Of a stretch of 64,000 bases of DNA, positions 1 to 64,000 are shown in pieces. The stretch covers positions 247,581 to 311,580 of the forward strand of contig NZ_LN913006.1 in NCBI RefSeq assembly GCF_001487165.1, in the 5' to 3' direction. The DNA comes from Blautia massiliensis (ex Durand et al. 2017). GTDB taxonomy: Bacteria; Bacillota; Clostridia; Lachnospirales; Lachnospiraceae. The notes beneath the pieces were generated by a model. The model made no database searches. It was given only the letters and a program-made list of their open reading frames with translations, and was not told where the DNA came from. The position numbers were made by a program, and so were the translations under genes. Numbering within the stretch: the first letter of the stretch is position 1; each line of letters opens with the position of its first letter.

Positions 1-120
1 GATCGGCTCAGTCTTGGAAGTCTCGACCTTGATCGGCTCGGTCTTGGAAGTCTCGACTTTGATCGGCTCGGTCTTGGAAGTCTCGACTTTGATCGGTTCA
101 GTTTTGGAAGTTTCGACTTT
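1..120 (-). repeat. Four tandem 30-bp repeats inside a coding region
   Basis: Positions 1-30, 31-60, 61-90 and 91-120 are near-identical 30-bp units. Units two and three are identical and the outer ones carry a few changes, mostly synonymous. The unit is a multiple of three, so copy number can change without breaking the frame. The array may continue beyond the window. Confidence 0.9.
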
Positions 121-288
121 AAGCGTTTCCTTCTTTACGGTTTCAAGTTTTTTCACTTCGGCTTTAGCATTTTCAACAGATTTGGCAGCATTGGAACTGG
201 TGCCGGCAGCAGAGGTATTTTTTTTCAGCTGCTTTTCTTTTTTTGCCTGCATGGCAGCTTTCTTTTTCTGGAGTCTTTTTGTTGACAT
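1..288 (-). CDS. Lys/Glu-rich repeat protein, partial at window edge
   Basis: The reading frame starts at an ATG (288-286) preceded by a strong AAGGAGG ribosome site and stays open to the first base of the window, so the C-terminus is missing. The 96 visible residues are very basic and low in complexity: MSTKRLQKKKAAMQAKKEK, an Ala/Ser linker, then four tandem copies of a ten-residue unit close to KVETSKTEPI. I see no signal peptide or membrane segment and no known domain. It lies 75 bases downstream of the PHP phosphatase on the same strand and may be cotranscribed with it. Function unknown. The visible part may be a charged spacer in front of a domain outside the window. Confidence 0.75.
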   Translation of the reverse strand, partial: MSTKRLQKKKAAMQAKKEKQLKKNTSAAGTSSNAAKSVENAKAEVKKLETVKKETLKVETSKTEPIKVETSKTEPIKVETSKTEPIKVETSKTEPI

Positions 289-325
289 ATAGAGTTCCTC
301 CTTAGATAAAATGATATTTTCGGTA

Positions 326-355
326 TAAAAATGTAAACTCTCTCACCGGAGAGAG
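326..355 (-). terminator. Weak terminator-like hairpin
   Basis: CTCTCTC (338-344) pairs with GAGAGAG (349-355) around a 4-base loop. Read on the minus strand it is followed by an imperfect T-rich run. It lies just after the PHP phosphatase stop and before the next minus-strand gene, so it could partly end transcription. Confidence 0.4.
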
Positions 356-363
356 AAACAGAG

Positions 364-1182
364 CTACAGCTTATGAAAAACAGGACGGCGGTTTTTAAAT
401 ACAGCATAATAGGAAAAACCACATTCACGGAGAACATCAGCCGCCTTGTCAAAAGCATAGCCGATCTTATCCGGAGTATGGGCATCTGCACCGATGGTGA
501 TGATCTCACCGCCAAGCTCACGGTAACGTCGGATAATATTGACACAGGGATTCGGTTCACCAAGCCCGTAGTGATAACCGCCTGTGTTCAGCTCGATTCC
601 CACATTTTTGCGGATCAATGTCCGCAGGATCTCGTCCAGGATCTCCTTATATCGTCCGTAAGAATACTGACGGTTCTGATTTGGACCATAACGTACTACA
701 TAGTCGATATGTCCGTACACATCCATCTCGTCAAAAGCAGCGATATTTTCCAGGATGGATTCAAAATATTCCATGTAGCATGCGGATTCCTTACGGCCCT
801 CAAAATAAGAAGGATAATAAGGATCGTATCCGTGCACCACATGGGAGGAACCAATAACGAAATCAAAGGGAACTTCTTTCAGAAGATCGGAAAAAGATTC
901 TGCAAGCTGAGGCTGAAGTCCAAGCTCGATCCCGAAGTTAACCTGGATCTGGTCTTTAAAAGCATCCGCAAGACTCTCAAGTTTCTGGCGGTATGCAGGG
1001 ATGTTCAGGGAAAAATCAAGATTTTCCGGAGTATCGGGATAATCCGGATCAAAATGTTCAGTAAAACAGATTCCCGTGAGACCCTGGTCTGCGGCAGTCT
1101 GGATCATTTCTTCCATCGGTGTATCGGAATCTGCGGAAAAAGAGGAGTGCATATGGCAGTCCCATAAAATTTTCTGGTCCAT
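364..1182 (-). CDS. hisJ: PHP-domain histidinol-phosphatase (HisJ/HisK type)
   Basis: A 272-residue PHP-superfamily metal phosphatase, the length usual for HisJ-type histidinol-phosphate phosphatase, which makes histidinol in histidine synthesis. The metal-binding motifs are in order: DCHMHSSFSADS at the N-terminus, CFTEHFD near residue 40, GSSHVVHG near 110, YGHIDYVVRYG near 155 and GADAHTPDKIG near 235. The start ATG at 1182 has GGAGG eight bases upstream. No other his genes are nearby, so the substrate is assigned by family only. A general PHP phosphoesterase is the alternative. It is divergent from gapA. Confidence 0.8.
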   Translation of the reverse strand: MDQKILWDCHMHSSFSADSDTPMEEMIQTAADQGLTGICFTEHFDPDYPDTPENLDFSLNIPAYRQKLESLADAFKDQIQVNFGIELGLQPQLAESFSDLLKEVPFDFVIGSSHVVHGYDPYYPSYFEGRKESACYMEYFESILENIAAFDEMDVYGHIDYVVRYGPNQNRQYSYGRYKEILDEILRTLIRKNVGIELNTGGYHYGLGEPNPCVNIIRRYRELGGEIITIGADAHTPDKIGYAFDKAADVLRECGFSYYAVFKNRRPVFHKL

Positions 1183-1386
1183 TTTGTACCTCCATATTCA
1201 AGCCTTTATATTCTGTGACAATGATCGTATCTGCCTGCTATGAATCCGGGAAAGTCAAACTCCCAGCGGGAATATAGATATCCGTTTTGGGAATCAGCAG
1301 GACAGAACTTTCTATCAGAGAATTATAGCACATTTTTCAGAAATTTTCTTAATATTTATTTTAATGTTCTTTTTTATAAATAGCTC

Positions 1387-1415
1387 TTGAATTTTTGTTT
1401 GGAATTAGGTACAAT
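1387..1415 (+). promoter_or_regulatory. Sigma-A promoter of gapA
   Basis: TTGAAT (1387-1392) and TACAAT (1410-1415) are 17 bases apart, giving a leader of about 65 bases before gapA. The rest of the 305-base gap between the PHP gene and gapA is AT-rich and shows no gene. Confidence 0.75.
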
Positions 1416-1487
1416 ATGAAACAGGTTGATGTTTCTTTAACAAAGGAACGATTTAAATCACCATTCAATTCATAGGAGGAATTTATC

Positions 1488-2507
1488 ATGGCAGTAAAAG
1501 TTGCAATTAATGGTTTTGGACGTATCGGTCGTCTTGCATTCCGTCAGATGTTTGGAGCAGAAGGATTTGAGATCGTAGCAATCAACGATCTTACATCTCC
1601 TAAGATGCTTGCTCACTTATTAAAATATGATTCTACACAGGGAAGATATGCTCTTGCTGATAAAGTAACAGCAGGCGAGGATTCCATCACAGTAGACGGA
1701 AAAGAGATCAAAATCTATGCTAAGGCTAACGCTGCAGAGCTTCCATGGGGAGAGATCGGTGTAGACGTAGTTCTTGAGTGCACAGGTTTCTACACATCCA
1801 AAGACAAAGCTCAGGCTCATATCGATGCAGGTGCTAAGCACGTAGTTATTTCCGCTCCGGCTGGAAACGACCTTAAGACAATCGTTTACAACGTAAACCA
1901 TCAGGGTCTTACAAACGAGGACAAGATCATCTCCGCAGCTTCCTGTACAACAAACTGCCTTGCACCAATGGCTAAGGCTCTTAACGATCTTGCACCGATC
2001 AAATCCGGTATCATGTGCACAATCCACGCTTACACAGGCGATCAGATGACACTTGACGGACCGCAGAGAAAAGGCGATCTGAGAAGATCCCGTGCAGCTG
2101 CAGTTAACATCGTTCCGAACAGCACAGGTGCTGCTAAAGCTATCGGACTTGTTATCCCAGAGCTTAACGGCAAACTTATCGGTTCTGCACAGCGTGTACC
2201 TACCCCAACAGGTTCTACAACAATCCTTACAGCAGTAGTTGAAGGAAACGTTACTAAAGAGCAGATCAACGCAGCTATGAAAGCAGCTTCCAATGAGTCC
2301 TTCGGATACAACGAGGATGAGATCGTATCCAGCGATATCGTTGGTATGAGATTTGGTTCCCTCTTCGATGCTACTCAGACAATGGTACTTCCACTTGAGA
2401 ATGGCACAACAGAGGTTCAGGTAGTTTCCTGGTATGACAACGAGAACTCCTACACAAGCCAGATGGTTCGTACAATCAAGCACTTCGGAAAACTTCTGAA
2501 CGCTTAA
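1488..2507 (+). CDS. gapA: Glyceraldehyde-3-phosphate dehydrogenase, type I
   Basis: Full-length 339-residue GAPDH. It oxidises and phosphorylates glyceraldehyde 3-phosphate to 1,3-bisphosphoglycerate in glycolysis. The Rossmann motif GFGRIGR lies at residues 9-15. Asp34 after the second strand points to NAD rather than NADP. The active-site Cys153 sits in ASCTTNC, and the conserved [18 protein letters not shown] region follows. AGGAGGA precedes the start. Codon use is strongly biased, as expected for a highly expressed gene. It is first in the gapA-pgk-tpiA cluster but has its own promoter and terminator. Confidence 0.98.
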
Positions 2508-2543
2508 TTTTCTGCGAACGGGTGTAGAAGAATAGACTCAGAA

Positions 2544-2578
2544 AGGGTCCGGTCTGAAGAGGACCGGGCCCTTTTTTT
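2544..2578 (+). terminator. Intrinsic terminator after gapA
   Basis: GGGTCCGGTC pairs with GACCGGGCCC (one G-U pair) and is followed by seven T. It separates gapA from pgk, allowing different levels of the two. A smaller hairpin (GAGCGG/CCGCTC, 2623-2643) lies in the rest of the gap. Confidence 0.9.
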
Positions 2579-2692
2579 CCAAAAGACCAAACAAAAAAAT
2601 GTCTGAGGAATGACTGTTAACAGAGCGGACAACAATACCGCTCGCCCTTATTCATCTGCTTTTGCAGAAATAAAAGTTAAGGAGATATAGAG

Positions 2693-3889
2693 ATGCTGAA
2701 CAAAAAAAGTGTTGACGATATCAATGTAAAAGGACAGAAAGTACTTGTAAGATGCGACTTCAATGTTCCGCTTCAGGATGGAAAGATCACAGATGAGAAC
2801 CGTCTTGTAGCTGCTCTTCCTACAATCAAGAAACTGATCGCAGACGGCGGAAAGGTTATCCTTTGCTCCCACCTTGGAAAACCGAAGGGAGAGCCGAAAC
2901 CGGAGCTTTCTCTTGCACCTGTAGCAGTTCGTCTTTCTGAGCTTCTTGGCCAGGAAGTAAAATTTGCAGCAGATCCTGAGGTAGTAGGACCGAACGCAAA
3001 AGCTGCTGTAGCAGAGATGAAAGATGGCGATGTAGTTCTTCTTGAGAACACACGTTATCGTGCAGAAGAGACAAAGAACGAAGACAAGTTCAGCGAAGAT
3101 CTTGCTTCCCTCTGTGATGTATTTGTAAATGATGCATTCGGAACTGCTCACAGAGCTCACTGCTCTAACGTAGGTGTTACCAAATATGTAAAAACAGCAG
3201 TTGTAGGATATCTGATGCAGAAAGAGATCGATTTCCTTGGAAACGCTGTAAACAATCCGGAGAGACCATTCGTAGCAATTCTTGGCGGTGCTAAGGTTTC
3301 CAGCAAGATCTCTGTAATCAACAACCTTCTTGACAAGGTAGATACACTGATCATCGGTGGTGGTATGTCCTATACATTCTCCAAGGCTATGGGCGGACAT
3401 ATCGGAACATCCCTCTGCGAGGATGATTACCTTCAGTATGCTCTTGACATGATGAAGAAAGCAGAGGAGAAGGGCGTGAAGCTTCTTCTTCCTGTAGATA
3501 ACAGAATCGGTGATAACTTCTCCAATGACTGCAATATCCAGGTTGTAAAACGTGGTGAGATTCCGGACGGATGGGAAGGAATGGATATCGGACCGGAGAC
3601 TGAGAAGCTTTTTGCAGACGCTGTAAAAGATGCCAAGACTGTTGTATGGAACGGACCGATGGGATGCTTCGAGATGCCGAACTTCGCTCATGGTACAGAA
3701 GCAGTTGCCAAAGCTCTTGCTGAGACAGATGCAACAACCATCATCGGTGGTGGTGATTCCGCAGCAGCTGTAAATATCCTTGGATATGGCGACAAGATGA
3801 CACACATCTCCACAGGTGGCGGTGCTTCTCTTGAGTTCCTTGAGGGCAAAGAGCTCCCAGGTGTAGCAGCAGCTAACGATAAAGACTGA
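2693..3889 (+). CDS. pgk: Phosphoglycerate kinase
   Basis: A 398-residue phosphoglycerate kinase, the usual length. It transfers phosphate from 1,3-bisphosphoglycerate to ADP. Visible family motifs are [17 protein letters not shown] near the N-terminus, [30 protein letters not shown] near residue 200 and the C-terminal nucleotide-site motif [21 protein letters not shown] precedes the ATG. It lies 44 bases upstream of tpiA with no terminator between, so the two are probably cotranscribed. Confidence 0.98.
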
Positions 3890-3900
3890 TAAAAAATAAA

Positions 3901-3915
3901 GTGTTCCGCGAACAC
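3901..3915 (+). other. Hairpin in the pgk-tpiA gap
   Basis: GTGTTC and GAACAC form a perfect 6-bp stem with a CGC loop just before the tpiA ribosome site (GGAGAT). There is no T-run, so it is not a terminator. It could be an RNA processing or stability element between the two cistrons. Confidence 0.5.
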
Positions 3916-3933
3916 GAAAAGGAGATAAAAACA

Positions 3934-4683
3934 ATGGCAAGAAAGAAAATTATTGCTGGAAACTGGAAAATGAACATGACACCAAGCGAGGCTGTAAAGC
4001 TTGTTGAGACTTTAAAACCGCTTGTTGTTAACGATGAAGTTGACGTAGTATTCTGCGTACCGGCTATCGACATCATCCCTGTTGTTGAGGCAGCTAAAGG
4101 TTCTAACATCCAGGTTGGTGCTGAGAACATGTACTTCGAGGAGAAAGGCGCTTACACAGGTGAGATCGCTCCGGCTATGCTCGTAGATGCAGGCGTTAAG
4201 TACGTTGTACTTGGACACTCCGAGAGAAGAGAGTACTTCGGTGAGACAAACGAGGACGTTAACAAAAAAATGCTCAAAGCTTTCGAGCATGGCATCACAC
4301 CGATCATGTGCTGTGGTGAGACACTTACTCAGAGAGAGCAGGGCGTAACAATGGACTTCATCCGTCAGCAGGTTAAGGTTGGATTCCAGGGTGTTACAGC
4401 TGATCAGGCTAAGACAGCAGTTATCGCTTACGAGCCGATCTGGGCTATCGGAACAGGTAAGACAGCTACAACAGAGCAGGCTCAGGAAGTTTGCGCTGAT
4501 ATCCGTAAATGCATCGCTGAGATCTATGATGATGCTACAGCAGCAGAGATCCGTATCCAGTACGGCGGATCTGTAAACGCTGCAACAGCTCCTGACTTAT
4601 TCGCTCAGGCTGACATCGATGGCGGTCTTGTAGGCGGCGCTTCCCTGAAACCAGATTTCGGAAAGATCGTAAACTACAAATAA
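3934..4683 (+). CDS. tpiA: Triosephosphate isomerase
   Basis: A 249-residue TIM-barrel isomerase interconverting dihydroxyacetone phosphate and glyceraldehyde 3-phosphate. Key residues are Lys in GNWKMN near the N-terminus, the catalytic His in LGHSERRE and Glu in [11 protein letters not shown], with the phosphate-binding IQYGGSVN and GLVGGASL near the C-terminus. The ATG at 3934 follows AAAGGAGAT. An in-frame GTG at 3901 would lie in the intercistronic hairpin and adds a non-homologous tail, so it was not used. Confidence 0.98.
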
Positions 4684-4692
4684 GATTCACTT

Positions 4693-4718
4693 AAAAAGGG
4701 GCTTCGGCCCCTTTTTTT
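4693..4718 (+). terminator. Terminator after tpiA
   Basis: GGGGC-TTCG-GCCCC with flanking A and T runs. It is a stable tetraloop hairpin followed by seven T, right after the tpiA stop. Confidence 0.92.
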
Positions 4719-4740
4719 ATATCTTTAAAAAAAAAAACCA

Positions 4741-4817
4741 GAAAAACTCTCCCTGACACGGATAGCACAGCCAACAAAAAAGCTGCATCTGATCACAGTC
4801 AGAGAGAGTTTTTCTTA
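4741..4817 (-). terminator. Terminator of the Xre-type gene
   Basis: Arms at 4741-4756 and 4799-4815 pair over about 15 bases (one G-U). Read on the minus strand the structure overlaps the stop codon of the regulator gene and runs into a long T stretch (complement of 4723-4737). Confidence 0.75.
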
Positions 4818-5077
4818 TCTTCAGAGTAAGGATTGTTTTTCTCTGAAGCTTTTTCTGTATGTTCGTTCCTTTCGTCAGGCTCGGGAACGTGTTCCACAAT
4901 GTCCTCGATCTTGCAGTGGAGAATGGAACACAGCCTGTCTATGGTATAAATTTCAACATTTTTATTTTTTCGAAGTCTGTCCAGAAGTGAACGGGTGATC
5001 TGGTAATGTTCATAAAGATCATACTGAGTGATTCCACGCTCCTTCATCGTGACCCAAAATCTGTCATATTTTATCAT
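4799..5077 (-). CDS. Small Xre-family helix-turn-helix regulator
   Basis: A 92-residue protein. Residues 1-65 form a Cro/C1-type DNA-binding domain (ITQYDLYEHYQITRSLLDRL, then TIDRLCSILHCKIEDIVE), and a charged Glu/Lys/Asn-rich tail follows. It resembles the short YozG-type regulators common in Firmicutes. It is divergent from the small membrane protein gene at 5179, and an inverted repeat between the two is a plausible binding site. The target is not known. Confidence 0.85.
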   Translation of the reverse strand: MIKYDRFWVTMKERGITQYDLYEHYQITRSLLDRLRKNKNVEIYTIDRLCSILHCKIEDIVEHVPEPDERNEHTEKASEKNNPYSEDKKNSL

Positions 5078-5101
5078 ATATATATCCTGTCCGATTCATC
5101 C

Positions 5102-5162
5102 TTGAATTAATCTTATTATGAAGGTAAAATTGGAATCACAACAGTGTCCTTATATCGACACT
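5102..5162 (+). promoter_or_regulatory. Promoter plus operator-like inverted repeat
   Basis: TTGAAT (5102-5107) and TAAAAT (5125-5130) are 17 bases apart. AGTGTC (5143-5148) and GACACT (5157-5162) form a 6-bp inverted repeat with an 8-base spacer, just downstream of the expected start point. That is a typical place for a repressor such as the adjacent Xre protein. Confidence 0.55.
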
Positions 5163-5178
5163 ACAGAAAGGAGAAGCA

Positions 5179-5400
5179 ATGAGGAAGTTTTTTAAAATCT
5201 TAATTTCAGTGGTGATCACACTGTATTTTTCAGCTACCATGTTCTACTGCTTTGTGGCAGGAACACCGGATGACGGAAAAGGGGCAGTGATCTATATGAT
5301 GTCAGCAGCAGGCCTGTCGATACTGTTTCCGGCTTTTACCTGCGGCTGCATTCATTACATCCTTTATCTCAGAAAAAAAATGGATGAAAGGAGCAAATGA
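5179..5400 (+). CDS. Small two-helix membrane protein
   Basis: 73 residues after a good ribosome site (AAAGGAGAAGCA). Two hydrophobic helices are visible, about residues 6-27 (FKILISVVITLYFSATMFYC) and 36-62, with a basic C-terminal tail (LRKKMDERSK) suggesting both ends are cytoplasmic. No known family recognised. The divergent Xre regulator suggests paired control. The 183 bases after it hold a TATAAT box at 5520-5525 and imperfect hairpins but no gene. Confidence 0.65.
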   Translation: MRKFFKILISVVITLYFSATMFYCFVAGTPDDGKGAVIYMMSAAGLSILFPAFTCGCIHYILYLRKKMDERSK

Positions 5401-5583
5401 TCAGGATTTATGGTATGATAACAATAAATATCTGGCAGGGTATGTCGTTTCAGAAAACGGTTATCTGATAACGGCAGAAACGCATCAGATGGCTGTGCTG
5501 TGATGCAGCCGTTACGTATTATAATAGAAAGAAAGCCTGCAGCTGTGCGTAAGACGCTTATATGATCATTTGCGGAGGATTTT

Positions 5584-6702
5584 ATGGGGAATATTCTGGA
5601 TTATCTTGACTGGAGAGGAGATCTTACCTTTGAGCAGTCACCCTTTAATGAAGTTGACAATCTGATACTGGCGTGTTTTTCCTATCTTGATCTGGATGAG
5701 ATGGCAGAAGTAAAAAACGGAAATACTCTTTCTGTAGAAGAACTCTTTGCGGCTTTTTCCAGACAGGAAATGAAGAAGGATCTGAAAGCAGAAAGTGCAT
5801 TTCTGCAGAATACACCGGTGCTCCTTGAAAAAATGGCCTGTGCGGAGAGATTCCGGAAATGTACAGTAGGGGGCTTTGTCAATGAAATCATTTCCAGTCA
5901 GGCTCAGCAGTTTGCGGCAGTGACTATAGGACTGGATGATGGAACCACATATATTTCATTTCGTGGAACCGATGATACCATTGTGGGATGGAAGGAGGAT
6001 TTTAACTTAAGCAACGGAGTTGTTCCTTCGCACAGAAAAGCGTTGGAATATCTGGAAACGCATGGAACTTATATACAGTCCATGCTGCGGATCGGCGGTC
6101 ATTCCAAAGGAGGAAATCTGGCTATGTATGCAGCGATGCAGTGCAGTGACATCCTGCAGGAAAAGCTTCTTTCTGTCTATGATAATGATGGCCCGGGTTT
6201 TCCAGAAGGATTTTTCAGTCCCGGAAGAGTGGAAAGCGTTTTGCCAAAAGTCACCCGTATCATTCCCGAGGCATCTGTGATCGGTATGCTGCTCAGCCAT
6301 CAGAAAGATCCGCGGATCGTAGCCAGTACACAGAAGGGAATCCTGCAGCATGATGCTTTTACCTGGGAGGTAATGGGGTCATCCTTTATAGAGAAAGAAA
6401 GTTTGACAAGAAGAGCTGCGGCGTCAAATCGAAGTCTTCATAAATGGATCGACCATATGGATAAAAAGCAGAGAGAGCATCTCATCGGGGAACTCTTTTC
6501 TGTGTTGGAAGCAACCGGAGCAGATACCATTTCCCAAATCCAGGAAGGTGGTCTGAAAAGTCTGGCTGCCATGGTGCGCCAGCTGGATAAACTGGAACCA
6601 CAGTCAAAAGCTATGGTGCAGGAACTGATCACCGGACTTTTTGGCAGCTGGCTGGAATTGCTTCCTCTGCCGGAACTTGACAAAAAGCGTTTTCTGCCAT
6701 AA
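5584..6702 (+). CDS. DUF2974 (Mbeg1-like) alpha/beta-hydrolase
   Basis: A 372-residue protein of the DUF2974 family, common in Lachnospiraceae. The N-terminus (NILDYLDWRGDLTFEQSPFN) is the family signature. A lipase-like core follows: TYISFRGTDDT near residue 120 and the nucleophile-elbow motif GHSKGG near 171-176, so Ser is the likely nucleophile. YDNDGPGF is also conserved. No signal peptide, so probably a cytoplasmic lipase- or esterase-like enzyme. The substrate is unknown. It lies 53 bases upstream of hom but shares no obvious pathway with it. Confidence 0.8.
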   Translation: MGNILDYLDWRGDLTFEQSPFNEVDNLILACFSYLDLDEMAEVKNGNTLSVEELFAAFSRQEMKKDLKAESAFLQNTPVLLEKMACAERFRKCTVGGFVNEIISSQAQQFAAVTIGLDDGTTYISFRGTDDTIVGWKEDFNLSNGVVPSHRKALEYLETHGTYIQSMLRIGGHSKGGNLAMYAAMQCSDILQEKLLSVYDNDGPGFPEGFFSPGRVESVLPKVTRIIPEASVIGMLLSHQKDPRIVASTQKGILQHDAFTWEVMGSSFIEKESLTRRAAASNRSLHKWIDHMDKKQREHLIGELFSVLEATGADTISQIQEGGLKSLAAMVRQLDKLEPQSKAMVQELITGLFGSWLELLPLPELDKKRFLP

Positions 6703-6755
6703 CATAGGAGTTACTCTGATAAAAATTGGAAAAAACGGAAAGGGGACATCAGAAA

Positions 6756-8051
6756 ATGAACGAAAAAGTCGTAAATGCGGCCCTTCTTGGTCTCGGAACA
6801 GTAGGAACCGGTGTATATAAAGTGATCAAAAGCCAGGAGCAGGAAATGACAGCCAAGCTTGGATGCCAGGTAAAGATCACAAAGATCCTGGTGCGTAACC
6901 TTGAGAAAGCGTCCGGGAAGGTAGACGATCCTTCTGTTCTTACAACAGACTGGGCAGATATTGAGGGAGATCCTTCCATTGATATTGTGATCGAGCTGAT
7001 CGGCGGGATCGAGCCGGCACGTACTTATATCCTTGCAGCACTGAAAGCCGGCAAGAACGTTGTAACTGCAAACAAGGATCTGATCGCAGTCCACGGAAAA
7101 GAGATCCTGGAAACTGCCAGGGCAGCGCAGAAGGATTTTCTGTTTGAGGCAGCAGTTGCCGGAGGAATCCCGATCATCAGCCCGTTGAAGAACAGTCTTG
7201 AGGCCAACCATGTAACGGAAGTTATGGGAATCGTAAACGGAACTACGAACTTTATCCTTACCAAGATGTCCCAGGAGGGAATGGAATTTTCAGATGCTCT
7301 TGCTCTTGCTACAGAACTTGGATATGCAGAGGCAGATCCTACTGCAGATATCGAGGGAATTGATGCTGGAAGAAAGGTTGCCATCCTTGCATCAGTTGCC
7401 TTTAATTCCAGAGTTACCCTTGATAATGTTCATATAGAAGGAATCACAAAGATCACGGCAAAGGATATCCGTTACGCAAAAGAAATGGGCTGCGAGATCA
7501 AGCTTCTGGGTGTTGCACGCTGTCAGGAGGACGGCGTTGAGGCCTATGTCTGCCCGATGCTGATCCCGGCAGAGCATCCCCTTGCATCCGTCAATGATTC
7601 TTATAATGCGGTTTTTGTACACGGAGATGCAGTAGGAGATACCATGTTCTACGGACGTGGAGCAGGTGAGCTTCCTACAGCAAGTGCGGTTGCCGGTGAT
7701 GTATTTGAGGTAGTCCGTAATATGAAGGCAGATTGCTGCGGAAGAGTAGGCTGCACCTGCTATAAGACACTTCCGGTAAAAAATATGGCAGATACCCATA
7801 ACCGTTATTTCCTCCGCCTGCAGGTAGAGGACCGCTGCGGTGTGCTGGCTGAAATCCTGGAGCATTTTGCAAAATATCAGGCAAGCGTGGCACAGATCAT
7901 GCAGAAAGAAAGCAAGAGACCGGATACCGCAGAGGTTGTTGTGATCACCAAACTTGTAAGCGAGGGCGCTTTCTTTAAGGTTAAGGAAGAACTGGAAAAC
8001 AGCGCATCTGTAAGAAAGATTTCTTCTATGATCCGTGTATACCAGAAATAA
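6756..8051 (+). CDS. hom: Homoserine dehydrogenase with ACT domain
   Basis: A 431-residue homoserine dehydrogenase that reduces aspartate semialdehyde to homoserine for threonine and methionine synthesis. An N-terminal Rossmann fold (LLGLGTVGTGVYK) is followed by the catalytic region (AAVAGGIPIISPLKNSL, NGTTNFILTKM, EADPTADIEGIDAGRK) and a C-terminal ACT domain from about residue 350 (YFLRLQVEDRCGVLAEIL), which normally senses an amino-acid end product. The ATG at 6756 follows AAAGGGG. An upstream TTG at 6726 would add a non-homologous tail and has no ribosome site. Confidence 0.96.
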   Translation: MNEKVVNAALLGLGTVGTGVYKVIKSQEQEMTAKLGCQVKITKILVRNLEKASGKVDDPSVLTTDWADIEGDPSIDIVIELIGGIEPARTYILAALKAGKNVVTANKDLIAVHGKEILETARAAQKDFLFEAAVAGGIPIISPLKNSLEANHVTEVMGIVNGTTNFILTKMSQEGMEFSDALALATELGYAEADPTADIEGIDAGRKVAILASVAFNSRVTLDNVHIEGITKITAKDIRYAKEMGCEIKLLGVARCQEDGVEAYVCPMLIPAEHPLASVNDSYNAVFVHGDAVGDTMFYGRGAGELPTASAVAGDVFEVVRNMKADCCGRVGCTCYKTLPVKNMADTHNRYFLRLQVEDRCGVLAEILEHFAKYQASVAQIMQKESKRPDTAEVVVITKLVSEGAFFKVKEELENSASVRKISSMIRVYQK

Positions 8052-8131
8052 TATCTTTCGCGTAAATTTACAGATCAGCCGTATCAGTTGTCGGGAAATT
8101 GAAAACAGACAAATTTTTGTCAAAGAAAACG

Positions 8132-8159
8132 TTGCAAAATTTCTGGATTTTGGTACTAT
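8132..8159 (+). promoter_or_regulatory. Promoter upstream of gpmI
   Basis: TTGCAA (8132-8137) and an extended -10 TGGTACTAT (8151-8159) with a 16-base spacer, about 100 bases before gpmI. Confidence 0.65.
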
Positions 8160-8262
8160 ATAAAATGGAAAACAAAAGAATCCTGAATGGTACAGAGGGT
8201 TTCAGAATCAGTGAAGAGCTGTGCCGGACAGATTTTCGATCAAAGATAAGAAGGGGAAAATT

Positions 8263-9804
8263 ATGAGCAAAAAACCAACAGTTTTAATGATCCTTGATGG
8301 ATACGGACTCAATGACAGACATGACGGAAATGCTGTATATGAGGCAAAAACACCGGTTATGGACGGACTCATGAAAGATTATCCGTTTGTAAAAGGCAAT
8401 GCCAGCGGTCTTGCGGTAGGTCTTCCGGACGGACAGATGGGTAACTCCGAGGTTGGTCATATGAACATGGGCGCAGGCCGTATCGTATACCAGGAGCTTA
8501 CAAGGATCACAAAAGAGATCCAGGACGGCGATTTCTTCAAGAATGAGGCACTTCTTACTGCTATGAAGAATGCAAAAGACAACGATTCCGCGATCCATTT
8601 TATGGGACTTCTTTCTGACGGTGGAGTACACAGCCACAATACACATCTCTACGGACTTCTTGAGATGGCAAAGAGAGAGGGACTCAAGAAAGTTTACGTA
8701 CACTGCTTCCTGGATGGACGTGACACACCGCCTGCATCCGGTAAAGAGTTTGTAGAGCAGCTGGAAGCTAAAATGAAAGAGATCGGCGTTGGTGAGATCG
8801 GTGTGATCTCCGGACGTTATTATGCAATGGATCGTGATAACCGCTGGGATCGTGTTGAGCTTGCATATAAAGCTCTTACACAGGGCGAAGGCGTAAAGGG
8901 AACAGATGCTGCAGCAGCAGTTCAGGCTTCCTATGATGATGACAAGACAGATGAATTTGTGCTTCCGACTGTTATCGAGAAGGACGGCAAACCGGTTGCA
9001 ACTATTTCCGATAAGGATTCCGTTGTATTCTTCAACTTCCGTCCGGACCGTGCAAGAGAGATCACAAGAGCTTTCTGTGATGACGATTTTAAGGGCTTTG
9101 AGAGAGCAAAGAGACTGGATACCACATTCGTATGCTTCACAGAGTATGATGATACCATCCAGAATAAGCTGGTAGCATTCCACAAGGTTCTTCTTCACAA
9201 TACCTTCGGTGAGTACCTTGCAGCTCACGATATGACACAGGCACGTATCGCCGAGACAGAGAAATATGCACATGTTACATTCTTCTTCAACGGTGGTGTT
9301 GAGGAGCCAAACAAAGGAGAGGACAGAATCCTTGTAAAATCCCCGAAGGTTCCGACCTACGATATGCAGCCGGAGATGAGTGCACCGGAGGTTTGTGAAA
9401 AGCTTGTAGAGGCGATCAAATCTGACAAATATGATGTGATCATCATCAACTTTGCGAACCCGGATATGGTTGGCCATACAGGTGTTGAGGCAGCTGCGAT
9501 CAAGGCTGTTGAGACTGTTGATGCGTGTGTTGGTAAGGCTGTAGAGGCAATCAAAGAGGTTGACGGACAGCTCTTTATCTGCGCTGACCATGGTAACGCA
9601 GAGCAGCTTGTAAATTATGAAACAGGTGAGCCATGGACAGCTCATACAACTAATCCGGTACCGTTTATCCTTGTAAACGCAGATCCGAAATACACACTTC
9701 GTGAGAACGGATGTCTTGCAGATATCGTTCCGACTCTGATCCAGCTTATGGGTATGGAGCAGCCGAAGGAAATGACAGGAGAGTCTCTTCTTGTTGAGAA
9801 ATAA
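8263..9804 (+). CDS. gpmI: 2,3-bisphosphoglycerate-independent phosphoglycerate mutase
   Basis: A 513-residue di-manganese phosphoglycerate mutase converting 3- to 2-phosphoglycerate. The alkaline-phosphatase-like fold begins with VLMILDGYGLN. The phosphorylated Ser62 lies in MGNSEVGHMNMGAGR. The substrate-binding CFLDGRDTPP and GRYYAMDRDNRW and the C-terminal metal ligands (NFANPDMVGHTG, CADHGNAE) are all present. The ATG at 8263 follows AAGGGG. It belongs functionally with gapA-pgk-tpiA, from which it is separated by about 3.6 kb of other genes. Confidence 0.98.
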   Translation: MSKKPTVLMILDGYGLNDRHDGNAVYEAKTPVMDGLMKDYPFVKGNASGLAVGLPDGQMGNSEVGHMNMGAGRIVYQELTRITKEIQDGDFFKNEALLTAMKNAKDNDSAIHFMGLLSDGGVHSHNTHLYGLLEMAKREGLKKVYVHCFLDGRDTPPASGKEFVEQLEAKMKEIGVGEIGVISGRYYAMDRDNRWDRVELAYKALTQGEGVKGTDAAAAVQASYDDDKTDEFVLPTVIEKDGKPVATISDKDSVVFFNFRPDRAREITRAFCDDDFKGFERAKRLDTTFVCFTEYDDTIQNKLVAFHKVLLHNTFGEYLAAHDMTQARIAETEKYAHVTFFFNGGVEEPNKGEDRILVKSPKVPTYDMQPEMSAPEVCEKLVEAIKSDKYDVIIINFANPDMVGHTGVEAAAIKAVETVDACVGKAVEAIKEVDGQLFICADHGNAEQLVNYETGEPWTAHTTNPVPFILVNADPKYTLRENGCLADIVPTLIQLMGMEQPKEMTGESLLVEK

Positions 9805-9817
9805 ATAAGATTCACGG

Positions 9818-9856
9818 AATCCCGGCAGATTTTTACGGATCTGCCGGGATTTTTTC
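9818..9856 (+). terminator. Terminator after gpmI
   Basis: AATCCCGGCAGAT pairs perfectly with ATCTGCCGGGATT, followed by a T-run. Confidence 0.93.
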
Positions 9857-9904
9857 ATCCGATTGTTTCTGTTTTCACACATGAAAAAAAATTTCAAAAT
9901 CATC

Positions 9905-9933
9905 TTGTAAAATCATTCCATTTCAACTATAAT
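9905..9933 (+). promoter_or_regulatory. Sigma-A promoter of the first MATE gene
   Basis: TTGTAA (9905-9910) and a perfect TATAAT (9928-9933) are 17 bases apart, about 130 bases upstream of the start codon. Confidence 0.75.
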
Positions 9934-10061
9934 CCCTCTGATACATAAAAACAGGTAACTTTTGAGCAACTGTAAAGTTACAGAAAGAATAATAAAAAGA
10001 ATAACAAAAAGCAGCACAAAGTTTAGGAACGATCAAATTAAATGGGGGGAAAAAAGATTTC

Positions 10062-11414
10062 ATGAAAACAGACATGACACAGGGAAAACCGGTAAAAGTG
10101 CTCCTGGGATTTACGATCCCGGTATTTATTGGTAATGTATTTCAGCAGTTCTACAATATGGTAGATGCGGTGGTTGTAGGAAAATTTGTAGGAACAAAGG
10201 CACTGGCGGCAGTTGGCTCAACAGGAACTATCATCTTTTTGATCATAGGCTTTCTTCTGGGACTTACTGCCGGTTTTACCGTACTGACTGCACAGAAGTA
10301 CGGTGCGGGAAAAATGGATGAGATGCGTCAGACCGTGGGCAATGCACTGATCCTGACAGCGCTGGTCTCGGCAGTGATGACAGCAGTCAGCATGACAGGT
10401 ATGCATGCACTTCTGAAATTTATGCATACGCCGGATGATATTTTCAAGGATGCATATGCTTACGTTATGATCATCTGCGGAGGGATTTTTGCCCAGGCAT
10501 TATATAATATCCTGGCCAGTATCCTCCGTGCACTGGGAAACAGTAAGGTACCACTGTATTTTCTGATCTTATCTGCAATGCTGAATATTGTGCTTGACCT
10601 TGTATTTATCATCGTGTTTAAGCTGGGAGCGCCTGGAGCAGCCTGGGCTACCATTATTTCCCAGGGAGTTTCAGGAGTCTTATGTCTGGTATATATCTGG
10701 AAGTTTGTGCCGGAGCTCCGTATGAAAAAAGAAGACTGGTATTTCAGACGTAACCTCGCAGCCAAGCAGATCGGTGTGGGAATCCCAATGGGACTGCAGT
10801 ATTCCATTACGGCGATCGGAACCATGATGGTACAGTCAGCCTTAAATATGCTTGGCTCTTATGCGGTGGCGGCGTTTACAGCAGGAAGTAAGATCGAGCA
10901 GATCTTCACCCAGGCATATGTGGCACAGGGAACTGCCAGCGCTACCTACAATGCACAGAATATCGGAGCCGGAAAACTTGAGAGAGTGCGGGAAGGCTTC
11001 CGGGCTTCGCATTTTATAGGAATTGTATATTCTGTTGTTGTTGGCAGTTTTCTGTTCTTTGCGGGAAAATATTTTGCATATCTGTTTATCTCAGATAACA
11101 TTGAAGAAGTGCTTCCTATGGTAGCAATCTATGTAAAATGTGTGGCACTGTTTTTTATTCCTCTGTATTTTGTCAATGTACTGCGAAACGGGATCCAGGG
11201 AATGGGATATGGTCTTCTTCCTATGATGGCCGGTGTGGCTGAGCTTGCAGGAAGAGGGATCACCGCTACCGTTGCAGCCGGAAAAAGCAGCTATATCGGT
11301 ACCTGTCTTGCAAGTCCGGTGGCCTGGATCTTTGCGTCAGTGCTCCTTTGGGTAATGTATTTCTATGTTATGAAAGATATGGCGCGGAAGCTGTACGGTA
11401 CAAATAAGTTATAA
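10062..11414 (+). CDS. MATE-family multidrug/metabolite exporter
   Basis: A 450-residue inner-membrane protein with about twelve hydrophobic helices in two repeated halves. The N-terminal IPVFIGNVFQQFYNMVDAVV and VGKFVGTKALAAVGSTG are classic MATE features, and the second half begins near GIPMGLQYSITAIGTMM. Such proteins export cationic compounds by Na+ or H+ antiport. A GGGGGG ribosome site precedes the ATG. It has its own promoter. The substrate cannot be read from the sequence. Confidence 0.93.
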   Translation: MKTDMTQGKPVKVLLGFTIPVFIGNVFQQFYNMVDAVVVGKFVGTKALAAVGSTGTIIFLIIGFLLGLTAGFTVLTAQKYGAGKMDEMRQTVGNALILTALVSAVMTAVSMTGMHALLKFMHTPDDIFKDAYAYVMIICGGIFAQALYNILASILRALGNSKVPLYFLILSAMLNIVLDLVFIIVFKLGAPGAAWATIISQGVSGVLCLVYIWKFVPELRMKKEDWYFRRNLAAKQIGVGIPMGLQYSITAIGTMMVQSALNMLGSYAVAAFTAGSKIEQIFTQAYVAQGTASATYNAQNIGAGKLERVREGFRASHFIGIVYSVVVGSFLFFAGKYFAYLFISDNIEEVLPMVAIYVKCVALFFIPLYFVNVLRNGIQGMGYGLLPMMAGVAELAGRGITATVAAGKSSYIGTCLASPVAWIFASVLLWVMYFYVMKDMARKLYGTNKL

Positions 11415-11450
11415 AAAAACCGTGAAATGAGATGCAATTTCCGGAAAGTA

Positions 11451-11459
11451 TGATATAAT
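11451..11459 (+). promoter_or_regulatory. Extended -10 promoter of the L,D-transpeptidase
   Basis: TGATATAAT at 11451-11459 is a perfect extended -10. No good -35 box is seen, which is usual for this promoter type. Confidence 0.6.
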
Positions 11460-11541
11460 GAAAAAGCTGGTGAGTAAGACCAGAAAGTATCAATGGAAAG
11501 ATGCCTTTTTTGAAGGCACATGAACATAGAGGTGAATAAAT

Positions 11542-13176
11542 ATGAGCAACGATGAAAAGAGGGATATCGAGGACAGGATCAATGATGCCATGGCAAAGAT
11601 CGTCAGTGATACTGCAGGAGAGCCTCAGCCTGAAAATAAAAATAACAGATCAGCTGCTCACAAGTCGGCACGACCTTCGAAATCAGCAAGGCCAAGGAAG
11701 ATCACCTACGTACCTATCGATGAATCTGAATTTGAACCTATCGTTATACCCGAAAAGAAAAAGCATAAGGCACTGAAGGTAACCGGAATGATCGCCGCCA
11801 TGGTTTTGGTAGTGGCAGGCTGTGCATATGCAGGAGTATCTTATTATTACACCAGTCATTTCTTTGAGGGCACAACGATTAACGGGATCGACAGCTCCAA
11901 CAGGACTGCATATGAGGTTGAGCAGGAGATCGCAAAAAAAATGGAAGGCTATTCCATCCAGGTAAAGGCCAGAGATCAGGAACCGCAGACGATAGAAGGA
12001 ACGGATATCAGTTATCGTTATATATCCAGTGGTGAAGTTCTGAAGCTTTTGAAAGCGCAGAAGCCCTATGAATGGGTGAGAGGATTTTTTGAAAAGACGA
12101 CTTACACAGCCAGTGAGCAGACAGCTTTTGACAAGTCAAAGCTGGAGTCAGAAGTGAAAGCACTGAACTGTGCCCAGAAAGAGAATCAGGTAGCACCGGA
12201 GAATGCGTACGTAAGCTTTAATGATTCCGAGTTTACGATCGTGCCGGAGACAGTGGGAAGTGAACTGAAGGTAAAAGAAGCCTATCAGATGATCAGTGAT
12301 GCTATCAGCAGCGATGACGGGGAAGTAGATCTTGGCAGTAACCCGGATGCTTATGTGAAAGCAGATGTGACCAGCGACAGTGCAGATCTGCAGGCAACGG
12401 TGGATGCATATAATAACTTTGCGAGGGCAAGCATCACCTACACATTTGGAGATGAGACAGTAACACTTGATGGAAGCACCATCAAGAACTGGCTGCAGTT
12501 TGACGAAAAGGGCCAGCTGATCCAGGATGATGCATCCTTCAAACAGCATATCGTGGATTATGTGGCACAGCTTGCAGCGGATCATGATACAGTAGGTACA
12601 GAGCGTCAGTTCCAGACAACAAGCGGAAGAACTGTTTCGGTTTCCGGTTCTGCATATGGCTGGAAGATCGATCAGGACGGAGAGGTGGCACAGCTTACCC
12701 AGGAGATCCAGTCCGGAGCTCAGACGACCAGAGAGCCGGTTTATTCCATGAGAGCCAATTCTTATGGTGTGAATGATCTGGGAAATACCTACATTGAAGT
12801 GGACCTTACAGAACAGTATATGTGGTATTATCAGGATGGAAATGTGATCTTTGAATCAGATATCGTATCCGGACTTGCAAGTGATCCCAAGAGAAAAACA
12901 CCTCCTGGAATCTTCACCTTGTACTATAAGAAGAGCCCGGATGTGTTACGTGGCACCAAGAAACCAGACGGAACCTATTCCTATGAACAGCCGGTAACCT
13001 ACTGGATGCCGTTTAACGGAGGCATTGGATTCCATGATGCAGACTGGCAGCCGTATTTTGGAGGCGATCGGTATCTAACCGGAGGTTCCCACGGCTGTAT
13101 CAATATGCCGCCGGATAAAGCGGGAGAGCTTTACAACATTATCCAGTATAATGTTCCGATCGTCTGTTTCTATTGA
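11542..13176 (+). CDS. Membrane-anchored L,D-transpeptidase (YkuD)
   Basis: 544 residues. A cytoplasmic Lys/Ser-rich N-terminus is followed by one transmembrane helix (about 78-100, GMIAAMVLVVAGCAYAGVSY). Then come two peptidoglycan-binding-type domains (about 115-400) and a C-terminal YkuD catalytic domain beginning near TYIEVDLTEQYMWYYQDG. The catalytic motif GGSHGCINMP carries His517 and Cys519. Enzymes of this type make 3-3 peptide cross-links in the wall and resist most penicillins. Ribosome site GAGGTGA. It acts outside the membrane. Confidence 0.93.
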   Translation: MSNDEKRDIEDRINDAMAKIVSDTAGEPQPENKNNRSAAHKSARPSKSARPRKITYVPIDESEFEPIVIPEKKKHKALKVTGMIAAMVLVVAGCAYAGVSYYYTSHFFEGTTINGIDSSNRTAYEVEQEIAKKMEGYSIQVKARDQEPQTIEGTDISYRYISSGEVLKLLKAQKPYEWVRGFFEKTTYTASEQTAFDKSKLESEVKALNCAQKENQVAPENAYVSFNDSEFTIVPETVGSELKVKEAYQMISDAISSDDGEVDLGSNPDAYVKADVTSDSADLQATVDAYNNFARASITYTFGDETVTLDGSTIKNWLQFDEKGQLIQDDASFKQHIVDYVAQLAADHDTVGTERQFQTTSGRTVSVSGSAYGWKIDQDGEVAQLTQEIQSGAQTTREPVYSMRANSYGVNDLGNTYIEVDLTEQYMWYYQDGNVIFESDIVSGLASDPKRKTPPGIFTLYYKKSPDVLRGTKKPDGTYSYEQPVTYWMPFNGGIGFHDADWQPYFGGDRYLTGGSHGCINMPPDKAGELYNIIQYNVPIVCFY

Positions 13177-13199
13177 TCGGAGCTGTAGTCAAAAAACAA

Positions 13200-13240
13200 A
13201 CAGGAGCCAGCCGGTGATCCGGTGTGTGGCTCCTGTTCTT
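13200..13240 (+). terminator. Hairpin after the L,D-transpeptidase
   Basis: ACAGGAGCCA (13200-13209) pairs perfectly with TGGCTCCTGT (13227-13236), with an inner CCGG/CCGG. The T-run is short, so this may be a weak terminator or an element allowing partial read-through to the next small gene. Confidence 0.65.
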
Positions 13241-13258
13241 TAGCAGGAGGAAAACATT

Positions 13259-13558
13259 ATGTTTGATCAGTCATTCAGCTTTATACTTACAATCGCAGCA
13301 CTGGTAGTAGGATTTATGCTTTTTACCGGACACGGTTCCTTTTTTATGAAAGGCGGAAACACACAGGCCAGAGCCCAGAAGTATGATGAGAAAAAAATGG
13401 AAAAAGTTTCAGGAATCTGTCTGATACTTATCGGAGTGGCTACAGGAGTTGACGCATTCACCACAAGTGTAGCAGCAAAGATCGCCTATGTAGTAATTCT
13501 GTTTGTGATACTTGCGGTATTTCTGTTTGTACTCAGAACAAAATGTATCAAAAAATGA
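13259..13558 (+). CDS. Small membrane protein, DUF3784-like
   Basis: 99 residues with three hydrophobic segments: about 6-24, 50-68 and 72-92. The middle part (QKYDEKKMEKVSGICLILIG) resembles the DUF3784 family of short Firmicute membrane proteins. AGCAGGAGG precedes the start. Function unknown. The match is from pattern recall only. Confidence 0.6.
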   Translation: MFDQSFSFILTIAALVVGFMLFTGHGSFFMKGGNTQARAQKYDEKKMEKVSGICLILIGVATGVDAFTTSVAAKIAYVVILFVILAVFLFVLRTKCIKK

Positions 13559-13596
13559 TCAGAAGTATCAGAACTATCCTTTAGGTAAAAAAGCAG

Positions 13597-13655
13597 AACT
13601 CCCCGTGAAACGGTAACCTGTCTGATCAGGCTCCGGTATCCGCGGGGAGTTTTTC
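13597..13655. terminator. Bidirectional terminator
   Basis: AACTCCCCG (13597-13605) pairs with CGGGGAGTT (13643-13651), followed by T on the plus strand. It lies between convergent genes (small membrane protein and second MATE) and can serve both. Confidence 0.85.
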
Positions 13656-13664
13656 TGTCTGTAT

Positions 13665-15029
13665 TTAGTTTAATTTCGTTCGGCTGGTCTGCCGGAATGT
13701 CAGAGTAAAGATGATTCCCTTTACGATAGAAGTAAGGGAAAGTGCCCACCAGATACCATTGAGTCCCATTCCCGCATGAGTCAGCAGCATGGCAAGCGGG
13801 ATTCTGGCCCCTGTCAGGATAATACTGATGATACTGCAGAGCTTGGTCATACCAAGGCCGGACAGTGCACCGATGGTCATCAGCTCAATGGCCATGAAAG
13901 CCTCACAGAAGCCGATGATGATCAGGTAATTTACAGAAATCCCAAGGGATTCCGGATCATGGAAAAACAGTCCGGAGATCGGGCGTGGGAGCAGCACAAA
14001 GGCTGCAGTTATGATAAGGCCCCAGATTGTCAGGATACCAAAGGAAATACGGTAGCCCTGGCGGATGCGGTCGTATTTTTTTGCACCGAAATTCTGTGCG
14101 GTAAAAGCATTTAAGGCAGAGGCAAAGCCGTCCGCGGTGTTCCAGGAAACGGATTCGATCTGTCCGCCCACACGTTGGACAGCAATGGCAGCAGCACCGA
14201 AGGCGGAAACCATTCTGGTCAGTACCATGGAGATCATACAGTAGAGCATGCTCTGGATAGCGGTTGGAAAACCAATGCGGAAGATATTTTTATAAAATTT
14301 TCCCGGAAAACGTGAAAAAAGATGAAGTTCACGAAGTACATTTGTTTCCAGCCCGGAAGTAAAGATCCGGAAAACCAGCACTGCAAAAACCAGAAACTGT
14401 GCAGTTACTGTGGCAATGGCAGCACCTAACGTTTCAAGCCGTGGAAAAGGTCCAATGCCAAGGATCAGGAGCGGATCCAGGAGCATATTTCCCACAAGTC
14501 CAAGAAAATTGGCCATCAGCGGAGATCTGGAATCTCCCTGGGCTGTAAAAAGTCCGGTGAGAGTCAGGTTCAGGAAGGAAAAAATGATCAGTCCGCAGGT
14601 GATCAGCATATAAGATCTGGCAGAAGAATATGCTTCCGGGTCTGTCAGATTAAAAAATCCGATCAGAGGATCAAGAAATATAATACTTGCTGCAGAAAAT
14701 AAGAGACCGAAGAGAATGGTCATCTGCAGGGCACTGGCCGCGTAGGAACGTGCCTCTTTATAATCCTTCCGGCCGCAGGACTGTGCTGTGTTTACCTGTC
14801 CGCCCATTCTCGGAAGGGCTACCAGTCCCTGGGAAAGCCACACATACATGCCGCCCACACCGACACCGGCAACTGCCTTGGAGCCCAGAAGCCCGATCCA
14901 GGCCATATCTGTGATATTATAGGCAGTTCCAAGAAGGGAAGATGCCATGATAGGAAGAGCAAGCTCTGAAAGCGTTTTCAGGATCGGACCGGAAGTAAGG
15001 TCTATGGATTTTGATCTTTTCATACTCAT
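13665..15029 (-). CDS. MATE-family exporter, translationally coupled
   Basis: About 454 residues with twelve hydrophobic helices in two halves (PILKTLSELALPIMASSLLG at the N-terminus, FRIGFPTAIQSMLYCMISMV at the second half). It is a different MATE subgroup from the protein at 10062. I place the start at the ATG 15029-15027 because GGAG lies eight bases upstream; the first in-frame ATG at 15035 is only two bases from it. This start overlaps the stop of the HAD gene in an ATGA, which implies translational coupling. Substrate unknown. Confidence 0.92.
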   Translation of the reverse strand: MSMKRSKSIDLTSGPILKTLSELALPIMASSLLGTAYNITDMAWIGLLGSKAVAGVGVGGMYVWLSQGLVALPRMGGQVNTAQSCGRKDYKEARSYAASALQMTILFGLLFSAASIIFLDPLIGFFNLTDPEAYSSARSYMLITCGLIIFSFLNLTLTGLFTAQGDSRSPLMANFLGLVGNMLLDPLLILGIGPFPRLETLGAAIATVTAQFLVFAVLVFRIFTSGLETNVLRELHLFSRFPGKFYKNIFRIGFPTAIQSMLYCMISMVLTRMVSAFGAAAIAVQRVGGQIESVSWNTADGFASALNAFTAQNFGAKKYDRIRQGYRISFGILTIWGLIITAAFVLLPRPISGLFFHDPESLGISVNYLIIIGFCEAFMAIELMTIGALSGLGMTKLCSIISIILTGARIPLAMLLTHAGMGLNGIWWALSLTSIVKGIIFTLTFRQTSRTKLN

Positions 15030-15646
15030 CTGCATATCTCCGTAAGGTCAAAAGGCCTGGTGATCCGGTAATCCGGTTTATCCACCTGACCGAAACCGTA
15101 TTCAGCAAAGATAAAAGGAACTCCTGCTTTCCGGCAGGCATTAAAGTCTCCTATAGTATCACCGATATAAACCGGATCGGAAAGATTATTATTCTCGCGG
15201 ATCTTCATGATATTTTCCGCTTTGGCCATGCCGGTGTCACCGGGACAGAGATGGCCCTTGAAATAGTGTCCGAAGCCTGTGGATTTCAGGAACACTTCAA
15301 TATATCCGGCCTGGCAGTTACTGACGATAAAAAGAGGAAAACGGCTGGAAAGAATCTTCAGTGTTTCCTCAAGATCCGGATACAGCGGAGCACATTTGCG
15401 AAGCAGTGCCTCGTGCTCTGCCTGGCAGCAGCCGTCGATGATACGAAGCTGTTCTGCTTCCGGAAGCTCAGGGAAAAGAGCCTTTGCGATATCCGGCAGC
15501 AGCTGGCCGAAAAGCCCCATCAGTCGTTTGGCGCTTACATCGGTATCCATGTGCTCCGTATGGATAAGGTAATCACTCCAGGCCTCAGCTACGATCCCGG
15601 TGGAATCCCAGAGCGTACCGTCAACATCAAAAATAATACTGTCCAT
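15026..15646 (-). CDS. HAD hydrolase, phosphoglycolate phosphatase-like
   Basis: A 206-residue HAD-superfamily phosphatase. Motif I is IIFDVDGTLWDS, with both aspartates of DxD; motif II is IVSNCQAGY and motif IV is IGDTIGDFNACRKAG. A helical cap lies between I and II, as in Gph/PGMB-like enzymes. GGGGAGG precedes the ATG. It is coupled to the following MATE gene by a 4-base overlap, though no shared pathway is evident. Substrate unknown. Confidence 0.9.
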   Translation of the reverse strand: MDSIIFDVDGTLWDSTGIVAEAWSDYLIHTEHMDTDVSAKRLMGLFGQLLPDIAKALFPELPEAEQLRIIDGCCQAEHEALLRKCAPLYPDLEETLKILSSRFPLFIVSNCQAGYIEVFLKSTGFGHYFKGHLCPGDTGMAKAENIMKIRENNNLSDPVYIGDTIGDFNACRKAGVPFIFAEYGFGQVDKPDYRITRPFDLTEICR

Positions 15647-15718
15647 CAGAAAAACCTCCCCAAAAAACTATGATATGTAAAAAAAGCAACCCTTTGTACT
15701 GGACATAGTACAAAACAA

Positions 15719-15862
15719 GTTACTGTTCACTCCGTTCTCAGCAATACGCTTCGCGATGCACAGAATTTATGTTAATCGCATAAATTCGCGCGGTATGTCT
15801 CGGGTTTTCTGTGGCCTTCGCTCACAAAAAACACCTCGCGGAATATTACCAGTGAACAGTTA
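15719..15862. repeat. MITE-like repeat with inverted ends
   Basis: A non-coding block of about 144 bases bounded by ACTGTTCACT (15722-15731) and its exact complement AGTGAACAGT (15851-15860). Inside, GAATTTATG (15763-15771) and CATAAATTC (15779-15787) form a perfect 9-bp stem with a 7-base loop. The first 23 bases (15719-15741) recur exactly at 50117-50139. No transposase is present, so it looks like a miniature or structured dispersed repeat. It fills most of the 303-base gap between the HAD gene and sfsA. Confidence 0.7.
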
Positions 15863-15919
15863 TCAAAATAATTCTATATGAGAAAAGAAAAAAAAGCAAC
15901 TGCGCTTTTGAAGATTTTA

Positions 15920-15928
15920 TGTTATAGT
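15920..15928 (+). promoter_or_regulatory. Extended -10 promoter of sfsA
   Basis: TGTTATAGT at 15920-15928, about 20 bases before the sfsA start, close to the end of the repeat element. Confidence 0.45.
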
Positions 15929-15949
15929 AAGGGTTACGAGGGAAAAACT

Positions 15950-16630
15950 ATGAATTATAAGAATACGATCAGAGGTATATTCAAAGACAGGCCGAACCGT
16001 TTTATCGCTCATGTGCAGATCGGGGATCAGCTGGAAACGGTCCATGTGAAGAATACAGGCAGATGCCGGGAACTTCTTGTTCCGGAAGCAGAAGTGATCC
16101 TGGAAAAGAGTGATAATCCTGCCAGGAAAACGAAATACGATCTGATCAGTGTGAACAAGGAGGGCCGCTGGATCAATATGGATTCCCAGGCCCCGAATAA
16201 AGCAGCAGAAGAGTGGGTGGCGGCCGGAAATCTTTTTCCGGAGAAAGTGACTGTCAGGAGAGAAAAGACATACGGAAATTCCCGTTTTGACCTGTATGTG
16301 GAATCCGGGAAGCGAAAGGCTTTTATCGAGGTAAAAGGCGTCACTCTGGAAGAAAATAATATCGTGCGCTTTCCGGACGCACCTACAGAACGGGGGATCA
16401 AGCATCTCTGTGAGCTGATGCATGCAGCAGCTGACGGCTATGAGGCGTATCTTCTTCTGGTGATCCAGATGAAGGGTGTAAGGTATTTTGAACCAAATCG
16501 GGAGACACATCCGGAATTTGGAGAGACACTTAAGGCGGCAGCAGATGCCGGTGTTCACATCCTGGCCTATGACTGTGCCGTCACGGAAGATTCCATGAAG
16601 ATCTGTGATCCGATACCGGTAAGATTATAG
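15950..16630 (+). CDS. sfsA: SfsA-family protein
   Basis: A 226-residue protein of the SfsA (sugar fermentation stimulation) family, normal length. The signature pieces are FIAHVQIGDQLETVHVKNTGR near the N-terminus, SRFDLYV and AFIEVKGVTLEE in the middle, and VRFPDAPTERGIKHL. The fold combines an OB-like part with a nuclease-like core, and the true role is unsettled. The ATG at 15950 follows GAGGG by seven bases; a longer version from 15878 would run through the promoter. It lies 12 bases upstream of mutY. Confidence 0.93.
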   Translation: MNYKNTIRGIFKDRPNRFIAHVQIGDQLETVHVKNTGRCRELLVPEAEVILEKSDNPARKTKYDLISVNKEGRWINMDSQAPNKAAEEWVAAGNLFPEKVTVRREKTYGNSRFDLYVESGKRKAFIEVKGVTLEENNIVRFPDAPTERGIKHLCELMHAAADGYEAYLLLVIQMKGVRYFEPNRETHPEFGETLKAAADAGVHILAYDCAVTEDSMKICDPIPVRL

Positions 16631-16642
16631 AAAGGAAACGAT

Positions 16643-17698
16643 ATGCCTGAAAACATTGCAGAACCCCTTCTGAAATGGTACGATAAAAACAAAAGGATCC
16701 TGCCCTGGAGAGATAAAGACAATGCCTATTATACCTGGGTATCTGAGATCATGCTCCAGCAGACCCGAGTGGAAGCTGTGAAACCTTATTTTCAGCGCTT
16801 TATCCAGGAACTTCCGGATGTAGCAGCCCTTGCGGCGGCACCGGAAGAGAGGATCATCAAGCTGTGGGAAGGCCTTGGCTATTACAGCCGTGTCCGCAAC
16901 ATGCAGAAAGCGGCTGTTCAGGTCATGGAAGAATATGGAGGCAGGATCCCTGAGGATTTTGAGACACTTCTCTCGTTAAAAGGAATAGGAAGATATACGG
17001 CAGGTGCCATTGCGTCCATTGCCTACGGAAAGAAAGTCCCTGCAGTAGATGGAAATGTGCTGCGGGTATACGCAAGACTCACCGAAAACCGTGGAGATAT
17101 CATGAAACAGTCTGTACGGAAATCGGTGGAAAATGATCTTACAGAGCAGATGTCTGAGGACAGACCAGGGGATTTCAACCAGGCTATGATGGAGCTGGGA
17201 GCTGTAGTCTGTGTTCCAAACGGAGCAGCAAAGTGCGAAGAATGCCCGCTGGGGCATTTTTGCCTTGCCAGAAAGCATGGAACTGTAGAAGAACTTCCCG
17301 TAAAAGCACCGAAGAAAGCCCGCACCATAGAACAGCGAACGGTCCTTGTGATCCAGGACGGAGCAGGTACAGCGATCCGTAAACGTCCGGATACAGGACT
17401 TCTGGCAGGCCTTTATGAACTTCCAAATGTGGAAGGACATCTGACGGAGAAGGCGGCACTTGCCCGGGTAAAAGCCATGGGACTGGAACCACTGCGGATC
17501 GAAGCACTGCCGGATGCGAAGCACATTTTTTCCCATATTGAATGGAGGATGTGTGCTTATCGTATCGCTGTATCCTCTCTGGAAGAAGCACCGCAGGGGG
17601 AGTTCCTGTTTGTGGATAAGAGAGAATCCGATAAAAAATATGCAATACCATCTGCGTTTCGCGCATACACCAGATATATGAAGGAGGAAAACTCATGA
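16643..17698 (+). CDS. mutY: A/G-specific adenine glycosylase
   Basis: A 351-residue MutY that removes adenine opposite 8-oxoguanine. It has a helix-hairpin-helix (LLSLKGIGRYTAGAIAS), the catalytic Asp in PAVDGNVLRV, and a Fe-S cluster motif of four Cys (CVPNGAAKC then ECPLGHFC). The first Cys spacing is seven rather than the six of E. coli. A C-terminal Nudix-like 8-oxoG-recognition domain follows (from about residue 230). The stop overlaps the start of the glycosyltransferase in an ATGA, suggesting coupled translation. Confidence 0.96.
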   Translation: MPENIAEPLLKWYDKNKRILPWRDKDNAYYTWVSEIMLQQTRVEAVKPYFQRFIQELPDVAALAAAPEERIIKLWEGLGYYSRVRNMQKAAVQVMEEYGGRIPEDFETLLSLKGIGRYTAGAIASIAYGKKVPAVDGNVLRVYARLTENRGDIMKQSVRKSVENDLTEQMSEDRPGDFNQAMMELGAVVCVPNGAAKCEECPLGHFCLARKHGTVEELPVKAPKKARTIEQRTVLVIQDGAGTAIRKRPDTGLLAGLYELPNVEGHLTEKAALARVKAMGLEPLRIEALPDAKHIFSHIEWRMCAYRIAVSSLEEAPQGEFLFVDKRESDKKYAIPSAFRAYTRYMKEENS

Positions 17699-18711
17699 AA
17701 CTTTTGAGCGTAGCAATACCATGCTATAATTCAGAGGCTTATATGTCAAAATGCATCAATTCCCTGCTGATCGGAGGAGAGGAAGTGGAGATTATCATTG
17801 TAGATGATGGCTCCAGTGACCGTACTGCCGAGATCGCAGATGATTACGCCGAGAAATATCCAACTATCGTAAAAGCCATACATCAGGAAAATGGCGGCCA
17901 TGGACAGGCAGTCAACACGGGAATCAAAAACGCAACAGGACTTTATTTCAAGGTTGTGGACAGTGATGACTGGGTAAATCAGGACGCCTACTATGAGGTC
18001 CTGAAAACACTTTATGAACTGACACGTGGGGCTGAGACCGTGGATCTTCTCATCAGTAATTTCGTTTATGAGAAGCAGGGAGCTACCCGCAAAAAGATCA
18101 TGCAGTACAGACACTGTTTTCCGACAAACCAGATTTTCGGATGGGATGAGGTACGCCACATGAAAAAAGGCCAGTATCTCCTTATGCATTCCATGATATA
18201 CCGTACAAAACTTCTCCATGACTGTGGAATGGAGCTTCCGAAACATACGTTCTACGTAGATAACCTGTTTGCGTTTGAGCCGCTTCCCTATGTAAAAAAT
18301 CTCTATTATCTGGATGTAAATTTCTATCGATATTTTATTGGAAGAGATGATCAGTCTGTCAATGAGAAAGTGATGATCAAGCGTATCGATCAGCAGATCC
18401 GTGTAAACAAACTGATGGTGGACGCCTATCTGAAGGCTAATGTGAGCAACCGCAGACTTCGTGCTTATATGTTCAGCTATCTGGATATCATCACAACCGT
18501 TTCTTCGATCATGCTGGTAAGAGCTGCAACGCAGGAATGCCTGGATAAAAAACAGGAGCTGCAGGATTACATCAAAGACCAGAATATGGGACTGTACCGG
18601 AAGCTTCGGAGAAGTCTCTTCGGAAGAGTGTCCAATCTTCCCGGAAAAGGTGGAAGAAAGATGTTTGTGGCAGCCTATAAGATCTGTCAGAAGTTTTATG
18701 GATTTAATTAA
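17695..18711 (+). CDS. Family 2 glycosyltransferase
   Basis: A 338-residue cytosolic or membrane-associated GT-A enzyme. SVAIPCYNSEAYMSKCINSL and IIIVDDGSSDRTAEIADDY form the nucleotide-sugar site, and the metal-binding DxD-type motif is VVDSDDWV. GGHGQAVNTGI is also typical. Such enzymes add sugars to envelope polymers or lipids. The acceptor is unknown. It is coupled to mutY only by gene overlap. Confidence 0.9.
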   Translation: MKLLSVAIPCYNSEAYMSKCINSLLIGGEEVEIIIVDDGSSDRTAEIADDYAEKYPTIVKAIHQENGGHGQAVNTGIKNATGLYFKVVDSDDWVNQDAYYEVLKTLYELTRGAETVDLLISNFVYEKQGATRKKIMQYRHCFPTNQIFGWDEVRHMKKGQYLLMHSMIYRTKLLHDCGMELPKHTFYVDNLFAFEPLPYVKNLYYLDVNFYRYFIGRDDQSVNEKVMIKRIDQQIRVNKLMVDAYLKANVSNRRLRAYMFSYLDIITTVSSIMLVRAATQECLDKKQELQDYIKDQNMGLYRKLRRSLFGRVSNLPGKGGRKMFVAAYKICQKFYGFN

Positions 18712-18738
18712 AAAAAGCCCCCAACGGGGCTTTTTTTT
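18712..18738. terminator. Bidirectional terminator
   Basis: AAAAAAGCCCC-CAAC-GGGGCTTTTTTTT between the convergent glycosyltransferase and PAP2 genes. A and T runs on both sides let it act on both strands. Confidence 0.92.
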
Positions 18739-19426
18739 ATAAATTCTGTTCCGGCTTCTTCTTACGCATATGGGATAGAGAACGCTGTTCCTCGTAATCA
18801 TCCACTCTCTGTGGATAGAACAGGAGATGTCCGAACAGTGCCAGTGTGGTGCCAAGACATACATCGATCACAGAATGCTGCTTGATAAACATGGTGGACA
18901 GGATGATCAGAACAGAAAGGATCAGAGCTCCTCGCTGAAGCCATTTCCTGTCTTTTAGTGCCTGGCAGTGATGAATGGCAAAATAAACAGCCAGGGAATT
19001 AAATACATGGATACTTGGCAGGATATTGGTGGGAGTATCTGTCCGATAGATCTCAGCCACCAGTCGTGTAAAGATGTTGCTTCTGGGGAATACCGCAGGG
19101 CGGAGATACTGAACGTTCGGATAGATGTAGGAAACAACAAGGAAAACCGTCATTCCCATCATCAGGTTGAAGATCAGCTGGAAATATTCCTTTTTATTCT
19201 TATTGCGAAACAGGAAATACACAACCGTCATTATCACATATGGAAACCATAAAAGGTACGGAATAATAAAAATCTCGCAGAACGGGATCATATCATCAAA
19301 AACAGTATGTACAATATGGTAGGCTCGTACAGGCCGCTGCTCCAGATATCCAAACAGGATAAGATAGGCAACGAAATAGATAGCTATGATAAAACCGTGC
19401 CTGTATTTTTTTATTTTACTCAACAT
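18737..19426 (-). CDS. PAP2-superfamily membrane phosphatase
   Basis: 229 residues with about six hydrophobic helices. The PAP2 motifs are partly clear: the central PSIHVFNS (Ser-x-His type) and the last QHSVIDVCLG, where His-x3-Asp is expected. The C-terminus is basic (HMRKKKPEQNL). Proteins like this dephosphorylate lipid phosphates such as phosphatidate or undecaprenyl diphosphate. The next gene, a diacylglycerol-kinase-like lipid kinase on the same strand, suggests lipid phosphate metabolism. Confidence 0.85.
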   Translation of the reverse strand: MLSKIKKYRHGFIIAIYFVAYLILFGYLEQRPVRAYHIVHTVFDDMIPFCEIFIIPYLLWFPYVIMTVVYFLFRNKNKKEYFQLIFNLMMGMTVFLVVSYIYPNVQYLRPAVFPRSNIFTRLVAEIYRTDTPTNILPSIHVFNSLAVYFAIHHCQALKDRKWLQRGALILSVLIILSTMFIKQHSVIDVCLGTTLALFGHLLFYPQRVDDYEEQRSLSHMRKKKPEQNL

Positions 19427-19499
19427 TTTGCCGCTCCTTTTCTTGAGGTATAGCTGGTGTCAGCCTTAAGCTTCTTTTTTGTTAAGTATCTACCTGCTA

Positions 19500-20432
19500 C
19501 TATAACACAGGCATTATGATTTTTAAAGGTTTCTTTTCAATGGTCACAGAAAATTCACGCTGGATTCCGCCGGATTCTCCGTCTTTATGCACAGGAAGGG
19601 AATGGGCACTTGTAATATGTACGTTCCTGCACTGTAAAATATGTACACCGCGAATGCGGGTATGTTTTCCCCAGAGAGCGCTCGGCAGGCAGAACAGCAT
19701 TTTCAGCTTGGAGATTCCTTCAATAACGATCACATCCAGTAAACCATCCTCCGGACTGGCGTTTGGACAGAATTTAAAGCCTCCGCCTTCATATTTCTGG
19801 TTCATTACAGCCGCAAACCAAGTCCTGCTGAAGGTTTGTGGCTTGTTCCCGTCAAGTGTTATCGTGACCGGGGACGGAGTAAGGAAGAGAAATTGCTTCA
19901 GTGCCACCATAAGGTAGATGAGTTTACCCATATGGAGACGGTTGAGAAATTTTTTGCCAGGTGTGATCAGGACTTCCTGACAGATTGCCGCATCGTAGCC
20001 TATTCCTGCACTGATGCCGAAACGGTAGGAATGGCTGCCAAGGTGGAGAACAGGAACATCCATGAAAATGGTCCGTCTGTTCTCAAGAATAGAGCGAAGC
20101 GCTTCAAAAGGATCAAAGGGCAGGCCCATACTGCGGCAGAAATCGTTGCCGGACCCGACCGGGATAAATCCGAAAACAACCGAAGACAGATCAATGATCC
20201 CGGTAAGTACTTCGTAAATAGTGCCGTCACCGCCTACTGTTACCAGAGTTACCGGGTCCTCCGGTGTTCCGGCAGTACTGATCCTTCGTGCCAGTACTGT
20301 GGCGTGTCCCACATATTCTGTGAGAAAATACTGATATGAGATCCCCTGACTTTCCATGATGCTGCGAAGCCGGTTCCAGACATTACGTCCCTCACCGGAT
20401 CTTGAATTGGGATTCACAATAAAAGAATACAT
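19500..20432 (-). CDS. Diacylglycerol kinase-family lipid kinase (YegS/DgkB-like)
   Basis: A 310-residue lipid kinase. The nucleotide-binding N-terminus reads YSFIVNPNSRSGEG, followed by VTLVTVGGDGTIYEVLTG with the GGDGT signature and GFIPVGSGNDFCRSMGLP. The C-terminal part is the usual beta-rich domain (DGLLDVIVIEGISKLKML). The ATG at 20432 follows GGAGG; an upstream in-frame start would add unrelated residues. It probably phosphorylates diacylglycerol or a similar lipid at the membrane. Confidence 0.93.
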   Translation of the reverse strand: MYSFIVNPNSRSGEGRNVWNRLRSIMESQGISYQYFLTEYVGHATVLARRISTAGTPEDPVTLVTVGGDGTIYEVLTGIIDLSSVVFGFIPVGSGNDFCRSMGLPFDPFEALRSILENRRTIFMDVPVLHLGSHSYRFGISAGIGYDAAICQEVLITPGKKFLNRLHMGKLIYLMVALKQFLFLTPSPVTITLDGNKPQTFSRTWFAAVMNQKYEGGGFKFCPNASPEDGLLDVIVIEGISKLKMLFCLPSALWGKHTRIRGVHILQCRNVHITSAHSLPVHKDGESGGIQREFSVTIEKKPLKIIMPVL

Positions 20433-20463
20433 AATAAAAAACCTCCAAACAACTCTCTGCTTT

Positions 20464-20492
20464 ATCATAACATTGACGTTCGGCTTTTACAA
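20464..20492 (-). promoter_or_regulatory. Sigma-A promoter of the lipid kinase
   Basis: Minus strand: TTGTAA (20492-20487) and TATGAT (20469-20464) with a 17-base spacer, 31 bases upstream of the start codon. Confidence 0.7.
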
Positions 20493-20612
20493 ATTAAAAT
20501 TTCTTAAGGATTTCTATATTTTACATAAACTTAACCTTTTTTCTATGTTGGATTTTACGAATGCACTTTATACTTGCACGTATCAGATGAAAAATGAAGC
20601 TGGAGGAAAATT

Positions 20613-21287
20613 ATGATATATCTTGTGGAAGATGATGAAAGTATCCGTGAACTTGTTGTATATACATTAAACAGTCAGGGTCTGGAGGCACAGGGTTTTG
20701 AACGGCCATCACTTTTCTGGAAAGCGCTAGAAAAAGAACTGCCTTCACTGGTGCTTCTGGACATTATGCTTCCGGAGGAAGACGGACTGTCTATTTTAAA
20801 AAAAATCCGTATCCGTCCGGATGTGCGGAAACTTCCGGTGATCATGCTTACTGCAAAAGGAAGTGAGTTTGATACCGTGGTAGGTCTGGACAGAGGTGCA
20901 GATGATTACATTCCGAAGCCGTTCCGCATGATGGAACTGATCTCCAGGGTACGTGCCCTTCTTCGGAGATCAGAGGACAATGGCGCAGAGGAGTATCGTA
21001 TGGAAAATCTTTATGTATGTCCGGGAAGACATGAGGTAACTGTTGATCAGGAGCCTGTGAATCTGACACTGAAAGAATACGAGATGCTTTGTCTCCTTCT
21101 GAAAAACAGTGGTACGGTTCTTTCCAGAACACAGCTTTTAAATCAGATCTGGGGATATGAATTCGACGGGGAGAGCAGAACCGTAGATGTACATATCCGT
21201 ACCCTTCGCCAGAAGCTTGGCCCGGCAGGAGATCTGGTGGAAACAGTTCGTGGAGTGGGCTATAAGATCAGCGGAAAATGTGCATGA
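20613..21287 (+). CDS. OmpR/PhoB-family response regulator
   Basis: 224 residues. A receiver domain (1-120) has the acidic pair in YLVEDDESIRE, the phosphorylated Asp in LVLLDIMLPEEDG, Thr in VIMLTAKG and Lys in DYIPKPFRM. A winged-helix DNA-binding domain follows (about 130-222, VNLTLKEYEMLCLLLKN, RTVDVHIRTLRQKLG). No histidine kinase gene lies next to it here, so it is an orphan in this window. Targets unknown. GGAGG precedes the start. Confidence 0.95.
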   Translation: MIYLVEDDESIRELVVYTLNSQGLEAQGFERPSLFWKALEKELPSLVLLDIMLPEEDGLSILKKIRIRPDVRKLPVIMLTAKGSEFDTVVGLDRGADDYIPKPFRMMELISRVRALLRRSEDNGAEEYRMENLYVCPGRHEVTVDQEPVNLTLKEYEMLCLLLKNSGTVLSRTQLLNQIWGYEFDGESRTVDVHIRTLRQKLGPAGDLVETVRGVGYKISGKCA

Positions 21288-21317
21288 ACAGCTGCTGAGA
21301 GTAATATGAAAGTAAAG

Positions 21318-21370
21318 AGCATTTCGACGGAAAAAGGCTTCGGCCCTTTTCTGGACGAAGTGCTTTTTTC
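21318..21370 (+). terminator. Two-tier terminator after the response regulator
   Basis: AGCATTTCG pairs with CGAAGTGCT (one G-U) and ends in six T. An inner GGC-TTCG-GCC hairpin lies in its loop. Confidence 0.8.
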
Positions 21371-21380
21371 ATGCTATAAT
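21352..21380 (+). promoter_or_regulatory. Promoter of topB
   Basis: Extended -10 TGCTATAAT (21372-21380) with TGGACG (21352-21357) 17 bases upstream as a -35. It partly overlaps the preceding terminator. Confidence 0.65.
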
Positions 21381-21441
21381 AGTTGAACCCCGGAGCCATT
21401 AGGAAACAGGCTCCAAAGAGTAAGAGGTGAAAGAAAAAAAT

Positions 21442-23637
21442 ATGAAATCATTAGTAATTGCGGAGAAGCCATCCGTTGCCAGAGACATTGCCAGAGTCCT
21501 CCACTGCAGTCAGAAGGGGAACGGAACCCTGGAAGGAAAAGACTATGTAGTGACCTGGGCCCTGGGACATCTGGTAACACTGGCAGATCCGGAAGAATAC
21601 GATAAAAAATATACCAAATGGGAGCTTTCCACGCTTCCCATGATGCCGGAGAAAATGAAACTGGTGGTGATACGCCAGACCTCCAAGCAGTACAATGCGG
21701 TGAAAACCCAGCTTTACAGGAAGGATATCGGGGAGATCATCATTGCCACAGATGCTGGACGTGAGGGAGAACTGGTAGCAAGATGGATCCTTGCAAAGGC
21801 AGACTGCCATAAACCTATTAAGCGTCTGTGGATCTCATCCGTAACGGACAAAGCAATCCGTGACGGCTTTGCCCACCTTAAAAACGGCCATGATTATGAT
21901 GATCTTTACCGTGCGGCACAGGCCAGGGCGGAGGCGGACTGGCTGGTGGGAATGAACGGGACCAGAGCGCTGACCTGTAAATATAATGCCCAGCTTTCCT
22001 GCGGACGTGTGCAGACCCCCACCCTTGCCATGATCGCAAGAAGAGAGCAGGAAATCCGGGAATTTAAGCCGGAGGATTATTACGGGATCACTCTGCAGGC
22101 GGGAAATGTACGCTGGACCTGGCGTGACGGAAAAAGCGGAAGCCTCCGCACCTTTAAGAAGGAGCGTGCCCAGGAGATCCAGACAAAGGCAGGAAAAAGC
22201 AACCTTACCATAACAAAGGTTTCCAGAAAGCCGAAGAAGACCTATGCGCCGGGGCTTTATGACCTGACCACTCTTCAGAGAGAAGCCAATCAGAAATACG
22301 GCTTTTCTGCAAAGGAAACTCTGAATATCATGCAGAGGCTCTACGAGAATCACAAAGTCCTTACCTACCCAAGAACGGATTCCAGATATATAGGAAAAGA
22401 TGTAGTTCCTACCATTAAAGAGCGTCTTCAGGCATGCGGGACAGGTCCTTATCGAAAACTTGCCGGTGCGCTGGTCAATAAACCGATCCAGACCAGTGCT
22501 GGCTTTGTGGATGACAAAAAAGTCAGTGACCATCATGCCATCATTCCTACAGAACAGTTTGTACAGCTGGATCATATGACCAACGAGGAACGGAAGATTT
22601 ACGATATGGTAGTACGCCGTTTCCTGAGCGTGCTGTATCCGCCGGCTGTATATGAGCTGGTAAGCATGGAAGGAACTGCAGCAGGAGAAACTTTCGCTGC
22701 AAGCGGACGTATTGTAAAAAGTGCAGGGTGGAGAGAGGTTTATGAAGGCGGCTGGCAGGATGAGGATGAAGAGGAATCCGGTGATAAGCTGAAAGACCAG
22801 AAGCTTCCGGAGCTTACGGAAGGTCAGATACTTACTGTGGAAGGAGCAGCTCTTACAGCAGGCAAAACAAAACCACCGGCCAGATTTACAGAGGCCACAC
22901 TTCTTGGTGCCATGGAAAATCCGGTTCATTTTATGGAAAGCCACGACAAAAAAGCGGCAAAAACCCTTGGTGAGACCGGTGGACTTGGAACGGTAGCCAC
23001 AAGAGCGGACATCATCGAGAAGCTTTTCAACAGCTTTATGATGGAAAAAAGAGGCAATGAGATCTACATTACCTCCAAGGCGAAACAGCTTCTGGAGCTG
23101 GTTCCGGAAGAATTGAAAAAGCCGGAGCTTACCGCAGACTGGGAGATGAAGCTCAGTGATATTGCAAACGGAAAGCTCCGTCAGGATAAATTCCTCACAG
23201 GGATCCGTAAATATGCCTGTGAGATCGTAGATGAGATCAAAGGCGGACAGGGAACATTCCGCCATGACAATATGACAAACAAGAAGTGCCCTAACTGCGG
23301 CAAACATCTTCTGGCAGTCAACGGAAAGAATGCCAAAATGCTGGTGTGCGAGGACCGGGAATGCGGATACAGAGAGACAGTATCCAGGACCACCAATGCG
23401 CGCTGTCCGAAATGCCATAAGCGTATGGAGATGCTTCTGAAGGGAAAAGAAGAGACCTTTGTATGTCAGTGCGGCTATAAAGAAAAGCTTTCATCCTTCC
23501 AGGCAAGACGAGCCAAAGAGGGTGCAGGTGTGAATAAGCGTGATGTGCAGCGTTATCTTAAGAAACAGCAGAAAGAGGCCAATGAGCCGGTGAACAATGC
23601 ATTTGCACAGGCGTTGTCAGGAATTAAACTGGATTAA
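21442..23637 (+). CDS. topB: DNA topoisomerase III
   Basis: A 731-residue type IA topoisomerase. The Toprim domain starts SLVIAEKPSVARDIARVL and carries DAGREGELVARW. The active-site Tyr lies in LTYPRTDSRYIG. The C-terminus has two zinc-ribbon-like modules (CPNCGKHLL with CEDRECGY, and CPKCHKRM with CQCGYKE). It relaxes and decatenates single-stranded DNA regions. The ATG at 21442 fits the conserved N-terminus. A GTG at 21427 lies inside the ribosome site. Confidence 0.95.
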   Translation: MKSLVIAEKPSVARDIARVLHCSQKGNGTLEGKDYVVTWALGHLVTLADPEEYDKKYTKWELSTLPMMPEKMKLVVIRQTSKQYNAVKTQLYRKDIGEIIIATDAGREGELVARWILAKADCHKPIKRLWISSVTDKAIRDGFAHLKNGHDYDDLYRAAQARAEADWLVGMNGTRALTCKYNAQLSCGRVQTPTLAMIARREQEIREFKPEDYYGITLQAGNVRWTWRDGKSGSLRTFKKERAQEIQTKAGKSNLTITKVSRKPKKTYAPGLYDLTTLQREANQKYGFSAKETLNIMQRLYENHKVLTYPRTDSRYIGKDVVPTIKERLQACGTGPYRKLAGALVNKPIQTSAGFVDDKKVSDHHAIIPTEQFVQLDHMTNEERKIYDMVVRRFLSVLYPPAVYELVSMEGTAAGETFAASGRIVKSAGWREVYEGGWQDEDEEESGDKLKDQKLPELTEGQILTVEGAALTAGKTKPPARFTEATLLGAMENPVHFMESHDKKAAKTLGETGGLGTVATRADIIEKLFNSFMMEKRGNEIYITSKAKQLLELVPEELKKPELTADWEMKLSDIANGKLRQDKFLTGIRKYACEIVDEIKGGQGTFRHDNMTNKKCPNCGKHLLAVNGKNAKMLVCEDRECGYRETVSRTTNARCPKCHKRMEMLLKGKEETFVCQCGYKEKLSSFQARRAKEGAGVNKRDVQRYLKKQQKEANEPVNNAFAQALSGIKLD

Positions 23638-23751
23638 ATAAATTGCCTGTCCAGATATCCGGGGTTCGGATGAGCGGAGGACCGGATGCAGATACGTCGG
23701 TCGGAGAAATGTGTCTGGCAGAACAGGACAGCAGAAAGAGAGGAAAACGAT

Positions 23752-24132
23752 TTGGGATTACAGGATGACAGAATGTCAGGAAATATTCAGGATATCGCAA
23801 GACTGATCACAAGACTTCTTCTTAAGGGAGATATGCCGCAGTATACACTTCCTGCAGCAGAGGCAGATTATACAGAGGCAGACCAGCTTTTTAAGAAGGT
23901 TATCGGACTTGCTGATGAGGGTGATATCAACGGAGCGGAAAATGAGCTTCTTATGAACATGGAGGAAGATGATCCAGATTATCTGGAGCTTGCCCTTACC
24001 TTTTATCTGCATCTCAATGATATGGACGTAGATTACCTGGATGATCACGATTATTCCAGGGAGGAGATCCTGGACGGGTTGAAAAGCCTGGCTGAGGACT
24101 GGGGAGTTACAGGACTGGAGGCACTTGTCTGA
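23752..24132 (+). CDS. DUF6483-like protein
   Basis: About 126 residues, acidic, with no membrane segment. It resembles a Lachnospiraceae family of unknown role (DUF6483): an N-terminal helix (QDIARLITRLLLKGDMPQY), YTEADQLFKKVIGLADEG, ELALTFYLHLNDMD and a C-terminal YSREEILDGLKSLAEDWG. The helical repeats look TPR-like. I prefer the TTG start at 23752 because AGAGAGG lies eight bases upstream; the ATG at 23773 is the alternative. Its stop overlaps the next start (TGATG). Confidence 0.65.
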   Translation: MGLQDDRMSGNIQDIARLITRLLLKGDMPQYTLPAAEADYTEADQLFKKVIGLADEGDINGAENELLMNMEEDDPDYLELALTFYLHLNDMDVDYLDDHDYSREEILDGLKSLAEDWGVTGLEALV

Positions 24133-24803
24133 TGCGGCGGGAGGTTACACTGGAGGAAATTTCCGACGGTCGTTTATACGAGGCAAATGACATGGTAAAG
24201 GCAGACTGTCAGGACTGTAAGGGCTGTTTTGACTGCTGTACGGGAATGGGAGATTCTGTTGTACTGGATCCGCTGGATGTATGGCGGTTAAGTCAGGGAC
24301 TTCACTTAAGTGTGGACCAGCTGCTTGCCGGAAAAATAGAGCTTGGCGTCACAGACGGAAATATTCTGCCGCATCTTAGGATGACAGGGGCAGAGGAACG
24401 ATGCGTATTTCTGAATAGCAACGGAAGATGCTCCATCCACAGCTTTCGTCCGGGCTTCTGCCGTTTGTTCCCGCTGGGAAGATACTATGAGGACGGGAGT
24501 TTTAAATACATCCTTCAGATCCACGAGTGCAAAAAGACCAGCCGCAGTAAGATCAAGGTCCGGAAATGGGTAGATACTCCGGATTTTCAAAATTACGAAA
24601 AATTTGTCTGTGACTGGCATTATTTTCTTCTGGATGTCCAGGCGGTTCTCTATGAGAGCGAGGACAGTGATCTGATCCGAAACCTGAACATGTATGTGGT
24701 GAACCAGTTTTACAGGAAGCCTTATGATGAGAAGCGGGATTTTTATGAGCAGTTTTATGAGAGACTTGCGGCGGGAAAAGAACTCCTGAGCCTTGGAGTG
24801 TGA
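24132..24803 (+). CDS. YkgJ-family cysteine cluster protein
   Basis: 223 residues. Conserved cysteines in CQDCKGCFDCC near residue 27 and CVFLNSNGRCSI plus GFCRLFPLG near residues 95-120 match the YkgJ/CxxCxxCC family, believed to bind zinc or an Fe-S cluster. The C-terminal third is helical. The role is not known. One base overlaps the upstream DUF6483-like gene, so they form a coupled pair. Confidence 0.85.
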   Translation: MRREVTLEEISDGRLYEANDMVKADCQDCKGCFDCCTGMGDSVVLDPLDVWRLSQGLHLSVDQLLAGKIELGVTDGNILPHLRMTGAEERCVFLNSNGRCSIHSFRPGFCRLFPLGRYYEDGSFKYILQIHECKKTSRSKIKVRKWVDTPDFQNYEKFVCDWHYFLLDVQAVLYESEDSDLIRNLNMYVVNQFYRKPYDEKRDFYEQFYERLAAGKELLSLGV

Positions 24804-24882
24804 AACAGACCAGGCAGCGAGGTGTCTGAGCTTACCTGCCTGAAAGTCTCTCGCGCGGAGGAAAGAAAGGATTTTTTGACAT

Positions 24883-25782
24883 ATGAACTTAAATCAGCTC
24901 ACATATTTTGTGACTCTTGCCCAGATCGAAAATTATACCAGAGCAGCCAAGAGGCTGGATATAACCCAGCCAAGCCTGAGCCATGCGATCTCCAACCTTG
25001 AAAAGGAACTGCAGGTTCCACTTTTTGAGCGTCACGGAAGAAATGTGACCATGACCAAATACGGGGAAATGTTTCTGAAATATGTGCAGGACTCCTTACA
25101 TATCCTGAATCTTGGTGTGGAGAGGATACAGGAAGCGGCAAGGATTCCGGGAGGAAGTATTTCCATCGGGTATATCCATACCCAGGGACGCAGATTTATC
25201 CCGGAGCTTGTCCGGGGGTTCCTTAATGAACAGGAGGGGAAGAAGATTGATTTCCGTTTTCAGAATGCAGCTACCGGAAGTCTGATCCGGGGTCTGAAGG
25301 AAGAGAAATTCGACGTGATCTTCTGTTCCCGGGCAGAGGGCGAGAAGGAGATCAGCTTTGTGCCGGTGTCAGAAGAAAAGCTGGTGGCTGTAGTGCCTGA
25401 GAACCATGCTCTTGCAGACCGAAATTCAGTGACCATAAAAGAGCTGGGGCAGTATCCGCAGGTGACCTTTACCCCTGCAAGCGGACTGTATTTTGTGATC
25501 CGGGAGCTTTTCGAAAAGGAAGGACTTTCACCGGAGACGGCCTTTGAGGTAGAAGAGGATGGTGCACTGGCAGGTATGGTGGCGGAGGAATTTGGTGTAG
25601 GCATTGTGCCGGATGTACCGGTGATCCATACACTTCCTGTGAAAATCTTAAATATTGAGAATCTGCACTGCCGTCGTTACATATACATGGGAATGATGAA
25701 AAACCGGTACCCAAGTGCGCTTGTGGAGCAGTTCCGGGATTATATATACAAGCATTACCGGATCTATGAAGTGATACAGTAG
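24883..25782 (+). CDS. LysR-family transcription regulator 1
   Basis: 299 residues. The N-terminal winged helix (LNQLTYFVTLAQIENYTRAA, then ITQPSLSHAISNLEKEL) is followed by a periplasmic-binding-protein-like ligand domain from about residue 90. It is a clear paralogue of the regulator at 27039, with the same opening and the same TQPSLSHAIS helix. It lies just upstream of the shikimate cluster and probably belongs to it. A hairpin (AGGCAG/CTGCCT) lies in the gap before it. Confidence 0.93.
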   Translation: MNLNQLTYFVTLAQIENYTRAAKRLDITQPSLSHAISNLEKELQVPLFERHGRNVTMTKYGEMFLKYVQDSLHILNLGVERIQEAARIPGGSISIGYIHTQGRRFIPELVRGFLNEQEGKKIDFRFQNAATGSLIRGLKEEKFDVIFCSRAEGEKEISFVPVSEEKLVAVVPENHALADRNSVTIKELGQYPQVTFTPASGLYFVIRELFEKEGLSPETAFEVEEDGALAGMVAEEFGVGIVPDVPVIHTLPVKILNIENLHCRRYIYMGMMKNRYPSALVEQFRDYIYKHYRIYEVIQ

Positions 25783-25805
25783 AATCTTGGTGATAAAATT
25801 TCTGT

Positions 25806-25844
25806 AAAAAATCTCTGCTTCTGTAAAAGGGCGGAGATTTTTTT
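25806..25844 (+). terminator. Terminator after LysR 1
   Basis: AAAAATCTCTGC pairs with GCGGAGATTTTT (one G-U), followed by further T. Confidence 0.85.
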
Positions 25845-26031
25845 GACACAGATCCTGGCGTGAATACTATAGCAATTCCATAAATTACTGCAAACAATTC
25901 AGTCCATCATAGCGTGAAGTCCGGCGTCGGATATCTTTGCCGTGCCTAAAAATTATAAAAATAATCTATAGATCACATGCGTAAATTCAATGAAAATTTG
26001 GGTTGAGATAAAAATGACCAGTTGGTATAAT
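25843..26031 (+). promoter_or_regulatory. Control region of the mutase/kinase gene with LysR-type box
   Basis: The 326-base gap holds two promoters. TTGACA (25843-25848) with TACTAT (25865-25870) has a 16-base spacer. TTGAGA (26003-26008) with extended TGGTATAAT (26023-26031) has 17. Between them AATCTATAGATC (25963-25974) matches boxes at 28103 and 39200, and the 15 bases 25955-25969 (ATAAAAATAATCTAT) are identical to 39192-39206. This is a likely LysR site about 30-40 bases upstream of the second -35. Confidence 0.65.
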
Positions 26032-26108
26032 AAGGACAGATACTTGATTTAAAGTGATAAAGTGATGACGGAAATCCGTAATAAAATGAACGAAGTAAAG
26101 GAGATATT

Positions 26109-26897
26109 ATGAACCAGTTAGAAGTATTAAGAGAAAGCCTTGGACAGTGCGATGAGATCATCCTGGACGCACTCCTTATGAGAAACAGGATCGTAGAGGA
26201 CATCATGGTATACAAGGAAGCTAACGATCTTCCGGTACTTCAGCCGGAACAGGAGGCGAAGCAGAAAGGATGGCTGGAAGCCAGAATGGAAGGCAGACGT
26301 CATAAGAAAGAGGTCAATGATGTTTTTGCAAGCATCACACAGAACAGTAAAAGGATCCAGTCCAGAAATCTTTTCAATTATAATATCTTCCTGATCGGAT
26401 TTATGGGAGCTGGTAAATCTACGATCTCCGATTATCTGAAGAATGTTCTTGCCATGGATGTTGTGGAGATGGATCAGTGTATCGTGGAGAGACAGGGAAT
26501 GAGCATTTCCGATATCTTTGAGACTTACGGTGAAGAGTATTTCCGTGAGCTTGAGACAAATCTTCTGATCGAGATGCAGTCCAGATCTAATGTTGTAGTA
26601 TCCTGTGGCGGTGGTGTTCCGATGCGGGAGCGCAATGTTACCGAGATGAAAAAAAATGGCCGTGTTGTACTTCTGACTGCAAAGCCGGAAACTATTCTGG
26701 AACGTGTAAAGGATAATCATGACCGTCCTTTACTTGAGAACAACAAAAATGTTTCATTTATCGCTGATCTGTTGGAAAAACGTCGCGCGAAATATGAGGC
26801 AGCAGCAGATATAGTTGTTGAGACAGACGGAAAGAGTGAGCTTGAGATCTGCGAGGAGCTGATCCACAGACTTCGTGAGGCAGAGGCAAATAAATAA
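26109..26897 (+). CDS. Chorismate mutase-like / shikimate kinase fusion
   Basis: 262 residues, two domains. Residues 1-85 are an AroQ-type helical domain resembling chorismate mutase (LRESLGQCDEIILDALLMRN). Residues 90-258 are a shikimate kinase: Walker A GFMGAGKST, the substrate Asp in VEMDQCI, FRELET, VVSCGGGVP, and the lid DRPLLENN. The kinase residues look intact. In the mutase domain Arg8, Arg25, Lys36 and Glu49 match the E. coli active site, but the position of Arg51 is Gln48 and that of Asp48 is Gln45, so it may be weak or regulatory. AAAGGAGAT precedes the ATG. It lies between the two LysR genes. Confidence 0.9.
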   Translation: MNQLEVLRESLGQCDEIILDALLMRNRIVEDIMVYKEANDLPVLQPEQEAKQKGWLEARMEGRRHKKEVNDVFASITQNSKRIQSRNLFNYNIFLIGFMGAGKSTISDYLKNVLAMDVVEMDQCIVERQGMSISDIFETYGEEYFRELETNLLIEMQSRSNVVVSCGGGVPMRERNVTEMKKNGRVVLLTAKPETILERVKDNHDRPLLENNKNVSFIADLLEKRRAKYEAAADIVVETDGKSELEICEELIHRLREAEANK

Positions 26898-26929
26898 CTG
26901 CTGATCATAAAACAGAATAGTTTTACATA

Positions 26930-26996
26930 TAAAAGGGACAGCTGTCCGATAAACCGTACAGAAACAGAACGGAGATCGGGCAGCTGTCCTTTATGA
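26930..26996. terminator. Bidirectional terminator
   Basis: AAAGGGACAGCTG and CAGCTGTCCTTT pair with one bulged base, with an inner TCCGAT/ATCGG. It separates the fusion gene from the convergent LysR 2 gene. Confidence 0.65.
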
Positions 26997-27038
26997 TATA
27001 AAAGATCCGGACCATATATTTGCAGATGAACAGATCGT

Positions 27039-27947
27039 TTAATTGGTCTTATAAAAAATCTCCCTCGAGGTTTCCTCGATCACAAATTTTTTAAAGGCTT
27101 CCACGACCGGCGGATGGTATACATCCTTCAGCATGGCCATGTAGAAATTCCGCTGCCAGCTTGGAGAGACAAGGGGCAGGATCTTAAGGTTCAGAGAGTG
27201 AAGGATCGGGATATCCGGTGCAATGCAGATGCCGAAATCATTGGCAACAAATCCTGCGGCAACCTGATCCTCATCGATCTCAAAAGCCACATCCGGGTAC
27301 TGACCGATGCTCTTAAATAACTGGTCAATGATCTGGCGGAGACCGCTTCTCTTCTTGAAGATGATCTGCTTGTATGGAAGCGTTTCTTCCAGATGAATCT
27401 CGGATTTCTCAGCAAGAGGATGTTCCGGCGGAACGATGACGACCAGATCCTGCTTGGCAACCGGAATAAATTCGATCAGTGGTTCGTCGTCAAATTTGGA
27501 ACAGAAGCCGATATCGTATTTCTTTTCTTTCAGTCCGGTGAGGATATCGCCGGTAAGCACCTTATCGCAGAACAGATTGAAATGGATCTGTTTTCCCTTA
27601 TTGGCATTAAGAAAGCTGCGGATGATCTTTGGCATAAAGTCAACACCCAGAGTTCTGAGAAAAGCCACATCGATCTGTCCTTCTCCCTTTCCTGCAAGCT
27701 GGAGACCGTTTACAGAGGAATCCAGCCGGTTCAGGGTTTGTTCCACATCCTCCAGAAAAGACTTGCCATATTTGGTGAGAGAAACATTCCGTCCGTTTTT
27801 TTCAAATAATTTCACTCCAAGCTCTTCCTCCAGAGAAGAGATCGCGTGACTTAGGCTGGGCTGTGTGATGGCCAGAACATCCGCAGCTTTTGTATAATGT
27901 TCCAGATGAGCCAGTGTCACGAAATAGCGAAGATGATACAGATTCAT
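27039..27947 (-). CDS. LysR-family transcription regulator 2
   Basis: 302 residues with an N-terminal winged helix (LYHLRYFVTLAHLEHYTKAA, ITQPSLSHAISSLEEELG) and a ligand domain. It is divergent from the TIM-barrel gene at 28234 across a 286-base region holding a matching box, the classical arrangement in which a LysR protein controls the divergent operon and itself. A hydroaromatic acid is a plausible inducer given the neighbours; this is inferred from position. Confidence 0.94.
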   Translation of the reverse strand: MNLYHLRYFVTLAHLEHYTKAADVLAITQPSLSHAISSLEEELGVKLFEKNGRNVSLTKYGKSFLEDVEQTLNRLDSSVNGLQLAGKGEGQIDVAFLRTLGVDFMPKIIRSFLNANKGKQIHFNLFCDKVLTGDILTGLKEKKYDIGFCSKFDDEPLIEFIPVAKQDLVVIVPPEHPLAEKSEIHLEETLPYKQIIFKKRSGLRQIIDQLFKSIGQYPDVAFEIDEDQVAAGFVANDFGICIAPDIPILHSLNLKILPLVSPSWQRNFYMAMLKDVYHPPVVEAFKKFVIEETSREIFYKTN

Positions 27948-28080
27948 TTTTCAATACTCCTTTCGTAAGTTTATCTGAATGTTTTACTTCGAACAGATCC
28001 CCGGTAAGTCTGACAGACATAAGAGATTTGCCGGGCCGTATGCAGTGACGGCGGCAATACGGCTGAATATGTTTTATATA

Positions 28081-28130
28081 GTATAACATGATATATTGAC
28101 AAAATCTATGGATTCTCCTGGTACAATCAA
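28081..28130. promoter_or_regulatory. Divergent control region with LysR-type box
   Basis: AATCTATGGATT (28103-28114) is an AATC-N4-GATT inverted repeat. On the plus strand TTGACA (28096-28101) and TGGTACAAT (28119-28127) are 20 bases apart, too long for unaided sigma-A use, and the box lies within the spacer. That fits an activator-dependent promoter. On the minus strand TTGTCA followed by TATATA 16 bases later could serve LysR 2. Confidence 0.55.
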
Positions 28131-28233
28131 TTTGTTTTGTATTTAACAAAGTTATATAATGCTTATAGAAAAAAGATACAAAATAATTTAAAAAAAACAA
28201 ATAAAATTATTTAAATTTTCAGGAGGAATTATC

Positions 28234-29073
28234 ATGTCAAAAGAATTTCCAATCACAATCAGTTCCTGGACACTGGGAGATCAGTGCAAATTTGAGGACC
28301 GTGTAAAAGCTGCCAAAGAGGCTGGCTATGAGGGGATCGGCCTGAGAGCAGAAACCTACGTAGATGCCCTGAATGAGGGACTTTTCGACGAGGATATCTT
28401 GGCGATCCTGGATAAATATGACATGAAGGTAACAGAGGTTGAGTACATCGTGCAGTGGGCAGAGGAGCATCGTTCCTATGAGCAGAAATACAAAGAACAG
28501 CTCTGCTTCCATATGTGTGAATTATTTAACGTAAAACAGATCAACTGCGGACTGATGGAGAACTATTCTGTAGAGTATACAGCACAGAAACTTCGTGAGC
28601 TTTGCCACAGAGCAGGCAAATACATCATCGGTGTTGAGCCAATGCCATACAGCGGAATCCCGGATGTGAAAAAGGGCTGGGCTGTTGTAAAAGCTGCTGA
28701 CTGCGGGAATGCGAAACTGATCCTTGATACATGGCACTGGGTAAGAGCAAACCAGCCGATCGAGCTTTCCGTACTTGAGGGAATCCCGGCAGACAAGATC
28801 GTATCCATCCAGATCAACGATGTATGGGAAAGACCATATGCAACAACGATCTTAAGAGATGAGTCCATGCATGACCGTCTTGCTCCTGGAACAGGAATCG
28901 GAACAACAGTACCGTTCGTAAAAATGATCAAAGAAAAAGGCATCAGACCAAATGCCATCGGCGTAGAGGTTATCAGCGATGCAAACCTTGAAAAAGGTAT
29001 CGGGTATGCTGCAAAACATACATATGAGAACACAAAGAAGGTACTGGAAGAGGCTTGGCCGGAAGTACTGTAA
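28234..29073 (+). CDS. Xylose-isomerase-like TIM-barrel enzyme
   Basis: 279 residues of the sugar-phosphate isomerase/epimerase (AP endonuclease 2) superfamily. Likely metal ligands are Glu in IGVEPMPYS, Asp and His in LILDTWHWV, and Glu in AIGVEVISD; VSIQINDVWE also fits the barrel. The superfamily includes 3-dehydroshikimate dehydratases as well as isomerases and epimerases. Its place first in an operon with shikimate dehydrogenase makes a hydroaromatic substrate likely, but the exact reaction is unproven. AGGAGGA precedes the start. Confidence 0.8.
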   Translation: MSKEFPITISSWTLGDQCKFEDRVKAAKEAGYEGIGLRAETYVDALNEGLFDEDILAILDKYDMKVTEVEYIVQWAEEHRSYEQKYKEQLCFHMCELFNVKQINCGLMENYSVEYTAQKLRELCHRAGKYIIGVEPMPYSGIPDVKKGWAVVKAADCGNAKLILDTWHWVRANQPIELSVLEGIPADKIVSIQINDVWERPYATTILRDESMHDRLAPGTGIGTTVPFVKMIKEKGIRPNAIGVEVISDANLEKGIGYAAKHTYENTKKVLEEAWPEVL

Positions 29074-29186
29074 TTAATATAAGAAACTAATATTTCAGAC
29101 GGGCCCCTGTTTCCGACGTCATACCGGTGACAGGGCGTTACCGTGAAAGAAACAAAAAGATTGTTTCAAAGGAAAGGAGAACGCAT

Positions 29187-31112
29187 ATGAAATTCAATGC
29201 GATGTTTCAGCCGATCGAGATCGGTCCTATGACAGTAAAGAATCGTTTTGTTGTTCCGCCAATGGGAAATAACTTTGCAAACACAGACGGAACAATGAGT
29301 GAGCAGTCCGCTGCATATTACAGAGAAAGAGCAAAAGGCGGATTTGGTCTGATCACCATCGAGGCTACTGTAGTTCACAAGGGCGCAAAGGGCGGCCCGC
29401 GTAAACCATGTCTTTATGACGACTCTACGATTGAGAGCTTCCGCAAGGTTATCGACGGATGTCATGCAGAAGGAGCAAAGGTGTCCATCCAGCTTCAGAA
29501 TGCAGGACCGGAAGGAAATGCAAAGAACGCAGGAGCACCGATCACAGCAGCAACCAGTATCCCGTCAGTGTGCGGCCGTGATATTCCGAAGCAGCTTACA
29601 ACTGAGGAAGTTTATGAGCTGATCAAAGGCTACGGTGAGGCAGCAAGAAGAGCTATGGAAGCAGGAGCAGATGCTGTTGAGATCCATATGGCACACGGTT
29701 ATCTGGTAAGTACCTTCCTCTCTCCGAGAACAAACAAAAGAGTGGATGAGTTTGGCGGATGCTTTGAGAACCGTATGCGTTTCTCCCGTCTGATCATCGA
29801 GGAAGTTAAAAAAGCAACACAGGGAAAGATTGCAGTTCTTGCAAGAATCAACTGTGCAGATGAGGTTCCGGGAGGACTTGATATCCACGACAGTGCAGCA
29901 ATCGCAGCATATCTGGAAAGCTGCGGACTGGACGGACTCCATGTATCCCGTGCCGTTCATATCAAGGATGAGTTTATGTGGGCACCGACTGTTATCCACG
30001 GTGGATTCTCTGCAGCAGAGGTTGAGGAGATCAAACGTGCGGTAAATATCCCGGTGATCACAGTTGGACGTTATACAGAGCCACAGTTCGCAGAACTGAT
30101 GGTAAAAGAAGGAAGAGCAGACCTTGTAGCATTCGGACGTCAGAGCCTTGCAGATCCGGCTATGCCGAAGAAAGCACAGGAAGAGCGTCTTGAGGATATG
30201 ACTCCTTGTATCGCCTGTCTTCAGGGCTGTGTTGCAAACATGTATGCAGGAAATCCGGTATGCTGTCTGACAAACCCATTCCTGGGTCATGAGGCAGAGC
30301 CGCTTGAGAAAGCGGAAGAGCCGAAGAAGGTTATGGTTATCGGTGGTGGTGTTGCAGGACTTTCCGCTGCATTTATCGCAAAAGAGAGAGGCCATGAGGT
30401 AACACTTTATGAGGCAGGAGATGTTCTCGGTGGAAACATGAGACTTGCTGCATATCCGCCGGGAAAAGGTGACATCACAAACATGATCCGCAGCTACATC
30501 CATCGCTGTCAGAAGGATGGCGTTAAGATCGTGATGAACTGTGAGGTAACTCCGGAGCTTATCAAAGAAGAGAAGCCGGACAGCGTGATCATTGCCACCG
30601 GTTCCAAGACTCTGATCCTTCCGATCGAGGGAATCGACAATCCGGCTATCATCCACGGCTCTGACCTTCTGGATGGCAAGAGAGCAGCAGGCAAAAAGGT
30701 TCTCGTTGTCGGCGGTGGAATGGTTGGATGCGAGACAGCTGCATTTTTAGGCGAGCAGGAGCATGATGTAACTGTTATCGAGTTCCGTGATACCGTAGGT
30801 GCAGACGTGATCCACGAGCACAGAGTATATCTGATGAAGGATTTCGAGGACTACGGAATCAAGGAGATCACCGGAGCAAAGGTATGCAAATTCTATGAAG
30901 ACGGGGTAGAATATGAGACCGCTGACGGAGTACGTCACGAGTCAAGAGGATATGATTCTGTGATCCTTTCCATGGGATTCCGCAACTACAATCCTCTGGA
31001 AGAGAAGATCAAAGACCTTGTACCTGAGACACATGTGATCGGAGATGCTATCCGTGCAAGACGTGCACTGGATGCAACAAAAGAGGCTTATGAGGTAGCT
31101 TCCAGGATCTGA
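29187..31112 (+). CDS. OYE-type FMN/FAD/4Fe-4S oxidoreductase (enoate reductase-like) 1
   Basis: 641 residues with the architecture of 2,4-dienoyl-CoA reductase, 2-enoate reductase and BaiCD. An N-terminal FMN barrel (MFQPIEIGPMTVKNRFVVPP, HMAHGYL, FLSPRTNKR) is followed by a C-x2-C-x3-C-x11-C iron-sulfur motif beginning CIACLQGC near residue 345, then FAD (VMVIGGGVAGLSAAFIAKERG) and NAD(P) (VLVVGGGMVGCETAAFLG) domains. Such enzymes reduce C=C bonds conjugated to a carbonyl or carboxyl group. It is second in the plus-strand shikimate operon. GGAAAGGAGA precedes the ATG at 29187. Confidence 0.92.
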   Translation: MKFNAMFQPIEIGPMTVKNRFVVPPMGNNFANTDGTMSEQSAAYYRERAKGGFGLITIEATVVHKGAKGGPRKPCLYDDSTIESFRKVIDGCHAEGAKVSIQLQNAGPEGNAKNAGAPITAATSIPSVCGRDIPKQLTTEEVYELIKGYGEAARRAMEAGADAVEIHMAHGYLVSTFLSPRTNKRVDEFGGCFENRMRFSRLIIEEVKKATQGKIAVLARINCADEVPGGLDIHDSAAIAAYLESCGLDGLHVSRAVHIKDEFMWAPTVIHGGFSAAEVEEIKRAVNIPVITVGRYTEPQFAELMVKEGRADLVAFGRQSLADPAMPKKAQEERLEDMTPCIACLQGCVANMYAGNPVCCLTNPFLGHEAEPLEKAEEPKKVMVIGGGVAGLSAAFIAKERGHEVTLYEAGDVLGGNMRLAAYPPGKGDITNMIRSYIHRCQKDGVKIVMNCEVTPELIKEEKPDSVIIATGSKTLILPIEGIDNPAIIHGSDLLDGKRAAGKKVLVVGGGMVGCETAAFLGEQEHDVTVIEFRDTVGADVIHEHRVYLMKDFEDYGIKEITGAKVCKFYEDGVEYETADGVRHESRGYDSVILSMGFRNYNPLEEKIKDLVPETHVIGDAIRARRALDATKEAYEVASRI

Positions 31113-31256
31113 TCTGCCAGTCGCTGATCGTATTGATACAAAAGAAAATAACTATCCGATAAACCGGACAGTATAAAGATTAAAAAGATGGCCCGACAGA
31201 CATCGGAGAAAAATAATCCGGTGTCTGACAGGGGAAAATGCAGGAGGTAAAAAGAA

Positions 31257-32138
31257 ATGGAACAGAGAATTAAAGGAACAACTGGTTTACTTGCACTGAT
31301 CGGAAGCCCTGTAGGACATTCCGGATCCCCGGCTATGTACAACTTCAGCTTCCAGTACCATAACCTGGACTATGCTTACATGGCATTTGATATCAAAGAG
31401 GATCAGGTTCCGGCAGCTCTTGATGCAATGCGTCTGTTCAAAATGAGAGGCTGCAATGTAACCATGCCTTGCAAGAACAAAGTAGCTCAGTGTGTAGACG
31501 AGCTTTCACCGGCAGCAAAGATCATCGGCGCTGTAAACACCATCGTAAATGAGGATGGAAAACTTGTTGGACATATCACAGACGGTATCGGATTTGTCCG
31601 CAACCTGAAAGAGCACGGTGTTGATGTAAAGGGCAAAAAGATGGTAGTCCTCGGAGCAGGCGGTGCAGCTACAGCCCTTACTGTACAGTGTGCCCTTGAC
31701 GGAGCTGCATCCATCGCAATCTTCAACCCTGACGATCCATTCCTTGACAGAGCAAAAGGAACTGCTGAGAAGCTTGCAAAAGAAGTACCGGACTGCAAAG
31801 TAAGCGTATATTGCCTTGATGACCAGGACAAACTGAGAGAAGAGATTGCAAACGCAGATATCCTCGCGAACGGAACACTTGCAGGAATGAAACCACATGA
31901 TGACATCACACTGGTTGACAAATCCATGTTCCATAAGGATCTTGTTGTTGCAGACTGCGTATACAATCCGGCCGAGACAAAGATGGTAAAAGAAGCAAAA
32001 GAAGCAGGCGTGAAGCTTGCGGTAGGCGGAAAAGGAATGCTTCTGTGGCAGGGTGCAGCATCTTACAAGCTTTACACAGGTCTTGAGATGCCGACAGATG
32101 AGTACCAGAAATTCCAGGCTGAGAACGAAGGGAAATAA
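31257..32138 (+). CDS. aroE: Shikimate/quinate dehydrogenase (AroE/YdiB family)
   Basis: 293 residues. The substrate site shows LIGSPVGHSGSPAMYNFSF, the catalytic Lys in NVTMPCKNKV, and Asp in GHITDGIGFV. The nucleotide site is VVLGAGGAATALTVQCAL. The following FNPDDPFLDRA and NGTLAGMKP are closer to E. coli YdiB than to biosynthetic AroE, so oxidation of quinate or shikimate with NAD(P) is likely. A paralogue lies at 35993. It ends five bases before the MFS gene. Confidence 0.92.
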   Translation: MEQRIKGTTGLLALIGSPVGHSGSPAMYNFSFQYHNLDYAYMAFDIKEDQVPAALDAMRLFKMRGCNVTMPCKNKVAQCVDELSPAAKIIGAVNTIVNEDGKLVGHITDGIGFVRNLKEHGVDVKGKKMVVLGAGGAATALTVQCALDGAASIAIFNPDDPFLDRAKGTAEKLAKEVPDCKVSVYCLDDQDKLREEIANADILANGTLAGMKPHDDITLVDKSMFHKDLVVADCVYNPAETKMVKEAKEAGVKLAVGGKGMLLWQGAASYKLYTGLEMPTDEYQKFQAENEGK

Positions 32139-32143
32139 GAAAA

Positions 32144-33343
32144 ATGAGCCAGACAGGTAAGAAAAATTTAGTGATTACTTCTATCGCGCTGTATTTTACA
32201 TATTTCATCCATGGAATCGGAGCTTCCATCATGGGTCAGTACAAGCCGGAGCTTGCGGCTCACTGGGGAGCAAAGGCTTTAAGTGATGGAACTATGGATG
32301 TCAGCATGGTAGTATCTGTAATTGCCGCACTTGGACTTGGAAGACTGATCTCTCTTCCGTTTTCCGGTCCCCTGTCCGACAAATTCGGACGCAGATTAAG
32401 CGGAATCATCGGCGTAATCTGTTATGCAGCATACTTTATGGGAATCGCATTTGCTCCGTCTATGGGAGTTGCCTACGCCTTTGCCATTGTAGGCGGTATC
32501 GCAAACTCCTTCCTGGACACCTGCGTAAGCCCGACATGTATGGAGATTTATGTAAACAATCCTTCTGTAGCGAACCTGTTTACAAAATTCTCCATGTGTA
32601 TCAGCCAGTTTCTGCTTCCTTTCCTCATCGGATTTGTAGCAGCGGCGAATATGTCCTACAGAACCATCTTTATTGTTGCAGGTGCTGCGATCTTTATCGA
32701 TGGAATCCTGATCCTGTTCCTGCCATTCCCGGAGAGAAATACAGCAGGTACAGTAAAGAAAGAAAAAGCAAAATTAAAGATCACTCCTGCAGCTCTTGCA
32801 GCAATCCTCATCGGATTTACAAGCTCTTCTACATTCATGCTGTGGCTGAACTGTAACCAGGAACTCGGAAAGCTTTATAACTTAAGTGATCCTTCCAAGA
32901 TCCAGTCCTTTTATGCAGTAGGAACCTTTGCAGCGATCCTGTGTTCCTCTGTATTTATCAAAAAAGGATTGAAGGAGATCAATATCCTGATCATTTATCC
33001 GCTGATCTCTTTCATCATGCTGGGACTGTGTTACTTTATCCAGAATCCGACAATCTGTCTTATCGGTGGATTTGTGATCGGTTTTGCAGGCGCAGGCGGT
33101 GTGCTTCAGCTGGCTGTTTCCACAACTGCGGAGTTCTTCCCGGAAAACAAGGGAACTGCAACATCCATGGTCATGATCGCATCCAGCGTTGCGAACTACA
33201 CCATTCTGACACTGGCCGGCTACATTACAAAGACTGCCGGAACCAGTGCTCCGAGAATGATCCTGCTTCTCAATATGGCAGTGACATTCATAGGAATCCT
33301 TCTTGCACTGTTCGTTAAGATGAACCGTGGAAAAGAGGCTTGA
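32144..33343 (+). CDS. MFS transporter, YdiN/YdiM-like
   Basis: 399 residues with twelve hydrophobic helices. Several stretches recall E. coli YdiN/YdiM, which flank ydiB-aroD: ALYFTYFIHGIGASI, LGRLISLPFSGPLSDKFGRR, and FVIGFAGAGGVLQLAVSTT followed by AEFFPENKG. The start is five bases after the aroE stop. It probably imports the hydroaromatic acid used by this operon; the substrate is inferred from homology in memory and context. Confidence 0.85.
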   Translation: MSQTGKKNLVITSIALYFTYFIHGIGASIMGQYKPELAAHWGAKALSDGTMDVSMVVSVIAALGLGRLISLPFSGPLSDKFGRRLSGIIGVICYAAYFMGIAFAPSMGVAYAFAIVGGIANSFLDTCVSPTCMEIYVNNPSVANLFTKFSMCISQFLLPFLIGFVAAANMSYRTIFIVAGAAIFIDGILILFLPFPERNTAGTVKKEKAKLKITPAALAAILIGFTSSSTFMLWLNCNQELGKLYNLSDPSKIQSFYAVGTFAAILCSSVFIKKGLKEINILIIYPLISFIMLGLCYFIQNPTICLIGGFVIGFAGAGGVLQLAVSTTAEFFPENKGTATSMVMIASSVANYTILTLAGYITKTAGTSAPRMILLLNMAVTFIGILLALFVKMNRGKEA

Positions 33344-33445
33344 CTGAATCAAGAAAATCCCTTGGGATGAATATCCGTTTGACTACAGTAAAAAAAGTGA
33401 ATCATTGTATGGATACAGACAAAGATGACTGAATCTGTGCAAAAC

Positions 33446-33537
33446 AAAGTTCCAATTCGGGAACAATTCCCGGATTGGACTTTACCGTTTCTGAAAATGT
33501 TTGTTAATTAACAAACTTACAAAATAAAAGATACTAT
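33446..33537 (+). promoter_or_regulatory. Hairpin, 18-bp palindrome and promoter before the second permease
   Basis: A strong hairpin without T-run (33446-33484, arms around GGGAACAATTCCC) follows the MFS gene. Then comes the perfect palindrome GTTTGTTAATTAACAAAC (33499-33516). TTAACA inside it (33508-33513) and TACTAT (33532-33537) with 18-base spacing make a possible promoter, so a protein on the palindrome would block or modulate the -35. Confidence 0.55.
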
Positions 33538-33574
33538 ATATGTATTATCAAAAAAACGACAAAGGAGAATCGTT

Positions 33575-34957
33575 ATGGCACGTGCAGCAAGACAGCGAAG
33601 AGAAAACGAACTGCCCTACATTCCGTTTGGGCCATTTCAGATTCGTTTTCCGTTTATTCACTATAAAATTGAGTCCGTAGAGTTTATCCAGGGCCTGATC
33701 CTCGGGGTTACGGCACTGGCGGCGGTTCCTTATCTGGAACAATATCTGGGATTGCCTTATGAGCTGGCATGGAGCTGTGTGATCATAGAGACCATGCTGT
33801 ATATGCTACACAGCTTACTTGGTGATCCGGTTGTACCGGGATGGATCACACCGACCCTTCCGCTGACGATCGTATTCCTGGAAGGCTTCCCTATGGGAAA
33901 AGAACGTATCCAGGCAATGATCGCCCTGCAGATGCTGGTTGGTCTCGTGTTCATATTTATGGGCATCACCAAGCTTGCGGATAAATTTGTCCATGCAGTA
34001 CCAAATTCTGTTAAGGGTGGTATCCTTCTTGCTGCGCCGGTGACGGTTATGGCAGGACAGCTGGGAGAGGGCGGCAACATGCATAAGTATCCGCTGGCGA
34101 TCGTTGCCGGTGTAGGCCTTCTGATCCTGATCAGCTTTTCAGATAAATATCAGGAGAAGAGAAAGAACAACAAATTCCTGGATCTTGTTGCCAGGTATGG
34201 AAACCTTTTCCCGTATCTGATCGCCATGGTGGTAGGTCTTCTTGTAGGAGAGCTGGATGCGCCTGGTCTTGAGCTGGGAACTTTTATCAAGATCCCGCAG
34301 TTCAAAGAGATCATCTCACAGGTAAGTATCTTTGGTGTGGGAATCCCGCCGGTCTCCATGTTTGTCAAAGCGCTTCCTCTGGCACTTGTATGCTATGTTA
34401 TCGCATTTGGTGATTTTGTTACCACAGAGACACTGGTTACAGAGGCACGCCAGTCCAGAGATGATGAGTACATTGATTTCAATTCCAGCCGTTCCAACCT
34501 GGTCAGCGGCATCAGGAACCTGATCCTTTCCGTCATTGCCCCGTTCCCGCCGCTTTCCGGTCCGTTATGGGTTGGAATGACAGTATCTGTTTCCATCCGT
34601 TACAAGGAGGGAAAGAAAGCTATGAAGTCTCTGATCGGCGGTATGGCATCCTTCCGTATTGCAACGTTTTTAAGTGTGTTGATCATTCCGGTTGTAAGCT
34701 TCTTCCGTCCGATCTTCGGAGTCGGTTCCTCCATTACTCTGATGTTCCAGGCATTTGTCTGTGCAAGGATCGGTATGGATTACTGCAGAACAGACCGTGA
34801 CAAGATGATCGCAGGTGTTATGGCAGCGGTGCTTGCAACTCAGGGAACTGCATGGGCATCCGCATGGGCCCTGGCTGTAGGCTTCGGTCTGAATATCTTC
34901 CTTTCAAACTGGGACCCCAGAAAGAAAGAGGAGAATGCCATCGAGGATAAAAATTGA
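33575..34957 (+). CDS. NCS2/SLC23-like permease of unknown substrate
   Basis: 460 residues with many hydrophobic helices. FIQGLILGVTALAAVPYLEQ near residue 32, a long amphipathic middle, and AFGDFVTTETLVTEARQSRD followed by RSNLVSGIRNLILSVIAPFP recall the nucleobase/ascorbate (SLC23) and sulfate (SLC26) permease fold. The match to classical uracil or xanthine permeases is weak. Separate promoter, but inside the shikimate cluster, so a cyclic organic acid is a fair guess. AAAGGAGAATC precedes the start. Confidence 0.65.
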   Translation: MARAARQRRENELPYIPFGPFQIRFPFIHYKIESVEFIQGLILGVTALAAVPYLEQYLGLPYELAWSCVIIETMLYMLHSLLGDPVVPGWITPTLPLTIVFLEGFPMGKERIQAMIALQMLVGLVFIFMGITKLADKFVHAVPNSVKGGILLAAPVTVMAGQLGEGGNMHKYPLAIVAGVGLLILISFSDKYQEKRKNNKFLDLVARYGNLFPYLIAMVVGLLVGELDAPGLELGTFIKIPQFKEIISQVSIFGVGIPPVSMFVKALPLALVCYVIAFGDFVTTETLVTEARQSRDDEYIDFNSSRSNLVSGIRNLILSVIAPFPPLSGPLWVGMTVSVSIRYKEGKKAMKSLIGGMASFRIATFLSVLIIPVVSFFRPIFGVGSSITLMFQAFVCARIGMDYCRTDRDKMIAGVMAAVLATQGTAWASAWALAVGFGLNIFLSNWDPRKKEENAIEDKN

Positions 34958-34990
34958 TCAGAGGAAGAACAAAGATATAAAAAACAGAAA

Positions 34991-35033
34991 AAGAAGAAGT
35001 GTGCTGGATGGGTCAGCACACTTCTTCTTTTTG
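34991..35033 (+). terminator. Terminator after the permease
   Basis: AAGAAGTGTGCTG pairs perfectly with CAGCACACTTCTT, followed by CTTTTTG. The remaining gap to aroD is AT-rich with no gene. Confidence 0.9.
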
Positions 35034-35153
35034 TCATGAGATTTGTTGTTTTTAATTATTATTTTAATAGATTTGCTATTATGGGATTAAAATTGCAAAA
35101 ATTTGTTACATCAATTGGGTTTAAAAATTGGTTTATAATTCGCGTTCTGTTAC

Positions 35154-35176
35154 AAAAATCTACCGTAGATCCTTTT
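35154..35176 (-). terminator. Small hairpin after aroD
   Basis: ATCTA-CCG-TAGAT (35158-35170). On the minus strand it is followed by a short T-run, so it may end the aroD operon. Weak. Confidence 0.4.
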
Positions 35177-35193
35177 TATGGGAGGTCACAGGA

Positions 35194-35955
35194 TCACAGG
35201 CTTTTGTGGATAATGTCAAGAACCTGTGCAAGCTCGTTGACATTGATCTGTCCCGGTGCGGAAGCTTTGGTAGCTGCACCGAAGGTAAGGGCGGAACCGA
35301 AGGTTTCGCCAGCGAGACGGCTGACAACACCGGTACCTGCCATGGACATGGTAATGATCGGGCGGTCGGCGAACTGCTCGGACATTTCCAGCGTGGCACT
35401 TAAGAGTGTAAGCACGTCCTGTTTGTTTCTTGGCATAACAGCCATTTTCGGGATATCTGCGCCATAGTCCTGCATCATGCGAAGACGGCGCACGATCTCA
35501 TCCTTCTCAGGAGTTGCGTCAAAATCATGGTTGGAAGCGATGACCTTTACGCCATAGCTGTGTGCTTCCTGGATCATGCTTTTTACGATCTCCTCACCTG
35601 TGAAGGCTTCTACATCAATGAGATCTATATAGCCGCTTTTTGCGACAGCCATGTTGAGTGCTTTGTAAGCTTCGTTGGAGATCGCTTTTTCTCCGCCTTC
35701 TTTTGCAGTACGGAAGGTGAAGAGGATCGGAGTGTCCTTTAAAACGGTCTGGAGATCTTTTGCCACATCCAGAACCTTGTCTGTGTCAAAAACGTCCTCA
35801 AACCAGTCAACACGCCATTCCACAACGTCTACGGGGATCCTTGCGAAGGTCCCTGCTTCAAGGAGGATATCATCCTTTGTCTGTCCCACGATCGGGACAC
35901 AGATCTTCGGTCTTCCCTCTCCGAGTGTGATATTTCTTACCTGAACTGTTTTCAT
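35194..35955 (-). CDS. aroD: Type I 3-dehydroquinate dehydratase
   Basis: 253 residues, the length of class I Schiff-base dehydratases. Key residues are Glu in VEWRVDWFED, the catalytic His in SNHDFD and the Schiff-base Lys in PKMAVMP. It interconverts 3-dehydroquinate and 3-dehydroshikimate; type I enzymes work in biosynthesis and can serve quinate catabolism. It is last in the minus-strand operon, 37 bases after the YdiB-like gene, the same ydiB-aroD order as in E. coli. Confidence 0.96.
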   Translation of the reverse strand: MKTVQVRNITLGEGRPKICVPIVGQTKDDILLEAGTFARIPVDVVEWRVDWFEDVFDTDKVLDVAKDLQTVLKDTPILFTFRTAKEGGEKAISNEAYKALNMAVAKSGYIDLIDVEAFTGEEIVKSMIQEAHSYGVKVIASNHDFDATPEKDEIVRRLRMMQDYGADIPKMAVMPRNKQDVLTLLSATLEMSEQFADRPIITMSMAGTGVVSRLAGETFGSALTFGAATKASAPGQINVNELAQVLDIIHKSL

Positions 35956-35992
35956 AATGGTCCTTTCTGATACGACAGGAACAGATAGCAGT

Positions 35993-36871
35993 TTAGTCGT
36001 CGTATCTGATGTTAAGAATCTCTTTCATATGTTCGATCGGCATCGGTTCGCCGGTCCACAGTTCAAATGCAGCGGAGCCCTGGAAAAGCATCATGCCAAG
36101 GCCGTTCATTGTCTTGCAGCCAACTTCCTTTGCCATAGAACGCATAGCAGTTTCAAGAGGGGAGTAAGGCACGTCAACAACGATAAGCTCCGGGCGGAAG
36201 TAAGACTTGTCCGGAACAACGGACTGACCTTCCAGTGGTTTCATTCCAACACCTGTCGCATTTACGAAAATATAACTGTCAGCCATTTCTTTTTTCAGCT
36301 GGTCGAGATCAGCCAGATCATAGAGAACAGCATGGCTTGAAGTTCTGGTGTTGATCTTTTCTACCGTAGATACTGCACGGTCCCAGAATTCATCTTTGCG
36401 GTTGAAGATCACAATCTCGCCTACACCGTCAAGTGCTGCCTGGATCTCGATAGCAGTTGCGGCACCACCTGCACCTACGATGGTCATTTTCTTTCCGATG
36501 GCGTTGATGTTATTGTCTTTCAGTGCTGCCATAAATCCGATACCGTCTGTGATATGGCCTGTAAGATGACCATGATCATTAACGATGGTGTTTACAGCGC
36601 CGCACATTTCTGCTGCCGGTGAAAGCTCGTCAAGGTACTGGCCTACCAGAGTTTTGTTCGGCATGGAAACGTTGGAACCTCTCATTTTCAGAGTACGGAT
36701 GGCATTTACAGCATCCTCGATCTCGTCTGCACCAACCTCAAATGCAAGATATGCATAATCATAGCCAAGCTTTGCAAAAGCTTCATTCTGCATGGCAGGA
36801 GAGCTGGAGTGGCGGATCGGATATGCCATAAGACCAATCAGCTCGGTATGTCCTGTGATTCTTTCTGACAT
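35993..36871 (-). CDS. ydiB: Quinate/shikimate dehydrogenase, YdiB-like
   Basis: 292 residues, very like E. coli YdiB: ELIGLMAYPIRHSSSPAMQN at the N-terminus, KMRGSNVSMPNK with the catalytic Lys, GHITDGIGFM, the nucleotide site IVGAGGAATAIEIQAAL, and IFNRKDEFWDRA whose Asp suggests NAD use. Oxidises quinate and shikimate to their 3-dehydro forms. I use the ATG at 36871 because AGAGGAG lies nine bases upstream; an earlier ATG at 36889 itself overlaps that ribosome site. Confidence 0.92.
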   Translation of the reverse strand: MSERITGHTELIGLMAYPIRHSSSPAMQNEAFAKLGYDYAYLAFEVGADEIEDAVNAIRTLKMRGSNVSMPNKTLVGQYLDELSPAAEMCGAVNTIVNDHGHLTGHITDGIGFMAALKDNNINAIGKKMTIVGAGGAATAIEIQAALDGVGEIVIFNRKDEFWDRAVSTVEKINTRTSSHAVLYDLADLDQLKKEMADSYIFVNATGVGMKPLEGQSVVPDKSYFRPELIVVDVPYSPLETAMRSMAKEVGCKTMNGLGMMLFQGSAAFELWTGEPMPIEHMKEILNIRYDD

Positions 36872-37093
36872 GGTAATAACTCCTCTCATTGGTAAAATCT
36901 GGATGAAGATTTGTCTTTTTTAAACCTCCCACCACATAGATCTGAAGAAGCTGCGGACATTCTTCGGACGGCTGCGGGGGAGGAAGACGTGGAAAATCTA
37001 TGTTACGGATCACCGAGTGAACTGTAACAGATCTATATACACTTTCCGGTAGAAGGATTGAAGTGTTCCCGGAAAGGGTATAGCGGAAAAATA
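36872..37093 (-). other. Structured 222-base gap in the minus-strand operon
   Basis: No gene is seen. Several pairings occur: CCTCCC (36926-36931) with GGGAGG (36975-36980), CTGCGG repeats inside it, and TGTTAC with GTAACA (about 37011-37030). There is no clear T-run on the minus strand, so partial termination, processing or a separate promoter are all possible. Confidence 0.4.
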
Positions 37094-39091
37094 TTAAAGG
37101 TATCCTTTCTGCTCAAGAATGGTAAGGATATTGCGTCCTTCCTGGGTACCGTCAATGATTCGTCTTGCTCTCTGGCTGTCGCCGATGTTCATGATCTCAA
37201 CATCCTCAGAAGAAAATTCCTCTGTGAGGTTCTGGTAAAGCTGTCCCTGAGCTCTCATTCCGAGACATACGAAGCCGTACTCAAATGGAAGCTCATAAGG
37301 CTCACCGTCGCCCCTGACAAGGAAGGAAGAATCCTTAACCTCAAGGAGAGCAGTTTTTGTAAGCTGATGTACATTGTGTTTTTTCATCATGGTCTTTGTG
37401 TCATTTTTGCTTACCGGGTCAAGATCACGTCCGATCTGATCCATCATCTCAACGATAGAGATGTCTGCGTTTCTGTCAGCAAAGAATTCCACAACATCAA
37501 GACCTACAGCACCGCCGCCTACAACAACAACCTTTTTGCCTTCCAGATCCTTCGGAAAATCATTAATGTGGCTGATCATACCAAGAATAGAATAAATATT
37601 ATGGTTCTCGTTGTCAATACGATCCTTCAGTCCTGCAATCGGAGGCAGAAGCGGAGCGGAGCCGGTGGAGCTTACGATGATATTCGGATGGAACTTGCGG
37701 ATGTTTTCCGGTGTTCCTTCTGTGTTTTTGAAGATGTAAAGATTATCAAGCTGTTCAGCACGATGCATGAGATAGTGCGGGAAATCAGCAAGACGGTTCT
37801 TTGCAGGGATCTTTGAGATCAGAGATGCAAGTCCGCCAAGCTCATTGCCTTTTTCAAGAAGGAAGGTATTGCATCCAACCTCTGCGGCTGTACAGGCAGC
37901 TTCCAGTCCGGCAGTGCCTCCGCCGATAACGACCACGTTGCAGTTTTTATTTACATGTTTTTTCTTATATACATCGCCCTCAAGAACAGATGGGTTTACA
38001 GTACAGCGGATCGGACGGTTTACACCGATACGGTTTCCGGCACAGCCAACGTTACAGGAGATACATTTGCGGAGGTCACACTCATGACCTGTGGCAACCT
38101 TGTTTACCCATGCAGGGTCTGCAATCAGACCACGGCCCATACCGATCAGGTCTGCATCACCGTCAGCCAGGATACGCTCAGCAACCTTCGGGTCACGGAC
38201 ATTACCCATGGAGATACATGGCTTGTTGAATTTTTCTCTTACGGCCTTTGCCATGTAGGAACGCCATCCGTCCGGGAGATAATTTGCATCGATCTGGTAC
38301 TGGATGGAACCGTTAAGTCCGCAGGAAACATCAAAGATATCAACCTCTTCCTGAAGATAATCCAGGTATTCCAGAGTATCCTCCAGTGTATTTCCACCCT
38401 CCATCAGCTCATCCGCACTGAGACGGAGCATGATCGGGAAGAAAGGTCCTACCTGTTTCCTTACCTCATCGATGACCATACGGCAGAAACGGGTACGGTT
38501 CTCAACAGATCCGCCGAATTCATCGGTACGCTTGTTTGTGATCGGGGAGAGGAACTGACTAATCAGATAGGAGTGTCCTGCATGGATCTCTACCGCGTCA
38601 AAGCCAGCTGTCTGTGCACGTTTTGCAGCCTCACCGTATTTTTTTACGATGTGAAGAATCTCGTCTTTGGAAAGAGGACGCGGGATCTCGCCGCCTTCTT
38701 TGGATGGAACGTCAGATGCGGAAACCGGCTGCATGTTGATCCTGGAAGAAACAGCGGAAGCTCCGGCATGGTTGATCTGGATCGCGATCTTTGTTCCGTA
38801 TCTATGAATATTTTCACAGAATTTGAAAAGACGTGGCAGATAGTTGTCATGGTCGATGCGCAGCTGTGTGGTTCCGTTGGAGCCCTGCGGGGAATCGATG
38901 CTTGCGTTCTCTACGATGATGAGACCTGTGCCACCCTTTGCACGCTGCTCATAATAATTGATATGAAGAAAACTCATTTCGCCGTTCTGTTCACCGTAGT
39001 TGGTGCCCATCGGCATCATAACAATACGGTTCTTGATAGTCATATTTTTAACGGTTAATGGGGAAAAAATATGCGGATAATCATTCTTCAT
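37094..39091 (-). CDS. OYE-type FMN/FAD/4Fe-4S oxidoreductase (enoate reductase-like) 2
   Basis: 665 residues, same architecture as the protein at 29187 but clearly diverged. The FMN barrel shows IFSPLTVKNMTIKNRIVMMP, HAGHSYL and FLSPITNKR. The iron-sulfur motif begins CISCNVGC and its last Cys follows after twelve residues. FAD (CNVVVIGGGTAGLEAAC) and NAD(P) (KVVVVGGGAVGLDVVEFF) domains follow. It is first in the minus-strand operon with ydiB and aroD, so it likely acts on a hydroaromatic intermediate. AGGGAGG precedes the start. Confidence 0.92.
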   Translation of the reverse strand: MKNDYPHIFSPLTVKNMTIKNRIVMMPMGTNYGEQNGEMSFLHINYYEQRAKGGTGLIIVENASIDSPQGSNGTTQLRIDHDNYLPRLFKFCENIHRYGTKIAIQINHAGASAVSSRINMQPVSASDVPSKEGGEIPRPLSKDEILHIVKKYGEAAKRAQTAGFDAVEIHAGHSYLISQFLSPITNKRTDEFGGSVENRTRFCRMVIDEVRKQVGPFFPIMLRLSADELMEGGNTLEDTLEYLDYLQEEVDIFDVSCGLNGSIQYQIDANYLPDGWRSYMAKAVREKFNKPCISMGNVRDPKVAERILADGDADLIGMGRGLIADPAWVNKVATGHECDLRKCISCNVGCAGNRIGVNRPIRCTVNPSVLEGDVYKKKHVNKNCNVVVIGGGTAGLEAACTAAEVGCNTFLLEKGNELGGLASLISKIPAKNRLADFPHYLMHRAEQLDNLYIFKNTEGTPENIRKFHPNIIVSSTGSAPLLPPIAGLKDRIDNENHNIYSILGMISHINDFPKDLEGKKVVVVGGGAVGLDVVEFFADRNADISIVEMMDQIGRDLDPVSKNDTKTMMKKHNVHQLTKTALLEVKDSSFLVRGDGEPYELPFEYGFVCLGMRAQGQLYQNLTEEFSSEDVEIMNIGDSQRARRIIDGTQEGRNILTILEQKGYL

Positions 39092-39153
39092 CTGAAAAAA
39101 ACCTCCCTGGTTATTTTAAATAGAATCGTTTGTTTGTGTTAATTATATAACAG

Positions 39154-39211
39154 AATAATCTATAAAACTAATTCATAATACGAGCGATATAATAAAAATA
39201 ATCTATGAATT
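39154..39211 (-). promoter_or_regulatory. Two tandem LysR-type boxes upstream of reductase 2
   Basis: AATAATCTAT occurs twice, at 39154-39163 and 39197-39206, 43 bases apart, about four helical turns. The second extends to AATCTATGAATT (39200-39211) and is part of a 15-base identity with 25955-25969. The surrounding 357-base gap is very AT-rich and holds no gene. It separates divergent reductase 2 and the Nudix gene. Confidence 0.6.
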
Positions 39212-39448
39212 TTTGTATATCATCTTTCAGGCTGCAGGTACTTGCATGTTTATAATGTGAAAAAAACAGATGTAGAACGGTAACGCTAACTGGAAAATGG
39301 TATCGGATCCAGGGGTTTACATATATGATTTTAACGTGTTATCATAACAAATAAAAAAGATACAGAAAACGGAGAAACGGGCAGGATGAAACGGATCAAA
39401 TGTAAGACTGTATTTCCGCGTTCTGTAAAAAGACAGGAGATAGATAAA

Positions 39449-39952
39449 ATGGAATTCTGGGATATTTACGATGCAGATAAGAAACCGACAGGACGAACTA
39501 TGAAGCGCAATGACTGGTGTTTAAAGGATGGAGAGTATCATCTGACAGTTTTGGGCGTGGTAGCAAGACCGGACAAGACCTTTCTTATTACCAAACGTGT
39601 GATGACAAAGGCCTGGGCTCCGGGCTGGTGGGAGGTTTCCGGCGGTGCAGCCCAGGCAGGAGAGGCTTCCCGTGATGCAGTACTCCGTGAGGTGAAAGAG
39701 GAGACCGGACTGGACGCCAGTGAGGCAGAGGGCGGATACCTTTTTACATATAAAAGAGAGAACCCGGGGGAAGGAGATAATTACTTTGTGGATGTGTACC
39801 GTTTTGTCATGGATGTGGAGGATAAGGATCTGAAGCTTCAGATGGAAGAGACAGACGGATATATGTTTGCAACCCTGGAGCAGATCCGGGCGTTTGCCGC
39901 AGAGGGAAAATTCCTACATTATGACAGTATTAAGAAGGTGTTTGAGTTCTGA
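39449..39952 (+). CDS. Nudix hydrolase
   Basis: 167 residues. The N-terminus (EFWDIYDADKKPTGRTM) is that of the IPP-isomerase-like Nudix group. The Nudix box is complete: G-x5-E-x7-R-E-x2-E-E-x-G around residues 70-92, starting at GGAAQAGE. These enzymes split nucleoside diphosphates linked to other groups. The ATG at 39449 follows AGGAGA by eight bases; longer versions add a basic tail without homology. Confidence 0.9.
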   Translation: MEFWDIYDADKKPTGRTMKRNDWCLKDGEYHLTVLGVVARPDKTFLITKRVMTKAWAPGWWEVSGGAAQAGEASRDAVLREVKEETGLDASEAEGGYLFTYKRENPGEGDNYFVDVYRFVMDVEDKDLKLQMEETDGYMFATLEQIRAFAAEGKFLHYDSIKKVFEF

Positions 39953-40058
39953 GCAGATTTCTGACTGGTTTTCCGCGAGGATTTGAAAATAAATGTTGTT
40001 TTTTGTGGATTTCTATTTTTAAAAACGTTGTTTTTTGACTTATTTTCGAAGAATTGTC

Positions 40059-40200
40059 TTGACATTAAAATTGGTAAATAGTAAAATTAAATCAGATGAA
40101 CTGCCAGACGGTTTTTTGACCATGAGCAGGTAGCAGAGCGGATTTCAAAGATCTGCTTGACTTTAGGAAGCTGTAAGCCGGATGAATGAAATCCGGCTTA
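40059..40200 (+). promoter_or_regulatory. Promoter and structured leader of the eutS-like operon
   Basis: TTGACA (40059-40064) and TAAAAT (40082-40087), 17 bases apart. The leader of about 165 bases has AGCAGA/TCTGCT and a perfect 10-bp stem, TAAGCCGGAT (40174-40183) with ATCCGGCTTA (40191-40200), loop of seven. No T-run follows the stem. The 310-base gap holds no gene. Confidence 0.65.
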
Positions 40201-40262
40201 TAAAATTATCCAATATTATCAGATCGAGAATAATATAAAATTTTGAAAGCGAGGAATCATCA

Positions 40263-40628
40263 ATGGCGGATGAACATAGAGATCAGATCAGAATCGTACA
40301 GGAAACCGTAGCCGGTAAGGAGATCACATTTGCCCATATCATGGGTGGTCCGGCACCTATCATATATCAGAAGCTTGGACTGAATCCGCAGGTGGACTAT
40401 GGATCATCTGCAATTGGTATCATGAACATGACACCTTCCGAGTCTGCTGTGATCGCATCCGATATTGCTGTGAAGAGCGGTAATGTGTATCTTGGATTTG
40501 CAGACCGTTTTACAGGAACACTGATCATAACAGGAGAGATTTCCGATGTGCAGACTGCAATGGAGGAGATCGTGGATTATTTCCGTGATACTCTGGGATA
40601 TGTAGTATGCAATATCACCAAGAGATAA
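40263..40628 (+). CDS. eutS: Microcompartment shell protein, EutS/PduU type (1)
   Basis: 121 residues, circularly permuted BMC-domain protein. The EutS pattern is followed throughout: RIVQETVAGKEITFAHIMGG, YQKLGLNPQ, AIGIMNMTPSESAVIASDIA, GNVYLGFADRFTGTLIITG and a C-terminal ALGY-like helix. Hexamers of this type form flat facets of bacterial microcompartment shells, often with a central beta-barrel. It is followed 11 bases later by a second shell gene and then eutP. No encapsulated enzyme gene is next to it. Confidence 0.92.
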   Translation: MADEHRDQIRIVQETVAGKEITFAHIMGGPAPIIYQKLGLNPQVDYGSSAIGIMNMTPSESAVIASDIAVKSGNVYLGFADRFTGTLIITGEISDVQTAMEEIVDYFRDTLGYVVCNITKR

Positions 40629-40639
40629 GGAAGTGTACC

Positions 40640-41071
40640 ATGGAAGAACGGATAACAAAGGAAGAACTGCTGGAGAGGCTGTTTCATGATGATTATGAGA
40701 ACCTTAAGGGAAGAAGACTTCGGCTGACCCGGGTGAGAGTACCTGGAAAGGAGCTTTCCTTTGCACATGTTTTTACACCAAATGACAGATCGATATATGA
40801 GAATCTTGCGTTACATATCGGTGTTCATGAAGGTGAAGATCACAGAGGAGATGCCATCGGCATGGTCCGTGTCACACCCTGGGAGGCAATCGTGGTTGCG
40901 GCAGATGTTGCAGTGAAGGCAGCTCATGTGGAAGTAGGATTTATGGATCGTTTCTGCGGGACGCTGATCCTGACAGGCGGTTTTACGGAAGTGATGACAG
41001 CTGTGGAGGAAGTGGTACGATTTTTCCATGAGACATTGAAATTCGATGTTTGTAAGATCCACAGAAGCTGA
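40640..41071 (+). CDS. Microcompartment shell protein, EutS/PduU type (2), extended
   Basis: 143 residues. Same permuted BMC fold as its upstream neighbour (VRVPGKELSFAHVF, MVRVTPWEAIVVAADVAVKA, VEVGFMDRFCGTLILTG), but with an N-terminal extension of about 28 charged residues (MEERITKEELLERLFHDDYE) that could be a helical targeting or docking peptide. It may build mixed hexamers with the first protein. The ATG at 40640 follows AAGGAAGT. Confidence 0.88.
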   Translation: MEERITKEELLERLFHDDYENLKGRRLRLTRVRVPGKELSFAHVFTPNDRSIYENLALHIGVHEGEDHRGDAIGMVRVTPWEAIVVAADVAVKAAHVEVGFMDRFCGTLILTGGFTEVMTAVEEVVRFFHETLKFDVCKIHRS

Positions 41072-41089
41072 GGCAGGACGGGATAAAAA

Positions 41090-41620
41090 ATGAAAAAAAT
41101 TTTTCTGATGGGTCGAAGTGAAGCCGGCAAAACATCCCTGACACAGGCGCTTAAAGGGGAAGAGCTTCATTATCATAAGACTCAGTATACCAATACAAAT
41201 GAAGATACTATTGATTCACCGGGAGAATATGCGGAATCCAAGCATTTCAGCGTAGGACTGGCCTGCTTTTCCTTTGAGGCGGATGTGATCGCCATTGTAC
41301 AGGCAGCCAATGAGCCCTTTAACCTGTTTAGTGACGGCAGCAGGAATTTTCTACTACGGCCGCTGATCGGGATCATCACCAAGGTGGATTCTCCCCATGC
41401 CAACATTCCCATGGTCAGACAGTGGATGGAGAACATGGGCTGTGAGAGGATCTTTATGGTAAATAACAAGACCAGGGAAGGCATCAGCGAGCTGATGGAT
41501 TATCTGCAGGATGATCTCCCGAAGCTTACGCTTGAACAGGCGAAATTCAAGCAGAGCCTTGGCCTTAACGAATGGGATTCCATGCCGGAAGGGGTGGAGT
41601 ATCCGGAATCCATACGGTAA
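41090..41620 (+). CDS. eutP: EutP/PduV-like GTPase
   Basis: 176 residues, small P-loop GTPase of the EutP/PduV family found in microcompartment operons. Walker A is MGRSEAGKTS near the N-terminus, the G3 motif is DSPGEY near residue 43 and G4 is TKVD near residue 101. PduV has been linked to microcompartment positioning; the role of EutP is not settled. It lies 18 bases after the second shell gene in the same operon. Confidence 0.9.
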   Translation: MKKIFLMGRSEAGKTSLTQALKGEELHYHKTQYTNTNEDTIDSPGEYAESKHFSVGLACFSFEADVIAIVQAANEPFNLFSDGSRNFLLRPLIGIITKVDSPHANIPMVRQWMENMGCERIFMVNNKTREGISELMDYLQDDLPKLTLEQAKFKQSLGLNEWDSMPEGVEYPESIR

Positions 41621-41691
41621 AATAGTAATATTCACGAAAAATGAATAAAAATACAAAATTCAAACAGAAAAAGTAGAAATTCCTCCGGAAC

Positions 41692-41856
41692 TGTGATATA
41701 CTGTCATCGTTTGGAAGATTCGTGGGCTGAAATGTAAGATCCCCAGAGCATGAAGGATAAAGAGGATAGAAACGGGGCTCGCAGATATATGGCAGAAGAG
41801 CTGTATGTCGGGAACACCGGGTATCCGTATCTGCCTTCATGTTCCGGGGATTTTTT
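41692..41856 (+). promoter_or_regulatory. Leader RNA with terminator upstream of the AGCS symporter
   Basis: An extended -10 TGATATACT (41694-41702) starts a leader. GATCCCCAGAGCATGAAGG (41739-41757) pairs with CCTTCATGTTCCGGGGAT (41833-41850) in an 18-bp stem, and T-run TTTTTT follows. The 75-base interior holds further pairings such as GGATA/TATCC and GCTC/GAGC. This arrangement, about 70 bases before the symporter start, looks like a transcription attenuator or riboswitch. It does not match any class I know. Confidence 0.6.
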
Positions 41857-41924
41857 ATATTCTATACACAGATTTTCCGAGTGGATGCAAAAGACAAAAA
41901 ATAAGAAGGACAGGAGAGGAAAAG

Positions 41925-43376
41925 ATGTTTGAATTATTTGAAAATCTGACCAACTGGCTCTGGGGACTGCCGCTGCTGATCACGATCCTCGCTACAGGCG
42001 TATATCTGACAGTACGTTCCGGTTTCTTCCAGTTTCGCCATTTTGGTTACATTGTGAAAAACATGTTCAGTAAAGAACGTCGCCAGGAAGGCGGAGATGA
42101 CGGAAAGAGCCTGACACCGTTCCAGGCTATTTCAATTGCGATCGGAGGTACTGTTGGTGTATCCAATATGTCCGGTGTTGCAACGGCTATTGCAACAGGA
42201 GGACCTGGGGCATTATTCTGGCTCTGGATCGCAGCGCTTCTTGCCATGGTCATCAAGATGGCAGAGGTAACACTTGCTGTATACTACAGAGAGAAACAGC
42301 CAAACGGTGAGTACCAGGGAGGCCCGACCTACTACATGCAGAAGGGGCTTGGCGGAGAGAAAAAGCTTCCCTTCTGGAAACTTTTTGCAGTACTGTTCGG
42401 CGGCTGTATTTTCATGACATGGTTCATTACTTTGCAGAATTATACAGTATCAGAGGCTGTCGGAAGTACCTTCCACTTGCCGTACATCGTACCGTCACTT
42501 TTGTATGTGGCAGCGATCTATCTGATCATCATCGGCGGTGTAAAGAAAGTCGGCGTGATCTCTTCCTATATGACACCGATCATGTGCATGCTTTACATTG
42601 TAGGCTCTCTCGCAATACTGGTAGTGAATTTTGACAAGCTGCCGGAAACCTTTGGACTGATCTTCAAGGGTGCATTTACAACACAGGCGGCAGTCGGCGG
42701 ATTTATGGGAGCCGGTGTTGCAACAGCAATGCGTCTTGGCTTTGCCCGTTCCGTATACAGCAACGAGGCAGGCTGGGGAACATCTCCTATGATCCATGCT
42801 TCCGCAAAGACAGACCATCCTGTAAAACAGGGACTGATGGGAGCATTTGAGGTATTTGCAGACACCATCGTAGTCTGCTCCATGACAGGTCTTGTTGTTA
42901 TCATCACCGGCTACTGGAATTCAGGACTTCAGGGATCAGAGCTGACACTGACAGCATTTGAGTCTGGAATGGGCTCCATTGCGAGAGCACTGATCGCGAT
43001 CAGTATTTTTCTTTTTGGATTAACAACATCAACTGGATGGTTCACCTACTACAGCGTGATCCTGAAGCACTGGCTGAAAAATAATCAGAAGGTTCTGAAG
43101 ATCGCAGAGAAGGTTTTTATCCTTGGAACACCATTATGGGGTCTTCTGGTCACAGTGCTTACTCTTTACGGAAACGGAACACCGGCGCAGCTGTGGGTAA
43201 TTGCAGACTTTACAACCGTATTCCCTACATTTGTAAATGTTGCCACATTATTTATCTTAAGTGGTACTTTCTTTAAACTGCTGAAGGATTACAAGGCGCG
43301 TTACATGGGAATCGGAAAGGTAGACAAGGATATGGCACTTTTCTACGAGGATAAAAAAGAAAAAGAGGAAAAATAA
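41925..43376 (+). CDS. AGCS-family sodium:amino-acid symporter
   Basis: 483 residues with about eleven hydrophobic helices. Alanine/glycine:cation symporter features are GLPLLITILATGVYLTVRSG at the N-terminus, GVSNMSGVATAIATGGPGAL, the YQGGPTYYMQKGL loop, and RSVYSNEAGWGTSPMIHASA in the second half. It imports alanine, glycine or similar with Na+. The ATG at 41925 follows CAGGAGAGG. Four bases separate it from the amidohydrolase gene, so a shared operon is likely. Confidence 0.95.
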   Translation: MFELFENLTNWLWGLPLLITILATGVYLTVRSGFFQFRHFGYIVKNMFSKERRQEGGDDGKSLTPFQAISIAIGGTVGVSNMSGVATAIATGGPGALFWLWIAALLAMVIKMAEVTLAVYYREKQPNGEYQGGPTYYMQKGLGGEKKLPFWKLFAVLFGGCIFMTWFITLQNYTVSEAVGSTFHLPYIVPSLLYVAAIYLIIIGGVKKVGVISSYMTPIMCMLYIVGSLAILVVNFDKLPETFGLIFKGAFTTQAAVGGFMGAGVATAMRLGFARSVYSNEAGWGTSPMIHASAKTDHPVKQGLMGAFEVFADTIVVCSMTGLVVIITGYWNSGLQGSELTLTAFESGMGSIARALIAISIFLFGLTTSTGWFTYYSVILKHWLKNNQKVLKIAEKVFILGTPLWGLLVTVLTLYGNGTPAQLWVIADFTTVFPTFVNVATLFILSGTFFKLLKDYKARYMGIGKVDKDMALFYEDKKEKEEK

Positions 43377-43379
43377 ACA

Positions 43380-44981
43380 GTGGATACAATTTTTTTTAAC
43401 GGATGTATAAGAACACTGGATGACAGTGAAAAAGTGGCAGAGGCTGTGGGAATCGAAAATGGCCGGTTCGTTTTTGTGGGAACTGATAAAGAAGCGGAAG
43501 CTTTTTCCTGCAAAAAGCGGATCGACCTTAAGGGAAGGCTGATGCTGCCCGGTTTTGTGGATACACATATGCATATGCTGCATTATGCATTTGTGGAAAG
43601 ATCTGTAAAACTGTTTGACTGTACAAGTGTTGAGGAAATGCTTGCCGCAGCAAAAAAAAGACTGGAGGAGAGCAAAGGTCAGAAGCTGACCTGGCTCTAC
43701 TGCAGAGGCTGGAATGAGGAGCATTTTGATAAGCCACGCTATCCGCACAAGGATGAGCTGGATGCGCTCTCAACGGAAATCCCCATCATTATGGTGCGTG
43801 TCTGCGGGCATGTGGCTGTGTGCAACAGCTGCGGTCTGGAGCTTCTGAAAAAAATCCCGGAGTTCCCAGAGATTGAGAAGGAAGTTGATCTGGATACCGG
43901 ACTTCTGAAGGAAAATGCAGTACAGTTTTATTCTTCCGTATTGGAAGCACCATCCCAGGAAGAAGTGGAAGGCTACATCAAATACAGTGCGAAGAAGCTG
44001 AATGAATGTGGATTTACAGGTGTACAGTCCGATGATCTTGCCTCACTTCCGGGGAAAAACTGGCGTCGGATCATGGCCTCCTACAAGGCACTGGATGCCA
44101 GAGGAGAGCTGAGTATCCGCCATTATGAGCAGTGCCTTTTTGAGCGGGCGGAGGATGCGAAGGCTTTTATTGAGGAAGGATATCGTACCGGACAGAGGGG
44201 GGATCACTTTACTGTCGGACCAATGAAGCTGATCCAGGATGGTTCCCTTGGTGCAAGAACAGCGGCCATGAATGAGCCTTACGAGGATTCGCCGGGAAAT
44301 ACCGGGATCATCACATTCAGTCAGGAGGAGCTTGACGATCTGTTTGCTTTTTTTGACCAGCATCAGATGCAGGCAGCGGTACACTGTATCGGCGATCGTG
44401 CCATGGATATGGTCATTGAGGCAACTGCGAAATCTCCTTACCGGAAGAATAATAAAAAGGGCAGACATGGTATCGTACATTGCCAGATCACCAATCCGCG
44501 TATTTTGCAGGGGATGAAAGACCAGGATCTTCTGGCATATATCCAGCCGGTATTTATCGATCTGGATATGAACACAGTGGAACCTGCCATCGGCGCACAC
44601 CGTATGGATAAGGTGTATGCATGGAAGAGCATGCTGGATATGGGAATCCATACGTCCGGCGGTTCGGATGCTCCTGTGGTAAGCTTTGATGCCATGGAGA
44701 ATATTTATTTTGCAGTCACCCGCAAAAATATCAGCGGTCAGCCACAGGAAGGCTGGATCCCATCCGAAAAAATGTCTGTAGATGAGGCGGTGAAGCTTTT
44801 TACAAAAAACGCAGCTTACGCTTCCTATACAGAGAAGGAGAACGGAACGATTGAAACCGGGAAAAACGCGGATCTTGTAGTTCTTGAGAAAGATATTTAT
44901 TCCATTGATCCCGATGAGATCAAGACGGTGAAGGTGGATATGACAGTTCTTGGCGGCAAAGTCGTCTTTGAACGGGAATAA
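43380..44981 (+). CDS. Amidohydrolase, YtcJ-like
   Basis: 533 residues of the metal-dependent amidohydrolase superfamily. The N-terminal composite beta domain (IFFNGCIRTLDDSEKVAEAV) is followed by LMLPGFVDTHMHML with the HxH metal ligands. Further ligands appear in AAVHCIGDRAMD, IVHCQITN and SGGSDAPVVSF. The start codon is GTG with GAGG about eleven bases upstream. Cotranscription with the AGCS symporter suggests hydrolysis of an imported N-acyl or peptide-like compound; this is inference. Confidence 0.88.
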   Translation: MDTIFFNGCIRTLDDSEKVAEAVGIENGRFVFVGTDKEAEAFSCKKRIDLKGRLMLPGFVDTHMHMLHYAFVERSVKLFDCTSVEEMLAAAKKRLEESKGQKLTWLYCRGWNEEHFDKPRYPHKDELDALSTEIPIIMVRVCGHVAVCNSCGLELLKKIPEFPEIEKEVDLDTGLLKENAVQFYSSVLEAPSQEEVEGYIKYSAKKLNECGFTGVQSDDLASLPGKNWRRIMASYKALDARGELSIRHYEQCLFERAEDAKAFIEEGYRTGQRGDHFTVGPMKLIQDGSLGARTAAMNEPYEDSPGNTGIITFSQEELDDLFAFFDQHQMQAAVHCIGDRAMDMVIEATAKSPYRKNNKKGRHGIVHCQITNPRILQGMKDQDLLAYIQPVFIDLDMNTVEPAIGAHRMDKVYAWKSMLDMGIHTSGGSDAPVVSFDAMENIYFAVTRKNISGQPQEGWIPSEKMSVDEAVKLFTKNAAYASYTEKENGTIETGKNADLVVLEKDIYSIDPDEIKTVKVDMTVLGGKVVFERE

Positions 44982-45027
44982 ACCATTCCCATAAATATTT
45001 ATGAAAAAGAAAAAGGAGGAGAGTAAG

Positions 45028-48000
45028 ATGAAGAGAAAACTGGCACTGCTTCTGACAGTGACAATGCTGGCAACAAGTGTGTATACACCGTGGCTGGCAA
45101 ATGCGGCAGAGTTTACTTCCGGTGAAGAAAACTCTCTGTACACGGAAGAGAAACCGGAAACAGAAGAAATTGAAGAAGAACCGGAAGCAGACACAGAAGA
45201 AGCCGGAGAAGAGGAGGTACAGGAAGATATCCTTTCCGACGAAAACACGGACACTGGTGAAGCGGAAGAAATTCAGCCATCAGAGGAAATGACAGAGGAG
45301 GAAGAAACACAGGAGCTTCTGCCAGAGCCGGCTGACGGAGAACAGGAATCTGCTTTTGAGGATGGCCAGACAGAAGAAGCCGGCGCAGGTACCACAGGCG
45401 TCTGGAACGGACTTAACTATAAGGTATCCAATGGGGAAGTAACGATCCTTTCAGTGGTCTATGATCAGCATTTTGACAAAGACGGGAAAAAGACCGGGGA
45501 GGACCGCTGTCAGCAGACAGACGGAAAGATCCCTTCAAGTATCGCAGGCTATCCGGTTACGGAGATCGCAGGAGGAGCCTATGCGAACTGCATTAACATG
45601 ACTGAGGTGGTCATTCCGTCAACGGTGAAGAGAGTGGAAAGGGAAGCCTTCAGCGGCTGTACTTCTGTTCGCAGTATTTCACTTCCGGATAATGGAGTTA
45701 CCATCTGTGCCGGTGTTTTTCAGGGCTGTACGGCACTGAATTCTGTTCATATACCGGCATCTGTAAAGGCGGATGGAGCCATCGGGGAAAGTCCGGCCTA
45801 TGCAGGCGTATTTGCACGATGCAGCGCACTGCGGAATGTAACCTTCGGAGAAGGCATTACCTCGATCCCCAAGGGATTCTTTTTAAGCTGTACCGGGCTT
45901 CTCAGTATCAATATACCGGACAGTGTGACAAATATCGAAAAAAATGCGTTTAACAGCTGCGTCAATCTGAAAGATGTCCATCTTTCCGCAAAGCTTGAGT
46001 CTATCGAAGCAGGAGCCTTTAATAACTGTAAAAGTCTGAGCAAGATCCAGCTGCCTTCCACACTGAAGGTTTTAAGAGGCAGTGCGTTCAGCGAAACCAG
46101 TCTTACAGAAATCAATATTCCGCCACAGATGAAAACAGAGGATTATACCGCAGCCAACAGAGCATGGGGAGGACCGTTTGCAGGTCTGACGACACTTAAG
46201 AAGGTTACATTTGAGCAGGGAATGGAAGAAATCCCGAGAGGTATTTTTTATTCACCGGGGTCAATGCTCATGCTGGAGGAAGTGGTTCTGCCGGATTCCG
46301 TAAAAAAAATCGGCTATCGGGCATTCTGTAACTGCGGATATCTTAAAGAGATCACACTGCCCAAAAACCTGGAATCTATCGATGCAGATGCATTCTGGAA
46401 CTGTACGGATCTGAAGCTGAGCAGAAGTGAACTTCCGGCATCCCTGAAAGTCATCAATGGTTCTGCGTTCTATGGCTGTAAAAATATTGACAGGATCGTA
46501 TTTCCGGAAGGACTGGAATTTCTTGGAGGAAGTGCCTTTGGAGGCTGTACAGGCCTTAACGAGATCAATGTGCCGGCAGGTGTTGATACTGCTTACCGGG
46601 AAGCAGGACCTTTTGTAGATTGTTCCAATCTTAAAAAGGTTACATTCGCAAAGGGAATCGATAATGTTCCCTACAGCATTTTTGAGAACTGTAAAGGCCT
46701 TGAAACCGTAGAGATCCCGGATACAGTGAAAAAAATTGAGTCCTATGCCTTCAGCGGCTGTACAGGGCTTACAAAGGTGAATATTCCAAAGAACGTAACA
46801 CAGATCGACAATGATGCATTTCTGAAATGCAGTGCGCTGAAGGAAATCCAGCTTCCGGAATCGCTGGTCTATATGGGATCTGAGGTCTTTAAAGCATGCA
46901 CGGCACTGGAGAAGATCACATTTCCTTCCCGGAATATTGCAAATGGAACAGGCTCCAATATTTTTGCGGAGTGCAGTTCCCTGAAGAATGCTACGATCCC
47001 TTCCGGGGTTACAAAGCTGAATGATAGCCTTTTTGATGGCGTATCAGAAAATTTTGCCATTTACGGATATACAGGATCCTATGCAGAAAGCTACGCAAAG
47101 GACCACTCATTCAAGTTTGTTTCCGTAGGAACCACAGAAAAATTAAACTTTAAGATCACATTCAACAAAAATGCGAAAAAAGCAGTGCTGTCGGAGAAAC
47201 AGAAGACAAAGCTCCTGAAAAAGGGAGAGGCATTCGGAACCCTTCCGGTACCTGTCTATAAGGGATATTATTTCCTGGGATGGTATACCAGAGCAGGAAA
47301 AGGCGGCACGAAGATCACTTCCAAGTCTTTATTACTTCTGCCCGAGGATTTGACATTATACGCACACTGGGCAAAAGCAGATCTGACCAAGGCAAAGATC
47401 ACCGTTGGAAGCCGTACCTGGAACGGAAAGGCATCCCTTCCAAAGGTAACGGTAAAATTTAACGGTATAACCTTAAAATCCGGTAAGGATTATAAGGCAT
47501 CGACCAAAAGCAAAGAGCCGGGAACCGGAAGTGTGACTATTAAGGGATCGGGTGCTTTTGCAGGATCAAAATCTGTAAAGAAAAATTTCAAGATCAATAA
47601 GGCTGCACGTACACTGAAGGTATCCAATGTGATCAAAGGAGCCGGCAATAAAGGAAAAACGTTCACCATTTCCACAAAGATCAACGGAGGTAAGGCAGAT
47701 AAACCGAAGATCACCTTTAAGAGCAGCAATTCTTCCGTTGCAAAGCTAAACGGAAGTAAGGCGACACTTCAGAAGACGGGATATTCTTATATTACCGTAA
47801 ATGTAGGCGCCACAAAGCATTACAAGGCAGTATCCAAAAAGGCTCTTGCGGTTCTTCAGGGAAAACAGAACATTACCTTAAATCCGGACGGAATGAAAAA
47901 AGGTACAAAAGCCAATACCTATGTTACCTCCGGCGAACTTCTGGCGAAGCCATTAAGAGTCAAGGCACTGGATGAGGCGGCAGTTACCTGCAGCGTGAAT

Positions 48001-50034
48001 GCATCCGGATTAAATGGAGAAGCATGGATCACCGGCGGAGACAAGCTTACGGCAAAGGGTAGAGGAAAGATCACCATCAGGCTCACCGCAAAAGAGAGTA
48101 AGCATCATGTTTACCCAAAGACAACCAAAACCATTACGGTGGAGGTGAACGGTTTTGCCGTTTACGGCAAGGAATGGGCTTATGAACAGAACAATAACGG
48201 AACCATAACCCTGGTAAGATATTATGGAAAGAATTCCAAGGTCGGTATTCCGTCAAGCCTGAGCATAGCTTCCTCTGCAAGAAAAGTAACAGCACTGGGG
48301 GCGGGACTGTTTAAGAACAATACGACGATAACGTCCGTAAGCATTCCTTCCAGCGTAAATACCATTGGAGCCAGTGCATTTGAGGGCTGTAGCAGCCTCA
48401 GTGAGGTCAGCAATTCTTCTGCACTTAAGAAGATCGGCGCAAATGCCTTTAAGAACTGTAAAAAACTTAAAAATATCGAATTACCGGAAACGGTTACATC
48501 CATTGGAGCCGCAGCGTTTATGAACTGTTCTGCACTTACCATGATCAGGCTTCCTTACGAGCTTACTATCATTGAAGCAAATACTTTCTCCGGATGTACC
48601 ACAATGGGGGGAGCGCTGTATCTTCCGTTAAATCTGGAGACTATCGGAGATTCTGCTTTTGAAAACTGCCGGGCTATCGGCAAGGTACACGTTTTCGGTT
48701 ATGTGACCAGAATCGGAAAAAATGCTTTCCAGGGCTGCGAAAGCCTTGCGGAAGCAGCTTATGCCGGAATCAAAAGAGGATGGACTCAGTCCATTTCCTG
48801 GGGCGCAGGCAATGAAAAACTTAAAAACGCAAGCCTTACCTCCTATGTTTACGGAGAAAACTTCCTTTCAAGTTTCGTGAAGATGTCAGAAGAAGAATTC
48901 CTTACAGATCATGCAGATTACCTTGGAAATGCAGAGATCAGCAAGGTTGCAAAAGAATTGCAGAGTGAATCCTATACTGCAATGGCATCAAAAAGTAAAT
49001 TTGATGATATGGCAGCAGCACTGATCAGCCAGCTGGAAGCAGGCACACCGAATGTAAAAGCCATATTTGAACATTTTACCGGTGTAAGCTACAGTGAAGA
49101 TAAGCTTAACATGGAGATGGCCAGAGAACTTCTTCAGAGTATGCAGGAAGAGGACTGGAACAGAAGATATGATTCGCTGGCAGATCTGTTGAAAGTAATA
49201 AATGGATTTTTCGGTGAAGCCAAGAATATCCGTGAAAGCTTTAAACTGGACGGGAGAACCCGTTATCAGTTTGCCCGGACAGTTTCCTCAAAGTTTTTAA
49301 ATGGAGCGGTAGATGCCAGCAAACTGAATAATGCATTTAAACTGTTTACGGATAACTGGGGCAAGATCGAAAAAGCGAACAAAGCAATTGGAAAGGGATT
49401 AGACCTTTATGACTTTGTGATCTCCTGGATGCTGGTCCTGCATGTAGAATATGATCAGATCGTACAGCTGATGCATCTGGTTCCGACAGACAGTGGTCTT
49501 TATACAGGACTGAATAAGCTGGAACAGTGGTACAGTAAGGATATCTACAGTATGGCGGTGGATTATATAGCAGATGATATTCTGAGTGAAACAGCAGACC
49601 TTACCAATGATCTTATAACAAAAGGTATCGTAAATACTGTATGGAAGGGGCAGAAGCTGGGTGCTTCCAGCTATACCCTTGTAGCAAAATGGGGATTTAA
49701 ACTGGTGGGCAAGGCATTCAGCGGAATCCAGCCATCGATCTCAGCTTACAATAAGGCATGGATCACTATCTGTAATACAAGATATCTTCAGTCCCAGATG
49801 GAAAATCTGCGAATAAAACTGGCAAACGGCCAGAATGATAATACAAACAGAAAATATTTTGCAACAGCAGCAAAGGCATACTTCGCATCTCTGCGTCAGC
49901 AGGTTGAGTATGTATCCAAAGCTGTTGACAGCAAACAGTCCAGCGAGCTTATGTTCCTGTACAGAAGATACGAACCAGGACTTACCTACAATTCCTACAT
50001 CTATTCCCAGATCGCACGGTATGAGGGAATCTGA
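45028..50034 (+). CDS. Secreted BspA-like leucine-rich-repeat surface protein
   Basis: 1668 residues. Signal peptide KRKLALLLTVTMLATSVYTP ending near NAAE, then an acidic Glu/Thr linker. Leucine-rich repeats of the BspA (LRR_5) type fill about residues 165-690 (units like IPDSVTNIEKNAFNSCVNL). A Listeria-Bacteroides-type repeat (about 710-785, ending LTLYAHWAK), Ig-like domains, a second LRR block (about 1050-1255) and a helical C-terminal region of about 400 residues follow. No LPXTG or other anchor is visible. Probably an adhesin or substrate-binding exoprotein. The ATG at 45028 follows AAAGGAGG. Confidence 0.9.
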   Translation: MKRKLALLLTVTMLATSVYTPWLANAAEFTSGEENSLYTEEKPETEEIEEEPEADTEEAGEEEVQEDILSDENTDTGEAEEIQPSEEMTEEEETQELLPEPADGEQESAFEDGQTEEAGAGTTGVWNGLNYKVSNGEVTILSVVYDQHFDKDGKKTGEDRCQQTDGKIPSSIAGYPVTEIAGGAYANCINMTEVVIPSTVKRVEREAFSGCTSVRSISLPDNGVTICAGVFQGCTALNSVHIPASVKADGAIGESPAYAGVFARCSALRNVTFGEGITSIPKGFFLSCTGLLSINIPDSVTNIEKNAFNSCVNLKDVHLSAKLESIEAGAFNNCKSLSKIQLPSTLKVLRGSAFSETSLTEINIPPQMKTEDYTAANRAWGGPFAGLTTLKKVTFEQGMEEIPRGIFYSPGSMLMLEEVVLPDSVKKIGYRAFCNCGYLKEITLPKNLESIDADAFWNCTDLKLSRSELPASLKVINGSAFYGCKNIDRIVFPEGLEFLGGSAFGGCTGLNEINVPAGVDTAYREAGPFVDCSNLKKVTFAKGIDNVPYSIFENCKGLETVEIPDTVKKIESYAFSGCTGLTKVNIPKNVTQIDNDAFLKCSALKEIQLPESLVYMGSEVFKACTALEKITFPSRNIANGTGSNIFAECSSLKNATIPSGVTKLNDSLFDGVSENFAIYGYTGSYAESYAKDHSFKFVSVGTTEKLNFKITFNKNAKKAVLSEKQKTKLLKKGEAFGTLPVPVYKGYYFLGWYTRAGKGGTKITSKSLLLLPEDLTLYAHWAKADLTKAKITVGSRTWNGKASLPKVTVKFNGITLKSGKDYKASTKSKEPGTGSVTIKGSGAFAGSKSVKKNFKINKAARTLKVSNVIKGAGNKGKTFTISTKINGGKADKPKITFKSSNSSVAKLNGSKATLQKTGYSYITVNVGATKHYKAVSKKALAVLQGKQNITLNPDGMKKGTKANTYVTSGELLAKPLRVKALDEAAVTCSVNASGLNGEAWITGGDKLTAKGRGKITIRLTAKESKHHVYPKTTKTITVEVNGFAVYGKEWAYEQNNNGTITLVRYYGKNSKVGIPSSLSIASSARKVTALGAGLFKNNTTITSVSIPSSVNTIGASAFEGCSSLSEVSNSSALKKIGANAFKNCKKLKNIELPETVTSIGAAAFMNCSALTMIRLPYELTIIEANTFSGCTTMGGALYLPLNLETIGDSAFENCRAIGKVHVFGYVTRIGKNAFQGCESLAEAAYAGIKRGWTQSISWGAGNEKLKNASLTSYVYGENFLSSFVKMSEEEFLTDHADYLGNAEISKVAKELQSESYTAMASKSKFDDMAAALISQLEAGTPNVKAIFEHFTGVSYSEDKLNMEMARELLQSMQEEDWNRRYDSLADLLKVINGFFGEAKNIRESFKLDGRTRYQFARTVSSKFLNGAVDASKLNNAFKLFTDNWGKIEKANKAIGKGLDLYDFVISWMLVLHVEYDQIVQLMHLVPTDSGLYTGLNKLEQWYSKDIYSMAVDYIADDILSETADLTNDLITKGIVNTVWKGQKLGASSYTLVAKWGFKLVGKAFSGIQPSISAYNKAWITICNTRYLQSQMENLRIKLANGQNDNTNRKYFATAAKAYFASLRQQVEYVSKAVDSKQSSELMFLYRRYEPGLTYNSYIYSQIARYEGI

Positions 50035-50062
50035 CAAAAAAGGAGAAAACTGTAAATAACGC

Positions 50063-50099
50063 CAAAAAAGCTGTCCGTAAATGCGGGCAGCTTTTTTTA
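50063..50099 (+). terminator. Terminator after the LRR protein
   Basis: AAAAAAGCTGTCCG pairs with CGGGCAGCTTTTTTT (one G-U). Confidence 0.92.
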
Positions 50100-50105
50100 C
50101 GGGAA

Positions 50106-50145
50106 ACTGAGAAGATGTTACTGTTCACTCCGTTCTCAGTAACAG
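50106..50145. repeat. Short copy of the dispersed repeat
   Basis: Bases 50117-50139 match 15719-15741 exactly (23 bases) and then diverge. Here the sequence folds on itself two ways: ACTGAGAA with TTCTCAGT, and GTTACTG with CAGTAAC. It looks like a deleted or solo end of the MITE-like element. Confidence 0.65.
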
Positions 50146-50171
50146 TAAAATTGATACATGGAAAATACTGA

Positions 50172-50200
50172 TTGAGAAACAAGGGTAAACTGGTTATAAT
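50172..50200 (+). promoter_or_regulatory. Promoter of the nucleotidyltransferase gene
   Basis: TTGAGA (50172-50177) and TATAAT (50195-50200), 17 bases apart. Confidence 0.75.
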
Positions 50201-50255
50201 AAAATTAAGAAGTAAGCAGAGCATAGAATGATCAGTAGAAAATGAGGGATGATAT

Positions 50256-50663
50256 ATGCCAAAGATGATGCAGGATTTAATCGAACAGTATGTAGAAGAG
50301 ATCAAGAAGATCTATGGTTCCTATGTACGCCAGATAATCCTTTATGGTTCATGTGCAAGGGGTGACTTTCGTCCGGATTCTGATGTGGACATTATGATTC
50401 TGGCAGATATATCAGATCTGGAATTAAAGGCATATGCACAACAGCTCTCGTACATGACCTATGACTTTAATATGGATCATGACACGGATATTAAGCCTAT
50501 TGCAAAAAGTGAAGCACATTTTAACAAGTGGATTGTGAACTATCCATTTTATTCCAGTAAACTTGCAGAACAAATTTCAAATGATAGTTATGGAATAGAA
50601 AATATGGATGCAAAATATCTGGCAGAAGATTTGATCGAGAATGAGCCGAAGCTTTTTGGATAA
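50256..50663 (+). CDS. MNT-type nucleotidyltransferase domain protein
   Basis: 135 residues. The nucleotidyltransferase signature IILYGSCARGDFRPDSDVDIMI has the G-S motif and both aspartates (given here as GSCARGD and DSDVDIM), with a further acid in HDTDIKP. These minimal domains are often paired with HEPN proteins as toxin-antitoxin systems. Here the next gene is a membrane protein, not HEPN, so it stands alone. The C-terminal 30 residues (NDSYGIENMDAKYLAEDLIE) are unusual for the family. Confidence 0.8.
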   Translation: MPKMMQDLIEQYVEEIKKIYGSYVRQIILYGSCARGDFRPDSDVDIMILADISDLELKAYAQQLSYMTYDFNMDHDTDIKPIAKSEAHFNKWIVNYPFYSSKLAEQISNDSYGIENMDAKYLAEDLIENEPKLFG

Positions 50664-50786
50664 ATTTTTTTACTCTGAATGATATACTGTAAAAGCAACA
50701 ATAATAAAGATAAAAGCACTCTCTTTACATATAGTAACAGGCAGTATTTACATATCCACAAATTTCAGAACAACAAGGAGAACCGT

Positions 50787-51458
50787 ATGGATCATTTCAA
50801 ATTACACTCCGAATACAACCCACAGGAGACTAGCCTCAGGCTATCGAAAAACTGGTCAATCATTATAGTGCTTCTTATTGTAGTGGGAATATCTATGGTT
50901 ACTTTTGGATCCATCGTATGTAATAAATTGCGACAACCACAAAACTATATTGAAGCAGTAGACTCAGATAGTATAGAAATGAAAACTGCTGAATTGTTAT
51001 CAGGAATTGATGGAACAATGATGTTTCGATACAATTCAAGGGATACATTTAAAACGTTATCTATTTACTTGTCAGAATATCAGCTTGGACAACGAGTTTC
51101 ACATAAAAAAGTTTTGGAACTTTCCTATGAAGATGTGAAATCTTCCACAAATGGATTGATTGTCATTACACCGGATTTTGATAATTTTACTGCAAAGCTC
51201 ATCGCAGCAGATAAATATTCAAAATATATGACAGAAATACCAATTTTGGAGGGAGTTAAAAACAGGGAATATTATGGAAGATCAGCAACGACTATTGAAA
51301 ACAAATGCAGGATAGAGTATGGAACAGAGCAAGGATTAGCAGCACTGATTTATGGAGAAAAAGGATTAAGCTCGTTGCCAATACAGGATATTGCAGGGGA
51401 GCATATAGATACAGATAATGAGTACATGTATTACTATTCGGTTGAATTTATAAAATAG
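50787..51458 (+). CDS. Single-pass membrane protein of unknown function
   Basis: 223 residues. A short cytoplasmic N-terminus is followed by one helix (about 20-43, WSIIIVLLIVVGISMVTFGS) and an external domain of about 180 residues with no recognised family. The ATG at 50787 follows AAGGAGA by six bases; earlier in-frame codons lack a ribosome site. AT-rich, like its neighbours, suggesting transfer. Confidence 0.6.
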   Translation: MDHFKLHSEYNPQETSLRLSKNWSIIIVLLIVVGISMVTFGSIVCNKLRQPQNYIEAVDSDSIEMKTAELLSGIDGTMMFRYNSRDTFKTLSIYLSEYQLGQRVSHKKVLELSYEDVKSSTNGLIVITPDFDNFTAKLIAADKYSKYMTEIPILEGVKNREYYGRSATTIENKCRIEYGTEQGLAALIYGEKGLSSLPIQDIAGEHIDTDNEYMYYYSVEFIK

Positions 51459-51474
51459 CACTAATAAAAAGAAG

Positions 51475-51517
51475 AGGATGTCACGTAATCTGATTTGATT
51501 CGTTGGCATCCTTTTTT
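51475..51517 (+). terminator. Terminator-like hairpin after the membrane protein
   Basis: GGATG and CATCC flank an imperfect stem (CACG/CGTTG), followed by six T. Confidence 0.65.
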
Positions 51518-51714
51518 GGCATTTAGGACAATAAGCGGGAATCCTCGGCAATTCAATTACCGAGATGAAAGCGCAAGATTGTGCATATCTGCACATTGAA
51601 ATAATATAATAATCTCCCAATCCCTTGATATTAATGCCGTAACCGGCATATAATCATTCGAAAATATGTTCGATTTTTGCTGCGCATTTTTATTCGTTAT
51701 GTTATACTATATGT

Positions 51715-52125
51715 ATGAAAGAAAATCTAATACATTACAGGACTTGTGTGTGTAATATTAATTACCATATGGTGTGGTCGGTGAAATACCGGCGGAAGAT
51801 ATTAGACCCAGAAATTGAGGAATACCTAAAGGAACTGGTGCAGCAGATCGCTGAGGATAAAGGTTTTACTGTTCATTTATTTGAATGTGGTGAAGGTGAT
51901 CATGTCCATTGTTTTGTATCAGCTCCACCAAAACTGTCCATAACAGCGATCGTCAAGTATCTGAAGGGGATCACCGGCAGAAAACTGTTCGAACGTTTTC
52001 CGGAAATAAGAGACCAGCTATGGAAGGGAGAGCTGTGGAACCATTCCTATTATGTGGAAACGATCGGATCTGTATCGGAGGAAAATATCCGCCGTTATAT
52101 TGAGCATCAGAGCAAGTCGTATTAA
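51715..52125 (+). CDS. tnpA: IS200-like Y1 transposase TnpA
   Basis: 136 residues, full length. The HUH motif lies in EGDHVHCFVSAPP and the catalytic Tyr in WNHSYYVETIG. It opens with INYHMVWSVKYRRKIL, typical of the family. It cuts and joins single-stranded DNA at the hairpin ends. A TATACT-like -10 sits just upstream (about 51703-51708). No strong ribosome site is seen, which is common for these genes. Confidence 0.95.
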   Translation: MKENLIHYRTCVCNINYHMVWSVKYRRKILDPEIEEYLKELVQQIAEDKGFTVHLFECGEGDHVHCFVSAPPKLSITAIVKYLKGITGRKLFERFPEIRDQLWKGELWNHSYYVETIGSVSEENIRRYIEHQSKSY

Positions 52126-52179
52126 ACCAAGGTGGAGTGTAGATCTCTATCTGCATAGCTGTCCAAAGGGGGAAGAGGA

Positions 52180-53436
52180 ATGCTGCTGTCACACAGAACA
52201 TCTGTAAAGATCCGGCCGGAATATTCCAATATCATAGGGCATATGTGTTATGCAGCTTCCAAACTCTGGAATGTCTGCAACTACGAACGTCATCATTATA
52301 AAGAGCTGGGACTGGAAAAGTATCCTGACTGGTATTATCAGAAAAAAGCGCATAAAGGAGATCTGTGGTACAGGCAGCTTCCGTCACAGACAGCACAGGA
52401 GACCTGCAAGCAACTGGACAAAGCATGGAGATCTTTCTATGTCCTGAAAAAGACTGGAGGGATCAAAGATCCAAATCCGCCCCGTTTTAAACAGGATAAT
52501 ATCCCGGTCACATACATGCAGATGGGGATCCGGCATGAGAAAGGTTCAGACCAGCTGCGGCTGTCTCTGCCAAAGGATCTGAAAATCTATATGGAAGAAA
52601 CCTATGGGATCCATGAAAGATTTCTATATCTTGAAAATAAGATTTTCAGGGACATGGATCATATAAAACAATTGCGGATCTATCCGCCGGAAAACGGAAA
52701 ATGTGACCTTATCGTTATCTATGAGATCGAAGGACCAGAGCAGCTTTCCCAGAATGGACATTATTTATCTATTGATCCTGGACTTCATAATCTGATGACC
52801 TGTTATGATTCCGGAAATGGCCGGACTTTTATCCTTGGAAGGAAATATCTTTCATTGGAAAGATACTTTCATAAAAAGATCGCCAGAGTGCAGTCTGTTT
52901 GGTATGCGCAGCAATCGGAAAGAGGGATAAGATATCCAGGATCATCGAAACATATCCAGAGACTTTACAGAAAAAAGCAGAATACAGTGAAGGATTATCT
53001 TCATAAAGTGACCAGATGGATTGCAGAATACTGCAGAAAAGAAGATATCCGCTGTGTGGTTGTGGGAGATATCCGAAATATCCGTAAAGAGAAAGATATG
53101 GGGCATAAGGTCAACCAGAAGTTTCACGGACTGCCATATAACAGGCTGTATATCATGCTGGGATATAAGCTGAAACTGTATGGGATCCAATTGATAAAAC
53201 AGGAGGAAAGCTATACCAGTCAGTGCAGCCCGTTATCACCGGAAGTATCAAAAAGATATGCAGAAGCAACAAACCGAAAAGAACGGGGTATGTATATAAC
53301 TGACAGAGTAAGCTACAATGCAGATGCAGTAGGCGCATTTAATATCCTGCGGAAATATCTTTCCGTATCCGGAAAGCAGAAGGAACTGTCCGTAACCGGA
53401 CTAAAAAATCCAGAAGTAATAAAAGTAGCTGTATAG
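52180..53436 (+). CDS. tnpB: TnpB RNA-guided endonuclease
   Basis: 418 residues. The N-terminal wedge/REC part is followed by a split RuvC: first Asp in LSIDPGLHNLMT near residue 200, the second motif region VVVGDIRNIR and the last Asp in NADAVGAFNIL. At the usual RuvC-II Glu this protein has Gly-Asp, and the zinc-ribbon cysteines are missing (ESYTSQCSPLS region). This is the pattern of a TnpB subgroup with a rearranged active site, where Glu in KQEESYTS may act instead; that is inference. GGGGGAAGAGG precedes the ATG. Confidence 0.92.
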   Translation: MLLSHRTSVKIRPEYSNIIGHMCYAASKLWNVCNYERHHYKELGLEKYPDWYYQKKAHKGDLWYRQLPSQTAQETCKQLDKAWRSFYVLKKTGGIKDPNPPRFKQDNIPVTYMQMGIRHEKGSDQLRLSLPKDLKIYMEETYGIHERFLYLENKIFRDMDHIKQLRIYPPENGKCDLIVIYEIEGPEQLSQNGHYLSIDPGLHNLMTCYDSGNGRTFILGRKYLSLERYFHKKIARVQSVWYAQQSERGIRYPGSSKHIQRLYRKKQNTVKDYLHKVTRWIAEYCRKEDIRCVVVGDIRNIRKEKDMGHKVNQKFHGLPYNRLYIMLGYKLKLYGIQLIKQEESYTSQCSPLSPEVSKRYAEATNRKERGMYITDRVSYNADAVGAFNILRKYLSVSGKQKELSVTGLKNPEVIKVAV

Positions 53437-53537
53437 CCGAAAGGCAAGCAGTATTGGTGTCATGGACGCACCCTGAAAAAAGGCGGTATCCCGCCAGATT
53501 TCAGATGCTCTGGTAACTAAGTTGCCGAGTAGTTCAC
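53430..53537 (+). ncRNA. Likely TnpB-associated omega-RNA and right end
   Basis: Serial hairpins follow the tnpB stop: GCC-GAAA-GGC (about 53438-53447), GGTG/CACC with GTC/GAC, CTGAAA/TTTCAG enclosing GGCGG-TATC-CCGCC (53482-53495), and the right-end hairpin. TnpB guides are read from this region, with the guide taken from sequence just outside the right end (from about 53538). Confidence 0.6.
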
Positions 53538-53557
53538 TTTTTATGACATTATAGATT

Positions 53558-54421
53558 TCATAACCTATTTCTTATTTTTCGGTATTCTCTCGGTGAATAT
53601 CCTTTCAACTTGTGAAAAAGCCGACTGAAATAAAGCTGGTTATCATATCCGACAATCTTAGAAATCTCATGGATGGAATAAGTTGTTGTTTCAAGTAACA
53701 TCTGAGCATTGTTGATGCGGATTCCCACAATGAATTGCATTGGTGTAGAACCGGTATATTTTTTGAAATTTCGGATAAACCAGCTGACACTCATGCCTCG
53801 TGAGGCAGCATAATCATCAATATTGATATTTTGATTGTAGTTTTCACTGAAAAAGGTAACAGCATTATCCATCTCATGATCAAGGTATTCATTTTTTAAT
53901 ATGTGCTCTCTTGTCAGTTCCCGGTGGAAACTGATCAAAAGATGACGTAGCAAAAGGACAAGCATTTCCTCATAATTGTCTTGACAGCGTTGCAGCTCGA
54001 TAATGATACGTTTGAAAATTTGTTCATATTCATTAGATGTACCCACTTGAAAGACACGTTCTTTATCCGGAAACCCATATTGACGTAAGATATTTTTTAC
54101 ATTGCTTCCTGTGAAGTGAATCCAGTATACTTCTGTCTTATCTTCTCCGTAATATTCATATTTTTGGAGTTCTTTCGGTCTGTACAGTACAATGTTGCCG
54201 GCTGGAACAATCGTTTCATTATTTACATTATCAAAATGAAAATGCCCACAACCAGCAGTGATATATATAATCTGATAATCCAGACGACCCTTTGGACGGT
54301 AGGTCGGAAGTTTGGGATGTCTGGAAAGACGGTAAGTACCACAGCTACCTACAATCAGCGGACGACTTTTGTCTTTGAAATCCATATGTGAGTGGTTCAA
54401 ATAACCGGTGTTCAAATACAT
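53558..54421 (-). CDS. AraC-family regulator, likely of lacZ
   Basis: 287 residues. An N-terminal cupin-like sugar-sensing part (LDYQIIYITAGCGHFHFDN) is followed by two C-terminal helix-turn-helix motifs (INIDDYAASRGMSVSWFIRN and SIHEISKIVGYDNQLYFSRL) that end in HKLKGYSPREYRK. It is divergent from the beta-galactosidase gene, so it probably activates it in response to a galactoside. Confidence 0.92.
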   Translation of the reverse strand: MYLNTGYLNHSHMDFKDKSRPLIVGSCGTYRLSRHPKLPTYRPKGRLDYQIIYITAGCGHFHFDNVNNETIVPAGNIVLYRPKELQKYEYYGEDKTEVYWIHFTGSNVKNILRQYGFPDKERVFQVGTSNEYEQIFKRIIIELQRCQDNYEEMLVLLLRHLLISFHRELTREHILKNEYLDHEMDNAVTFFSENYNQNINIDDYAASRGMSVSWFIRNFKKYTGSTPMQFIVGIRINNAQMLLETTTYSIHEISKIVGYDNQLYFSRLFHKLKGYSPREYRKIRNRL

Positions 54422-54467
54422 AGGACAGCACCTCTTTTCGTACTTTTTATCATTGTATCATTTAGTG

Positions 54468-54528
54468 CATATTTTGTCTAATCCAATTCATAGACATATT
54501 TTGCGAATTAGGATAAGCTATATATAAC
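54468..54528 (+). promoter_or_regulatory. lacZ promoter with direct repeats
   Basis: CATATTTTG occurs at 54468-54476 and 54495-54503, 27 bases apart. The second copy overlaps TTGCGA (54501-54506), which stands 16 bases from TATAAC (54523-54528). Direct repeats abutting the -35 are typical of AraC activator sites. Confidence 0.5.
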
Positions 54529-54620
54529 ATAACTAAGGAACGTAAGCAAAAAGTAAAGTATAAGGTTTTCTTTAGGAAAACAAAGAACAAAAAAGTATAT
54601 GTATTGGAGGAGAGCTATTT

Positions 54621-57600
54621 ATGATCGTACCACGTTATTATGAAAATCTAAGCGTACTGCACGAAAACACAATGCCAGCCAGAGCCTATTATATTCCGGC
54701 ATCCAGAAGAATGGATAACTTGGCGGAACACAGAGAAGAGTCAGATCGTATGCAGTTATTGAATGGAACTTGGAAATTCCAGTATTTTAACAGCATCTAT
54801 GACATTCAGGATTCTTTCTTTGAGAAGAATTATGATACAGAAAATTTTGATGAGATTCAGGTTCCAAGTGTATGGCAGATGGCTGGATATGATACACACC
54901 AGTATACAAACATCCGGTATCCATTTCCGTTTGATCCACCATATGTGCCACAGGACATTCCGTGTGGAGCCTATGTACATACTTTTGAGTACAGTAGAGA
55001 TGAGAAAGCGCCAAAATCTTTTTTGAACTTTGAAGGAGTAGACAGTTGCTTTTACGTATGGATCAATGGCTCTTACATAGGATACAGCCAGGTTTCGCAT
55101 ATGACCAGTGAGTTTGATGTTACCGATGTACTTCAGGATGGAACGAATACGGTGGCAGTGTTGGTAATGAAGTGGTGTGATGGTTCCTATTTGGAAGATC
55201 AGGACAAATTCCGTATGAGTGGTATTTTCCGGGATGTGTACATTTTGAAACGCCCAAAACAGGCAATCAGTGATTATCATATTAAAACAAGAATTGAGGA
55301 TATGCTTGCGAAAGTAGAAATTGAAATGAAATTCTACTCTCCGTTAAATGTAAAAATTTCGATTGAAGATAGAAACGGAGCAGTTGTAGCACTAGGAAGT
55401 ATTGCTGAAGAAGGAACAGCTGTATTAGAAATCGCAAGTCCGGAACTTTGGAATACAGAAAATCCATATCTATATAAACTGATTCTTGAAACAGAGAATG
55501 AAGTAATTGTAGATCACATTGCATTAAGAAAGATAGAGATTAAAGATCAGGTTATTTATTTAAATGGACAGAAGATTAAATTCCGTGGTGTCAATCGACA
55601 TGATTCTGATCCGGTTACTGGATTTACAATCAATCCGGAACAGATTACAACCGATCTTACGTTAATGAAGCAGCATAATTTTAATGCGATCCGTTCCAGC
55701 CACTATCCGAACGCACCATTTTTCTATGAAATGTGTGACAAGTATGGATTCATGGTAATAGATGAAGCAGATATTGAAGCTCATGGTCCATTTATGATCT
55801 ACAGAAAAGAAGACACTGATTACAATCGGTTCAAACGATGGAATGAGAAGATTGCAGATGATCCGGTATGGGAAGAGGCAATCGTTGATCGCGTAAAACT
55901 CATGGTGGAACGTGACAAAAACCGTTTCTGTATTGTTATGTGGTCAATGGGAAATGAGAGTGCTTATGGCTGCAACTTTGAAAAAGCACTGGAATGGACA
56001 AAGAATTTTGATCCAGACCGTATCACACAATATGAGAGTGCAAGATACCGTAATTATGATGAAACATATGATTACAGCAATCTGGATGTGTACAGCCGGA
56101 TGTACCCAGCGCTTTCCGAAATTCAGGAATATCTGGATAAAGATGGAAGCAAACCCTTCCTTTTGGTAGAGTACTGTCACAGCATGGGAAACGGACCTGG
56201 AGATTTTGAAGATTACTTCCGGATGATTCAGGATAATGATAAAATGTGCGGCGGCTTTGTCTGGGAATGGTGTGACCATGCGATTGCTCATGGAACTGCT
56301 GAGAATGGAAAGACTATATATGCTTATGGGGGCGACCATGGCGAAGAAATTCATGATGGCAACTTCTGTATGGATGGATTAGTATATCCGGACAGAACGG
56401 TACATACAGGACTTTTGGAATACAAGAATGTTTATCGCCCGGCAAGAGTTATTTCCTATAACAAAGAAATCGGAGAACTGGTGCTTCATAACTACATGGA
56501 TTTTGATGACTTGAAAGATTATGTGAAGATTAGTTATGAGCTGACACAGGATGGTCTTGTGATCAGCAAAGGCATACTTCCGGAGTTTTCTGTGGCACCA
56601 CATGGGGAAGGAAAAACAAACCTGAAGATCAATGTTCCAGAGAATGGGAAATGTTATTTAAAACTTATTTACCATCTGAAAAAAGAATTGCCACTGTTGG
56701 ATGAAGACCATATTCTTGGATTTGATGAAATTGAGGTAAGTAAAGAGGATACAAAATGTAAACTTGCAGAGAAATGGATACCAAAAACAGTAGTGGACTC
56801 TGAATTACAGGTAAATGAAAATGATACACAGATTCGTATCAAGGGGCGTGAATTTGCTTATACCATAGACAAACGTACTGCACTCTTTACAGAGATGAAA
56901 TTCGCAGGGCGGGAATATCTGAACCACCCGATGGAATTAAATATCTGGAGGGCACCAACAGATAATGATATGTACATCAAGTCTGAATGGAAGAAAGCCC
57001 ATTATGATAAAGCTTATACAAGAGCTTACACGACAGAGGTCGTGCAGGGAAAGCATGGTGTGAAGATTACAAGCCATGCTTCCGTTGTGGCAGAGACAGT
57101 ACAGAAGATTCTTGATGTGACGATTACATGGAAAATAGAAGCTGCTGGAAAGATTGATGCAGATATTGCAGTAACAAAAGATGATGAATTTCCGGACCTG
57201 CCAAGATTTGGTGTGAGGATGTTCCTGGATAAAAAACTTTCAGCTGCACGATACTTTGGAATGGGACCACAGGAAAGCTATTGTGACAAACATCAGGCTG
57301 CGAGCCACGGTTTGTATCAGGCAAATGTAGATGATTTGCATGAGGATTATATTCGCCCACAGGAAAATGGAAGCCATTATGATTGTGAATATGTAGAGCT
57401 TAACAACAGCCGATATGGAATTGTGGCATCCGCAGAAAAGGCATTTTCATTCAATGCTTCTTATTATACGCAGGAAGAACTTGAGAAGAAAACGCATAAT
57501 TATGAACTGACAGAATCAGATAGTGTAGTATTTTGCGTTGACTACGCATTAAATGGCATTGGTTCTAACAGTTGTGGTCCAGTTGTATTGGATCAGTACC

Positions 57601-57659
57601 GATTTGATGATGTATTATTCCGGTTCCAGTTTACACTGATACCGTATATAAAGGGATAA
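54621..57659 (+). CDS. lacZ: Beta-galactosidase, GH2
   Basis: 1012 residues, LacZ-type. The N-terminal sugar-binding domain (NGTWKFQYFNS) is followed by an Ig-like domain, the barrel with the acid/base Glu in WSMGNESAYG and the nucleophile Glu in LLVEYCHSMGN, and the C-terminal small-chain domain (RYFGMGPQESYCDKH). No signal peptide, so it acts in the cytoplasm on imported lactose or related galactosides. GGAGGAG precedes the ATG. The symporter follows 169 bases later. Confidence 0.96.
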   Translation: MIVPRYYENLSVLHENTMPARAYYIPASRRMDNLAEHREESDRMQLLNGTWKFQYFNSIYDIQDSFFEKNYDTENFDEIQVPSVWQMAGYDTHQYTNIRYPFPFDPPYVPQDIPCGAYVHTFEYSRDEKAPKSFLNFEGVDSCFYVWINGSYIGYSQVSHMTSEFDVTDVLQDGTNTVAVLVMKWCDGSYLEDQDKFRMSGIFRDVYILKRPKQAISDYHIKTRIEDMLAKVEIEMKFYSPLNVKISIEDRNGAVVALGSIAEEGTAVLEIASPELWNTENPYLYKLILETENEVIVDHIALRKIEIKDQVIYLNGQKIKFRGVNRHDSDPVTGFTINPEQITTDLTLMKQHNFNAIRSSHYPNAPFFYEMCDKYGFMVIDEADIEAHGPFMIYRKEDTDYNRFKRWNEKIADDPVWEEAIVDRVKLMVERDKNRFCIVMWSMGNESAYGCNFEKALEWTKNFDPDRITQYESARYRNYDETYDYSNLDVYSRMYPALSEIQEYLDKDGSKPFLLVEYCHSMGNGPGDFEDYFRMIQDNDKMCGGFVWEWCDHAIAHGTAENGKTIYAYGGDHGEEIHDGNFCMDGLVYPDRTVHTGLLEYKNVYRPARVISYNKEIGELVLHNYMDFDDLKDYVKISYELTQDGLVISKGILPEFSVAPHGEGKTNLKINVPENGKCYLKLIYHLKKELPLLDEDHILGFDEIEVSKEDTKCKLAEKWIPKTVVDSELQVNENDTQIRIKGREFAYTIDKRTALFTEMKFAGREYLNHPMELNIWRAPTDNDMYIKSEWKKAHYDKAYTRAYTTEVVQGKHGVKITSHASVVAETVQKILDVTITWKIEAAGKIDADIAVTKDDEFPDLPRFGVRMFLDKKLSAARYFGMGPQESYCDKHQAASHGLYQANVDDLHEDYIRPQENGSHYDCEYVELNNSRYGIVASAEKAFSFNASYYTQEELEKKTHNYELTESDSVVFCVDYALNGIGSNSCGPVVLDQYRFDDVLFRFQFTLIPYIKG

Positions 57660-57694
57660 TAAAGTTTCATGTAACCCGTAAACAAGGAAAGAGA

Positions 57695-57737
57695 GTCTGA
57701 TTGTTATGTAAAGTCCGGATATACAGAGCAATCAGAC
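57695..57737 (+). other. Hairpin between lacZ and the symporter gene
   Basis: GTCTGATTG (57695-57703) and CAATCAGAC (57729-57737) are exact complements. There is no T-run. It may protect the lacZ mRNA 3' end or lower downstream expression. Confidence 0.5.
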
Positions 57738-57828
57738 AAAAACAGAGAAAAAACTAGAATTAGACATCATACTCTGTTAGACATCTTGAAATTCTAAGTG
57801 CGATGAAGATGAGGAGCAAAGAAATTCG

Positions 57829-59226
57829 ATGGAAGAAAAAAAGTATTTGAAATGGTATAACAAAATTGGATACGGATCAGGCGATATTGCAGGTAATGTA
57901 GTCTATGCGTTCCTGACATCTTTTATGATGGTCTATCTGACGGACTCAGTAGGACTTGCTGCAGGTGTCGTAGGTACCCTGATTGCCGTATCAAAACTAT
58001 TTGATGGTTTTACGGATATATTTTTTGGATCAATGATTGACAAAACACACAGTAAAATGGGAAAAGCGAAGCCATGGATGCTATACGGATACATTGGTTG
58101 TGCCATTACGCTGGTCTGCTGCTTTGCAGTACCAGTCAGCTTTGGAACAACGGCTAAATACGCATGGTTCTTTATCTCTTATACACTGTTAAATGGTGTG
58201 TTTTATACAGCAAACAATATTGCTTACTCAGCACTTACGTCACTGATTACAAAGAACAGCAAAGAGCGTGTGCAGATGGGATCTTACCGTTTTATTTTTG
58301 CGTTTTCAACAAGTCTTCTGATTCAGGCGATTACAGTTGGATTTGTAGATAAATGTGGTGGAGATGCTGCGGCATGGAGAACGGTTGCTATTATCTATGC
58401 AATCATTGGTCTTGTCATAAATACGATTTCAGCACTTTCTGTTAAGGAACTTCCGGAGGAAGAACTTAACGAAGGAGAAGTAAAGAATGATAATGAAAAG
58501 TACGGAATGGTACAGGCATTCAAGCTTCTTGTTAAAAACAAATATTACATGATGATTTGTGGAACATATATTTTACAGCAGTTATATAGTGCCATGATTG
58601 GAGCTGGCATTTATTACATGACATGGGTACTGAAAAATAAGAATTTGTTTGGACAATTTGCATGGGCAGTAAATATTCCACTGATCATTGCCCTGATTTT
58701 CACACCGACATTAGTTGGTAAGTGGAAAGGTATGTATAAACTGAACTTAAGAGGTTATGTCTTAGCAGTCATCGGTAGAGCACTTGTTGTTGTTGCAGGA
58801 TATATGGGCAGTGTTCCGCTGATGATGGCATTTACAGCTCTTGCAGCCTTAGGTCAGGGACCATGGCAGGGAGATATGAATGCAGTTATCGCATCCTGCT
58901 CTGAGTACACTTATCTTACACAGGGAAAGAGAATTGACGGAACGATGTACTCTTGTACTTCTCTTGGCGTAAAAATCGGTGGAGGTATTGGAACCGCTGT
59001 TGTTGGATGGCTGCTTGAGTTCAGTGGATATATCGGAACAAATGCAACTCAGCCGCAGTCTGCACTTGATATGATGCAGTTTATGTATCTTTGGCTTCCG
59101 TTAATCTTTGATGTATTGATTATGTTTGTACTTTCAAGAATGAATGTAGAAGATGCAAATAAAAAACTGAAAGCAGAAAAAGAAATTGCTGCAGATGAAG
59201 TAACAGATGCATCAGACATAAATTAG
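57829..59226 (+). CDS. GPH-family glycoside:cation symporter
   Basis: 465 residues with twelve hydrophobic helices, MelB/LacS type. Features are KIGYGSGDIAGNVVYAFLTS at the N-terminus, DGFTDIFFGSMIDKTHSKMG with the cation-site acids, and KPWMLYGYIG. It has no C-terminal EIIA domain. It most likely imports lactose or another galactoside with Na+ or H+ for the adjacent beta-galactosidase. GAGGAG precedes the start. Confidence 0.94.
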   Translation: MEEKKYLKWYNKIGYGSGDIAGNVVYAFLTSFMMVYLTDSVGLAAGVVGTLIAVSKLFDGFTDIFFGSMIDKTHSKMGKAKPWMLYGYIGCAITLVCCFAVPVSFGTTAKYAWFFISYTLLNGVFYTANNIAYSALTSLITKNSKERVQMGSYRFIFAFSTSLLIQAITVGFVDKCGGDAAAWRTVAIIYAIIGLVINTISALSVKELPEEELNEGEVKNDNEKYGMVQAFKLLVKNKYYMMICGTYILQQLYSAMIGAGIYYMTWVLKNKNLFGQFAWAVNIPLIIALIFTPTLVGKWKGMYKLNLRGYVLAVIGRALVVVAGYMGSVPLMMAFTALAALGQGPWQGDMNAVIASCSEYTYLTQGKRIDGTMYSCTSLGVKIGGGIGTAVVGWLLEFSGYIGTNATQPQSALDMMQFMYLWLPLIFDVLIMFVLSRMNVEDANKKLKAEKEIAADEVTDASDIN

Positions 59227-59240
59227 AATTGACAGGAGAA

Positions 59241-59281
59241 AGCGTTGTCTGGTCGTTGCTCGATGAGACAGTGCTTTTTTC
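59241..59281 (+). terminator. Terminator of the lactose operon
   Basis: AGCGTTGTCT (59241-59250) pairs with AGACAGTGCT (59266-59275), with two G-U pairs, followed by a T-run. Confidence 0.8.
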
Positions 59282-59316
59282 TATATATAAAGTGATTGAA
59301 CTGTATTTTGAAAATA

Positions 59317-59439
59317 AAAAAGGACCACTTCATTTTTGTGAAATGGCCTTAAGAAAATATTCAGTTTTCACAAAATAGTCCTTTTAGTATTTATACATGG
59401 TAAGGATGCTCAAAATATTCAGTGTAGAATACTAAAAGG
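59317..59439. repeat. Nested inverted repeats in a non-coding gap
   Basis: AAAAGGAC (59318-59325) with GTCCTTTT (59378-59385) encloses TTTTGTGAAA (59334-59343) with TTTCACAAAA (59366-59375). CCTTTTAGTAT (59380-59390) is also complementary to ATACTAAAAGG (59429-59439). AAAATATTCAGT occurs twice. A T-run follows at 59450. No gene is seen in this 351-base gap. It could be a decayed miniature element or a second terminator. Confidence 0.6.
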
Positions 59440-59577
59440 TCATTCAGATATTTTTTTAGGTTGCTCATTTGCAATTCCTCCTTTCCTTATTTACAAGTTG
59501 ATTATAAGATAGGTGTAAAAGGATTGCTTGCCAAATCGAAAGAAGATATAGACAAATGTTGCAAAGGGGAGTATTTC

Positions 59578-60378
59578 ATGCAGTTAAAATATGTTGACAC
59601 AAAAGAGGAGATCATAGCAATAAATAGGAAGTCAAAACATATTGAACCACATCTTCATAATGCACTGGAGATCGTTTGTGTAACAAGTGGAGCATTAGAA
59701 CTTGGTGTCGGACAGGAACTATACCATATGGAAAAAGGAGATATAGGCTTTGTATTTCCAGATGTTATTCATCACTATCAGGTACTGACACCCGGTGTAA
59801 ATAAAGCGACTTATTTGATTGCATCGCCATTTACGATAGTCAAATTTGCAGATATCATGCAATCCATGGCTCCTGAATACCCAATCATCAAAGCGGAAAA
59901 GATTGAACCGGAGGTATATAGGGTTATAAATGCAATTTTAGAGACAGAACAGTCGGATATTACTGTTGCACAGGCATATCTTCAAATTGTGTTGGCACGC
60001 TGCATAGGAAAATTAAATTTGGTAGAAAAGAGCAGTGTGGGGAGCAACGATCTTATTTACCAGACAGTTTCCTATATATCAGCAAATTTCAAGAAGAAGT
60101 TTTCGTTGGAAGAGATGGCAAAAGACCTGGGCGTGAGCAAATATGTTTTATCCAGACTCTTTTCCAAGACATTCCATAGAAACTTTAATCAATATCTTAA
60201 CGATGCAAGGCTGAACTATGCATGCCATCGTTTGGAAAATACGAGTGATTCTATTACAAATATTTGTCTGGATAGTGGATTTGAAAGTCAGAGAACGTTT
60301 AACCGAGTATTTAAAGAAAGATATAAAATATCACCAAGTGATTATCGAAGTACTTGTGTGAAAGAGATGTTGTCATAA
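59578..60378 (+). CDS. AraC-family regulator 2
   Basis: 266 residues. The N-terminal cupin (HIEPHLHNALEIVCVTSGAL, then DVIHHYQVL) is followed by a C-terminal helix-turn-helix pair (SLEEMAKDLGVSKYVLSRLF, ITNICLDSGFESQRTFNRVF). Start chosen at 59578, seven bases after AAAGGGGAG; longer frames run into the AT-rich repeat. Related only distantly to the AraC protein at 53558. It may control the lactose module or the HAD gene after it. Confidence 0.9.
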   Translation: MQLKYVDTKEEIIAINRKSKHIEPHLHNALEIVCVTSGALELGVGQELYHMEKGDIGFVFPDVIHHYQVLTPGVNKATYLIASPFTIVKFADIMQSMAPEYPIIKAEKIEPEVYRVINAILETEQSDITVAQAYLQIVLARCIGKLNLVEKSSVGSNDLIYQTVSYISANFKKKFSLEEMAKDLGVSKYVLSRLFSKTFHRNFNQYLNDARLNYACHRLENTSDSITNICLDSGFESQRTFNRVFKERYKISPSDYRSTCVKEMLS

Positions 60379-60444
60379 AAGGTTCTGTTGATCGAAATAT
60401 TTACTTTGATTTTACAGTGCTATGTATTTGATTTCATGTGTGGA

Positions 60445-60453
60445 TGATATAAT
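60445..60453 (+). promoter_or_regulatory. Extended -10 promoter of the NagD-like gene
   Basis: TGATATAAT at 60445-60453, with TTGATT 14 bases upstream, which is too close to serve as a normal -35. Confidence 0.5.
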
Positions 60454-60539
60454 ATAAAAGTATTTGTAGAAAAAAGAGTTTTATTCTATTATGAAAAGAG
60501 TAAGGTGTATTCTAAAGAAACAAGAAAGGCAGGGCGCAC

Positions 60540-61352
60540 ATGAACATGATAAAATCCATAATCGATTTTAATGAAAAAAAAGGATTCATCTGTGATATGG
60601 ATGGTGTGATCTATCATGGCAATCAGATATTGCCAGGTGTTCCAGAATTCATCCAGTGGTTGCATGATGAAAAGAAAGAATATTTATTTTTGACAAATAA
60701 TAGTGGATATACACCACGGGAATTAAATCAGAAACTGGCAAGGATGGGACTTGATGTGCCAGAAGAACATTTTTACACCAGCGCATTGGCAACAGCCGCT
60801 TTTTTAAAGGAACAGGCGGCAGGCTGTTCAGCATTTGTGATAGGAGAAGCAGGTCTCTTAAATGCACTTTATGATGTAGGTATCACAATGAATGATGTAA
60901 ATCCGGATTATGTTGTTGTGGGAGAGGGACGCTCCTATTCATTGGATACATTAACAAAAGCAACGAATTTAGTTCTGAAAGGTGCAAAGCTGATCGGAGC
61001 AAACTCAGATGTTTCCGGACCGATTGAGAACGGCATTGCTCCTGCTTGTCGTGCATTGATCGCACCTATAGAAATGGCAACAGGTACACAGGCATATTTC
61101 TGTGGGAAACCGAATCCACTGATGATGAGAACAGGATTGAATATGCTTGGATGTCATTCAGCAGAAGCTGTAATGGTTGGGGATCGTATGGATACAGATG
61201 TGATTTCAGGTATGGAAAGTGGTATGTCTACTGTATTGGTTCTCTCTGGATGTTCAACGAAGGATACACTCAAAACTTATGCTTATCTTCCGACAATGGT
61301 ATTGAATGGAGTGGGAGATATCGCCAGTATGGCAAAAGCAAAAGAGGAATAG
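60540..61352 (+). CDS. HAD-IIA phosphatase, NagD-like
   Basis: 270 residues. Motif I is FICDMDGVIYHG, motif II FLTNNSGYTPRE, Lys and C2 cap residues follow (FCGKPNPLMM), and motif IV is MVGDRMDTDVISGMESG. This is the NagD/AraL subfamily acting on nucleotide or sugar phosphates. Placement next to the lactose genes suggests a sugar-phosphate role, which is not shown by the sequence. Confidence 0.93.
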   Translation: MNMIKSIIDFNEKKGFICDMDGVIYHGNQILPGVPEFIQWLHDEKKEYLFLTNNSGYTPRELNQKLARMGLDVPEEHFYTSALATAAFLKEQAAGCSAFVIGEAGLLNALYDVGITMNDVNPDYVVVGEGRSYSLDTLTKATNLVLKGAKLIGANSDVSGPIENGIAPACRALIAPIEMATGTQAYFCGKPNPLMMRTGLNMLGCHSAEAVMVGDRMDTDVISGMESGMSTVLVLSGCSTKDTLKTYAYLPTMVLNGVGDIASMAKAKEE

Positions 61353-61384
61353 TGTGATTAGGCAAATACCAGGAGGTAAAGTAT

Positions 61385-61933
61385 ATGATGAAACTTGATA
61401 ATTTTGTAGGAATGATGACAGGACATTTTGATAATAAGGATCAATTTAATAAGATGCAGGCAGAAGGGAAAACATATCCATATGCGGAACATGTAAATAC
61501 AATCTGTAATGATAAAATAAATAACCTTCCTGAAGATTTCAAAGGAAAATTTGTTGTTGAAGAGAGTTATTATGAAATTAATGGAAAACGTCATGCATCT
61601 CCACATCTTTTCCTTATCACGGAAATAGAACAGGGAATTTTACTTTCTTCTTATAAAATTCCAAAAGGAGAAGATAAAAATACATTTTCATATGATTCTA
61701 TGAAGAATGTTGATTACTCTAAACTAGAAAAATCTGAAAAATTTAATCCGGCACTTTATCATGAAAAGGACGGAATCTGGGAGGGAGGCAGCACAAGCCA
61801 GTTCTCTCCGGTAATGACATTCAAACTTTGGGAAAAGTTTTCCAACAATTTTCTGGAAGTATCGGAAAGCATGGAAGTTAATGGAAAGAGAACTTTTGGA
61901 TATGATGAACCAATAATTTATAAGCGTGTATAA
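61385..61933 (+). CDS. Small soluble protein, CpeT/CpcT-like by pattern
   Basis: 182 residues, no signal peptide or membrane segment. The opening (FVGMMTGHFDNKDQF) and the central SPHLFLITEIE with later beta-rich parts recall the CpcT/CpeT lipocalin-like fold, but I cannot confirm it. AGGAGG lies eight bases upstream of the ATG. It sits 32 bases after the NagD-like gene, likely in the same transcript. Function unknown. Confidence 0.7.
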   Translation: MMKLDNFVGMMTGHFDNKDQFNKMQAEGKTYPYAEHVNTICNDKINNLPEDFKGKFVVEESYYEINGKRHASPHLFLITEIEQGILLSSYKIPKGEDKNTFSYDSMKNVDYSKLEKSEKFNPALYHEKDGIWEGGSTSQFSPVMTFKLWEKFSNNFLEVSESMEVNGKRTFGYDEPIIYKRV

Positions 61934-62188
61934 TCAAAGGTCTGCATATTGGGATGAACTTCAGTTTGTAGAGGACTCGATGAATTTGCGTAATATTGGG
62001 CGTTACATGAATGTTAATTTAAGGAAATAATATGGTAAGCAAAAGCGGGATAACTTTTCAAAGTCGCTGTTTCTTTGCGTTTACACAAACTTATCATATT
62101 GAGTGAAGTATCGAAAGTGATTGAAATAGACTTAATCCTGGAGGAATATTTCAACGCAGCATGATAAAAAATAGAATAGTAGTGATAG

Positions 62189-62227
62189 AAAAAAGTACAA
62201 ATAAGAATCGAACATTTGTACTTTTTT
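62189..62227 (+). terminator. Perfect terminator hairpin
   Basis: AAAAAAGTACAAAT (62189-62202) and ATTTGTACTTTTTT (62214-62227) are exact complements, with the T-run in the 3' arm. It stands in the 566-base gap between the CpeT-like gene and uvrB; the first part of that gap (61934-62160) shows no gene. Confidence 0.9.
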
Positions 62228-62261
62228 CTTGCGTTAATCTATATACTTTCAAAAATTTATT

Positions 62262-62270
62262 TGATATAAT
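62262..62270 (+). promoter_or_regulatory. Extended -10 promoter of uvrB
   Basis: TGATATAAT at 62262-62270 follows the terminator and would give a leader of about 220 bases before uvrB. Confidence 0.55.
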
Positions 62271-62366
62271 AGGGACTGTTACAAGAACAAACAGTAAAAA
62301 TATGACAGGACCGGAGGTTAGTATTTTCAGGTATTTCCGAGTGCTGTTTTATCCGCAAATATTAGT

Positions 62367-62485
62367 TTTGTGACTTTTATTCGTAACGAGGTGAGAAACA
62401 CATCTATTCACTATAAAAATGAGCTTTTCGTTACGAATCTGGGTACGAATTTTTAGCTGATAATGATCATAGTAAAAGTCACAAA
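62367..62485 (+). repeat. Large nested inverted repeat in the uvrB leader
   Basis: TTTGTGACTTTTA (62367-62379) and TAAAAGTCACAAA (62473-62485) are exact complements, 119 bases end to end. Inside, ATTCGTAACGA (62379-62389) and TCGTTACGAAT (62428-62438) also match exactly. The right arm ends two bases before the GGAGGG ribosome site of uvrB. It is either a miniature element or a folded regulatory leader. Confidence 0.75.
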
Positions 62486-62499
62486 TGGAGGGATTTACC

Positions 62500-64000
62500 A
62501 TGAATGAGTTCAAATTAAAAGCCCCATACAAGCCAACCGGCGATCAGCCCCAGGCCATCGAGAAATTGGTCGAGGGATTTAAAGAAGGCAACCAGTTCGA
62601 GACTTTGCTGGGTGTCACAGGCTCCGGTAAGACCTTCACCATGGCGAACGTTATCGCTCGGTTAAATAAACCAACTCTGGTACTTGCTCACAATAAAACA
62701 CTGGCGGCCCAGCTTTACGGCGAGATGAAAGAATTTTTTCCTGAGAACGCAGTGGAATATTTTGTCTCCTACTACGACTACTACCAGCCGGAGGCTTACG
62801 TTCCGTCCACAGACACCTACATCGCCAAGGATGCATCCACCAACGACGAGATCGATAAACTCCGCCTTTCTGCCACAGCGGCCTTATGTGAGCGGAAAGA
62901 CGTGATCGTAGTTTCATCGGTATCCTGTATTTATGGCCTGGGTGCGCCGCAGGAATTTTTTGATATGATGATCTCACTTCGGCCGGGGATGGAGAAGGAT
63001 CGTGACGAGGTTATCAAACAGCTGATCGATATCCAGTATACAAGAAATGAGATGGATTTCCACCGAGGAACATTCCGGGTGCGTGGCGATGTGCTGGAGA
63101 TCTTTCCGGCTAACTCTACAGACCGGGCGGTGCGCGTGGAATTTTTTGGAGATGAGATCGAGCGGATCACAGATATCGATGTGCTTACCGGCGAAATCAA
63201 AAGTGTGGAAAGCCATGCGGCCATTTTCCCGGCGTCCCATTATGTTGTGCCTCAGGAGCAGATCCGCCGTGCTGCGGATGCCATCCTGGAAGAGATGAAA
63301 CAGCAGGTGGAATATTTCAAAAGTGAGGACAAACTGATCGAAGCCCAGCGGATTGCCGAGCGTACCAACTTTGATGTGGAGATGATGAAGGAAACCGGAT
63401 TCTGTTCCGGAATTGAGAACTATTCCAGACATCTTACCGGGCTTGCACCAGGGCAGCCACCGTATACACTGATGGATTACTTCGGAGATGATTTTTTACT
63501 TATTATAGATGAGTCCCATAAGACAGTTCCCCAGGTTGGCGGTATGTATGCCGGTGATCAGAGCCGTAAACAGACACTGGTGGATTACGGCTTCCGACTT
63601 CCATCTGCCAAGGATAACCGTCCATTGAGCTTTGATGAATTCGAGAACAAGCTTGACCAGGTAATGTTTGTATCTGCGACACCGGGAGAATATGAATATG
63701 ACCATGAGCTTCTCCGCGCAGAGCAGATCATCCGTCCTACAGGGCTTCTTGATCCGAAGGTGGAGGTGCGTCCGATCGAAGGACAGATCGATGATCTTGT
63801 AGCAGAAGTAAATAAGGAAATTGAAAAGAAAAATAAAGTCCTGATCACGACTCTGACCAAACGTATGGCAGAGGACCTTACCGATTATATGAAGGATCTG
63901 GGAATCCGTGTCCGATACCTTCATTCAGACATTGACACTCTGGAACGTGCGGAAATCATCCGCGATATGCGCCTGGATGTGTTTGATGTGCTGGTCGGGA
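62500..64000 (+). CDS. uvrB: Excinuclease ABC subunit B, partial at window edge
   Basis: The first 500 residues of UvrB, the damage-verifying helicase of nucleotide excision repair. Walker A is GVTGSGKT, the beta-hairpin [12 protein letters not shown] follows, and motif II is IDESHKT (many homologues have DESHVT). Helicase motifs LSF-like and VSATPGEYE and the start of the second RecA domain ([14 protein letters not shown]) are present. The frame is open at the window end. GGAGGG precedes the ATG at 62500. Confidence 0.97.

Follow-up and report, generated by a model that had tools for sequence, protein, structure and literature searches.

The window, the whole 64,000-nucleotide stretch of Blautia massiliensis contig NZ_LN913006.1 that was analysed, carries two facing operons, TIM-OYE1-SDH1-MFS-NAT and OYE2-SDH2-AroD, separated by a terminator-like hairpin (Table 1). 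An earlier note, written from the DNA letters, had described two converging operons here, and each gene that it named proved to be an intact ORF matching the expected family in Pfam and NCBIfam profiles. It had also placed two LysR genes in 25843..39211; LysR1 lies inside this interval and LysR0 before its start. The conserved NAT-fold permease is an addition to its gene list, with 37% identity between the permease model and 7tak (Foldseek E 7.9e-22; model mean pLDDT just 69) and relatives in 17 of 58 OYE1 loci. The hairpin has the longest stem among those listed, and hairpin-type sites were no commoner than chance (16 in 14.7 kb vs 12.5 expected from shuffles). Both SDH1 and SDH2 pass NCBIfam cut-offs for quinate/shikimate dehydrogenases (YdiB/AroE), and their PDB relatives agree. 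AroD is the sole 3-dehydroquinate dehydratase found in the genome and AroB is present; a biosynthetic duty is therefore to be expected of AroD too, and it says little about catabolism.

Table 1. Features of the locus, in positions of the window
Feature	Position	Strand	Basis
LysR0, LysR-type regulator 5' of CMSK	24883..25782	+	Pfam HTH_1 and LysR_substrate
Operator-like palindrome TAATCTATAGAT 5' of CMSK	25962..25977	.	Motif scan
CMSK, chorismate mutase (N)-shikimate kinase (C) fusion	26109..26897	+	Pfam SKI 153 bits, CM_2 46 bits
LysR1, QuiR-like regulator, divergent from TIM	27039..27947	-	Best PDB match 5ted Lmo0488, 149.8 bits
Operator-like site AAAATCTATGGATT 5' of TIM	28101..28114	+	Exact pattern match in own genome
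TIM, xylose-isomerase-like TIM barrel, QuiC2-like	28234..29073	+	
OYE1, FMN/4Fe-4S/FAD ene-reductase, 2,4-dienoyl-CoA reductase-like architecture	29187..31112	+	Pfam Oxidored_FMN 273 bits, Pyr_redox_2 110 bits
SDH1, YdiB-like quinate/shikimate dehydrogenase	31257..32138	+	NF009200 486 bits, cut-off 432
MFS importer, YdiM/YdiN-like	32144..33343	+	Pfam MFS_1
NAT-fold permease	33575..34957	+	Foldseek match to 7tak
Terminator-like hairpin between convergent operons	34988..35032	.	19 pairs
AroD, type I 3-dehydroquinate dehydratase	35194..35955	-	Pfam 269.5 bits
SDH2, quinate/shikimate dehydrogenase	35993..36889	-	NF001313 497 bits, cut-off 431; 3tnl 402 bits
OYE2, second OYE-type ene-reductase	37094..39091	-	PF00724 278.6 bits
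Two operator-like sites 5' of OYE2	39156..39214	.	Motif analysis

The earlier proposal that the locus serves quinate and shikimate use gained support, since TIM, OYE1, SDH1 and MFS together with OYE2, SDH2 and AroD correspond gene for gene to the two QuiR-controlled Listeria operons, qui1/qui2. The first is found in L. monocytogenes in the same order (LysR 56%, TIM 57%, OYE1 66%, SDH1 58%, MFS 61% identity), and the second, also in the same order, in L. innocua (OYE2 59%, SDH2 65%, AroD 60%). LysR1 is homologous to its best PDB match, the Lmo0488 effector domain (5TED), which PMC11602165 and PMC9973260 describe as QuiR bound to shikimate. In Listeria, shikimate reportedly turns such genes on. 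With the core genes in the order of Listeria, a quinate/shikimate cluster is well supported, yet it is not a new kind of system.

The gene association is strong across genomes. TIM lies near OYE1, SDH1 and LysR1 (within about 4 kb) in 15 of 15 TIM-bearing genomes, and it is carried by 48 of the 58 OYE1-anchored loci (OYE1 identity 54% or more); three of the 10 loci from which it is absent are cut next to OYE1. OYE2 was present in 12 of 13 TIM genomes vs 20 of the family's 384 other genomes (Fisher p 1e-13, relatedness not corrected), one of the 12 copies having internal stops. A survey of neighbourhoods for unrelated pathways, which the earlier note had named as a possible refutation, found mostly none: AroD, SDH or shikimate kinase stands near OYE2 at 23 of the 27 Lachnospiraceae loci inspected (AroD or SDH at 17, CMSK alone at 6), while the stretch seen held no shikimate genes at 4 of the 27 or beside a Paenibacillus plasmid copy of OYE2. 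Records of the cluster include Blautia, Dorea, Anaerostipes, Anaerobutyricum, Claveliimonas and Megasphaera, among others.

The two regulators share 44% identity. LysR1 is 56% identical to the LysR adjoining the Listeria TIM operon and LysR0 42.5% to the LysR adjoining the L. innocua OYE2 operon; this pairing is tentative, and either LysR0 or LysR1 might be the QuiR orthologue. An operator-like motif, a putative operator, is common to both operons, CMSK and an unlinked third SDH gene. The 8-mer AAATCTAT occurs in 28 of 36 TIM upstream regions, and a stricter form, ATCTAT[AG], lies 5' of TIM in 20 of 36 cases and 5' of OYE2 in 7 of 15, in a comparison of related loci against 20 shuffles preserving single-base content only. 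Eight intergenic stretches of the cluster held 4 sites vs 0.176 expected, a level reached in 0 of 2000; a three-region test, which took regions already seen to hold matches, likewise gave 4 sites and 0 of 2000. Genome-wide there are 41 matches, most of them unexplained. A similar motif lies 5' of the L. innocua OYE2 operon, and it was lacking 5' of TIM in L. salivarius and 5' of OYE2 in Klebsiella.

The earlier note had read the TIM-barrel enzyme as indicating a route other than that through protocatechuate, and this gained no support. TIM is 57% identical to Listeria Lmo2234, which is probably QuiC2, judging from operon membership and a paper title; titles in the references of PMC11602165 and PMC9324987 speak of QuiR-controlled protocatechuate genes and of QuiC2 as a 3-dehydroshikimate (DHS) dehydratase in Listeria. 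TIM is thus no pointer away from protocatechuate, which weakens this part of the earlier reading, and what we infer of a reductive route rests on the reductases. TIM is structurally near QuiC1, in a search that reports neighbours only and leaves room for unlisted families, and it matches QuiC1 5hmq with E 1.7e-4 over the whole profile; in a weak alignment (E 0.11), E135, D165, H168 and Q193 align with the QuiC1 metal/catalytic residues, and E245 is invariant. It shares the fold and metal/His positions of the QuiC1/AsbF dehydroshikimate dehydratases and differs from them as one domain of 279 aa. If E135 corresponds to AsbF Glu142, Met137 replaces AsbF His144 (AsbF residues as given in a passage of PMC9324987), and QuiC1 likewise has no His at that position. 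Classification as a classical QuiC equivalog was rejected (NF042435, 22.5 bits vs a cut-off of 1200). TIM is likely a dehydratase of DHS or of its dihydro form.

OYE1 and OYE2 are the only PF00724 proteins in the genome and are 33% identical to each other, OYE2 being 59-60% identical to its Listeria and 56% to its Klebsiella counterparts. Both share the FMN-FeS-FAD architecture of FadH/BaiCD-type ene-reductases and, by alignment to YqjM, carry a YqjM-type His pair, which is absent from E. coli FadH. H167, H170 and Y172 of OYE1 are each invariant in 56 of 56 sequences, as are C341, C344, C348 and C360, and the His pair and Tyr of OYE2 are kept in 15, 14 and 15 of 15 sequences. We take the His pair and Tyr of YqjM-type enzymes to be the carbonyl site. 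With this His pair, and with a different kind of flavoprotein reductase in the place of OYE1 on an L. salivarius megaplasmid, the reductases may point away from protocatechuate. We propose that the OYEs reduce DHS or a derivative of it as an electron sink. Among the papers listed, from a library with few of the subscription journals, we recognised none assigning these OYE genes to quinate/shikimate metabolism.

Gene content, conservation, orthology with the Listeria operons, the His pairs, the metal-site residues and the shared motif were all observed, and the cluster genes look made for quinate/shikimate import and oxidation, probably with ring reduction as an electron sink. From these we infer which substrates are used, how the steps follow one another, what is produced and that shikimate regulates the genes in this host. 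We favour, with reasonable but far from full confidence, a shikimate-responsive gene set that acts on hydroaromatic acids from the diet, is orthologous to the Listeria operons though gathered at a single locus, and combines import, oxidation and OYE ring reduction as an electron sink. Quinate and shikimate would enter via MFS, and perhaps also the NAT permease; SDH1 and SDH2 would convert them to 3-dehydroquinate and DHS, which AroD would interconnect. DHS is a cyclohexenone. The OYEs would pass NAD(P)H electrons to the C=C of DHS or of a later enone, which would make the ring an electron sink. TIM might dehydrate DHS to protocatechuate or, alternatively, dehydrate dihydro-DHS to a hydroxy-enone that OYE and SDH would reduce further, and CMSK could divert shikimate to chorismate. 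The pathway would be expected to yield reduced hydroaromatic acids resembling dihydroshikimate or dihydroxycyclohexanecarboxylate, and protocatechuate might arise from a side branch. Lactobacilli were reportedly the subject of work by Whiting and Coggins. Lactic acid bacteria may convert quinic acid to shikimic and dihydroshikimic acid and may use it as a hydrogen acceptor, according to earlier work cited in PMC13204703 (2026).

A bolder version, which we regard as tentative and rather doubtful, is that the cluster gives gut Firmicutes, and through transfer also Actinomycetota and lactobacilli, a complete reductive dehydroxylation of quinate/shikimate from the diet, the TIM-less Lachnospiraceae having a sister pathway with enzymes for ring cleavage. 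Here OYE1 would reduce DHS, TIM would dehydrate dihydro-DHS and not DHS, and OYE2 with the SDHs would take the hydroxy-enone to 3,4-dihydroxycyclohexanecarboxylate. If true, this would provide the genes so far missing for ring-reducing quinate metabolism in the gut and in lactobacilli, with an electron-sink role.

QuiC2 as a DHS dehydratase would account for TIM without any reduction, which counts against a reductive explanation. A protocatechuate route as in Listeria, in which the SDHs and AroD feed DHS to TIM, mainly protocatechuate, or catechol after decarboxylation, is formed and the OYEs have a side or protective role, is consistent with the closeness of TIM to Lmo2234 and QuiC1 and with the Listeria titles. 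The genome also has, elsewhere, one UbiD-type decarboxylase gene, which may provide a protocatechuate-to-catechol branch, a conversion that a passage of PMC7427622 describes in some lactobacilli. We nevertheless judge it unlikely: OYE1 stays near TIM in all 15 TIM genomes, another flavoprotein reductase replaces it on the L. salivarius megaplasmid, and the route would leave reducing equivalents of which a fermenting anaerobe must dispose; Met137 at the AsbF His144 place, if aligned as above, also argues against it, although QuiC1 lacks this His too. Salvage of imported shikimate/quinate, mainly to chorismate via CMSK and sparing aromatic amino acid synthesis, could explain why CMSK has the same operator-like motif and relatives at 9 of the 58 OYE1 loci and at 10 of the 27 for OYE2, but it accounts for neither OYE nor TIM in a genome that has AroB; it is improbable, and pure aromatic-amino-acid salvage was rejected. 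Quinate arrives in the gut largely as chlorogenates and cinnamate reductases of OYE type exist, so that the OYEs might reduce the cinnamoyl part of chlorogenate or free cinnamates and leave the quinate half to the shikimate genes; with no cluster gene assigned as an esterase in Pfam and NCBIfam profiles, and both OYEs accompanying shikimate genes, we find this very improbable. A steroid, bile-acid or bilirubin reductase function of the OYEs, with their place here due to chance, is extremely improbable, and the bile-acid/bilirubin identity was rejected: BaiCD is the best NCBIfam model for both and bilirubin reductase (long form) the third, but OYE1 and OYE2 score far under the cut-offs for BaiCD (542 and 477 vs 825 bits) and bilirubin reductase (477 and 353 vs 750), fall short of the cut-off in all of the best 25 models shown and have shikimate genes as neighbours.

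In the chlorogenic acid of coffee, quinate makes up the second half. According to PMC11602726 (2024, Nature Microbiology), little is known of the enzymes with which gut microbes break down quinic acid, and two routes are proposed, one oxidising it to protocatechuate, the other reducing it to hexahydrobenzoate. For both routes the locus provides specific, conserved candidate genes, with named carrier organisms, and the question can now be tested with a handful of purified enzymes.

The QuiR-controlled operons of Listeria are the closest known system, with the same core gene content and order in both operons. In Listeria the OYE genes are distant from each other (976779 and 2064830 of NZ_CP030101.1) and a separate LysR adjoins each operon, whereas in Blautia the operons face each other, LysR1 stands beside TIM and LysR0 beside CMSK, and the NAT permease is on the Blautia side; the title of the Listeria paper gives protocatechuate as the product. 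L. salivarius megaplasmid pMP118 has the order LysR-TIM-SDR-flavoprotein-SDH-AroD and shares LysR (42%), TIM (70%), SDH (60%), AroD (46%) and two MFS genes. It has an extra SDR and no gene annotated as OYE within 12 kb; in the place of OYE1 is an FMN_bind and FAD_binding_2 flavoprotein whose best NCBIfam model is flavocytochrome c (207 bits, below the cut-off of 285). The likeness to E. coli ydiM-ydiN-ydiB-aroD seen in the earlier note was confirmed in the YdiB-type SDH1 (48%), AroD (56%) and MFS (YdiM/YdiN 33/30%); the 12 kb read in K-12 holds the regulator gene ydiP and no annotated OYE, TIM barrel or shikimate kinase. One Klebsiella record, with OYE2-SDH2-MFS (two ORF pieces)-AroD-LysR, links the Blautia-type cluster to the E. 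coli set.

The open reading frames and their Pfam and NCBIfam families bear out the quinate/shikimate-type cluster with two OYE-type reductases that the earlier note had claimed. The genes run LysR0, CMSK (a chorismate mutase-shikimate kinase fusion), LysR1, TIM (a xylose-isomerase-like barrel), OYE1, SDH1, MFS, a NAT-fold permease, AroD (a type I 3-dehydroquinate, DHQ, dehydratase), SDH2, and OYE2, and a long terminator-like hairpin separates the two facing operons. The permease has no Pfam family above the cut-off; its predicted structure, modelled with modest confidence, matches that of a NAT transporter. Adjoining the cluster is a small microcompartment-like set in which 2 BMC shell-domain proteins precede a PduV/EutP-like GTPase (window 40263-41617), and 2 adjacent ORFs at 51715-53433 resemble, by eye from their starts, the TnpA/TnpB pair of an IS200/IS605-type element.

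Genes of the cluster and a related unlinked gene
Feature	Location	Strand	Remark
LysR1	between CMSK and TIM	minus	
TIM, OYE1, SDH1, MFS, NAT-fold permease		plus	in that order
AroD, SDH2, OYE2		minus	facing the TIM operon
Third SDH gene	G000 (own genome):C4:358640-359503 (L124:8641-9504)		unlinked to cluster; palindromic operator-like motif upstream

Both PF00724 proteins found in the 3.7-Mb host genome lie inside the cluster. The genome also encodes 3 SDH-type proteins, 3 shikimate kinase matches, 1 DHQ synthase, and a single type I DHQ dehydratase, the cluster AroD; a search of it for a type II enzyme found none. Since AroD is the sole DHQ dehydratase found and a DHQ synthase is present, AroD should also serve biosynthesis, and by itself it is therefore no sign of catabolism. 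TIM is 99% identical to that of one Blautia luti and one B. schinkii record, and OYE1 is 97 and 100% identical, respectively, in line with a Blautia host.

We scanned the genome collection once with OYE1 (529 relatives, best 80 retained) and counted neighbors in the 58 of these 80 loci with at least 54% identity (L004-L061), leaving out the other 22 (at most 39%); many of the contigs are short. TIM was present in 48/58 loci, SDH-family genes in 47, LysR in 45, the NAT permease in 17, AroD in 14, and CMSK in 9; of two MFS families, one occurred in 41 and the other in 5. Three of the 10 loci without TIM (L018, L053, L061) are cut beside OYE1 and 7 are uncut, with 54-65% identity; one of these 7, L051, lies on the same contig as L046, a locus that carries TIM. 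DctP- and DctM-type families occur near OYE1 in 13/58 (L036, L038, and others) and 11/58 loci, respectively, each family assigned by Pfam from a single member; they may form an alternative importer of the TRAP type.

With TIM as a second anchor, we searched 397 family genomes and 398 phylum genomes; at 13 and 3 matches, respectively, the own genome counted in both, TIM is rare. OYE1, SDH1, and LysR1 lay within about 4 kb of TIM in 15/15 distinct genomes, the window being the fifteenth and several evidently being organisms also present in the OYE1 scan. The TIM phylogeny groups the sequences from L. salivarius and Eggerthellaceae as a pair (support 98/92) nested in a 25-row clade, mostly of Lachnospiraceae (100/99), a placement suggestive of transfer; support is lower at the next fork above the pair (81/89), and the L. 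salivarius branch carries a long-branch flag. Two Eggerthellaceae/Coriobacteriia loci have TIM and OYE1 immediately downstream of a NiFe hydrogenase operon (L031:3239-11923) or a hydrogenase maturation protease gene (L046:127-4240), suggesting hydrogen as electron donor.

OYE2 occurs in 32/397 family genomes (35 matches): in 12/13 TIM genomes, one copy having internal stops, versus 20/384 others (Fisher p = 1e-13, the genomes being related). We read 27 OYE2 loci holding 28 copies, which with 4 at TIM loci cover 32 of the 35 matches and leave out 3 (G163, G352, G005). The fetched stretch held AroD, SDH, or CMSK in 23/27 loci, 17 with AroD or SDH and 6 with CMSK alone (L162, L165, L167, L170, L171, L173). 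These genes were absent from the fetched stretch of 4 loci (L174-L177), of which L176 stops at OYE2 and L175 is a complete contig of 7.2 kb; one Paenibacillus plasmid likewise carries OYE2 without shikimate genes around it. Two OYE2-AroD-MFS clusters (L178:1-8800 and L161:4286-13555) include a creatininase-family hydrolase, 2 zinc alcohol dehydrogenases, another TIM barrel, and TRAP genes, L161 additionally an HMGL-like lyase; by eye, L158 and L179 are similar and L163 is so in part (Pfam on L178 and L161 only). The TIM search of family genomes found no match in these Lachnospiraceae, and clusters of this type may encode a route that cleaves the ring of hydroaromatic acids.

In the proposed chemistry, SDH1 and SDH2 would oxidise quinate to DHQ and shikimate to 3-dehydroshikimate (DHS), AroD would connect the two, and DHS would be the branch point. 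Oxidation to protocatechuate would leave surplus electrons, which an ene-reductase acting on DHS or a later enone could take up. Old work by Whiting and Coggins reportedly had Lactobacillus plantarum reducing quinate and shikimate to dihydroxycyclohexanecarboxylate. A 2026 paper citing earlier work states that lactic acid bacteria may convert quinic acid to shikimic and dihydroshikimic acid and may use quinic acid as hydrogen acceptor (PMC13204703), and another mentions chlorogenic acid as a source of dihydroshikimic acid and protocatechuic acid as a source of catechol (PMC7427622).

The best PDB match of LysR1 is 5ted, Lmo0488, described in 2 papers as QuiR with shikimate (PMC11602165, PMC9973260). 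By full-length identity, LysR1 comes closest (56%) to the regulator of the TIM operon in Listeria; the LysR belonging to the OYE2 operon in L. innocua is about 43% identical to both LysR0 and LysR1. On either strand, the 8-mer AAATCTAT occurs in 28/36 TIM upstream regions, compared with 9-12 for the top-scoring 8-mer of every one of 20 shuffles, and the stricter ATCTAT[AG] in 20/36 TIM and 7/15 OYE2 upstreams. In addition to TIM, a relaxed motif has 4 sites in the window, two upstream of OYE2 and one each upstream of CMSK (a palindrome) and SDH2, against 0.106 expected in those three regions or 0.176 in eight, a number reached in 0/2000 resamples for either set. In L. innocua the region upstream of OYE2 contains TAGAAAAAATCTATGAAT, and in L. 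monocytogenes that upstream of TIM contains two ATCTAT; the upstream search in L. salivarius and Klebsiella found none. With at most 1 mismatch, AAAATCTATRDATT has 41 matches in the own genome versus 8 for the reversed control, including TIM, OYE2, and an opposite-strand pair, within the palindrome ATTCATAGAAAAAATCTATAAAT, that precedes the third SDH gene by about 110-156 bases. One putative regulon taking in 3 SDHs is a reasonable reading of these sites, with most of the 41 matches unaccounted for.

In the literature searched, we found nothing on the spread of the cluster through gut Lachnospiraceae, on a link of both OYEs to such a system, on the putative regulon, or on the replacement of OYE1 by another flavoprotein reductase; the OYE chemistry is easily testable.

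Among known systems, L. salivarius pMP118 shares TIM, SDH, and AroD but has an added SDR and, at the place of OYE1, an unrelated FMN_bind/FAD_binding_2 flavoprotein, the best comparative sign that the pathway needs C=C reduction and not an OYE as such. One Klebsiella record has the order OYE2-SDH2-MFS pieces-AroD-LysR, and L. innocua LysR-OYE2-SDH2-AroD. PLSDB lists some chromosome-sized records as plasmids (NZ_CP030101.1, 2.9 Mb; CP125156.1, 5.4 Mb). Listeria monocytogenes (a chromosome deposited as plasmid) has LysR-TIM-OYE1-SDH1-MFS in the same order at 56-66% identity, but with a second MFS after the first in place of the Blautia NAT permease, and with OYE2 (60%) elsewhere in the record, away from the TIM operon. 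The Blautia system is a gut representative of a known kind, the QuiR operons of Listeria, merged at one locus and with extra parts.
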